Under the pieces are notes generated by a model. The model saw only the letters and a list, made by a program, of their open reading frames with translations. It had not been told where the DNA came from and made no database searches. Source: a virus. From it: a stretch of DNA of 28,878 nucleotides. How positions within the stretch are numbered: the stretch's first letter is position 1; every line of letters begins with the position of its first letter. Shown here one piece after another: positions 1 to 28,878 of the stretch. The translations under genes were made by a program, and so were the position numbers. The stretch lies in the IMG/VR virus record IMGVR_UViG_3300034198_007842, positions 1 through 28,878 of that record; one strand, 5' to 3'.

Positions 1-261
1 GAACGCACTCAAAGAGCTTTAATCACTTTCTGTGCAATAGCTAAAGTAAATAATGAGCAGTATACTAACTTTCTAGGTATGTTCAAACATACTGAAAAGC
101 AAAAGTTTAACGATTTAATCAGAGCATCTGAGTCTTTTGTTAAAACTATCAACGCTAATTTAGATGAGCAAAGTTTAAAAGCAGTTGAAGATATGGAGGA
201 ATATTTACATCAAATGATTTTCGATTTAATTGAAGGTAAAGAGTTTGTAACTAAAAACTAA
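1..261 (+). CDS. Hypothetical early protein, 5' end cut by the window edge
   Basis: The frame is open from base 1 (reading ERTQRALITF...) to a TAA at 259-261, so the ATG at 79 is internal and the gene starts outside the left edge. If the window is circular, the frame continues without a stop into the last bases of the window (codons LDVAGQSK), with TTG at 28855 as the nearest start codon and a TATATTTG promoter at 28822. The complete product would then have about 94 residues. It is hydrophilic and helical, with acidic and lysine-rich stretches and no membrane segment or motif that I recognise. Its position right behind a host-type promoter suggests an early gene. Function unknown. Confidence 0.6.
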   Translation, partial: ERTQRALITFCAIAKVNNEQYTNFLGMFKHTEKQKFNDLIRASESFVKTINANLDEQSLKAVEDMEEYLHQMIFDLIEGKEFVTKN

Positions 262-291
262 ATTTAAACCGTTTTAGATTATGTTTAAATT
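261..291 (+). terminator. AT-rich hairpin after the first gene
   Basis: AATTTAAAC at 261-269 is the perfect reverse complement of GTTTAAATT at 283-291, with a 13-base loop. It begins on the last base of the stop codon of the preceding gene and is followed by a T-rich stretch. The stem has only two G-C pairs, so termination would be weak; it may instead be a 3'-end stabiliser or a chance feature of AT-rich DNA. Confidence 0.3.
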
Positions 292-374
292 AACTTTATT
301 TGTCTATCTTATACTTTATATCACTTTTAAATTATTTATCAATACAATAGCTTTTTTAATTATTTTTTATTTTA

Positions 375-406
375 TTGTTATTTTGATAGATTATTGTTTA
401 TATTTG
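375..406 (+). promoter_or_regulatory. Bacteroidota-type promoter for the sigma-like gene
   Basis: TATATTTG at 399-406 matches the TAnnTTTG -7 box of Bacteroidota. A TTG at 375-377 lies 21 bases upstream, in the range for the -33 element. The ATG at 415 follows the box by only 8 bases, so the transcript would have almost no leader. The box also rules out the upstream TTG codon at 394 as a start. Confidence 0.65.
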
Positions 407-414
407 TAAACTAT

Positions 415-936
415 ATGAATAAACAAACCATTATTAACATCATCGTTAATCATAAACCTTACGCTAATTATTGTAAGAAATTATGCTTTGATAGAGATAT
501 TCATAATGATTTATATCAGGAGTTCTTTTTAGTTATTGCAGATAAATCTGAAGAGATATTAATAAATGCTTTTAATAATAATCTTTTAGAGTCTTATTGT
601 TTATCTATCATTTATAATCTTAACCTACAAAGACATAGGTTTATGAAAGTAAAAGGTAATGATAATCCTTTACTTGAACATTGCAACTATACTACCGAGT
701 TAAGTCGTCACTTAATTGAAGATAGTTATAATCATTCAATTGATGATAATTACAATAGAGTGATGGAGTTTATTAAAACAAATGAGCAAGTTAAACAATC
801 AGATGTATTTGTATTATTTGAAAGCCTTGATAATCAGATTAAACAAATAGCTAAAGATACCGATATATCATACAGTACATTAAGACAAGGACGTAAAAGA
901 TTAATTAATAATATAAAACAAAATGTTAGAATTTGA
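415..936 (+). CDS. Sigma-factor-like regulator (sigma-70 family-like)
   Basis: The product has 173 residues from ATG 415; the in-frame TTG at 394 lies inside the promoter and is rejected. Residues 29-43 (HNDLYQEFFLVIADK) look like sigma region 2, in which the pattern DL-x-QE is typical of ECF-type sigma factors. Residues 132-170 end in a helix-turn-helix resembling region 4 (QIAKDTDISYSTLRQGRKRL). The linker is longer and more divergent than in host ECF sigma factors. Family knowledge suggests it binds RNA polymerase core or DNA. I infer that it may recognise the three repeated late elements at 3451, 11323 and 13811. It could instead be a sigma-fold DNA-binding protein without promoter activity. 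The gene overlaps the next one by 14 bases. Confidence 0.6.
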   Translation: MNKQTIINIIVNHKPYANYCKKLCFDRDIHNDLYQEFFLVIADKSEEILINAFNNNLLESYCLSIIYNLNLQRHRFMKVKGNDNPLLEHCNYTTELSRHLIEDSYNHSIDDNYNRVMEFIKTNEQVKQSDVFVLFESLDNQIKQIAKDTDISYSTLRQGRKRLINNIKQNVRI

Positions 937-1180
937 AAAAGTATTAGTAGATAATAAAGATTATATCTACGCAGTTGCTAGGTTAGGATTAAGCCCTGAT
1001 AAATCATCTTCAATAGTTCAATCTATTTTAGAGGCTTATAAGAATATTGATAGCACTATCTTTGATATGGCTATTTGTAATACTTGTTTACGAGCTTATG
1101 AGAATAGCTTTAAAACTATATTAGCTTATTGCGACTCTGTTAATTGGTTCGTAGAATTACCTAAAGCTAAAAGTAAATAA
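923..1180 (+). CDS. Hypothetical protein, 85 aa
   Basis: Starts at ATG 923 inside the end of the sigma-like gene (14-base overlap), so it is translationally coupled to it. The product is helical with three cysteines in the second half (AICNTCLRAY, AYCDSV). I do not recognise a family. The tight coupling suggests a role tied to the sigma-like protein, for example a partner or anti-sigma function, but nothing in the sequence proves this. Codon use matches the neighbours. Confidence 0.6.
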   Translation: MLEFEKVLVDNKDYIYAVARLGLSPDKSSSIVQSILEAYKNIDSTIFDMAICNTCLRAYENSFKTILAYCDSVNWFVELPKAKSK

Positions 1181-1182
1181 CT

Positions 1183-1368
1183 ATGTTTGAGGCAGACTTT
1201 GAAACAACTGAACAGCTAACTAAAAGACAGCAAAATAATTATATTAACCTTTGCGAAGAGAACCTAAAACGTAACTATAACGATTATAAAGTGTTATCAA
1301 AGATAAAATTAAAAGGCAATGAGACATTTAAAATCAAAATCCTATTTCAATCATCGGGTAAAATTTGA
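1183..1368 (+). CDS. Hypothetical protein, 61 aa
   Basis: ATG two bases after the preceding stop, TGA at 1366-1368. The product is basic in the second half and hydrophilic, with no recognised motif and no membrane segment. It is probably the last gene of the short unit that starts at the promoter near 399; a new promoter follows at 1420. Function unknown. Confidence 0.5.
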   Translation: MFEADFETTEQLTKRQQNNYINLCEENLKRNYNDYKVLSKIKLKGNETFKIKILFQSSGKI

Positions 1369-1419
1369 TGAGGTTTATAGAATTAATATCTTTAAATCTA
1401 AAATATTAAATAAAACAGT

Positions 1420-1427
1420 TATATTTG
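1420..1427 (+). promoter_or_regulatory. Bacteroidota-type promoter for lipoprotein and terminase genes
   Basis: TATATTTG at 1420-1427 matches TAnnTTTG exactly. No TTG sits at the usual -33 distance. The leader to ATG 1462 is about 30 bases and A-rich, which suits Bacteroidota translation starts. It lies in the 93-base gap between two genes. Confidence 0.6.
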
Positions 1428-1461
1428 TAATGAATTAAAAACAATTAAAATCCTATCACAC

Positions 1462-1836
1462 ATGAAAAAACTATTAATCCTACCGTTATTCTTATTCGCT
1501 TGTAATAAGAAAACTAATGTACAACCTACAACAACTACTCAACCTATTGTAGTAGCTCCAACTTCTAAACACGTTGAGTTATTTATTACTTATGGTTCAG
1601 TCAATAACTTCTGTTCTGTTAAATGGTCTTTTGATCCTAACATTGATTCAAGTTATTCAACTAATAATACAGTAAATAGATATATTTCTAACTATACTAC
1701 TTCTGATTCTATTCTAGTTTATACTAGCTCTCATTTAGTTAATGCTACATCAAATACAGTATTAGTTCAAGTTGATGGAGTAGTAAGATACCAATGGACT
1801 GGAGTAAATATTGATAAAACTATTAAGATTAACTAA
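1462..1836 (+). CDS. Phage-encoded lipoprotein
   Basis: The product has 124 residues and a clear lipoprotein signal: MKK, a hydrophobic stretch LLILPLFLF, then the lipobox ending FAC with the modified cysteine at residue 14, followed by NKK. After a Thr/Gln/Pro linker (residues 19-34) comes a beta-rich domain of about 90 residues that I do not recognise. It should be lipid-anchored in the host envelope. It is first in the unit behind the 1420 promoter and its stop overlaps the start of the small terminase gene by one base. Phage lipoproteins made from host-type promoters are often superinfection-exclusion factors that block the phage's own receptor; that role is inference here. A spanin-type lysis role is less likely this far from the lysis genes. 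Confidence 0.75.
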   Translation: MKKLLILPLFLFACNKKTNVQPTTTTQPIVVAPTSKHVELFITYGSVNNFCSVKWSFDPNIDSSYSTNNTVNRYISNYTTSDSILVYTSSHLVNATSNTVLVQVDGVVRYQWTGVNIDKTIKIN

Positions 1837-2297
1837 TGGCAAAGCATAAGTATATTGAAACTCCTGAAGAGTTATCTAAGTATTTTGAATTATATAAAAC
1901 AGAATGTAAATCTAATCCTAGAAAAAAACACGTATTTGTAGGCAAAGATGGTACAAGTGATTATGAGTTATTAGAACGACCTTTAACTATGGAAGGATTT
2001 AGAGCTTATTGCTTTGCTAAAGTAGGCTGTGTTAAGCATTATTTTGATAATACAGATAATAGATACGATGAATATAGTACTATCTGTCGCGCGATAAAGG
2101 ATATGATTAGGCTAGACCAAATAGAGGGCGGAATGGTTGGACAATACAACCCATCAATCACACAGCGTTTAAATGGTTTAGTTGAAAAGACTGATAATAA
2201 AAATGATAATGTTAACATCAATAAAAATATTACTGTTGAAGTTATGAAGTCAGATACTAACTTATCAAATAGCGAAAAGGATATTAATTTAGATTAG
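1836..2297 (+). CDS. terS: Terminase small subunit
   Basis: 153 residues. The segment RPLTMEGFRAYC followed by a helical core and QIEGGMVGQYNPSITQRLNGL is typical of the gp3-like small terminase of Bacteroidota phages. The family recognises the packaging site on phage DNA and loads the large subunit. The C-terminal tail after residue 120 (Asn, Lys and Asp rich) is likely flexible. Its start overlaps the lipoprotein stop (TAATG) and its TAG stop overlaps the GTG start of the large terminase gene by one base, so the three genes are translationally coupled. Being immediately before terL supports the call. Confidence 0.8.
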   Translation: MAKHKYIETPEELSKYFELYKTECKSNPRKKHVFVGKDGTSDYELLERPLTMEGFRAYCFAKVGCVKHYFDNTDNRYDEYSTICRAIKDMIRLDQIEGGMVGQYNPSITQRLNGLVEKTDNKNDNVNINKNITVEVMKSDTNLSNSEKDINLD

Positions 2298-3448
2298 TGT
2301 TTAAAGCAAGTGTATTATACGAGGCTAATTATAATGCTACCGAAGATATAATTGTTAATCAAGGTGGCTCAAGTAGTGGTAAAACTTATTCTATACTTCA
2401 AGTATTATTTACTAAAGCTGTAAGTGATTATAATGTAATTACAGTTGTAGGTGAGTCTATCCCTAACTTAAAATCTGGTGCATTAAGAGATGCCTTAGAT
2501 ATTTATAATAGCAGTCCTATTCTCAAATCTCTTATATCTGATTATAACCGTACAGATAGAATATTTCAATTTTCTAATGGCTCTATAATGGAGTTTAAAA
2601 GCTATGAGAATCCACAAGGTGCAAAGAGTGGTAAACGTGATTATCTATTTGTCAACGAAGCTCAAGGTATTTCTAAAGAGGTTTTTAATGAATTGCATAT
2701 AAGGACCAAGAAACAAACATTCATCGACTACAATCCGAATGCTGAGTTTTGGGTACATGAAGATATTATAGGCACTCCGAATACTAAACTATTTATATCA
2801 GATCATAGACATAATCCATTTGTACCTCAAAAGATTAGAGATAAGATTGAGGCATTGAGATATAAAGACATGGAACTATTTAAAGTTTACGCTAGGGGAT
2901 TAACAGGTAAAATAGAGGGCTTAGTCTTTAGAAACTTTGATATAGTTAATGAGATACCTAAAGATGCTGAAGTACTAGGTTTAGGTATAGATTGGGGTTT
3001 TACAAATGATCCTACAACTTTATTAAAAGCATATCGATACAATGGCGAGTTATACATTGATGAGTTAATCTATCAAACAGGATTAACCAATAGTGACATT
3101 ATATCTAAACTTAATCAATTAGGTATTAATAGACGAGATACTATTGTTGCTGATAGTGCAGAGCCTAAAAGTATAACAGACTTACAAAGGGCAGGTTTTA
3201 ATGTTCAAGGTGCTAATAAAGGAGCTGATAGTATCATCAACTCTATTGATACTTTAAAACAGTTTAAAATCAATTTAACAAGGAATAGTACTAATACCAT
3301 TAAAGAGTTTAGAAGTTATAAATGGGCTACTGATTCAAGTGGTAAGACTATCAATAAGCCTGTTGACTTTAACAATCATAGTATTGATGCGATTAGGTAT
3401 ATTGCCTTAAATCTTATCAATAAAACTAGTAGAATTATACTAGATTAA
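2297..3448 (+). CDS. terL: Terminase large subunit (PBSX-like)
   Basis: 383 residues from a GTG start fixed by overlap with the terS stop. The N-terminal ATPase has Walker A GGSSSGKT at residues 23-30 and Walker B DYLFVNEA at 115-122, with Glu121 as the likely catalytic residue. The C-terminal RNase H-like nuclease shows GIDWGFTNDPTT (Asp232), VADSAEP (Asp286) and HSIDAIRY (Asp364), the three acidic positions expected for metal binding. This motor cuts concatemeric DNA and pumps it into the prohead through the portal. The length is somewhat short for the family but all motifs are present. A late promoter element starts three bases after its stop. Confidence 0.95.
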   Translation: MFKASVLYEANYNATEDIIVNQGGSSSGKTYSILQVLFTKAVSDYNVITVVGESIPNLKSGALRDALDIYNSSPILKSLISDYNRTDRIFQFSNGSIMEFKSYENPQGAKSGKRDYLFVNEAQGISKEVFNELHIRTKKQTFIDYNPNAEFWVHEDIIGTPNTKLFISDHRHNPFVPQKIRDKIEALRYKDMELFKVYARGLTGKIEGLVFRNFDIVNEIPKDAEVLGLGIDWGFTNDPTTLLKAYRYNGELYIDELIYQTGLTNSDIISKLNQLGINRRDTIVADSAEPKSITDLQRAGFNVQGANKGADSIINSIDTLKQFKINLTRNSTNTIKEFRSYKWATDSSGKTINKPVDFNNHSIDAIRYIALNLINKTSRIILD

Positions 3449-3450
3449 TA

Positions 3451-3478
3451 TGTCACTTTTAACTTAAAAGTTATTATG
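3451..3478 (+). promoter_or_regulatory. Putative phage late promoter, copy A
   Basis: First of three copies of TGTCACT-N9-AAAGTTATWATG. TGTCACT lies at 3451-3457 and AAAGTTATTATG at 3467-3478. The segment ACTTTTAAC-TTAAAAGT here is also a near-perfect palindrome. The ATG of the next gene (3484) begins 5 bases after the element. TATTAT as -10 would place transcription start on or next to that ATG. The element resembles a -35/-10 promoter and not the host TAnnTTTG type. Confidence 0.65.
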
Positions 3479-3483
3479 TGTAT

Positions 3484-4146
3484 ATGAAATTACCTTATTC
3501 TTTTGAAGATATGACTTTAAGCCAGTTCATGCAATTACATGAATTAGAGCAAGATAAAGGTATTGATATACTAGATAGACAATTAAAGAAACTATCTATC
3601 TTATCAGGTAAGTCAGTAGAATACCTTGAAACTTTAGACATTAAGTTAATTAAAGACTATTTAGCTAAGGTATCTTATACTTCTAATGCTCCAACTGAAA
3701 TGAGAGTAGTCCCTAGATTTAGAGTTAAAGGTATGTTATTAAAACCTACCATGTCACTGCAAGAAATGAAAGTTAATCAATTAGTAGACTTTTATAGCTT
3801 ATTAAAAGCAAGTGACGGTAAATATATTCAATCAGCAAATAAGTTATTAGCTGTAATGTTTAAACCGCTGAAGTTATTTAAAGAGTCGGTTTACAGTCCT
3901 GAGAGCCACGCCAAAATAAGCGAACTATTGTTAAGTGCAAAGGTGGGGGATTGCTTAGGACTGCTTTTTTTTTATTTAAACTTTTGGAACAAATGCGCTC
4001 CGATTATGAGCCGTTATTTGGAGAACAACAACAAAGTAATAGCGGAAATAATGAACGAGATAATGAACGACAAAGAATTCATGGATTCCTTGAACAATGG
4101 GGGTGGGAATATAACATCGACCAATGTGCAGAAAGTGAACGAGTAG
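3484..4146 (+). CDS. Tail assembly chaperone, unshifted form (gpG-like)
   Basis: 220 residues from ATG 3484; the upstream GTG at 3478 overlaps the promoter element and is rejected. MTLSQFMQLHEL near the N-terminus, a conserved middle (residues ~75-110) and a hydrophobic GLLFFYL segment near residue 160 match the tail assembly chaperone type of Bacteroidota phages. These proteins coat the tape measure protein during tail assembly. A run of nine T at 3965-3973 lies in the FF codons and allows a -1 shift. From there to 4146 this frame uses many AAC, TTG and GAG codons that its neighbours avoid, as expected when a second frame is also read. Confidence 0.7.
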   Translation: MKLPYSFEDMTLSQFMQLHELEQDKGIDILDRQLKKLSILSGKSVEYLETLDIKLIKDYLAKVSYTSNAPTEMRVVPRFRVKGMLLKPTMSLQEMKVNQLVDFYSLLKASDGKYIQSANKLLAVMFKPLKLFKESVYSPESHAKISELLLSAKVGDCLGLLFFYLNFWNKCAPIMSRYLENNNKVIAEIMNEIMNDKEFMDSLNNGGGNITSTNVQKVNE

Positions 4147-4250
4147 GGTGGGAATATATTTATATTAATTGGAATGTAATAGAGTTCTTAAATAGATTGA
4201 GTTACTTAAAAGATAAAGGTAAATTTTTAATAGCGATTAATGGGTCTTAG
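3484..4250 (+). CDS. Tail assembly chaperone, -1 frameshift fusion (gpGT-like)
   Basis: Predicted join of 3484-3972 with 3972-4250 by a -1 shift on T TTT TTT, giving about 255 residues. The -1 frame has no good start codon of its own (only a TTG at 3951) but is open from 3903 to the TAG at 4248. Its codons are typical of this genome (GAA, CAA, AAT, GAT), unlike the unshifted frame over the same bases. The extension carries FLEQWGWEYNIDQCAE and a final VIEFLNRLSYLKDKGKF, a pattern I know from shifted tail chaperone tails in Bacteroidota phages. The lambda G/GT pair is the reference system. The next gene starts inside its last codons, at 4240. Confidence 0.6.
3966..3972 (+). other. Putative -1 ribosomal slippery site
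   Basis: Heptamer T TTT TTT in the zero frame, inside a nine-T run (3965-3973), fits the X XXY YYZ rule. Slippage here joins the chaperone frame to the open -1 frame. I see no strong stem directly downstream: only a 4-bp GCTC/GAGC hairpin about 25 bases away. Confidence 0.55.
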
Positions 4251-4818
4251 TGAAAATATAAAAATATTATTAGATGAGTTCGCTGAATTTACTAAGAATG
4301 AAGTGAGGAAGTCAGCTCGTGAAAAGGGTATTACTTTTGGAGGTCAGGATAGTAGAATGTTAAGTGATAGAAACTTTGTCACTAAATATACCACTACTTC
4401 AACTTCTCTAAAATTAACTATTGAAATTATACCTGAATATGCTAGAGTAGTAGATGAGGGTAGAAGTGCTGGTAAGACTCCGCCAATAGAACCTATTAAG
4501 AATTGGATCAAGCGTAAAGGTATATTGAAAAGTGAACGACCTAGTATAACTAAAGGCACTAAGAAAGTTAAAACTAATAAACCTAAACCATCTTTTGAAA
4601 AGAGATTGACTTCTATGGCTTATGCTATTGCTAAAAACATAGGTAAGAATGGAACGATTAAAAGATTCAATTATAAGGGCAGTAACTTTTGGACTGATGT
4701 AGTAGGTAGGAATGGAGATAACGCAAGCGCAGGAATGAATGAGGCTTATAATCAATTAAAAACAAATCTATTTGAAGAGCTTAAAAAAGAAGTACAAATA
4801 GAATTAATTAGTAAATAA
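4240..4818 (+). CDS. HK97 gp10-like tail completion or head-tail joining protein
   Basis: 192 residues. The pattern YARVVDEGRSAGKTPPIEPIK-NWIKRKGI (residues ~66-95) and the later AYAIAKNIGKNGTIK are hallmarks of the HK97 gp10-like family, whose members sit at the head-tail interface or tail end. The region between residues 96 and 120 is Lys/Thr/Pro rich and probably a flexible loop. The start ATG overlaps the end of the chaperone -1 frame by 11 bases, and the stop overlaps the next start by one base (TAATG). This is consistent with a coupled tail module. Confidence 0.7.
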   Translation: MGLSENIKILLDEFAEFTKNEVRKSAREKGITFGGQDSRMLSDRNFVTKYTTTSTSLKLTIEIIPEYARVVDEGRSAGKTPPIEPIKNWIKRKGILKSERPSITKGTKKVKTNKPKPSFEKRLTSMAYAIAKNIGKNGTIKRFNYKGSNFWTDVVGRNGDNASAGMNEAYNQLKTNLFEELKKEVQIELISK

Positions 4819-5975
4819 TGGCATTAACAATATATCAAGAACCACAAGATTATACTCCTGCTTATAATGAGCAGACTATACTTGCTTTGTCTAATCAAAT
4901 AGCTATTGCAGATTTTAAGTATGTAGTAACTGTTCAAGTTAACGGTGGAACTATTTATACTTATAATGTATTACAACGACCTGATGGATATTTAGTGTTT
5001 GATGCTATGGAAATAGTAAAAAACTATATCACTAGAGATTACTTCGACACTACTACTTATGTAGGTTTAGCAACTGGTAAAAGTGCTTCAGTTGTAGTTA
5101 CAGTTAAAGAGTATTATAGTGGTGCTATTCATGGCACTCATGTAACTAGCTACATAGCTTATGATGCTTGTTTTGATGATTATGATTTTAGACAGTATAG
5201 TTATGCAAGTTACGTTTCAGACTCTTCAACAGCTCGTTTATTAAGTCCTCAAACAACTGAATTTAACTATCCTGAATTAAAGATTGATGTTAAGAATGAT
5301 GTTTGGATTCACTTCTTTAATTACTACTATGATAGTATAGATATTAATGTTTACGATAGTACTTCTACTTTATTAGGTGGGTTTAGTATAGGATTAACGC
5401 CTGATATTAATATGTGGTATGCTAATATTGGTTATACTACTTTGCAGCGTTTTGGTTATACTCCACAAGATGGATATACTATTGAAATTGACTTTATAAC
5501 TGGTACTACTTCATACTTAAGTACTTCATTAACTTTCTATGATTTATGTACTAGACATAAAAAATACGCCATCCAATATTTAAAACGTAATGGTAATATA
5601 AATGTATTTAACTTTGAGTTTTTAAGCCAAGAAACAATTAATAAAAAAGTTAATAATGTTAGGTTAAATCCTAAAAGATTAATGGTTGGACCATCTTATG
5701 GTTCTAATAATTGGGATAGAGAGGTTAATACAGTTAGTACATTAACGACTAAGCAAATTACTTTAAATACTAATTGGATAACTGAAAGTCAATCAGACCA
5801 ATTACAAGAGTTATTTGATAGCCCTATTGTTTGGTTATGCTACAATGCTGAATATATCCCTGTATCAATTACAGATACTTCATACAAGATTAATAAAACG
5901 GTTAACGATAAGCTATTTAATTATACAATAGTTTGCGAATACAATCTGCAAGAAACTAGACAAAGAGCAATATAA
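4818..5975 (+). CDS. Structural tail protein, Bacteroidota phage type
   Basis: 385 residues, beta-rich with many Tyr, Thr and Asp. The segment KKYAIQYLKRNGNINVFNFEF (starting near residue 247) matches a recurring pattern in Bacteroidota phage tail proteins (tyrosine, leucine, Asn-Arg-x-Gly, then Asp/Asn and Phe). There is no signal peptide or membrane segment. It is coupled on both sides by one-base stop/start overlaps. Position between a tail-joining protein and a very large tail protein suggests a distal tail or baseplate role. The exact function is not known from the sequence. Confidence 0.6.
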   Translation: MALTIYQEPQDYTPAYNEQTILALSNQIAIADFKYVVTVQVNGGTIYTYNVLQRPDGYLVFDAMEIVKNYITRDYFDTTTYVGLATGKSASVVVTVKEYYSGAIHGTHVTSYIAYDACFDDYDFRQYSYASYVSDSSTARLLSPQTTEFNYPELKIDVKNDVWIHFFNYYYDSIDINVYDSTSTLLGGFSIGLTPDINMWYANIGYTTLQRFGYTPQDGYTIEIDFITGTTSYLSTSLTFYDLCTRHKKYAIQYLKRNGNINVFNFEFLSQETINKKVNNVRLNPKRLMVGPSYGSNNWDREVNTVSTLTTKQITLNTNWITESQSDQLQELFDSPIVWLCYNAEYIPVSITDTSYKINKTVNDKLFNYTIVCEYNLQETRQRAI

Positions 5976-8767
5976 TGGTAAGAACTAGACTAGAAATAAG
6001 CAGTACCTCTCAACCATTCGCAAAAGATATACCTGTATCTATTGACTTTGTTTTAGCAGATGTTAGAGAGCCTGATAAACGTAATGCTTCATTTAGTAAG
6101 ACTATTGAACTATATGCTACTAATGAAATTAACAAACTATTTGAGAATATATTTGAAGTAAATATAGCTACTCAGTATTTCAATAAGAATAAGAAAACAG
6201 CTGTTAAATACTTTGTCGATGAGATATTAAACTTTGAGGGTAACTTACAACTAATTAAGATTAAACTTAATCCTGATAACTTAATCGTTTATGAATGTTC
6301 AATAGTTGGAGAGAGTGGTAATTTGTTTATTGATATAGGAGATAAGTATATTATTGGTAATGCTGATAGTACTGAAGATTTAGACTTTAGTGCTTATGAC
6401 CATACATTTAATGGTACAACTCAAAGGTATAAAAATACTCATAATGTAGGAACTGGAACGGATTGCGTTTATCCATTTATAGATAAAGGTAGTAATGGAG
6501 GTAGTGATACTGTATTTAGAGTTGAGGACTTTATGCCTTGCTTTAGTGCTTATGAGTACATTAAAAAGATTATTGAAAAGACAGGGCGTACATTTACCTC
6601 AACAACTTTAAATACAACTGATTTTAAAAATATCATTGTTTATCCTAACTTACAAAGTATATCGTTAAGTACTACACAATTAGCAAATAGACAATTTAAT
6701 GTTGGATTAAGTGCTGATATTACGGTAACAAATAACATTGCAGCAGTTGCTATTAATCATACAAATACCTCAACAGGTGGTTATTTTGATATAGGTGGCC
6801 AATCAGTAGGAACAACCGTTACTTTAAATAATGGAGGTTATTACAACTTTGCAGCTCTTAACTATTATAGCTTAACTTTTACACATACCGATGTCAGTGT
6901 AACCTATGCTGTATTCACAAATACTCAAGTTTATGTTGGTATTGATAAGTCAAGTAATGGTGGTGTATCTTATTTTCCATTAACAAATGATAACAGATTA
7001 TGGAATAATACCTTAGTTAATCAGTTTAATAAAGGCACGGCTTATTATTTCAATAACTCAGTTGCAAGTGGTTCTGCTTACTTTTCAGGTGGTGATAAGT
7101 TTCAGCAAACATTAATAGTTACACAAGGTACAGTTCAATACTACAACGCATCTAATGTATTAGTCACAACAGGAACAGGAACAATTACTTATAAGTTAAT
7201 TAGTGGAACTGCAAAAACTTCATTCTATGCTTTAGCAAGTGATAAGACTTTAACAGCAGGTAACACCATCGAAGTTAACAACGCATTGCCTATTAAGATT
7301 AAGCAAAAGGACTTTTTTAAATCAATTATTCAAGCCTTTAATCTTTATGTAGATATTGATAAGAATGATAAAAATAATGTTATTATTGAAACTTACGATG
7401 AGTTTTATAATAGTGCCATTATTAATTACGAGAATAGAACGGATTTAGATAAAGAGCAATCAATTAATCCTAATTTATTAGAGGGTAAACGATATATCTA
7501 TACTTATAAAGAAGATGGGGATTATTGGAATACTTTATATAAAACTAATTGGAATGAAGTATTTGGTACAGAAACTCAGATAATAGATAATGACTTTATT
7601 AAGAGTGATAAAAAGAATGAGTTAATATTTAGTGCAACTCCAAACGTAGCTAACTATGGTTTAGGAATAGCACACCCTCGTATCTATAAACAAGAACAAT
7701 CAGGCGGTGTAGTTGCTATTAAGCCTATCACTCCAAACATTCGTTTATTGTATTGTGGAGGTATTAAACAAACTATTAACGCTTATACCTACAAAGATAG
7801 TTCAGCTAGTGATATAGTTACTAATGATTATTTATATGCTGGGCATACTGATGATTGGGCTAATCCAACAATAGATTTAAACTTCGGTTTACCAAAGGAA
7901 GTATTCTATACTTATCCTAATGCTTACTTTACTACAAATAATCTATTTAATGCCTATCATAAAAACTACCTAAACAATATAGTTGATAAGGATAGTAAGT
8001 TTGTGACTAAGTATTTATGGCTTAATTCAAAGGACATCAATGAGTTTAATTTTAGACATAGATGGTTTATTGATGGTGCTTATTATGTAGTTAATAAGAT
8101 AGTAAACTACAACCCATTAAATGAAACCTCAACGCAAGTAGAGTTAATCAAGTTACTTGAAACTAATGTATTTACTCCATCAACAATAAGTATTAAAGAT
8201 ACTGCTATTCAAGCTGGTATTAAAAATGAGGCTATGAGATTAAATAGTGCTTTGAATTTAGGCACAGGCATATCAAATAGAGCTGCTAATTCATTGGCCA
8301 TAGGTAACAATATCGTTATTCCTGAAAGTGCATCTAATGTAATGATAATGGGTAATAATATTACCGTAGCTGAGAATGCTACAAATTTCACTTATAATAA
8401 TGGTGCAATAACTACAACGGTAATAGGTGATAGTAAGAATGTTAAATTAGTAACTGCTAACTATAATATAAAGGCTTATGACGATACTATTTTAGCAAAT
8501 GCAACAAGTGGCAATATAACAGTTACTCTAATGTATAGTTTATCATCTTATCTATTAGCTAATGTTTCAGTAAATGTAAATGGTATTAATATTAGTTCTA
8601 ATATAACTAAAGTAATTACGATAATGAAAACAGATAGTAGTGTTAATACAGTCACTATTGATGGTTATGGTGTCAATATTAATGGAAGTGCTACCAAAGT
8701 ATTAAGCACTCAATACGACTCTGCGACTTTACAATATGACGGTGCTAATTGGGTAATATTAAAATAA
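5975..8767 (+). CDS. Large tail tip protein with C-terminal beta-repeat and fibre-type module
   Basis: 930 residues. The N-terminus (SIDFVLADVREPDKRNASFSKTIEL, then NKLFENIFEVN) matches a family of large Bacteroidota phage tail or baseplate proteins that open with this SKT-I-L pattern. The middle (residues ~200-420) is beta-rich and Thr/Asn/Gly rich. Residues ~755-800 carry NSLAIGNNIVI and NVMIMGNNITV, repeats like those of YadA-type left-handed beta-rolls. The last ~100 residues (YNIKAYDDTIL...YDGANWVILK) resemble a module common at the C-termini of phage fibre proteins. I infer an adsorption-related tip protein. It is the largest gene of the window. Confidence 0.6.
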   Translation: MVRTRLEISSTSQPFAKDIPVSIDFVLADVREPDKRNASFSKTIELYATNEINKLFENIFEVNIATQYFNKNKKTAVKYFVDEILNFEGNLQLIKIKLNPDNLIVYECSIVGESGNLFIDIGDKYIIGNADSTEDLDFSAYDHTFNGTTQRYKNTHNVGTGTDCVYPFIDKGSNGGSDTVFRVEDFMPCFSAYEYIKKIIEKTGRTFTSTTLNTTDFKNIIVYPNLQSISLSTTQLANRQFNVGLSADITVTNNIAAVAINHTNTSTGGYFDIGGQSVGTTVTLNNGGYYNFAALNYYSLTFTHTDVSVTYAVFTNTQVYVGIDKSSNGGVSYFPLTNDNRLWNNTLVNQFNKGTAYYFNNSVASGSAYFSGGDKFQQTLIVTQGTVQYYNASNVLVTTGTGTITYKLISGTAKTSFYALASDKTLTAGNTIEVNNALPIKIKQKDFFKSIIQAFNLYVDIDKNDKNNVIIETYDEFYNSAIINYENRTDLDKEQSINPNLLEGKRYIYTYKEDGDYWNTLYKTNWNEVFGTETQIIDNDFIKSDKKNELIFSATPNVANYGLGIAHPRIYKQEQSGGVVAIKPITPNIRLLYCGGIKQTINAYTYKDSSASDIVTNDYLYAGHTDDWANPTIDLNFGLPKEVFYTYPNAYFTTNNLFNAYHKNYLNNIVDKDSKFVTKYLWLNSKDINEFNFRHRWFIDGAYYVVNKIVNYNPLNETSTQVELIKLLETNVFTPSTISIKDTAIQAGIKNEAMRLNSALNLGTGISNRAANSLAIGNNIVIPESASNVMIMGNNITVAENATNFTYNNGAITTTVIGDSKNVKLVTANYNIKAYDDTILANATSGNITVTLMYSLSSYLLANVSVNVNGINISSNITKVITIMKTDSSVNTVTIDGYGVNINGSATKVLSTQYDSATLQYDGANWVILK

Positions 8768-8770
8768 ACA

Positions 8771-8893
8771 ATGGAAGATTTATATACTAAAATAGAAGAT
8801 TCATTCAACGCATTATTAATGCTAAGTGAACTATACAAGTCAGGTAATGCTGATATTATTAATGTTTTAAATGAGGTAGAAAATGGCGGATAA
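8771..8893 (+). CDS. Small hypothetical protein, 40 aa
   Basis: ATG 8771 four bases after the preceding stop, TAA at 8891-8893; it fills the gap between the two large tail genes and overlaps the tape measure start by 11 bases. The product (MEDLYTKIEDSFNALLMLSEL...) is helical and acidic. Tight spacing, coupled overlap and normal codon use support a real gene. Function unknown; an accessory of tail assembly is possible from context only. Confidence 0.55.
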   Translation: MEDLYTKIEDSFNALLMLSELYKSGNADIINVLNEVENGG

Positions 8894-10730
8894 TAAGTTA
8901 GTATTTGAAACTGAAGTTAAAGGAGTTGAGCAGTCTATAAGTTCGATTAAGGATTTAAAGAATGCTATTAAGTCGGCTAAAGATGAACAAGTAAAAATGG
9001 CATCTTCTTTTGGCGAAGGCTCAAAGGAATATATTACAGCATCTAAAAATTTAGCTGAATTAAAAGATAAAATGGATGACCTTAATGATTCAACGCAATC
9101 ATTAAAAGGTAGTGGTGTTGAGAGCTTATCATCTTCTTTTGGAATGTTAGGGGATGGATTAAAGAATTTAGATTTTGATAAAGTAAAGACTGGGTTTAAA
9201 GGAATAGGCTCTGCTATGAATGCAGTACCATTACTATTGTTAGTTACAGGAATAACAATGTTAATGGAGAAGTTTGATTTATTTGGTAAGATAACAGAAC
9301 TTATAACTAAAGTAATTTATGCTTTTACTGATGCTATTGGATTAACTAATAAGGCAGATGAAGAGTTATCTAAAAATCTAATTGAAAACTCTCAAAAAGT
9401 ACAAAAAAGAAAAGAAGATCAATACGATGCTGAAATAAAAAAAGCACAAGCATCTGGGCAAAATACTAAAGAACTAGAGATTGAAAAACTAAAGGTAACT
9501 GAAGATAGTATAGCTCAACAAGTTAAATCATTAGAAGATTTACAAACTAAAAAGGGAGTATTAAATGCTGAAGAGCAAAAACAATATGAAGAGTTACAGT
9601 CTAATTTATTAAAAGCTAGTGGAGAAAGACAAGCTAAAGAGATTGAAAATGAAAAGTTAAAACAACAACAATTAATTAATTTATCAAACTTAGAAGATAA
9701 GTTAAGAGTAGATGGTTTATCAGCTCGTGAAAAGGAAATTGATGCTATTAAAAAACAGCAACAAGCATTAACAGACGAGTTAAATAAAAACCATGAAGTT
9801 AGATTAGGTAGGGAAATGCAAGATACTATTCGTTATAACGAAGATGTAAAGAAAATAAATGAACTCACACAAAAGCAAATAAATGAAGTTAACTCTAAAT
9901 ATTATAAAGCTGATTTAGATGCTAGGAATACTAAACAAGCAGAAATATTAAGACTTCAAGCAGAAGAATCAGATGCGTGGTGGGCTGAAAGATTAGCTGA
10001 AGAAGCACAAATAACTAAAGAAGAAGAAGATGCTAAGAAAGCTGAACAAGATGAGTACGATAGATTAGCTAGGTTGGGTGCTGCTCAAGATGAGCAAATG
10101 AAACGATTTACGGACCAATCAAATGCAAGGGAAAAACGTAAAGAAGAAGAAGCTGCTAAGGAAAAAGAATTAAGAAGAAAAACTATTGAAGATGATTTAG
10201 CCTATACTAAACAAGGTTTACAGGTTACTCAACAAATTACAGATTTATTCTTTGCTTATAAACTTAATAAACATAAAGGTGATGCTAAGGCTGAACTTGA
10301 AATAAGAAAGAAACAATTTAATGTAAATAAGGCTTTTGGAATTACAACGGCAGTTATTGACGGTATTGGTGCAGTTCAAAAGGCATTAAACAATCCATAC
10401 CCTTTAAATATTGTTTTGGCTGCAATTAGTGGTATTGCTGCTGCTGCTAACATTGCAAAAATAGCATCTACTAAATTTGACGGTGGCGGTGCTGCTAGTA
10501 GTGGCGGAGGTGGTGAAGCTCCTGCAACTGTTCCTATTCCAACTGCACCAACTATAAACACTCCACAAGCAAATACTAACAGCTCAACTACATTCGATGA
10601 AACAGGTAAAAAGATAGGCGGAGAAAGTAACTTAACCCCTACTATTAAAGTTAATGCAACCGTAGGAGTAAATGAAATAGCAGATAAATCAAACAGAGTT
10701 AACGTACTAGAATCACAATCTAAATTTTAA
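8883..10730 (+). CDS. Tail tape measure protein
   Basis: 615 residues, mostly helical and charged with long coiled-coil stretches (about residues 165-450). There is a hydrophobic patch near residue 115 (AVPLLLLVTGITMLM) and a second near residue 500 (AFGITTAVIDGIGAVQKAL followed by AAISGIAAAANIAKI), the usual pattern for tape measure proteins of Bacteroidota phages. A Gly/Pro/Ser-rich tail follows. The protein sets tail length and takes part in DNA ejection. By the usual proportionality, its length implies a tail of roughly 90 nm (inference). It is oddly placed after, not before, the distal tail genes. Confidence 0.85.
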   Translation: MADNKLVFETEVKGVEQSISSIKDLKNAIKSAKDEQVKMASSFGEGSKEYITASKNLAELKDKMDDLNDSTQSLKGSGVESLSSSFGMLGDGLKNLDFDKVKTGFKGIGSAMNAVPLLLLVTGITMLMEKFDLFGKITELITKVIYAFTDAIGLTNKADEELSKNLIENSQKVQKRKEDQYDAEIKKAQASGQNTKELEIEKLKVTEDSIAQQVKSLEDLQTKKGVLNAEEQKQYEELQSNLLKASGERQAKEIENEKLKQQQLINLSNLEDKLRVDGLSAREKEIDAIKKQQQALTDELNKNHEVRLGREMQDTIRYNEDVKKINELTQKQINEVNSKYYKADLDARNTKQAEILRLQAEESDAWWAERLAEEAQITKEEEDAKKAEQDEYDRLARLGAAQDEQMKRFTDQSNAREKRKEEEAAKEKELRRKTIEDDLAYTKQGLQVTQQITDLFFAYKLNKHKGDAKAELEIRKKQFNVNKAFGITTAVIDGIGAVQKALNNPYPLNIVLAAISGIAAAANIAKIASTKFDGGGAASSGGGGEAPATVPIPTAPTINTPQANTNSSTTFDETGKKIGGESNLTPTIKVNATVGVNEIADKSNRVNVLESQSKF

Positions 10731-10741
10731 AATATACAATT

Positions 10742-11317
10742 ATGGAATATCCAGTTTACTACCTAGAACTTGAACAAGGACAATTAAAATACGGATTACA
10801 AGATATCGCATTAGTAGATGATCCTGCAATTCAATCACTATTTGTTAAGTTCAAATATGAAGAGCAAAAGTTCAATTTTGCCATTCAAAACGATGAGCAA
10901 AGAATAATTACAGGTGCTGTTATGATACCTGATAAATTAATCTATCGTGAAGTAGATAATAAGCCATTCTATGTTACAGCGACTAAAGAAACAATCTTTG
11001 ATGCTGCTCAAAAATGGGGCAAAGAAAATAGAAATAACAATATTAAACTATCTCACGATGCAACCGATACGACTCCCGATGTTTTTATGTTTGAGTCGTT
11101 TGTAACCGATGAAAATAGAGTATCAAGCGTTAAAGGTTTTGAAGATTTACCTTTAGGCACATGGTTTATCACTTGCAAAGTTATGTCGGACCAAGTATGG
11201 AATGATATTAAATCGGGTGTATTTAATGGATTTAGTTTAGAGGCTTTATTTAAAATGACTCCTGCTGCTATTTTAACCGATGATGAGATTGAAGCATTGC
11301 AACAAATAGTTAAATAA
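10742..11317 (+). CDS. Prohead protease, XkdF-like
   Basis: 191 residues. The pattern ALVDDPAIQ (residues ~23-31), QRIITGAVMIPDKLIYR (~54-70) and later GTWFITCKV with NGFSLEALF (~140-170) is characteristic of XkdF-like putative serine proteases of phages. These are thought to mature the capsid by removing scaffold. The catalytic residues are not certain by eye. It lies right before the scaffold-like and capsid genes, in keeping with that role. It is the last gene of the transcription unit that starts at 3451; a late element follows five bases after its stop. Confidence 0.75.
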   Translation: MEYPVYYLELEQGQLKYGLQDIALVDDPAIQSLFVKFKYEEQKFNFAIQNDEQRIITGAVMIPDKLIYREVDNKPFYVTATKETIFDAAQKWGKENRNNNIKLSHDATDTTPDVFMFESFVTDENRVSSVKGFEDLPLGTWFITCKVMSDQVWNDIKSGVFNGFSLEALFKMTPAAILTDDEIEALQQIVK

Positions 11318-11322
11318 AAAGT

Positions 11323-11350
11323 TGTCACTCAGTTAATTAAAGTTATAATG
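11323..11350 (+). promoter_or_regulatory. Putative phage late promoter, copy C
   Basis: TGTCACT at 11323-11329 and AAAGTTATAATG at 11339-11350, at the same spacing as the copies at 3451 and 13811. Here the -10-like hexamer is TATAAT and the upstream part reads TTGTCA, close to a canonical -35. ATG 11356 follows 5 bases after the element. The nine-base spacer differs completely from the other copies, so the two boxes are what is conserved. Confidence 0.65.
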
Positions 11351-11355
11351 ATATT

Positions 11356-11967
11356 ATGAAAGATACAAAAAACAATGAAATTAATAACGCACTCAAAGAA
11401 GCTGGGTTATTAGACAAGGTAAAAAGTATTTTTGCAAAATTCAATGCTATGCCATTACAAGCTGCTGAAAATCCAGCTATTGTAACTACTCCAACTGAAG
11501 TTGAACCTACTAAGTCAGACATTAAACTAGCTGATGGAACGGTAATTACAGTTGAGGGCGAAGTTAAAGAGGGTGCAAAAGTATCTATGGTTACTCCTGA
11601 TGGAATTGCTGAAGTAGTTGATGGTGATTATACTGCTGAAGATAAAACTGTTTATTCAGTTGCAGGTGGTGTTATTACTAAAATCAGTCCAAGTGATACC
11701 GAAGTAGAACCTAAAGGCGAAGATATGCCTGCAATGATGAAAGCATTAAATGCTCGTTTAGATGCTATCGAATCTAAGTATAAAGTTGAAAATGCAGAGT
11801 TATCTGCTAAACTTTCAGCAACTACTAAAGATTTGAAAGTAGCTTTTGAGGCATTAAATGTAATTAGTTCTATGCCTAGCGCAGAACCTATTGAACAAAC
11901 AATAGATATTATGTCAATCACTGATCCATTACAAAGACATAGAGCTATTAAAGCAGCAATGAAATAA
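11356..11967 (+). CDS. Scaffold-like capsid assembly protein
   Basis: 203 residues, acidic. Residues ~54-110 form a small beta-rich repeat unit (LADGTVITVEG, PDGIAEVVDGDY, YSVAGGVITKI). Residues ~125-165 form a helical or coiled-coil segment (MKALNARLDAIESKYKVENAEL). A protein of this make-up between prohead protease and capsid gene is the usual scaffold of Bacteroidota phages; it directs capsid assembly and is then cleaved. It starts directly behind the second late element, so with the capsid genes it forms its own late unit. A minor head protein is the alternative. Confidence 0.6.
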   Translation: MKDTKNNEINNALKEAGLLDKVKSIFAKFNAMPLQAAENPAIVTTPTEVEPTKSDIKLADGTVITVEGEVKEGAKVSMVTPDGIAEVVDGDYTAEDKTVYSVAGGVITKISPSDTEVEPKGEDMPAMMKALNARLDAIESKYKVENAELSAKLSATTKDLKVAFEALNVISSMPSAEPIEQTIDIMSITDPLQRHRAIKAAMK

Positions 11968-11969
11968 CA

Positions 11970-12152
11970 ATGGCTAAAGAAGTAAAAGAAAACAAAGTAG
12001 AAGTTCTTAACCCATTTGATAACGGTGTTAATTACAAAATGTTCTTAGAGTCTTTAGGCTCAACTAAGTTAGAAGATTATTGTAAAGCAAATTTATCAGA
12101 CGAGCAAAGTGCATTCTTAATTGAAGATTTAAAACATTATAAACAAAAATAA
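11970..12152 (+). CDS. Small hypothetical head-region protein, 60 aa
   Basis: ATG two bases after the scaffold stop, ending 13 bases before the capsid start. The product (NPFDNGVNYKMFLESLG... ending IEDLKHYKQK) is small, charged and helical. I recall similar short proteins in this position in Bacteroidota phages but know no function. Its place between scaffold and capsid suggests a role in head assembly; this is inference. Confidence 0.6.
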   Translation: MAKEVKENKVEVLNPFDNGVNYKMFLESLGSTKLEDYCKANLSDEQSAFLIEDLKHYKQK

Positions 12153-12165
12153 AAACTAAAAAACA

Positions 12166-13185
12166 ATGGCAATATCGTATTCAACAGCGACTGAACCAAA
12201 AGCAGTCATAGAGAAAGTACTAGAAGAGGTACTATTCGCTAACAAAACAATTTCTGAGGGTTATGTAACTTTCAATGATAACATTAAAGCAGGTACTATT
12301 TTCACTGAAGAGAATATGTCTGTAACAGCACAATTATACACAGGTGCAGCGTTATCTTCTAGTGGTACTATCACTTTAACTGATAGAACTATCACTCCAA
12401 CTAAATTAGAGTATAAACAAACTTTCTTACAAGAGTCTTTACGTTCATCTCGCTATAAGCGTTCAATGAAGCCGGGAGCTTGGAATATTGAAAGTTCTGA
12501 ATTTGCATCTAATGTATTAGCTAAGTATGGTCCTAATGTATCTGAAGATGCTGAGTCTATTTTTTGGGGTGGTATCACTTCTGCAACAAAAACAGCTATC
12601 GCAGGTTTAACTCCCGGTGCTTCTCAAGGCTCAATGACTGCTGCAACTCAAACTGCTGTGGCTTCTTTAACTGCTGGTTTAGTAGACGGTGTATTTGCTA
12701 AAGTATTATATGATAACTCTGCTTTAGGTGGATATATCAAGGTAACAGGAACAACAGTTACTAGCTCAAATATCAGCGCTGAGTGTGCCAAAATTTTTGC
12801 TGCAATACCAGCTGAAAATTTAAACGATACAGTTAGCCCAACAGTTATCTACTGTCCTCGTGCATGGAAACAATTAGTATATTCTGCTAACAATGCAGTA
12901 GGTGCTGCTCAACAAATTAACTTCGTAATTGATGGTGCTGATTTCGCTAGCTCTCGTGTTTTCTTTCAAGGTGTAGAAATGTTATTCGTACCTGCTCCAA
13001 ATAACTTAATGGCTTATGCTCAACGTAAAGCAGCAGTATCTTGGAATACTGACTTAGTTGATGATGTTAACCGTTTTGAAACTGGATTATTAGTTAACGA
13101 TGGTGATACTCAATTTGTACGTGCTATTTATACTTTAGCTGCTAACGTAGGTCAAGCAACTAAAGGTGTATTATACGGCGGATAG
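12166..13185 (+). CDS. Major capsid protein (HK97 fold)
   Basis: 339 residues. There is no homology motif that settles the fold by eye, but several features agree: an N-terminal helix (TATEPKAVIEKVLEEVLF), a Phe/Gln-rich region (QTFLQESLRSSRYKRS), an Ala/Thr/Ser-rich central part, and a C-terminal pattern MLFVPAPNNLMAYAQRKA...WNTDL typical of Bacteroidota phage capsids. It lies after protease and scaffold and before the tail tube. The leader is strongly A-rich (AAAAACTAAAAAACA before ATG), the usual high-expression start in this phylum. A long-stem hairpin follows the stop. Confidence 0.8.
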   Translation: MAISYSTATEPKAVIEKVLEEVLFANKTISEGYVTFNDNIKAGTIFTEENMSVTAQLYTGAALSSSGTITLTDRTITPTKLEYKQTFLQESLRSSRYKRSMKPGAWNIESSEFASNVLAKYGPNVSEDAESIFWGGITSATKTAIAGLTPGASQGSMTAATQTAVASLTAGLVDGVFAKVLYDNSALGGYIKVTGTTVTSSNISAECAKIFAAIPAENLNDTVSPTVIYCPRAWKQLVYSANNAVGAAQQINFVIDGADFASSRVFFQGVEMLFVPAPNNLMAYAQRKAAVSWNTDLVDDVNRFETGLLVNDGDTQFVRAIYTLAANVGQATKGVLYGG

Positions 13186-13197
13186 TCAATAAATTAT

Positions 13198-13223
13198 AGT
13201 GAGGGCTTTAACTAGTCCTCACT
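13198..13223 (+). terminator. Hairpin after the major capsid gene
   Basis: AGTGAGGGCT at 13198-13207 pairs with AGTCCTCACT at 13214-13223 over 10 bases (one G-U pair) with a 6-base loop. The following sequence TAACTTTTAAAA is only partly T-rich, so it may be a partial terminator or a 3' structure that protects the capsid message. It lies 12 bases after the capsid stop. Confidence 0.6.
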
Positions 13224-13245
13224 TAACTTTTAAAATAAAAAACAA

Positions 13246-13758
13246 ATGGCTTGTTCATTAACTCAGGGGTTTACTCCTAAATCATGTAAAACAGTATCAG
13301 GAACTAAATCATTCTTGATAGCTGAATTTGCAGCAGTTACAGCAGTTACAAAAACTGCAGGTGTAGTAACTGCAATTACTAAAGCGAGTGGTAAGCACTT
13401 TTGGCGTTATGCTCAAAAGGCTGAAGTTGCTATGTGGAAACAAACATCTACTATTGATCCTAAGAATGGAGCTTATGCTTACGACTTAGAGGCTAGTTTA
13501 GACCAATCTACTTTAGACCAAGCTACGTTAACTGAAAATGAATTATTACTTAAAAATACAGTAATGATGATTGCAGAAGATAGCGATGGTACATTTTGGC
13601 TATTAGGCGAGAACTACGGAATGGATGCTGTAACAATGGGTACAGAGGGCGGTGTTGCAATGGGCGACTTTAGAGGTACTAAAATATCTTTTAAAGGTCG
13701 TAACTATGCTGCTGTTGCATCTGTTGATGCTTCTATCATTACTGCTTTATTATCTTAG
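13246..13758 (+). CDS. Probable major tail tube protein
   Basis: 170 residues, Ala/Thr/Val-rich with little charge. The patterns FWRYAQKAEVAMW (residues ~48-60), GTFWLLGENYGMDAVTM (~112-128) and GVAMGDFRGTKISFKGRNYAAVASV (from ~133) match a structural protein type found in Bacteroidota phages that I associate with the tail tube. It sits behind the capsid hairpin and before a strong terminator, with an A-rich high-expression leader like that of the capsid gene. An abundant head decoration protein is the alternative. Confidence 0.6.
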   Translation: MACSLTQGFTPKSCKTVSGTKSFLIAEFAAVTAVTKTAGVVTAITKASGKHFWRYAQKAEVAMWKQTSTIDPKNGAYAYDLEASLDQSTLDQATLTENELLLKNTVMMIAEDSDGTFWLLGENYGMDAVTMGTEGGVAMGDFRGTKISFKGRNYAAVASVDASIITALLS

Positions 13759-13777
13759 TAATTAATTACATTTAAAG

Positions 13778-13809
13778 AGCCTAATCATTAATTTGGTTAG
13801 GCTTTTTTT
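13778..13809 (+). terminator. Rho-independent terminator ending the capsid unit
   Basis: AGCCTAATCA at 13778-13787 pairs with TGGTTAGGCT at 13794-13803 over 10 bases (one G-U pair), loop TTAATT, followed by a seven-T run at 13803-13809. It lies 20 bases after the tail tube stop, and the next late element starts two bases downstream. Confidence 0.85.
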
Positions 13810-13810
13810 A

Positions 13811-13838
13811 TGTCACTTTTTAAATAAAAGTTATTATG
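13811..13838 (+). promoter_or_regulatory. Putative phage late promoter, copy B
   Basis: TGTCACT at 13811-13817 and AAAGTTATTATG at 13827-13838, same spacing as the other two copies. It begins directly after a terminator, and ATG 13845 starts 6 bases after it. This terminator-then-element order is strong support for promoter function. Confidence 0.7.
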
Positions 13839-13844
13839 TAGTAT

Positions 13845-14237
13845 ATGATTTTAATAAATAAAAATGCTACTAATACAGTCGTTTTAACTCTAGCAGAGCG
13901 AACTACTTTAACTAATGTAGTTTATTTATTTGAGTTCATAAAAGATGGTTCTACTGGTAATCCAAAATACTTTATAGCTCAGGATATATCAGTTAACAAA
14001 TTACGTTTCAATGAATTTAATATAATTGAAAATACTACTGAAAATTTATTAATAGGTATAGTTAATTTAGATGTGGCAGATTATAAATACAATATTTACG
14101 AGCAAATAAGTACCACTAATTTAAATCCTAGTGGTTTAAATAAAGTAGAAGAGGGTAAGGTACAAGTTAAAACTAATGCCGTTTCATTAAGTGAGTTTAA
14201 CGGTCAACAAAATACAATAGTTTCATTCAATGGCTAA
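13845..14237 (+). CDS. Small structural protein, Bacteroidota phage type
   Basis: 130 residues. The opening MILINKNATNTVVLTL, then YLFEFIKD, and later YKYNIYEQISTTN form a pattern that I know from conserved hypothetical proteins next to portal or tail genes in Bacteroidota phages. It is beta-rich without a signal peptide. First gene of the third late unit; its end overlaps the portal start by 8 bases. Its exact place in the virion is unknown. Confidence 0.6.
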   Translation: MILINKNATNTVVLTLAERTTLTNVVYLFEFIKDGSTGNPKYFIAQDISVNKLRFNEFNIIENTTENLLIGIVNLDVADYKYNIYEQISTTNLNPSGLNKVEEGKVQVKTNAVSLSEFNGQQNTIVSFNG

Positions 14238-16233
14238 AGCAAAATTTGAGATATTAGACAGTGCAAATAAACTAGCTATGTTAGCGTTTGATGCTGTTAA
14301 GACTCCTGATGTATCAATAGATGATATGTTAGGTTATGTGAAGTATGGTAAAAGAAATGATTTTCCACAGGAGTTAATCCGTTTCTATAATGACCATGCA
14401 GAGCATAGTGCAATAGTTCAAGCTAAAGCAAAGTACCTTTCAGGTATGGGATTGAAAGCTAAAAATCAAGAGCAAGAAATAGCTGCTAATAGTTTTTTAG
14501 ATAGAGCTAATCGTTTTGAAAGTTGGAATGATTTAAACAAAAAGATAGCTTTAGATTGTGAGTTATTTAATGCTTGTTATTTACAAGTTATTCACGACTT
14601 ACAAGGTAACCCTATCGAGTACTTACATTTACAATATGCGAATTGTCGTTTATCTGAATGTGGCACTAAGTTATATTATAGTGAAGATTGGAACGCTAAG
14701 AGTTGGAAGTTTAAATATAAATGCTATCCATTATTTACTAAAGGATTAACAGGCAGTTCATTTTTACGCTTTAAATATTACCAACCGGCTGCAAGTAAAT
14801 TAAAAGCATTATATCCATTACCAACATACAAAGGTTGTTTAACTGAAATTAAATCTGATATTGATATTAGCACGTTTGATGCTAATTTAGTATTGAATGG
14901 ATTTAGTGCAGGTACAATGGTTACTTTCTTTAATGGAGAACCAACGCCTGAAGAAAAACGAGCTATTAAAGAAAAGTTTGCAAGTATTCATGCTAATCCT
15001 GAAAATGCAGGTAGTATCGTTATTAACTATGCTAATAAAGGTGATGAAGCTGCTAAAATTGAAGCTATCAATGCTGATGATTTAAGTACTAAGTTTGAGG
15101 CTATACAAAAGCGTTATCAAGCTAAAATATTAATCGGGCACAATGTAACTAATCCCGAAATATTTGGAGTTAAAACTGAGGGTAGCTCATTAGGTAATCG
15201 TGTTAGTATTCGTGAAAGTTATGAGTTAATGCTTAATACTTATACTAAACCTAGACAAGAAGATTTATTATCATTCATTCAAAATGTTTGTTTTCAAAAG
15301 ACTGGACAATGGATTGAATTTGAAATTGAGCAATTAGATCCTATTGGATTTGATTTAACAAATGATGCAGATTTAACACAAGATGAACGTAGAAAGTTAA
15401 AAGGATATGAGCCTTTAACAGCTCCTAAACTTGATGCTAATGGTGTAGAAATTAAAGAAAGTGAAGTAAATAATACTTTAACTAATTTAACAGGTCGTCA
15501 GTTTCAAGGCTTAATGCGTATCGTTACTAAATTTGATAACGGTAAACTAAGCAAAGAAAGTGCTATTGCTTTAATGGTTAGTGGCTTTGGATTGACTAAA
15601 GAAGATGCTTTAACTTTCTTAAATGAGAATGATCATGTAGAAGAGGTTGCTACTAAAATGGCTAATCAAAAAACTATTGATGATTGTTTAATTGCTTACT
15701 TTGAAAGTTTAGATACTGATTCTGATTTACATTTAGAATTGATTAATGAAGAGGAAGTACATTTACATAGTTCAAAAGATGCTGTTAAGTTTGAAATGGC
15801 AATGGAAGTTAAATTTGCTAATGAAATTAAACGTAGCTCATGGTTAGATAAATTGATTAGTGGTATTACAGGTATCATAGGAACTCCAACTCCTAACGAA
15901 GTAAAAGATATAGCTAAAGAAAATAATTCAGATATTAAGACTACTGAAATATTAACTAAATATCATTATGCTTTAAAATCAGATGCACCTCCATTAAAAG
16001 GTAAATCATCAAGACCATTTTGTACTAAGATGATGGCAATGTCTGATAGTGGTAGAGAGTTTACATTTGAGCAAATTGACAAAGCTAGAGTAGCAGGTTT
16101 ATCAAATGGTTTTCCTGAATTAGATAATATTTGGGATTTCAGAGGTGGGTATTATAATAATCCAACTACTAATAGTATAGATCCTTTTTGTAGACATATT
16201 TGGAAAGCACGAACTTATAAAATAGTTAAATAA
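14230..16233 (+). CDS. Portal protein with an extra C-terminal domain
   Basis: 667 residues. The N-terminal part shows the portal pattern GKRNDFPQELIRFYNDHAEHSAIVQAKAKYLSG (from residue ~40) and later GTMVTFFNG, AKILIGHNVTNPEIFGV and RVSIRESYELML (residues ~310-340), as in HK97-type portals. The portal forms the ring through which DNA enters and leaves the head. Portals of this type end near residue 450; here another ~200 residues follow, with SSRPFCTKM (near 592), FRGGYY (~640) and a terminal FCRHIWKAR (~654). That last part resembles the Cys/His-rich ends of MuF-like minor head proteins. I infer a portal-minor head fusion. Confidence 0.75.
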   Translation: MAKAKFEILDSANKLAMLAFDAVKTPDVSIDDMLGYVKYGKRNDFPQELIRFYNDHAEHSAIVQAKAKYLSGMGLKAKNQEQEIAANSFLDRANRFESWNDLNKKIALDCELFNACYLQVIHDLQGNPIEYLHLQYANCRLSECGTKLYYSEDWNAKSWKFKYKCYPLFTKGLTGSSFLRFKYYQPAASKLKALYPLPTYKGCLTEIKSDIDISTFDANLVLNGFSAGTMVTFFNGEPTPEEKRAIKEKFASIHANPENAGSIVINYANKGDEAAKIEAINADDLSTKFEAIQKRYQAKILIGHNVTNPEIFGVKTEGSSLGNRVSIRESYELMLNTYTKPRQEDLLSFIQNVCFQKTGQWIEFEIEQLDPIGFDLTNDADLTQDERRKLKGYEPLTAPKLDANGVEIKESEVNNTLTNLTGRQFQGLMRIVTKFDNGKLSKESAIALMVSGFGLTKEDALTFLNENDHVEEVATKMANQKTIDDCLIAYFESLDTDSDLHLELINEEEVHLHSSKDAVKFEMAMEVKFANEIKRSSWLDKLISGITGIIGTPTPNEVKDIAKENNSDIKTTEILTKYHYALKSDAPPLKGKSSRPFCTKMMAMSDSGREFTFEQIDKARVAGLSNGFPELDNIWDFRGGYYNNPTTNSIDPFCRHIWKARTYKIVK

Positions 16234-16784
16234 TGGTAGACGTTTTATTTATATCACAACAATATCTTAGAGAGAAAAGTATTATTAATGATAATACTGA
16301 TTGGGAATTATTACAGCCTACTATTATAGGAGTTCAAGATATTTACTTAGAGCAAATTTTAGGTACTATCTTTTATGAAGATTTAAAGAATAAAATTGAT
16401 TCTAGTACTTTGTCAACTGATGAAACTAACTTAATCAAAAACTACATTCAGCCTATTTTATTGTGGTATGTTCAAATGGAAGCCATGCCTATTTTCAAAT
16501 ATCGTTTTGTTAATAAGGGTGTAATGGTTAAGCAATCTGAAAATTCTCAACCTATTTCAGAACAGGAACTAGATAAACAAATGGATAGATTTAGAATTAA
16601 AGCTGAAGTTTATGCTCAAAGATTAACACGTTACTTAATGTATAATTCAAATGTATTCCCTAAATATAAAGAGTATCAATTAGAAGGTAAGTTTCCAAAT
16701 GCTAATAATTTTACTACTGGCATTGATTTAGGCGACTTTAGACCTATTAAATATACTAATGATAGCGGTGATATTTGTAGATAA
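16233..16784 (+). CDS. Head-tail connector (DUF6712-like)
   Basis: 183 residues, mostly helical. LFISQQYLREKSIINDNTDWELLQPTI at the N-terminus, then DIYLEQILGTIFYEDL and IQPILLWYVQMEAMP, match the head-tail connector type of Bacteroidota phages (DUF6712-like). The start overlaps the portal stop (TAATG). Such proteins bind under the portal and extend the channel. Position between portal and tail completion gene agrees. Confidence 0.65.
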   Translation: MVDVLFISQQYLREKSIINDNTDWELLQPTIIGVQDIYLEQILGTIFYEDLKNKIDSSTLSTDETNLIKNYIQPILLWYVQMEAMPIFKYRFVNKGVMVKQSENSQPISEQELDKQMDRFRIKAEVYAQRLTRYLMYNSNVFPKYKEYQLEGKFPNANNFTTGIDLGDFRPIKYTNDSGDICR

Positions 16785-16787
16785 AAT

Positions 16788-16934
16788 ATGAGCAAAAAAA
16801 ACGAAAATAAGATTATTGATACATTAAAAAAGATTAAGCCAGAGGTATATGCTAACATTAAATCAGGAGATAGAGATTTTCAAGAACTTTTCATTAAATC
16901 ACAAGCAGTTAGGAAAAGGGACGAGTCTAAGTAA
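16788..16934 (+). CDS. Small basic protein, 48 aa, overlapping the next gene
   Basis: ATG 16788 three bases after the connector stop, TAA at 16932-16934. The product (MSKKNENKIIDTLKKIKPEV... KRDESK) is highly charged, Lys-rich and helical. It uses codons typical of this genome. It shares 86 bases with the start of the next gene in another frame. No family recognised. Either this is a genuine small gene, or the next gene starts further downstream than given. Confidence 0.5.
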   Translation: MSKKNENKIIDTLKKIKPEVYANIKSGDRDFQELFIKSQAVRKRDESK

Positions 16935-17523
16935 CTTCTTTTTTGGTAATGAATGGGATGTTGAAGCTAGTGAGAAAGCTCAGTATCCTTTGATGTGGGT
17001 AAGTTTATTACCTACCTCTGTTGATGCTGCAAATGGAACTATTATTAGAAAGTTTCAAGTTGACATATCAGATCTAGTTAGTTTAGATATTGCTAATCAA
17101 AATCATGTATTAAGTGACTGTGAGCAAATCTGTTTAGACTTAATTAATTATTTAGATTTCATTAATGGTAACAATCCCGATATCATTATGAATATTGGGA
17201 ATACTTCTGAACTAACAGATTATGTAGAGAAGAGAGATAGTATGGTAACAGGTTGGTATTTTACAATCGAGTTAAGAAGCCATCAAGAAGGTACTAGTTG
17301 TTATTTACCTATTGAGAATGGTACTATACTAGATTCTAATTATATCTATGTAGGTGGTCAATATGCTAGTGAGTGTGGCTCTTTTACAGTTGAGATTAAA
17401 GACCAAAGCGGTAATGTGATACAAACATTCAATACAAGTGGTGAGTATGTAGTAACTGTATTAAGTGGTATTAGAGATACTTTAACAAGTAATGTAACAA
17501 CAATAACAGACAATATTATATAA
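16849..17523 (+). CDS. Tail completion (neck) protein with C-terminal beta domain
   Basis: 224 residues from ATG 16849. An N-terminal helix (EIFKNFSLNHKQLGKG) followed by QYPLMWVSLLP and RKFQVDISDLV resembles tail terminator or completion proteins that cap the tail tube at the neck. After about residue 150 a second part with many Gly/Ser/Thr (VEIKDQSGNVIQTFNTSG) looks like an added small beta domain. The first 29 codons overlap the preceding 48-residue gene in another frame; no other ATG near residue 30 keeps the N-terminal helix. The stop overlaps the next start (TAATG). Confidence 0.55.
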   Translation: MLTLNQEIEIFKNFSLNHKQLGKGTSLSNFFFGNEWDVEASEKAQYPLMWVSLLPTSVDAANGTIIRKFQVDISDLVSLDIANQNHVLSDCEQICLDLINYLDFINGNNPDIIMNIGNTSELTDYVEKRDSMVTGWYFTIELRSHQEGTSCYLPIENGTILDSNYIYVGGQYASECGSFTVEIKDQSGNVIQTFNTSGEYVVTVLSGIRDTLTSNVTTITDNII

Positions 17524-19031
17524 TGGCAATAGTTGACGGTAGTTTACAATTAGGATATAAAGATAGTGCATGGTTTACTGCTAATGCTACGCTAGTATTA
17601 TTAGCAGGTCAAGTAGTTTATTTGCAACAAACAGGAACTTATAAAGTAGGTGATGGCACAACTCAACTAAGTGCATTAACTTTTTTAGGTGCTAGTGGTG
17701 ATATGCTTAAATCTGTTTATGATGTAGATAATACAGGTGTAGTAGATAATGCTGAGGCTATTAAAATTGTAGGCAGAAACTCAACAGGTGCAACTTTAAG
17801 AAAAGGAACTATTATTTATATTAATGGCTCAACAGGTAATAGACCAAACTTTGTAAAAGCACAAGCAAATAGTGAGGCCACAAGTGCAGGTACTTTTGGA
17901 GTTATTGATTCTGATTTACCAAATAATTCAGATGGATATGCTTTATGCTTAGGTTATTTAGATAATTTAGATACTAGAACAACTGCAACTTATCCATTTA
18001 CTTCAGATACTTTAGTAGATGGGGATACTATTTATTTAAGTCCAACAACAGCTGGTTATATTACAAATGTAAAGCCATCTGCACCTAATCATTTAGTTTA
18101 TTTAGGTAAGGTTACTCGTACAAGTCCAACAAATGGAACGATTGTTTATCGTATTCAAAATGGCTACGAACTTGAAGAGATACATAATATGCAAGATGTT
18201 TCTTATTCTAGTCCTATTGATGCTGATAGTTTACTAATTAAAGATAGCACTAACTCACTTTGGAAGAGATTAACCTTTGCTAATTTAAAAACTTATTTAA
18301 CAGGGTTATACGTTGGATTAACAGGTAATCAAACGGTTGCAGGTCAAAAGACTTTTAGTGATAATTTGACTTATGATAATGGAACGGTAAATACTAAACT
18401 ATTGCCAGTTCCAACTATACCTACTTACATGGGTATGTTTATGAATACCGCAACTCCTAATAGCACTAATGCAACAATATATAAAGATGCTTCAGGTAAT
18501 ACTTTTGTAAATGGTACAAGTGTTTATACAGCATCAAATGCAGTAAATTACACTAGAACAGTATCATCATTATTTCAAATATTAACAGGTATTAATTTAC
18601 AGTTAGTTGATGGTACAGCTAGTAGAGTTCTTTATTTAGATGCCTCAAAGAATGTTAAGAGTTCAACTGTAACTGATACAACTTTAGGTTATTTAGATGC
18701 AACAAGTTCTATTCAAACACAATTAAATGGTAAATTAAGTACAACAATTACTTCAGTTGCTAAAGGTGATACCGTTGAGTATAATGGTTCAGCATGGGTT
18801 AATGTAGGTATTCAATATACAGTTGAATTAATAGACGCTTTAACTATTGATATTTACGCTCCTTATGGAATGAAGATTAATTCAGTTACTAATATTTTAA
18901 ACTCTCCAACTACAACTATTTTAGTAGGAGGTTCGGCATATACATTAGGTAATACAATTACAACAGGTCAAAAAATAACAGTAACCGTTTCAGTTGCTGC
19001 GGTAGTAACATTAAACATTAATAAAGTATAA
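17523..19031 (+). CDS. Tail fibre or receptor-binding structural protein
   Basis: 502 residues, low charge, rich in Thr, Ser, Asn and Gly. The N-terminus shows LQLGYKDSAWFTANATLVLLAGQ and GTYKVGDGTTQLSALTFLG, a module common at the start of phage fibre proteins. The part from about residue 83 (GRNSTGATLRKGTIIYINGS, later DGDTIYLSPTTAGYITN) is another recurring fibre module. LTGNQTVAGQKTFSD near residue 265 is a typical fibre shaft repeat. I infer host-surface recognition. It is coupled to genes on both sides by one-base overlaps. Confidence 0.7.
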   Translation: MAIVDGSLQLGYKDSAWFTANATLVLLAGQVVYLQQTGTYKVGDGTTQLSALTFLGASGDMLKSVYDVDNTGVVDNAEAIKIVGRNSTGATLRKGTIIYINGSTGNRPNFVKAQANSEATSAGTFGVIDSDLPNNSDGYALCLGYLDNLDTRTTATYPFTSDTLVDGDTIYLSPTTAGYITNVKPSAPNHLVYLGKVTRTSPTNGTIVYRIQNGYELEEIHNMQDVSYSSPIDADSLLIKDSTNSLWKRLTFANLKTYLTGLYVGLTGNQTVAGQKTFSDNLTYDNGTVNTKLLPVPTIPTYMGMFMNTATPNSTNATIYKDASGNTFVNGTSVYTASNAVNYTRTVSSLFQILTGINLQLVDGTASRVLYLDASKNVKSSTVTDTTLGYLDATSSIQTQLNGKLSTTITSVAKGDTVEYNGSAWVNVGIQYTVELIDALTIDIYAPYGMKINSVTNILNSPTTTILVGGSAYTLGNTITTGQKITVTVSVAAVVTLNINKV

Positions 19032-19627
19032 TGGCTAATAACTTATATATTAAAGCTAAGGCTAGTACTGTATCAACTACTATTGGTGCTAATTTAATAC
19101 AAACAGGTCAAACAACTTCTTATAGAACTGGTGATGATATTACTAGAGGTCGTTTAACTTCTTTTTTAGTACTTGCATCTAATAACCCATGGGGTAATAC
19201 TAACCGATTTACCGACACATTAGGCACACAAACTTATGCTAATGGTATTGTAATTGATTGGAGTACTTATGATAGCTCTAAAGTATTATTATATTATATT
19301 GGTGATAGTGCAACTTTTAGAACGTGGAATGTATCAATAGATTTAAAATTATCAACTACAATAGGAGGTTTAACAGGTTGGTATTTATGGAATATTAGAG
19401 AGGTTATTAATGTTTGTGATTTTTCTAAAAAACCGTATAGAATGAATTATGCACCATTTAATTTTGGTAGTGGCTCAAGATATTTTCATATATCAACTGA
19501 TTACGATGGTACAAATGCTTTTGTAAGTGATTTAGGAGGTACAGTATTAATAACAGCTGCAAAAACAAATGCTTATTATGGTGTTTATTGCAGATATGCA
19601 ACAGTAACAGGAACAACTTTAACTTAA
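19031..19627 (+). CDS. DUF1566/Lcl-like tail protein
   Basis: 198 residues. TGQTTSYRTGDDITRGRLTSFLVL, NPWGNTNRFTDTLGTQTY, IVIDWSTYD, GWYLWNIREVINVCD and NYAPFNF in this order form the pattern of DUF1566 (Lcl C-terminal-like) domains, which in phages and surface proteins are often adhesive. Coupled to the fibre gene by TAATG, it may be the tip or a partner of the fibre. No signal peptide, as expected for a virion protein. Confidence 0.65.
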   Translation: MANNLYIKAKASTVSTTIGANLIQTGQTTSYRTGDDITRGRLTSFLVLASNNPWGNTNRFTDTLGTQTYANGIVIDWSTYDSSKVLLYYIGDSATFRTWNVSIDLKLSTTIGGLTGWYLWNIREVINVCDFSKKPYRMNYAPFNFGSGSRYFHISTDYDGTNAFVSDLGGTVLITAAKTNAYYGVYCRYATVTGTTLT

Positions 19628-19632
19628 AAAAA

Positions 19633-19863
19633 ATGGCAACATATAAATTCCCTCAATTCAACGTAGAGATAGTAAATCCAACGGTTACTATTATAACAGT
19701 TAATGACTCTATTCAATTAAATACTTGTAATGTAGAAGTATTACTATCTACTCAATCTGCTAATTTTGGCATATCTTTTAATGGTTTCACTTATGTAACT
19801 GATTGGAATGATACTGATATTGCTTTATGGGTTAATGAACAATTAATTAAACATGAGGTATAG
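19633..19863 (+). CDS. Small hypothetical protein, 76 aa
   Basis: Start chosen at ATG 19633, which follows an A-rich leader (TTAAAAAAA) five bases after the previous stop; the open frame extends upstream to 19588 but that part overlaps the DUF1566-like gene. The product (YKFPQFNVEIVNPTVTI... FTYVTDWNDTDI) is a short beta-rich protein. I do not recognise it. From context it may be a small fibre-associated protein. It overlaps the next gene by 11 bases. Confidence 0.6.
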   Translation: MATYKFPQFNVEIVNPTVTIITVNDSIQLNTCNVEVLLSTQSANFGISFNGFTYVTDWNDTDIALWVNEQLIKHEV

Positions 19864-20197
19864 TATTATATTAATTCTTATATCATTTAGTTTATCAGCT
19901 CAAAGAATGGCTAATGAAACTAAACATGTATATGCTGGAATGATTATAACTATTGCAACAAGTGAAATACTACAACAATACAATGTAAAGCCTTATAAAG
20001 CTATTTTATTTGGTTTTGGAATGGGTATTCTAGCAGGTGCAAGTAAGGAGTTAATTTATGATAAGTTAATGAAACTTGGTAACTGTGATAAGTTTGACTT
20101 CTTTAATACATCGTGGGGTTCTTTATGTGGAGTTGCTATTTGTATTCCTTTAAGTGAAATAAGAAAATTGAGATTAGAAAAAAAATTTAAAAATTAA
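19853..20197 (+). CDS. Small exported or membrane protein, YfiM-like pattern
   Basis: 114 residues. Residues 1-17 (MRYSIILILISFSLSAQ) look like a signal peptide. Then KHVYAGMIITIATSEI, a hydrophobic segment ILFGFGMGILAG with ASKELIYDKLMK, and FDFFNTSWGSLCGVAICI follow. The order H-x-AG, KE-x-YD, D-x-F-x-T-x-G resembles YfiM-type small envelope proteins that also occur in phages. It opens the lysis region, so an envelope-related lysis function is possible, but the sequence does not prove it. Confidence 0.5.
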   Translation: MRYSIILILISFSLSAQRMANETKHVYAGMIITIATSEILQQYNVKPYKAILFGFGMGILAGASKELIYDKLMKLGNCDKFDFFNTSWGSLCGVAICIPLSEIRKLRLEKKFKN

Positions 20198-20205
20198 TAA
20201 GTCCT

Positions 20206-20505
20206 ATGGTAAAGTTTGAGTCTATAACTTTTAATACTAAAGATGTTATAATGATTGTTGGAACTGTAATATCAGCATTTACATTTTATGATAAAATAGA
20301 TAGTAGATTTAATGAGTTTGAGTTAAAAATTCAAAAGATTGATAGTAGAACTGATATTAATGAGATTAAATTTAATGCTAAAATAGATGCCATGAAGCAT
20401 ACTAGTAATGGTAGCAAAGTACAAGATAATATTTATTTTGTAGCTTGTTTTAATGATAGAAGATTAAGATATGATAACAGAAAGAAGATACAACTATTTA
20501 TTTAA
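20206..20505 (+). CDS. Small membrane-anchored coiled-coil protein (XhlA-like layout)
   Basis: 99 residues. One hydrophobic segment near the N-terminus (VIMIVGTVISAFTFY, residues ~14-28) is followed by a charged heptad-like helix (KIDSRFNEFELKIQKIDSRTDINEI). This layout is common in small phage proteins of lysis cassettes and resembles XhlA-type holin partners, though there the membrane segment is often C-terminal. The last 20 residues are basic. Just upstream of the DUF5675 gene, with four bases between. Confidence 0.5.
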   Translation: MVKFESITFNTKDVIMIVGTVISAFTFYDKIDSRFNEFELKIQKIDSRTDINEIKFNAKIDAMKHTSNGSKVQDNIYFVACFNDRRLRYDNRKKIQLFI

Positions 20506-20509
20506 CGAC

Positions 20510-20944
20510 ATGGAATTATATTTAAAAAGAGAAGTATTTACCGATACCTCAACAATCGGAAGTTTATCAATAAATGGACAGTTTGAATGTTATATTCTAG
20601 AAGATGCTGATAGAGGATTAACAAATGAAATGCCATTAGCTGAAATAGTAGTTCATAAAGTTTACGGTAAAACTGCTATTCCTTATGGTCGTTATGAAGT
20701 TGACTGGACGTTAAGCCAAAGATTTAAAATAAATATGCCTATCTTACTTAATGTAAAAGGTTATGATGGCATCAGAATACACAAAGGTAATACTGAAGTA
20801 GATAGTTTAGGTTGCTTATTATGTGGTCGTAAACGTGCTAATAATATGATAAGTGAGAGTACATTTGCAACTAATCAACTTTATACTAAAATCCAAACTG
20901 CAAAAAGTAGAGGTCAAAGAATATTTATAACAATAGCAAAATGA
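20510..20944 (+). CDS. DUF5675 family protein, candidate lysis enzyme
   Basis: 144 residues from ATG 20510; an upstream in-frame ATG at 20471 would overlap the preceding gene and adds no family residues. The DUF5675 pattern is complete: STIGSLSINGQFECYILED, GKTAIPYGRYEV, SQRFKINMPILLNV, and GIRIHKGNTEVDSLGCLLCG. The His and Cys in IHKGN and GCLLCG are spaced much like the catalytic His and Cys of L,D-transpeptidase-type enzymes. That similarity is my inference. The family is common in phages next to holins, and no other endolysin is present in the window, so this is the best lysin candidate. Confidence 0.7.
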   Translation: MELYLKREVFTDTSTIGSLSINGQFECYILEDADRGLTNEMPLAEIVVHKVYGKTAIPYGRYEVDWTLSQRFKINMPILLNVKGYDGIRIHKGNTEVDSLGCLLCGRKRANNMISESTFATNQLYTKIQTAKSRGQRIFITIAK

Positions 20945-21177
20945 GAGATATAATTGATAGTTTTAAAATGGGTGATAAGGGATTTTCAAGTAGAAAATTA
21001 ACAGCCTTTATCATCGTAGCTTGTATAGTTGCTGCTCATGTTAAATGGATTGCTATGGGTGATTTCAGCCAATTAGAAACAGTATTTTTAATTGACTACG
21101 GATTTATAGCAGCTTTATTTGGAATGACTACTTATAGCAACTTATCTAATAATAAAGACAGTTCCAATAACTCCTAA
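20941..21177 (+). CDS. Putative holin, two membrane segments
   Basis: 78 residues. GFSSRKLTAFIIVACIVAAHVKWI (residues ~14-37) and VFLIDYGFIAALFGMTTY (~48-65) are two membrane segments. The FSSRKLTAF start of the first is typical of small holin-like proteins of Bacteroidota phages. It overlaps the DUF5675 stop by four bases (ATGA). Last gene of the rightward late unit; its final 36 bases overlap the end of a gene on the minus strand. Confidence 0.65.
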   Translation: MRDIIDSFKMGDKGFSSRKLTAFIIVACIVAAHVKWIAMGDFSQLETVFLIDYGFIAALFGMTTYSNLSNNKDSSNNS

Positions 21178-21687
21178 TCCTAAACCAAGTATAGAGCCTT
21201 GTTTTAAGCCTTTAAAATAGCCTTTACGCTTTACAATAGGTAAACTATCAGCTAACTGTTTAATGCGTTTATTTTTAAGTTCTATGATAGTTAAATCATT
21301 ACCTACAATAGTAGCATAGTTACCTAGTTCTATATCTTGTTTTAGAATAATAGCATCATTAACGCTATCAATTTTAGCGTGATTAGTATGTAGGATAATT
21401 AAATCTTTTTTACATAAAGTATCTGCAATTAATAGACTATCATATACAGTCTTATATCTTACTATCACTTTTGGTTTTAAGTTGCTTAAACTGTCTATTT
21501 TTAGCCTTAAATCTTTATTATTAGCTAGTAGCATCTTATTGTACATTGTCTTAAGCTCGATTATTTCCTTAGTAGTATCTATTGGCTTAACTGTAATCAC
21601 TTTATGATTGCAAGTTTTTAAAAATAACCACGCTAATATAATTAGAATGGCTATTATTATGTAGTGGCTGTATTGTTTTATTTTCAT
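21142..21687 (-). CDS. Membrane-anchored coiled-coil protein, spanin-like layout
   Basis: 181 residues. An N-terminal membrane segment (YIIIAILIILAWLFL, residues ~9-23) is followed by a long periplasm-like coiled coil with few hydrophobic stretches (residues ~35-150) and a C-terminal hydrophobic segment (GSILGLGLGVIGTVFII, 164-180). Two anchors joined by a coiled coil recall unimolecular spanins, which connect inner and outer membranes during lysis. True u-spanins have a lipobox at the N-terminus, which is absent here. The end overlaps the holin-like gene tail to tail by 36 bases. It may instead be a general phage membrane protein of the early operon. Confidence 0.5.
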   Translation of the reverse strand: MKIKQYSHYIIIAILIILAWLFLKTCNHKVITVKPIDTTKEIIELKTMYNKMLLANNKDLRLKIDSLSNLKPKVIVRYKTVYDSLLIADTLCKKDLIILHTNHAKIDSVNDAIILKQDIELGNYATIVGNDLTIIELKNKRIKQLADSLPIVKRKGYFKGLKQGSILGLGLGVIGTVFIIR

Positions 21688-21707
21688 ATTAGTCTTGTTT
21701 GTTTAGT
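21681..21707 (-). repeat. 27-base direct repeat at a gene junction, copy 1
   Basis: Bases 21681-21707 are identical to 21871-21897. On the minus strand each copy contains the last codons of one gene (LNKQD and stop) and the ATG plus first codons of the next gene. Copy 1 joins the genes at 21689 and 21687. The identity ends exactly at both sides. Confidence 0.9.
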
Positions 21708-21877
21708 TTAATGATTTGAATTAATGGATATACCATAGCCAAAGCACCTAACCAAAGTAATATAAATGCAAATCTTTTAGATTCATCCCATTGTTTAGGA
21801 TTCCATTGCCAAGTTGTAAAAGCAAAACAAAAGTATACTATTGCTGTTGCTGTTAGGTAAGGTGTTAGTTTTTTCAT
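21689..21877 (-). CDS. Small membrane protein, 62 aa
   Basis: Two membrane segments, LTPYLTATAIVYFCFAF (residues ~4-20) and FAFILLWLGALAMVYPLIQII (~37-57), with a Trp-rich link (WQWNPKQW). The last residues LNKQD are the same as those of the upstream neighbour because of the 27-base repeat. Small membrane proteins like this are frequent in Bacteroidota phages; function unknown. Confidence 0.6.
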   Translation of the reverse strand: MKKLTPYLTATAIVYFCFAFTTWQWNPKQWDESKRFAFILLWLGALAMVYPLIQIIKLNKQD

Positions 21878-21897
21878 ATTAGTCTTGTTTGTTTAGT
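21871..21897 (-). repeat. 27-base direct repeat at a gene junction, copy 2
   Basis: Identical to 21681-21707, 190 bases away. It joins the genes at 21879 and 21877 on the minus strand and contains stop, a two-base gap and ATG. The pair brackets the 62-residue membrane protein gene exactly. Confidence 0.9.
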
Positions 21898-22175
21898 GAT
21901 TTGATAAATACTTTTAAAGTTCTGCCATCATCTTGGTAAGATAGTTCTACTTTACAATTATGTTTAGTATAAGCCCTACCATTTTCATCAATAACTTCAA
22001 ACCTTGTTACTTTTAAATCGTGAGCCATATCTTCTTGGCATTGAGTGTAGCCTTTGATATAACCATTTTTTCTATCTCCTTCTAAGTCATAAGGATTACT
22101 CCCTCTTATACTGCCTATTTCAGTTCCATATTGACTTTCAGCTAACTGTTCTATTTCTACTTTAGTTTTCATCAT
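21879..22175 (-). CDS. Hypothetical phage protein, 98 aa
   Basis: Two adjacent ATG codons (22175 and 22172) are possible starts. KVEIEQLAESQYG and later NGYIKGYTQCQEDMAHDL form the GY-x-Q-x-x-ED pattern seen in many small phage proteins of unknown function. The C-terminal part is beta-rich (VTRFEVIDENGRAYTKHNCKV) and the end is LNKQD from the repeat. The 55-residue gene upstream overlaps the start by 14 bases. Confidence 0.6.
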   Translation of the reverse strand: MMKTKVEIEQLAESQYGTEIGSIRGSNPYDLEGDRKNGYIKGYTQCQEDMAHDLKVTRFEVIDENGRAYTKHNCKVELSYQDDGRTLKVFIKSLNKQD

Positions 22176-22329
22176 TCAAATAGTTTAAGTAGTTTTTACG
22201 TTGTTCATATAGCTTTTCTAACTGAACATTATTAATTAATATTTCATTATTTTTGACTTCAATTTGCTTTTCTAATCGGTCAATTTTAAACTCACATTCA
22301 AGGAGTAAATCTCTAGTTGTTTTTTCCAT
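22162..22329 (-). CDS. Small coiled-coil protein, 55 aa
   Basis: ATG at 22329, TAA at 22164-22162. The product (MEKTTRDLLLECEFKIDRLEKQIEVKN...) is a single charged heptad-like helix, probably a coiled coil. It fills the gap between the Gp157 gene and the next gene, overlapping the latter by 14 bases, with codon use like the neighbours. Function unknown. Confidence 0.6.
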   Translation of the reverse strand: MEKTTRDLLLECEFKIDRLEKQIEVKNNEILINNVQLEKLYEQRKNYLNYLNDEN

Positions 22330-22331
22330 AA

Positions 22332-22823
22332 CTATTTTATTTGTAAATTTTGATTAATTACTAACTCAGCTCCTACAACTGTATCACCATTCTTAATTAC
22401 TTCTTTAATCTTAACCTTGTCGGCAGTTTCAGTTACTTTGATAGTTTTAAACTCATTAGGTAGGCTATTAACATCGTAAACTATTACTGATTCTGATTTT
22501 CTAAAGTTAATTTTAATTAATGGAGTTTTAATCTCATTTACTTCAAATAAGTGCATCGCAGTAGTTAAAGTAGTTTTTAATCTTTCAACTGTATTTTCTC
22601 TTACTTTCTTAGCTTGTTGAAGTCTTTTAATCTCATTATCAATTATATCACATTCAGCATCTATTTGCTTAATAATATAGGCATAATTTTCTGATTTGCT
22701 TTGTAATTGGTCTTTATTGATTTGTAGCGACAACTCCAATTCACTTGTAATTTCACCTTGATTGTCAATTAATTGATTAACTATTTCCTGATACTCTTGT
22801 TGAATTTTAAATATTGATTTCAT
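22332..22823 (-). CDS. Siphovirus Gp157 family protein
   Basis: 163 residues from ATG 22823 (an upstream TTG at 22829 is less likely). A long helical N-terminal half (QEYQEIVNQLIDNQGEI..., then ENYAYIIKQIDAECDIIDNEIKRLQQAKKVRENTVERLK) and a beta-rich end with IKINFRKSESVIVYDVNSLPNEF fit the Gp157 family, found near recombination genes of siphoviruses. The family has been linked to phage resistance in one host, but its molecular role is unclear. Neighbours ERF and small genes match the usual context. Overlaps the upstream small gene by 17 bases. Confidence 0.8.
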   Translation of the reverse strand: MKSIFKIQQEYQEIVNQLIDNQGEITSELELSLQINKDQLQSKSENYAYIIKQIDAECDIIDNEIKRLQQAKKVRENTVERLKTTLTTAMHLFEVNEIKTPLIKINFRKSESVIVYDVNSLPNEFKTIKVTETADKVKIKEVIKNGDTVVGAELVINQNLQIK

Positions 22824-22974
22824 TTTCAATTTCTTTTAAAGTTTGTAAATCTGTTTTAATTGTTTTTAAAGTACCAATAGCATAGCCTTGACAAAAAGCA
22901 TTAGGTTCTAAACTATCAACAGTCTTAATACTTTTATCAATATAATCTATTATAACTTGTATTTTATCTTCCAT
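22807..22974 (-). CDS. Small hypothetical protein, 55 aa
   Basis: ATG at 22974 shares one base with the ERF stop (TAATG); TAA at 22809-22807 lies inside the start of the Gp157 gene. The product (MEDKIQVIIDYIDKSIKTVDSLEPNAFCQGYAIGTLKTIKTDL...) is helical with a conserved-looking CQGYAIGTLK segment. Coupling on both sides supports a real gene. Function unknown, context recombination. Confidence 0.6.
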   Translation of the reverse strand: MEDKIQVIIDYIDKSIKTVDSLEPNAFCQGYAIGTLKTIKTDLQTLKEIENEINI

Positions 22975-23498
22975 TATTTCAAAGTGTTTTTAAGTTTATC
23001 CTTTAATTCAATTACTTCCTGAAACGACTGCTCAACTTTACTCAAAGATAGATATTTATTCTTTAAATCTTCTAAACTTGTTGAGGTGATTATTTTAGAC
23101 TTTGCTAGTTCTACTTGCTCAGTTAGATTTGGTTTAGGCACATTTGTACTTTGAGCATCATCATCATCAATTTCTAAAGCTAATAAACTAGCTAATGTAT
23201 ATCTACGAAAATATGTAATGGCACTACCTAATTGTTGAGGATTCAAATTACTAGGTAAATTGATAACCGTTTCAATCTTTTCGCCAGTTTCACAATCAAT
23301 AATAGTCGTTCCTACTCCTTGTAAACTGATAGGCTGTACCAATACTAAACCACATTCAGTTAGTAATGGCTTAACCTCTGATAGTATTTGAGTTAAACTA
23401 GCGTAAGTATTTTTAAAGTGTGGATTTTTACTATCCTTTTTTACTATTCCTACTTTCTTTTGAAAGTCTAATAATTTACTGTTTAATGTCTTTTCCAT
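22974..23498 (-). CDS. ERF family single-strand annealing recombinase
   Basis: 174 residues. The ERF pattern is clear: KNPHFKNTYASLTQILSEVKPLLTECGLVLVQP (residues ~24-56), then NPQQLGSAITYFRRYTLASLLAL and EIDDDDAQ (residues ~85-116). ERF proteins anneal complementary single strands in phage recombination and genome circularisation. The C-terminal 50 residues are helical and less conserved. The gene sits with Gp157, an SSB-like gene and, elsewhere in the early region, RusA, forming a recombination set. Confidence 0.88.
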   Translation of the reverse strand: MEKTLNSKLLDFQKKVGIVKKDSKNPHFKNTYASLTQILSEVKPLLTECGLVLVQPISLQGVGTTIIDCETGEKIETVINLPSNLNPQQLGSAITYFRRYTLASLLALEIDDDDAQSTNVPKPNLTEQVELAKSKIITSTSLEDLKNKYLSLSKVEQSFQEVIELKDKLKNTLK

Positions 23499-23500
23499 TT

Positions 23501-23908
23501 TTATACTATTTTAAATTCATTTTCATTAACTACTTCGATAGCATCAACTACCTCTTTACATAACTTTCTTTTACTTTCTGTATTCAAAATTTGAAAGTAA
23601 TAATCATCAATGTGGTATTCAGCTTCTCTATCTGTCATTGGGTTACTTGCTGGATAGTGAGTTACTCCTAAAGTCCAAGTTACTTTAATAGACCATCCAC
23701 TTGGTATCTCAGTTACAGTCCATTGTAAATCTTTTCGAGGGTCAATATAATCACCATACTCGATTGTTTCTTGAACTCCTAATATAAAGAATTCAATTTG
23801 CTCTTTTGTTAATTTGCTTATGTCTTTCATGTTAAATAAAAAACCCACTCCATTCATAGCCCTACCACAGGCATCAGAATAAAATGGGCATTTAGTTAAT
23901 GTTTTCAT
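23501..23908 (-). CDS. Hypothetical protein, 135 aa
   Basis: Stop two bases before the ERF start. N-terminal CPFYSDACGRAMNG has two cysteines; the middle LQWTVTEIPSGWSIKVTWTLGVTHYPASNPMTDREAEYHIDDYYF is beta-rich with many aromatic residues. I do not recognise a family. Position suggests the early or recombination operon. An A/T-rich gap of 36 bases separates it from the gene upstream. Confidence 0.6.
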   Translation of the reverse strand: MKTLTKCPFYSDACGRAMNGVGFLFNMKDISKLTKEQIEFFILGVQETIEYGDYIDPRKDLQWTVTEIPSGWSIKVTWTLGVTHYPASNPMTDREAEYHIDDYYFQILNTESKRKLCKEVVDAIEVVNENEFKIV

Positions 23909-23944
23909 TGGTGGTAGTATTTTTTGTAAAATTAATAATTATTT

Positions 23945-24127
23945 TTAAAACGGGCAAATATTTTTTTCTTTTTTTTCTTTAATAGTTTTCCAATCTCTTT
24001 GTAACTTTTCTTTAACTGATAAACGGATAAAATTATTAACGTTAACTCCGTAAGATTCTAAAGTTTTAAAGGCTTTTTGTTGGGTTTCTGTGAATCCTAT
24101 AACCTTTTTATATTTAAGTAGTTGCAT
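23945..24127 (-). CDS. Small RHH-like DNA-binding candidate, 60 aa
   Basis: KKVIGFTETQQKAFKTLESYGVNVNNFIRLSVKEKLQRDW fits the ribbon-helix-helix pattern: a short strand, a helix, the turn GVNVNNF, and a second helix IRLSVKEKL, similar to plasmid mobilisation-type and other short RHH proteins. A basic tail with KEKKEKN follows. It could regulate early genes. The call rests on pattern only. Confidence 0.5.
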   Translation of the reverse strand: MQLLKYKKVIGFTETQQKAFKTLESYGVNVNNFIRLSVKEKLQRDWKTIKEKKEKNICPF

Positions 24128-24169
24128 TGTTATTGATATAGTTTTGTTGGTTTTAGCGAGTAGTTAGCT

Positions 24170-24361
24170 TCAAGTGGCTGGATGAAGATTTGGATTAATA
24201 TATGTTTTAATCCATTCATTATATATTTCCTCAGTTGTATAATTTTGCATTGTTCCGCATAACTGCCAATATATGTCACCATTTTCACCGTCTACCATTT
24301 CAAAATCTGCCTTTAAAAACTCGGCAAATGCAATACTTTCTGTTTTAAACATATTATTCAT
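24170..24361 (-). CDS. Hypothetical protein, 63 aa
   Basis: Two ATG codons (24361, 24352) can serve as start. The product (KTESIAFAEFLKADFEMVDGENGDIYWQLCGTMQNYTTEEIYNEWIKTYI) is acidic with several aromatic residues, and its end contains PNLHPAT. No family recognised. It lies directly downstream, on the minus strand, of the folded RNA element at 24385-24529. It may belong with that element or with the gene beyond it; origin uncertain. Confidence 0.55.
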   Translation of the reverse strand: MNNMFKTESIAFAEFLKADFEMVDGENGDIYWQLCGTMQNYTTEEIYNEWIKTYINPNLHPAT

Positions 24362-24384
24362 TTTTAAATTTATATTTTAATTTA

Positions 24385-24529
24385 CGCCACCTAAAGCTAA
24401 CAAAGTATATAAGTAAGTGGCTTTTAACTAGTTTACCCCTATCGGCATTTACTTTCTCATAGTCCGTAGTACTCCGTCTATAAGCAATAAGAAGTAAGCC
24501 ACCTACTCATATACTCAACCGTTAGGTGC
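24385..24529 (-). ncRNA. Folded RNA or attC-like element after the cassette-like gene
   Basis: Bases 24404-24423 pair with 24496-24515 over all 20 positions when read as a minus-strand RNA; two positions are G-U, so DNA-level complementarity is 18 of 20. An outer stem joins CACCTAA (24388-24394) to TTAGGTG (24522-24528). The loop of 72 bases (24424-24495) contains further short pairings. The element begins 5 bases after the stop codon at 24534. On the minus strand it opens with ACCTAAC, which fits RYYYAAC of integron attC sites, and near its end has GTTAGCT, one mismatch from GTTRRRY. It may be a structured RNA, an attC-like recombination site, or both. Confidence 0.55.
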
Positions 24530-24533
24530 AATA

Positions 24534-24956
24534 CTAATCATCGTAGTAATTAGAAGGCTCTCGTTCCTTAATAAAATTCTTGCACCATTTTACTATATGA
24601 TTATTGTACAATTCAGAAAGTTCAGCTATATCTTCGCCCCAATATTCGTCATCAGTAAAATATAATCTACCTTCCCAAACACCACGCCAACAAAATGACC
24701 CTTCTAATTTTTTCAAGCATTTGTCCTCTTCAAATATTTCTCGTTCATCGGGTTCGTTTTCCTTATCAATATAACTTGTTCCTTCTTTACCTGTTGGGAA
24801 ATGAGTCCAATCTTGAACGGGATAAACTTCAAATTCTAACCTATGCACATCTGTTTTGAAATGAATCATATAGTCCATCATTCTAACCCGTACTGCACCT
24901 AACACGGGTTTGGCAAAAAAGCTATTTTGTTCTTCGTTTGAAGTTTGTTTTTTCAT
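24534..24956 (-). CDS. Hypothetical protein of unlike composition, cassette-like gene
   Basis: 140 residues. The product (KPVLGAVRVRMMDYMIHFKTD... VYPVQDWTHFPTGKEG ... FCWRGVWEGRLYFTDDEYWGEDIAEL) is acidic and Trp-rich; I do not recognise it. It uses CCC, CGG and CGT codons and is visibly richer in G and C than its neighbours. It is bracketed by related short sequences (CGCCAC(C)TAAA and CAAAG at 24385-24405 and 24997-25011) and followed at once by the folded element. These features suggest recent acquisition as a gene cassette. It has its own 82-base upstream gap. Confidence 0.6.
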   Translation of the reverse strand: MKKQTSNEEQNSFFAKPVLGAVRVRMMDYMIHFKTDVHRLEFEVYPVQDWTHFPTGKEGTSYIDKENEPDEREIFEEDKCLKKLEGSFCWRGVWEGRLYFTDDEYWGEDIAELSELYNNHIVKWCKNFIKEREPSNYYDD

Positions 24957-24996
24957 ATTATATTTTATCTGTTAATTAAAATTCGTGTTCCAAATC

Positions 24997-25011
24997 CGCC
25001 ACTAAACAAAG
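24997..25011 (-). repeat. Upstream partner of the cassette-flanking repeat
   Basis: CGCCACTAAACAAAG here matches CGCCACCTAAA-gctaa-CAAAG at 24385-24405 apart from one extra C and a five-base insertion. The two lie in the same orientation on either side of the gene at 24534-24956. They may mark the borders of an inserted unit. Confidence 0.45.
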
Positions 25012-25038
25012 CTGCGGTACGTTATAAGCAAACGGTAG

Positions 25039-25413
25039 CTACTTTGAAACATTTTTTAGTTCACTTTTCAAAACCTTAATTAACTTACTAATATTATATC
25101 GTTCAATTTGTATTAAATTAGTTTCTGTTTTTTCTACCATTGCAATAATAATTACATCTTTTTCTCTTGTATCAATTTCTAATCTACCATAAAACATTTG
25201 AGGTATTTTAATGTGTTCACTATAATTATTGATATACTTTTTTATTTTCTCATATTTCACTTCGCAAGATTGGTATAAATTAAAAAAGTTATATATAGCA
25301 GAGTGAGCATAGCCTAATTGCTTAGCCATTTTTATACCTGATATTCCCTTTTTTTTCATTGATTTAAAAAGTTCATCAACTTCTTTTTTATCTAAATTAT
25401 TTTTTTTCTTCAT
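25039..25413 (-). CDS. Helix-turn-helix regulator candidate, 124 aa
   Basis: Basic N-terminus, then ELFKSMKKKGISGIKMAKQLGYAHSAIYNFFNL (residues ~15-46). This reads as a helix-turn-helix in which GIKMAKQLGYAHSAIYNF is the core, similar to XRE-type DNA-binding domains. The remaining 75 residues are a separate beta-helix part with MFYGRLEIDTREKDVIIIAMVEKTETNLIQIERYNISKLIKVLK. In the early operon, so a transcriptional regulator is likely. The target is unknown; palindromes near 26642 and 28461 are candidates. Confidence 0.55.
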   Translation of the reverse strand: MKKKNNLDKKEVDELFKSMKKKGISGIKMAKQLGYAHSAIYNFFNLYQSCEVKYEKIKKYINNYSEHIKIPQMFYGRLEIDTREKDVIIIAMVEKTETNLIQIERYNISKLIKVLKSELKNVSK

Positions 25414-25424
25414 TTTTTATCTTT

Positions 25425-25670
25425 TTAGAACGGAAGTCCGCTATCATCACTAATATTTGAAATTTTAACATTTGGCTCAGTAGTATTTGGCTTAACAAAT
25501 GGCTCTTGAAATGATGCACTGAAATACTTTATACCTTTAGCAGATTCTTTGAACCATAATGATACTTCCATTTCCTTATCATTTACTTTAACTGTTCCAC
25601 GATAATCGGGTTGAGTATCTTTAGTTTTGTTATTCTTAAAGATTGCTCCTGAATTGTTTTTTGTTTCCAT
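25425..25670 (-). CDS. DUF736-like small protein with SSB-type acidic tail
   Basis: 81 residues. NNSGAIFKNNKTKDTQPDYRGTVKVNDKEMEVSLWFKESAKGIKYFSASF follows the DUF736 pattern (GA-x-FKN-x-K, PDYRG, W-x-K, KY-x-S). The protein ends in DDSGLPF, closely like the acidic DDDIPF tip by which bacterial SSB recruits partner proteins. I infer a phage single-strand-binding or SSB-mimic protein that acts with ERF. DUF736 members are otherwise of unknown function. Confidence 0.6.
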   Translation of the reverse strand: METKNNSGAIFKNNKTKDTQPDYRGTVKVNDKEMEVSLWFKESAKGIKYFSASFQEPFVKPNTTEPNVKISNISDDSGLPF

Positions 25671-25689
25671 GTTTATTTATTTTTAATTG

Positions 25690-26040
25690 TTAATATTTTT
25701 TATTATGTAGTCTTTTTTTACGAGCTGCTAATAATATTAGCCTATGTGTATCATTTAACTTTTTTCTAAAATCACTAGCATTAGTTCCTATTGCTGCAAT
25801 GGCATCATCAGTTCTTAAGCCACATTCAATATGATACGCTACTAATTCTACTTGCTTATCTAATTCTGCTTTAAATGGGCTAATATGTATCTTTTTAGCA
25901 TTACATTCTTTATCTATCCATTCAGAAGTAGAGTGTATAAAGTTAGTAAATTTATTACTATTTGAGCCACAATTAATAGAATTAATTAGTTCATATTCTA
26001 TTTGCTGGATTTCGTTTAGTTTATCGTTATTCCAATTCAT
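25690..26040 (-). CDS. Hypothetical protein with helical C-terminal domain, 116 aa
   Basis: Mostly helical. The C-terminal half, ELVAYHIECGLRTDDAIAAIGTNASDFRKKLNDTHRLILLAARKK, has the spacing of a helix-turn-helix with a basic end and may bind DNA. The N-terminal half contains three cysteines. No known family recognised. Its ATG overlaps the stop of the membrane protein gene upstream (ATGA). Confidence 0.55.
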   Translation of the reverse strand: MNWNNDKLNEIQQIEYELINSINCGSNSNKFTNFIHSTSEWIDKECNAKKIHISPFKAELDKQVELVAYHIECGLRTDDAIAAIGTNASDFRKKLNDTHRLILLAARKKRLHNKKY

Positions 26041-26189
26041 AATAATATTACTAAACCGATGATAAAACCTAATAAAACTAAACTACCTTTTAAGATAACT
26101 TCTTTAACAGTATCGTTTGACTGTTTGTAAATTACAGCTAAAATATAAATAATAGCTAGTAAAAAAATTGATGGTATTAAATAATTCAT
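26037..26189 (-). CDS. Small membrane protein, 50 aa
   Basis: ATG at 26189, TGA at 26039-26037. Two membrane segments, YLIPSIFLLAIIYILAVIY (residues ~3-21) and GSLVLLGFIIGLVILL (~35-50), joined by a short charged loop. It overlaps both neighbours by four bases (ATGA), which strongly supports a real gene. Function unknown. Confidence 0.65.
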   Translation of the reverse strand: MNYLIPSIFLLAIIYILAVIYKQSNDTVKEVILKGSLVLLGFIIGLVILL

Positions 26190-26323
26190 TTTGTTTGTTT
26201 TAAGATATAGTTAATTAACATTTTATTTGTAGTTGTTTTTTTACTTTTAGCAACTGTTTTAAATTTATTCATTAGTGCTTTTTTATCTATTCCTACTGGA
26301 AGCCTTATTGTGATATGTGTCAT
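26186..26323 (-). CDS. Ribbon-helix-helix repressor candidate, 45 aa
   Basis: ATG at 26323, TGA at 26188-26186. THITIRLPVGIDKKALMNKFKTVAKSKK is an RHH pattern: the strand THITIRLP, a helix, then the second helix TTTNKMLINYIL. Proteins of this size (Arc-like) bind operators as dimers. It is the second gene behind the early leftward promoter, where an autoregulator is expected. Overlaps its downstream neighbour by four bases. A palindrome at 26642-26654 could be its operator (inference). Confidence 0.65.
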   Translation of the reverse strand: MTHITIRLPVGIDKKALMNKFKTVAKSKKTTTNKMLINYILKQTK

Positions 26324-26324
26324 G

Positions 26325-26540
26325 TTATCTAATTTTAAAAATTGGAGCCATTGAATAAGTACCTAATAATAAAGCGTATTCTTCGCCATTAAATGATTTT
26401 ACTTTTTTTCTTACTATTTTACCTTCAACTGAAGCAATAATAAAATTACCTTTTCTTTCTAATACAGTAGCAGTCCATTTACAGTTAGAATCACAAGCTG
26501 AAGTTGCAGTTAAAATTGAGTTTTTTTCGATTGTTTTCAT
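26325..26540 (-). CDS. Hypothetical protein, first gene of the leftward early operon
   Basis: 71 residues from ATG 26540. A longer reading from 26588 is rejected because that ATG lies upstream of the promoter box at 26574-26581. The product (SILTATSACDSNCKWTATVLERKGNFIIASVEGKIVRKKVKSF) is a small beta-rich protein with two cysteines in the pattern C-x3-C. No family recognised. As the first early gene it may act on host functions, but nothing shows this. Confidence 0.6.
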   Translation of the reverse strand: MKTIEKNSILTATSACDSNCKWTATVLERKGNFIIASVEGKIVRKKVKSFNGEEYALLLGTYSMAPIFKIR

Positions 26541-26573
26541 GGTAGTATTTTTAAATTGGTTATTAATATGATA

Positions 26574-26581
26574 CAAATGTA
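26574..26581 (-). promoter_or_regulatory. Leftward early promoter
   Basis: On the minus strand bases 26581-26574 read TACATTTG, matching TAnnTTTG. The ATG at 26540 follows about 33 bases downstream. No TTG at ideal -33 distance. It is the only such box ahead of the long leftward operon. Confidence 0.55.
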
Positions 26582-26641
26582 TATACAATTTCTTTAATAA
26601 AAAAATATATTTTAATAAAAATGTAATATTTTTTATAACTG

Positions 26642-26654
26642 ATTGATTATCAAT
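26642..26654. promoter_or_regulatory. Palindrome between divergent early promoters, operator candidate
   Basis: ATTGAT-T-ATCAAT is a perfect 13-base inverted repeat centred at 26648. It lies between the leftward box at 26574 and the rightward box at 26688, a typical position for an operator. The surrounding DNA is extremely AT-rich, which raises the chance of random palindromes. Confidence 0.4.
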
Positions 26655-26687
26655 ACAATTATTTTAATTTAATATTTATAATTAATG

Positions 26688-26695
26688 TAAATTTG
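26688..26695 (+). promoter_or_regulatory. Rightward promoter for the Nmad1-like gene
   Basis: TAAATTTG at 26688-26695 matches TAnnTTTG. ATG 26709 follows after 13 bases, so the leader would be only a few bases long. No TTG at ideal -33 distance. Confidence 0.5.
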
Positions 26696-26708
26696 TGTAA
26701 ATTTAGGC

Positions 26709-26996
26709 ATGGAATTAGACGAAATAAATAGATTAATTAAAGCAGAATATGATACTATGAGAGATTTTGCCATTGCTAAAAATATTAGTTACAACGGTTC
26801 AATATTCAATTCTGAATGGATTATAAATATTGATGGAATTGATAAGTATAAACAAGTAGAAATAGGTATAATAGCTAGAATAAATGATAAATTAGCTCGT
26901 ATTAATAAGGTAGGATTAAATGGATTTAATGAAGATAATTTAAGCGATTTAATTGGTTATTTAATGTTGCTTAAAATACATAAAAATTTAAAATAA
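26709..26996 (+). CDS. Nucleotide modification associated domain 1 (DUF1599)-like protein
   Basis: 95 residues. AIAKNISYNGSIFNSEWII followed by VEIGIIARINDKLARINKVGLNG and EDNLSDLIGYLMLLKIHKN matches the DUF1599/Nmad1 pattern: Y-x-x-S, R-x-x-DK-x-x-R, and DL-x-GY. The family was linked by context studies to phage DNA modification systems, but has no proven activity. No other base-modification gene is visible here. One-base overlap with the next gene (TAATG). Confidence 0.6.
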   Translation: MELDEINRLIKAEYDTMRDFAIAKNISYNGSIFNSEWIINIDGIDKYKQVEIGIIARINDKLARINKVGLNGFNEDNLSDLIGYLMLLKIHKNLK

Positions 26997-27151
26997 TGGC
27001 AGATATAAGTAAATGCTTAGGAACTGATTGCATACTAAAAGAAAAGTGTTTTAGGTATAAAGCTCCTGAAAGTTATTTTCAATCTTATTTTGTAGACGTG
27101 CCAATTATTAATGGAGTTTGTGAATATTTTATGAAACTATTTAAAAAATAA
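26996..27151 (+). CDS. Small Cys-rich protein, 51 aa
   Basis: ATG 26996 overlaps the preceding stop; TAA at 27149-27151. The product has cysteines at residues 7, 12, 18 and 42 (CLGTDC, EKC, GVC) followed by YFMKLFKK. The spacing suggests a small metal-binding fold, and short proteins with this C-x4-C-x5-C and RYKAP pattern are common in Bacteroidota phages. Function unknown. The stop lies three bases from the stop of the convergent gene. Confidence 0.65.
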   Translation: MADISKCLGTDCILKEKCFRYKAPESYFQSYFVDVPIINGVCEYFMKLFKK

Positions 27152-27154
27152 TAA

Positions 27155-27445
27155 TTACTCAGCAAATAAAGGAGTGTAAATTTCTATAAAATTCTTTTCA
27201 AAGGTTTCAAATTTATTAGTGGCAAATACAAAAGATCCATCTGATAAATATACCTTTGTGCATTCATGAGGTAAATCTTCACTATCAAATAACACATAAC
27301 TTCTAAATGAAGTAATAGTTACTTCAGCAGTTTCAATAGCTAGATAGAACGTACCAAACTCACCAAAAGCTATAAATCTTACTTCGCCATCTTCAATAGT
27401 TTGTTTATCGTGATAGTCGTATATTCTAAACTTAAATAGTGCCAT
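27155..27445 (-). CDS. Hypothetical protein, 96 aa
   Basis: Stop three bases from the end of the rightward Cys-rich gene (tail to tail). The product (MALFKFRIYDYHDKQTIEDGEVRFIAFGEFGTFYLAIETAEVTITSFRSYVLF) is beta-rich, without membrane segment or known motif. Located one base after the stop of the phosphoesterase gene, so it is the second gene of the leftward unit that starts at 28461-28468. Confidence 0.6.
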   Translation of the reverse strand: MALFKFRIYDYHDKQTIEDGEVRFIAFGEFGTFYLAIETAEVTITSFRSYVLFDSEDLPHECTKVYLSDGSFVFATNKFETFEKNFIEIYTPLFAE

Positions 27446-27446
27446 A

Positions 27447-28445
27447 TTAATATATTTTACCTTTAACTATTTTTAAATTCTCTAAATGATATTCGCCAGT
27501 CTTAATATTTAATTCACAATATGCAAATCCTAAATTGTGTTTATTAATTGGCATATACAAAGGATTTAAGTCACATAAGCAACCTACTGAATTAACAGCA
27601 ATAACATCACCATTCATAGTAGTTTCAGTATTTGATGAGGTCTTATGATAATGCCCTACAATTACATTTGATAATGTTTTTAAGAAAGTACCTCTAGCTG
27701 GATTAACTCCACCTGCTCCGCCTCCTGCAAGTTCATGTCCATGTAAAGCAGTTAATTTACCTATCTTAATAGGTCGCTTATCTTTTACTGTTTCAATCTT
27801 TAATTCTCCTAATCTTAATAATACTTCCAACTGAAAATCATTAACATCAAATATTTCAGGTGCTTTAGAATATAAAAACTTTTCCCATCGTTCATCGTGA
27901 TTGCCATGTTTAAATACTATTTTAACCTTTTGAAAATGTAGACGAATAGACTTTAAAAACACTCTAACGGCATCAAACTCTTCAGCAATACTTCTAGCTC
28001 TAAAATCACGTTCATGCCTTGATATATTAGCAAAATCAATTAAATCACCGTTAATTAATATACAGTCAATCTTCTTAGATTTACCATAATCTAAAGCTAA
28101 GGTAATAGCTTCGTTATTTTGATAAGGAAAATGTAAATCGGATATAATTAATATTCTACTTTGTTTAATTTCAAATGGACTATAATCATTTGAATAACTT
28201 TCAGGTAATAGATAATCATTTGATTTCTTAGGAGTAGTAAATAAATTTTTATTAGTGGAACTATTCCTATTTTTAGTTCCTGTATTACCAGTAATATATC
28301 TTATTTGACTTCTAATTGTTTCTACATCAATAAAAGAGGTAGGATTTTCTTTATAGATTTTTCTTGATAACGCTGCATTTGGCGTATTTGGAAACTTTTT
28401 TAAATACTCTCTAATTATAGTATTCTTAATGGTAGGTTTGCCCAT
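27447..28445 (-). CDS. Calcineurin-like metallophosphoesterase with N-terminal HTH-like part
   Basis: 332 residues. All metal-site motifs are present: SDLHFPYQN (Asp103, His105), NGDLIDF (Asp134), KHGNHDERW (Asn182, His183), ALHGHE (His235) and VGHYHK (His265, His267). This makes it a two-metal phosphoesterase, likely acting on nucleic acid or nucleotide phosphates. Residues ~1-55 form an unrelated helical part (LKKFPNTPNAALSRKIYKENPTSF-DVETIRSQIRY) like a helix-turn-helix, followed by a Ser/Asn/Lys linker. Similar genes are frequent in early regions of Bacteroidota phages. The exact substrate is unknown. Confidence 0.85.
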   Translation of the reverse strand: MGKPTIKNTIIREYLKKFPNTPNAALSRKIYKENPTSFIDVETIRSQIRYITGNTGTKNRNSSTNKNLFTTPKKSNDYLLPESYSNDYSPFEIKQSRILIISDLHFPYQNNEAITLALDYGKSKKIDCILINGDLIDFANISRHERDFRARSIAEEFDAVRVFLKSIRLHFQKVKIVFKHGNHDERWEKFLYSKAPEIFDVNDFQLEVLLRLGELKIETVKDKRPIKIGKLTALHGHELAGGGAGGVNPARGTFLKTLSNVIVGHYHKTSSNTETTMNGDVIAVNSVGCLCDLNPLYMPINKHNLGFAYCELNIKTGEYHLENLKIVKGKIY

Positions 28446-28460
28446 AAGTTATTATTTTCA

Positions 28461-28481
28461 CAAATATAATTAATATATTTG
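28461..28481. promoter_or_regulatory. Back-to-back divergent promoters forming a palindrome
   Basis: CAAATATA (28461-28468, a TATATTTG box on the minus strand) and TATATTTG (28474-28481, plus strand) are perfect reverse complements five bases apart. The minus box serves the phosphoesterase gene (ATG at 28445, 15 bases on), the plus box the RusA gene (ATG 28487, 5 bases on). The two boxes are so close that polymerase cannot occupy both at once. Confidence 0.65.
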
Positions 28482-28486
28482 TAAAT

Positions 28487-28810
28487 ATGCAAAAAATTAA
28501 TATAAAACCACTTTCAGTTAATGAAGCATGGCAAGGTAGAAGATTTAAAACTCCTAAATATAAAAAATATGAAAATGATTTATTAATTTTATTACCAAAA
28601 TTAAATATAATACAACCACCATATAGATTAAATATAATTGTAGGATTTAGTAATAAAGCAAGTGATTTAGATAATATTTTAAAACCTTTTTTGGATTTAT
28701 TACAAAAAAAGTATGGTATAAATGATAAACATATTAAAATTTTACATATTGAAAAACAAATAGTTACAAAAAATAATGAATTTATTTCATTTGAAATTGT
28801 AAAAGTTTAA
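28487..28810 (+). CDS. rusA: RusA-like Holliday junction resolvase
   Basis: 107 residues. NEAWQGRRFKTPKYKKYENDL near the start, then SDLDNILKPFLDLLQKKYGINDKHI (Asp60, Asp62, Lys66, Asp70, Asp80) and a final EKQIV, give the RusA pattern with its acidic metal ligands. RusA cuts four-way junctions formed during recombination and packaging. It fits with ERF and the SSB-like protein. The gene starts 5 bases after a TATATTTG box, so its mRNA is probably leaderless. Confidence 0.85.
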   Translation: MQKINIKPLSVNEAWQGRRFKTPKYKKYENDLLILLPKLNIIQPPYRLNIIVGFSNKASDLDNILKPFLDLLQKKYGINDKHIKILHIEKQIVTKNNEFISFEIVKV

Positions 28811-28821
28811 AAAATAGTTAC

Positions 28822-28829
28822 TATATTTG
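28822..28829 (+). promoter_or_regulatory. Bacteroidota-type promoter at the right end
   Basis: TATATTTG at 28822-28829, with TTG at 28797-28799 and a 22-base spacer. It lies 12 bases after the RusA stop and points to the window edge; its gene would be the one continuing at base 1 if the genome is circular. Confidence 0.6.
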
Positions 28830-28854
28830 TAAACAGATTACAAAGTGTAATTTA

Positions 28855-28878
28855 TTGGATGTTGCAGGCCAATCAAAA
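28855..28878 (+). CDS. Start of the gene that continues at base 1, if circular
   Basis: From TTG 28855 the frame reads LDVAGQSK to the last base and continues in the same frame as ERTQRALITF at base 1. There is no in-frame ATG or GTG between the promoter and the edge. An ATG at 28859 is in another frame and would stop after 13 codons across the junction. This entry depends on the window ends being joined. Confidence 0.4.

Follow-up and report, generated by a model that had tools for sequence, protein, structure and literature searches.

Analysis of a 28,878-base IMG/VR virus record, referred to here as the window, revealed a small protein that probably acts in late transcription as an ECF-like sigma factor of the phage, comparable to phiEco32 gp36 and 7-11 gp47. 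This assignment draws on sequence comparison, structure models and analogy, and the protein would represent a new family of a known kind, the phage late sigma factors. The window covers the whole record, which is linear and may be incomplete, and the phage host is probably a member of the Bacteroidota. An earlier note on this DNA had proposed, from the gene layout, that the protein reads a class of promoter elements ahead of the structural genes. That proposal is supported by the predicted sigma fold, by phage-specific elements at the same genes across related phages, and by an element type that follows the kinship of the sigma-like gene and not that of the large terminase gene, terL.

Table 1 Features of the window discussed in the text. 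Domain assignments are predicted, and promoter elements are candidates.
Feature	Positions	Strand	Description
Host-type -7 element TATATTTG	399-406	+	8 nt before ATG 415; fits Bacteroidota TAnnTTTG
Sigma-like protein gene	415..936	+	173 aa, ATG 415, stop included
Region 2-like domain (residues 1-82)	415..660	+	Structure match and alignment; near-invariant D32, Q35, E36
Region 4-like helix-turn-helix domain (residues 107-173)	733..933	+	2h27_D, Z 6.7, rmsd 2.7 over 64 residues
Small CxxC protein	923..1180	+	85 aa; overlaps 3' end of sigma-like gene; conserved partner
Terminase small subunit	1836..2297	+	
Terminase large subunit (terL)	2297..3448	+	Phage lineage differs from most of structural module
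Late promoter element 1	3451..3477	+	TGTCAC-N15-TATTAT; ATG 3484 6 nt downstream
Late promoter element 2	11323..11349	+	TGTCAC-N15-TATAAT; ATG 11356 6 nt downstream
Terminator hairpin with U tract	13774..13807	+	-17.6 kcal/mol, z -5.7; directly upstream of late element 3
Late promoter element 3	13811..13837	+	TGTCAC-N15-TATTAT; ATG 13845 7 nt downstream

Relatives of the sigma-like protein were gathered from viral contigs and from one contig in the Bacteroidetes genome bin UBA5697, and 20 members were aligned. The window protein matches NCBIfam TIGR02985 (E 9.7e-6, residues 15-168) and TIGR02937 (E 1e-4, residues 18-170) across nearly its entire length, although neither match reaches the curated cut-off (25.9 bits vs. 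126.4, and 22 bits vs. 42.9, respectively). Since all family matches score below these cut-offs, we refer to the protein as ECF-like and not as a member of either family. TIGR02937, the sigma70-ECF model, is matched by 14 of the 20 family members at E <= 1e-3 (best 5.6e-7), and Pfam Sigma70_r2 by four. Compared profile to profile with five UBA5697 ECF sigma factors, the family gives E 2.2e-7 over residues 16-171, with DLYQE aligned on DLLQD. Within this stretch E36 is invariant and D32 and Q35 are kept in at least 90% of the 20 sequences; we take these three residues to be the core-binding DxxQE of sigma-70. Sequence evidence from any single protein is thus weak yet consistent and of the right kind.

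The sigma-like protein is as yet unannotated. At the thresholds used, searches that could also have shown a relation to the RinA, Ltr or ArpU activators gave no Pfam match for the window protein and no PHROG match at E <= 1e-3 for any of the 20 members. Sequence searches of the PDB gave chance matches to unrelated proteins (best E 0.047), and tblastn of annotated phages with the window protein and its cousins found no credible relative. Scanning 395 genomes of the host phylum recovered the known phage contig and two borderline matches only (E 5e-6 and 8e-6). The genes read upstream of terL in Flavobacterium phage FpV9 and Phocaeicola phage BV739P1 showed no sigma-like gene on inspection by eye. 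Lacking a PHROG match and any relative among the annotated phage records searched, the family may be listed in phage genomes as 'hypothetical protein'.

Structure prediction lends further support to a sigma factor. A second AlphaFold model, built on the 20 sequences, has a mean pLDDT of 75.6, with values of ~90 for residues 1-70 and moderate values of about 55-76 in the C-terminal domain. When this model was compared with solved structures by VIA-align, sigma factors ranked first throughout, led by 5uxx_C (Z 10.3 over 83 residues) and 5zx2_F (Z 10.1). The N-terminal domain aligns to ECF sigma2 domains with Z of about 8-10, and the C-terminal domain aligns to 2h27_D, the E. coli SigmaE region 4 bound to -35 DNA. 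We read the large overall rmsd of the full-length comparisons as a hinge between the two domains. Foldseek was less decisive, its best solved structure reaching E 0.16 at probability 0.87. Of the features that define the ECF group, the protein has a sigma2 domain with the DxxQE motif and, at moderate model confidence, a sigma4 domain with a -35-binding helix-turn-helix; its family score remains under the curated cut-off. The earlier note had described a region 2-like and a region 4-like part from the letters alone, and the NCBIfam matches, the 14 of 20 matching members and the structure match bear this out beyond chance. The structure prediction that it proposed against sigma region 2 and 4 folds, once run, returned sigma factors for both domains and not an unrelated fold.

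ATG 415 is the likely start of the gene, because the alternative open reading frame start at TTG 394 lies upstream of the -7 element and would precede it. This element fits the Bacteroidota -7 consensus (PMC7366714, PMC6847099), and a TAnnTTTG-like element also precedes the gene in most relatives. A TTTG is present at 382-385, 13 nt upstream of TATATTTG, which leaves the -33 part off canonical spacing. With this qualification on the -33 half, the earlier claim that the gene lies directly behind a host-type promoter is borne out, as expected for a phage late sigma gene of the phiEco32 gp36 / 7-11 gp47 kind. The window contains six copies of TATATTTG vs. 5.3 expected, a chance level; four of the six are on the correct strand with a start codon no more than ~35 nt away (415, 1462, 28487 and, on the minus strand, 28445). 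Among the relatives, the conserved first codon is not ATG in L026-L045. There the frame opens at ATC, at a TTG further upstream or ~15 codons later at an internal ATG, pointing to an unusual start codon or a shorter protein. In L070 (1-1218, phage G011), part of the sigma-like gene continues in frame into a helicase-like fragment where the contig ends; the two were probably joined in assembly.

The window carries exactly three copies of TGTCAC-N15-TATWAT, each with a 15-nt spacer, and all of them point along transcription and stand before start codons. Extended to the 28-mer TGTCACN10AAAGTTATWATG, the pattern has three perfect matches, at 3451, 11323 and 13811, and four matches at <= 3 mismatches, a number reached in 0 of 100 shuffles (mean 0.25). 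These elements depart from the TTTG / TAnnTTTG consensus of the host. The second promoter class that had been postulated ahead of the structural genes is thereby confirmed as a repeated pattern, and repeated non-host elements before late genes of the same genome, here at three sites, are a feature of phage late sigma systems. Late element 3 starts three bases past the stem of a terminator, and the gene behind it (ATG 13845) therefore needs a new transcription start. Another hairpin with a terminator-like tail, at 13198-13223 between the genes at 12166 and 13246, has no late element behind it. When the exact element of the window was searched for in viral contigs, all eight matches fell within one unrelated conserved reading frame and were set aside as chance.

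Closer relatives, represented by full contigs, carry a matching element of the form TGTAAA-N15 or N16-TATATT. Strict scans used phage-specific patterns that fixed the -35 and -10 letters and left free the five letters ahead of the -10, in which most of the agreement within a phage lies. In contigs holding the whole structural module, each phage gave exactly three sites, all of them on the structural strand. These sites precede genes homologous to 3484, 11356 and 13845. The letters before the -10 differ from phage to phage: AAAGT in the window, AATGT in G001, AAAGG in G002, TTTGG in G012, and AATAC or TTTAC in G011. Over 11 letters, elements differ by a mean of 0.4 within a phage vs. 3.4 between phages at the same gene, a contrast reached in 0 of 20,000 permutations. 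A motif-free measure agrees: the mean shared stretch is 16.0 for sites of one phage, 10.9 for sites at the same gene in different phages and 9.3 for shuffled sequence (within vs. between, Mann-Whitney 6e-10, with pairs that are non-independent). Sites that are alike within a phage and unlike between phages are the mark of a phage-coded reader. Such concerted change indicates a reader acting in trans and by itself does not name it.

Five distant protein relatives (G014, G015, G016, G020 and G021; E 1e-24 to 1e-58) share the gene order and carry elements of their own in front of the same three genes; examples are three copies of ATTGTAATTTAATA in G020 and three of ATTGCTATTTA(A/C/T)TA in G015. 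The -35 part is not clear in these phages. In G017, whose sigma-like gene is more divergent, the three genes showed no element in common. This gene and its counterpart in G018 (L121, 3220-3696; TIGR02937 E 1.6e-8) form a second, more divergent sigma-like type, likewise located upstream of the terminase genes terS and terL but with no visible element shared by the three genes.

Comparison of gene kinship with element kinship points to the sigma-like gene. For terL, the nearest relatives of the window lie in the distant group (distance 0.22-0.31; ~77% identity to the L075-L111 types), whereas for the sigma-like gene they lie in the closer group, G001 first (distance 0.68). By these relationships, the window is a natural recombinant with an exchange around the packaging genes. 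The element located just behind terL is of the window's own type and follows the kinship of the sigma-like gene, not that of the exchanged terL. Across 11 genes in up to nine phages, the strongest correlation between gene distance and element distance is that of the sigma-like gene (Spearman 0.42; p 0.013 by permutation, uncorrected), as compared with -0.15 for terL and 0.12 for the portal gene. The correlation is modest, and we regard it as suggestive and not as proof.

The gene beside the sigma-like gene deserves attention as well. Its small CxxC product is 75-97 aa in relatives, with two invariant cysteines, and could possibly be a helper or an antagonist of the sigma factor. No anti-sigma factor was recognized beside the sigma-like gene. 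A small CxxC protein is also encoded beside the more divergent sigma-like gene in L121 (3653-3889).

Other readings account for part of these observations. The sigma-like gene lies just upstream of the terminase genes, as do those for RinA, Ltr and ArpU, and a DNA-binding activator of that kind could recruit the host holoenzyme near the late elements with the host sigma kept, for which a helix-turn-helix domain alone would suffice. We consider this unlikely, since an activator has no need of the sigma2-like N-terminal domain or of its conserved DxxQE. Moreover, the late elements themselves occupy the promoter position and lack the host TAnnTTTG, and their two boxes at 15-16 nt spacing, fixed within each phage, have promoter geometry. 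That another phage protein reads the elements, and that the sigma-like protein has a different role such as removing core polymerase from host genes, seems to us very unlikely. Concerted element change demands only some trans-acting reader, the possibly incomplete linear record leaves room for one, and the small CxxC protein is equally conserved. However, the scan of window proteins recognized neither a phage RNA polymerase nor another transcription factor, the elements follow the sigma-like gene more closely than any other gene compared, and the product of this gene is predicted to carry both -10-type and -35-type DNA-binding domains.

It is also highly improbable that the elements are replication or packaging sites, or RNA elements at message 5' ends, instead of promoters. 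The copy at 3451 does hold a perfect palindrome, ACTTTTAACTTAAAAGT (3455-3471), which was considered as a motif and rejected, because it is absent from the other copies and not enriched. All copies run along the direction of transcription before start codons, one of them right behind a terminator, and the conserved part is bipartite with promoter spacing, all of which speaks for promoters.

With a late sigma factor as the preferred reading, a simple scheme can be drawn. The sigma-like protein would be made early, from a promoter read by the host primary sigma, and would bind host core RNA polymerase through its sigma2 DxxQE. It would then direct the core to the three TGTCAC-N15-TATWAT elements ahead of 3484, 11356 and 13845, the heads of the virion-gene operons; both core binding and recognition of the late elements by this protein are steps that we infer. 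As the elements do not fit the host consensus, they should be silent without the sigma-like protein. Because the start codons follow the -10 by only 6-7 nt, transcription of the late messages would start on the start codon or very close to it, and these messages may thus be near-leaderless. This would be unusual if true, given how seldom leaders shorter than 10 nt occur in the host phylum: they make up ~3.7% in B. thetaiotaomicron, and 87% of F. johnsoniae transcripts have leaders > 10 nt (PMC7366714 / PMC6847099). In relatives, an ATG or GTG occurs at a similar distance behind the -10 at two of the three genes, and the near-leaderless start of the 11356-type gene is not seen in the closer relatives.

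A wider generalization is more tentative, and we lean slightly against it: across a broad group of Bacteroidota phages, a tiny ECF-like sigma family with a CxxC helper could diverge together with three late promoters, giving each lineage a private late promoter code and possibly leaderless late messages. Control of late transcription in Bacteroidota phages is hardly described in the literature searched, in which we found no report of a late-gene sigma factor in a Bacteroidota phage of this kind; one survey reports sigma factors in a jumbo phage group that includes Bacteroidota phages (PMC7824862). With protein and promoters identified side by side in about ten phages, and both varying naturally, the specificity of small sigma factors becomes directly testable. 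In laboratory Bacteroidota, whose promoters are unlike the usual sigma-70 type, such sigma/promoter pairs could also be put to use as independent gene switches.

Among known systems, RinA and Ltr of staphylococcal phages resemble the window protein in genome place and proposed task, but in the portions of the source consulted they are described as small basic activators, with no sigma2 domain mentioned (PMC13123087). Bacteroidota ECF sigma factors (TIGR02985 / TIGR02937) share its size, two-domain build, DxxQE motif and full-length profile match; unlike them, the window protein scores well under the family cut-offs and sits in a phage packaging-gene cluster, with no anti-sigma recognized beside it. 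Both 7-11 gp47 and phiEco32 gp36 are phage sigma factors proven to read late promoters with host core, and members of the phiEco32 group with a divergent sigma also have a different element, at similar genome positions (PMC8948821). Enterobacteria phage phiEco32 gp36 likewise serves middle and late genes (PMC8948821), and the small phage protein gp79 aids it, a part that by analogy the window CxxC protein might play; gp36 lacks region 4 and reads a single element, tAATGTAtA, whereas in the window the sigma-like protein includes a region 4-like domain and the element is in two parts. In Salmonella phage 7-11, gp47 (SaPh711_gp47) is a phage-coded late-gene sigma with two-part promoters, and early promoters are left to the host sigma (PMC8948821). 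This phage differs in host phylum and phage group and has eight late promoters to the window's three; the likeness drawn is one of layout. Its promoter, GTAAtg-(16)-aCTA, is close in style to the TGTAAA-N15/16-TATATT of the window's relatives (PMC8948821).

Follow-up and report, generated by a model that had tools for sequence, protein, structure and literature searches.

A putative phage-encoded sigma factor and its candidate late promoters in a virus that probably infects Bacteroidota

Late sigma factors are already known in phages, as described for phiEco32 in PMC4331800, which for the phiEco32-type sigma also names an accompanying phage protein, an anti-sigma or an inhibitor of host polymerase, and for T4 in PMC2988020. 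According to the available text of PMC5312081, phage transcripts are often leaderless, and leaderless phage mRNA is thus not new; in Flavobacterium johnsoniae, leaders longer than 10 nt are given for 87% of transcripts with a probable promoter (PMC6847099, in part). We analysed a stretch of 28,878 nucleotides (28.9 kb; hereafter the window) from IMG/VR virus record IMGVR_UViG_3300034198_007842, in which candidate promoters were identified by comparing intergenic regions in pairs, the approach also taken for phiEco32 and Salmonella phage 7-11 (PMC4331800, in part). We consider it likely that three repeated elements in this window are late promoters read by a phage-encoded sigma factor, the product of ORF 415-936.

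The motif TGTCACT-N9-AAAGTTATWATG has exactly three copies across the window, all on the + strand, and these define the following features:

3451..3478, + strand: predicted late promoter 1, with -35-like TGTCACT at 3451-3457 and -10-like AAAGTTATTATG at 3467-3478 (TATTAT 3472-3477)
11323..11350, + strand: predicted late promoter 2, with TGTCACT at 11323-11329 and AAAGTTATAATG at 11339-11350 (TATAAT 11344-11349)
13811..13838, + strand: predicted late promoter 3, with TGTCACT at 13811-13817 and AAAGTTATTATG at 13827-13838 (TATTAT 13832-13837)
3484 (A of ATG), 11356 (A of ATG) and 13844/13845 (ATG 13845), + strand: predicted RNA starts, placed from the usual distance between a -10 box and the start
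13774..13807, + strand: terminator hairpin with U-run, immediately upstream of promoter 3 (-17.6 kcal/mol, z -5.8)

A sequence-only reading of this DNA had reported these three copies and no others, one of them right after a strong terminator, and both statements hold. With up to three mismatches allowed, the sole extra match lies at 706, within ORF 415-936, while 100 shuffles gave a mean of 0.07 matches and none reached four; AAAGTTATWATG by itself, searched on both strands, returned the same three sites only (0.10 expected). The gap between the boxes is nine bases in all three copies and the spacer bases differ, again as that reading had it, but the spacers of copies 1 and 3 are similar too, and the likeness of copy 2 to the others is limited to the two boxes. 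Every copy starts downstream of the preceding gene's stop, and the motif ends 5, 5 and 6 bases before the ATG at 3484, 11356 and 13845, respectively, which bears out the earlier description of intergenic copies 5-6 bases ahead of a start codon. The layout, a -35-like box, 16 bp and a -10-like box, is most readily interpreted as that of a late promoter, from which RNA would start at the A of the ATG or one base upstream. The resemblance to -35/-10 boxes invoked by the sequence-only reading is no evidence in itself, since E. coli TTGACA/TATAAT-like sites are as frequent in shuffles (67 in 9000-22500 vs 70.9); against TTGACA-N17-TATAAT, copy 2 scores 11 of 12 and copy 3 scores 9 in that range, where such sites occur at chance frequency, and the box is not the same in relatives. 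As the record has no end repeats and those of relatives reach 32-39 kb, more copies may lie beyond it. Rfam and tRNA scans of the window gave no matches, and the phage collection held no DNA near-identical to window positions 3000-15000.

The genes around the elements are as follows:

1836..2297, + strand: terminase small subunit (PHROG 606, E 1.7e-13)
2297..3448, + strand: terminase large subunit (terL), with 2 bases between its stop and promoter 1
3484..4146, + strand: P1, the first gene behind promoter 1, conserved in relatives
8883..10730, + strand: tape measure protein, within the promoter 1 block (PHROG 9483, E 7.6e-8)
11356..11967, + strand: P2, the first gene behind promoter 2
12166..13185, + strand: probable major capsid protein, within the promoter 2 block
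13845..14237, + strand: P3, the first gene behind promoter 3
14230..16233, + strand: portal protein, within the promoter 3 block (PHROG 11226, E 8.2e-23)

The product of ORF 12166..13185, probably the major capsid protein, shares 37.5% identity with a structural protein of the Cellulophaga phage phi46:1 virion. Promoters 1, 2 and 3 are followed by tail, head and portal blocks, respectively, in line with the earlier claim that each copy heads a structural gene block. Further along the window, 25039-25413 encodes a small HTH-like protein, with weak matches. The nearly fixed distance to the start at P1 and P3 would also suit a translation signal (a Kozak-like A-rich leader) or an RNA structure ahead of the ATG, and F. 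johnsoniae uses upstream adenines rather than Shine-Dalgarno sites (PMC6847099, in part). However, the P2 sites of relatives G001, G018 and G003 have their boxes, at the same spacing, 26-33 bases ahead of the ATG, and neither of two window sites folded as RNA was unusual (z -1.0 and +1.6); we regard this reading as very improbable.

The exact motif is private to the window phage. A scan of viral_contigs returned eight contigs, all carrying one identical 28-mer; these look unrelated and were set aside, because none of the 26 window proteins searched gave a tblastn match in the stretches examined. The homologous late positions of related phages carry repeated motifs of their own. Ten phages, the window included, each have their own core motif in 2-4 copies, giving 32 matches against about 0.96 expected; 9 matches arose in total when each core was sought in the other nine phages. 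All 32 lie on the terL strand ahead of an ORF start, a position that is partly built in, as the relatives' cores were chosen from upstream comparisons, whereas their absence elsewhere is not. Homologs of P1, P2, P3 or the gene before P2 follow 30 of the 32, and ORFs without assigned homology the remaining two. Most cores came from the matches listed in an upstream comparison of 22 records (with part of G018 to G025 covered), and those of G001, G003 and G018 from separate comparisons. Relative L081 reads TGTACAT-N9-AAAGTCATTATA at the place of promoter 2 and TGTAACA-N9-AAAGTCATTATA at that of promoter 3.

Two other readings bear on the form of these motifs. Recent duplication of one cassette, with no function of its own, would account for the spacer likeness of copies 1 and 3, but copy 2 resembles them in the boxes only and the homologous places in relatives bear other repeated motifs, and we hold it to be extremely improbable. 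The motif might instead be the site of a phage activator or repressor acting with host RNA polymerase: two conserved boxes at fixed spacing could equally be a protein site, the HTH-like protein noted above (weak matches) would fit, and an AT-rich inverted repeat that spans the spacer of copy 1 (ACTTTTAA-C-TTAAAAGT, seen by eye and partly paired in folding) and recurs, shorter and imperfect by eye, in copy 3 would suit an operator. Against this, copy 2 has no inverted repeat, the boxes are placed as -35 and -10 for transcription beginning where the gene begins, and the TGT-to-TAT distance is 21 in every window and G001 site and 22 in every G003 site, such that an operator appears distinctly unlikely.

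We return to late promoters with a dedicated sigma factor, for which the sequence-only reading had named no protein and for which we propose ORF 415-936 as the reader:

399..406, + strand: candidate host-type -7 element TATATTTG, 8 bases ahead of the sigma gene ATG
415..936, + strand: ECF-like sigma factor gene, the proposed reader of the three elements (173 aa), upstream of terL

ECF (group IV) sigma factors comprise domains 2 and 4 only, joined by a short linker, in about 170 aa. ORF 415-936 agrees in length and, in its predicted fold, has both domains and no others, as also looked for in a phage late sigma, with weak E-values and moderate Z-scores. By sequence, the window protein matches PHROG 1740 ("RNA polymerase sigma factor") at E 0.006 only and has no Sigma70 match in Pfam, while several family members do better: three of the eight in the first sigma alignment match PHROG 1740 (E <=1, best 3.7e-6) and three Pfam Sigma70_r2 (E <=1, best 0.0057), and the syntenic homolog in G028 clears the Sigma70_r2 cut-off (26.8 vs 24 bits). 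The AlphaFold model reaches pLDDT 92-95 over residues 1-70 and 77.7 overall (pTM 0.45), with residues 82-103 below 50. In Foldseek, its best 20 rows are all titled sigma factors or transcription complexes, at weak E-values (best 0.043). Region 2 of the model superposes on E. coli sigmaE (4lup_A; Z 7.8, 2.5 A, 78 residues) and region 4 on 2h27_D (Z 7.8, 2.4 A, 64 residues), although a Z of about 8 for small helical proteins can reflect merely a common arrangement. Synteny places a sigma gene upstream of terL in G001, G003, G005 and others as well; no homolog was found in G021, G031 or phi46:1, and G034 gave only E 0.016. The sigma proteins of the window, G018 and G006 had no tblastn match in 50,697 phage records, and against PDB sequences neither the alignment profile (5 weak matches) nor the window protein alone (15 weak matches) retrieved a sigma factor.

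Promoters are more alike within phages than between them: the observed sum of within-phage similarity was 765, against 488 +/- 22 when permuted, and none of 2000 permutations reached it, yet the similarity is no more than chance in 15 of the 41 within-phage pairs. These are mostly from fragments or from phages with a weak or no sigma match, among them the P1-P2 pairs of G021 and G034, but G025 contributes two as well and G028 its only pair; the P1-P2 pair of G031 scores 18.3, a value reached by 26 of 885 between-phage pairs. The test left out 13 records that were near-duplicates or had fewer than two usable sites (G019, L095, L131, L060, L063, L064, G009, phi46:1, L187, L184, L178, L179 and L176) and did without the P2 site of G007, which lies at the edge of a contig. 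In G018 and G003, P3 begins with GTG and its promoter site was located with the motif already in mind, an advantage to 4 of the 41 pairs. Across phages, promoter similarity appears to track sigma more than terL, less clearly after strict thinning. The correlation with sigma was 0.67, and 0.63 as a partial correlation given terL (p 0.0002, n=16), while that with terL given sigma was -0.16 (n=16); with stricter thinning to n=8 the sigma correlation weakens (p 0.04-0.12). Sigma, terL and the P1 gene were all available in 38 of 65 records or stretches, of which 16 remained after thinning at 93% sigma identity; the P1 start of G005 was chosen by hand. Taken by itself, the window shows little separation in the whole-region promoter score (4.8 to G001, 3.6 to G008 and 12.7 to G005).

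As the sequence-only reading had noticed, the elements are unlike the host boxes: the three late sites read TATTATGTG, TATAATGAT and TATTATGTA, all without the TTTG of the TAHHTTTG -7 element of Bacteroidota primary-sigma promoters (PMC6847099, in part), and none is among the 40 TAHHTTTG matches in the window, a number that is itself not enriched (35.9 in shuffles). The likeness to those promoters lies instead in TATATTTG, upstream of the window sigma gene, and TATATTTG or TATATTTA precedes several sigma homologs. It could still be argued that a host sigma (primary sigma ABfr or a host ECF) reads the elements and that ORF 415-936 has another role, as TATTAT and TATAAT also fit the host -7 element at T-12, A-11 and T-7 (consensus from PMC6847099, in part). 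Besides the missing TTTG, the ten different cores of ten phages with homologous late genes and the closer relation of promoter similarity to phage sigma than to terL argue against a host sigma, which we judge unlikely. A terminase search of bacterial genomes found a single locus, in a Mucilaginibacter MAG, with no match to our sigma model in the 21 kb examined, so that infection of Bacteroidota, although probable, is a host assignment that we infer.

Taken together, the relatives' repeated private motifs support, as the best explanation of the elements, late promoters of a class that is specific to the phage and unlike the TAHHTTTG type of the host; the sequence-only reading had proposed such a class, for which sigma/promoter pair is the better description. 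The sigma gene would be transcribed from the TATATTTG-type promoter at 399-406 by host RNA polymerase carrying the primary sigma, and the phage sigma would then bind host core polymerase, with its predicted domain 2 serving the -10-like box and domain 4 the -35-like box. The resulting holoenzyme would initiate at the three elements, about at the start codon A, and the tail, head and portal blocks would be expressed late, from leaderless mRNAs. In relatives, sigma and promoters may have changed together, which would give each phage its own sigma/promoter code. Whether the late sigma and all its promoters are rewritten jointly from phage to phage as a private code, insulated from host genes and co-resident rival phages and with late mRNAs marked as leaderless, is a suggestion that we make tentatively, at somewhat less than even confidence.

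Phage late sigma factors being known, the new part is a promoter set private to each phage and apparently co-evolving, and no comparable system in print was found in the literature searched, most subscription papers being outside its scope. If true, these phages would provide small sigma factors in a natural series, with a promoter set for each at homologous places, making the co-evolution of a regulator and its whole regulon directly testable, along with orthogonal sigma/promoter pairs for Bacteroidota and a transcription programme for phages known, by the searches made, almost solely from metagenomes.

Among described systems, T4 gp55 is a very small, highly diverged sigma-family protein that steers host core polymerase to late promoters, and a protein of the same kind is proposed here; gp55 aligns with sigma domain 2 and acts together with gp33 and the sliding clamp gp45 (PMC2988020, in part), whereas domain 4 is also predicted for the window protein. 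In phiEco32 and 7-11, as proposed here, the phage sigma is distantly related to the sigma70 family, phage late promoters serve structural genes and bacterial promoters partly serve functional genes (PMC4331800, in part), and, as in late sigma systems of the phiEco32 type, a phage-specific motif is repeated ahead of the late structural genes. Those two phages, however, have enterobacterial hosts and promoters that are alike (phiEco32 motif tAATGTAtA; same source), whereas each of the phages described here uses a core of its own; a -35-like box occurs in several of them, and many of their starts look leaderless, as mRNAs from the three window elements would also be, in contrast to most F. johnsoniae transcripts with a probable promoter.

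The motif TGTCACT-N9-AAAGTTATWATG occurs exactly only at 3451, 11323 and 13811 of the window, on the + strand in all three cases, as the sequence-only reading had stated. Copy 1 lies between terL, the terminase large subunit gene (2297-3448), and a conserved gene heading the tape measure protein block, copy 2 opens the block of the probable capsid protein, and copy 3, preceded by a strong terminator hairpin, opens that of the portal protein; the proposed placement at block heads and after a terminator was thus borne out. The -35/-10 likeness noted in the same reading can be written as [AT]TGTCA, 16 bases, TATWAT, but resemblance to E. coli promoters alone means little, because such sites are equally frequent in shuffled sequences. 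The notable feature is instead that both boxes recur without change at three late positions. An AT-rich inverted repeat spans the spacer in copies 1 (3455-3471) and 3 (13815-13831) and is absent from copy 2; it could be due to chance or be the site of a second regulator.

Since only 6, 6 and 7 bases separate TATWAT from the ATG behind copies 1, 2 and 3 (start codons at 3484, 11356 and 13845), RNA starting at the usual distance from the -10 box of these candidate promoters would begin at the A of the ATG or one base before it. Leaderless late mRNAs of this kind would differ from those of hosts like F. johnsoniae, because leaders over 10 nt are present there on 87% of the transcripts for which a promoter is probable (PMC6847099); phage transcripts, for their part, are described as often leaderless (PMC5312081).

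The exact window motif was found in no relative in a scan of viral_contigs, a check that the sequence-only reading had called for. We refer to P1, P2 and P3 as the first genes after copies 1, 2 and 3; their homologs in related phages come from iterated profile searches that made no use of the motif. In L081, a close relative, the P2 place carries TGTACAT-N9-AAAGTCATTATA and the P3 place TGTAACA-N9-AAAGTCATTATA, i.e., the window layout with a different sequence common to both sites. Comparing upstream stretches yielded one core, a short promoter motif repeated within one phage, for each of nine further phages.

Promoter cores of nine related phages
G001: ATGTTATATTA
G003: TTTGGTATATT
G018: AAGGTATATTA
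G006: ATTGCTATTTA
G008: [TA]AGTATTTAATA
G010: TTGTAATTTAAT
G028: TTYAGTCTTAW
G025: TGCCACTAYA
G007: AATTGATATATWA

Across these phages and the window (10 in total), the cores matched 32 times where a Markov model predicts about 0.96; searching each core in the records of the nine other phages gave 9 matches. Each of the 32 stands in front of an ORF start, on the same strand as terL. This ORF is a P1 homolog in 10 cases, a P2 homolog in 8 (one of them, in G028, matches the gene preceding P2 as well), a P3 homolog in 9 and the gene preceding P2 in 3; the remaining 2 sites are before other ORFs (G010, G028). By script count, TGT and TAT are 21 apart at 3/3 sites in the window and G001 and 2/3 in G018 (the third also, if its outer TGT is used), and 22 apart at 3/3 sites in G003. 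A translation signal or RNA structure before the ATG is a very improbable explanation of the motif, as the P2 boxes of G001, G018 and G003 stand 26-33 bases before the ATG with unchanged spacing. In G034 (L158, L159), at 4549 and 27849, two ORFs are preceded by TTGTTATTA, itself following GAAACAA, which may represent a further private promoter set; on the opposite strand there are 3 more copies of TTGTTATTA, away from starts.

Sharing of promoter sequence within phages was evaluated with 53 sites, two of them placed by hand, giving 41 within-phage pairs and, for comparison, 885 pairs of sites from different phages and different positions. The mean score was 18.7 within vs 11.6 (sd 3.2) between phages, with 14/41 within-phage pairs above all 885 between-phage pairs and 15/41 at chance level; the observed within-phage sum was reached in 0/2000 shuffles of phage labels.

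A candidate reader of these promoters is encoded near the start of the window.

415-936: sigma-like gene (proposed phage ECF-type sigma factor), upstream of terL and separated from it by three ORFs plus the gene of the small terminase subunit

Its relatives in other phages are likewise upstream of terL. The match of its protein to PHROG 1740 (sigma factor) is weak (E 0.006), and Sigma70_r2 matches 3/8 family members at E up to 1, while the syntenic homolog of G028 lies above Pfam's own cut-off. The structure predicted from an alignment of 17 sequences has a pair of helical domains and, between them, a linker predicted with low quality; the first 20 Foldseek rows all carry titles naming sigma factors or transcription complexes. 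Region 2 of the model aligns to E. coli sigmaE (Z 7.8, 2.5 A, 78 residues) and region 4 to sigmaE region 4 on its -35 DNA (Z 7.8, 2.4 A, 64 residues), VIA-align scores that are modest by themselves, the domains being small and helical; still, each domain matches its proper half of a single protein family, and their order is right. The family model matched 25/49 records or stretches, some of them overlapping and many of the 49 ending short of the region upstream of terL; 12 of the 25 rows come from records within the model, and the other 13 have E about 1e-60 to 0.0045. An extended model gave a weak candidate in G034 (near 24490-24991, E 0.016) and no match in G021, G031 or Cellulophaga phage phi46:1. 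A motif copy with 3 mismatches inside the sigma-like gene (706-733) is probably due to chance.

In the 16 phages where sigma, terL and P1 were all present, the correlation of promoter similarity was r 0.67 with sigma identity and r 0.31 with terL. Partial correlations were 0.63 for sigma given terL (p 0.0002) and -0.16 for terL given sigma, the former with p 0.0003 (n 13), 0.0017 (n 11) and 0.059 (n 8) after thinning. Given P1, the sigma partial was 0.42 (p 0.0006), a less clean control because P1 and sigma are strongly correlated with each other (0.93). Sequence identities make the window a natural cross: terL shares 75-77% identity with G008 and G010, but sigma is closer to G001, at 37% vs 16-26% to G008/G010. 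Its -35-like TGTCA resembles TGTAA of the G001/G018 group, not AACAAA of G008; the point rests on this box, because the whole-region promoter score (4.8 to G001, 3.6 to G008) does not show the cross for the window. The window terL is also about 70-77% identical to phages with far more distant sigma, P1 gene and tail proteins, which is a sign of recombination around terL. Overall, the modelled fold and these correlations suggest that the 415-936 protein is the likely reader of the three promoters: host polymerase would produce it from a host-type promoter, and it would then direct host core polymerase to the three sites, presumably late in infection.

Several other elements were observed in the window. 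A strong hairpin (13198-13223; -15.8 kcal/mol, z -5.6) lies directly past the capsid-like gene and may serve in attenuation or processing as a conserved site, since relatives (e.g., L081, L103) have hairpin-like sequences with different letters at this place. Two divergent TATATTTG elements (28461-28481), between genes starting at 28445 (-) and 28487 (+), are likely a host-type divergent early promoter. The 16 bases ACTAAACAAACAAGAC, common to two adjacent reverse-strand genes just before their starts at 21687 and 21877 (-), may act as a leader for translation or be a further regulatory repeat.

The host is probably a member of the Bacteroidota. Phage phi46:1 (2 records) was the only match to the capsid-like protein among 50,697 phage records, and the terL matches listed first were an unannotated faecal phage record and Phocaeicola and Flavobacterium phages, out of 1330 matching records of many hosts. 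As far as the literature searched shows, what is new is this sigma family, located upstream of terL in phages that probably infect Bacteroidota, together with the pattern that each phage has its own private promoter set at homologous places. Late promoters switched on by a phage sigma are already described for phiEco32 and phage 7-11 (PMC4331800), and T4 gp55 is another phage sigma for late promoters (PMC2988020); the system proposed here would resemble these in assigning late promoters to a phage sigma.
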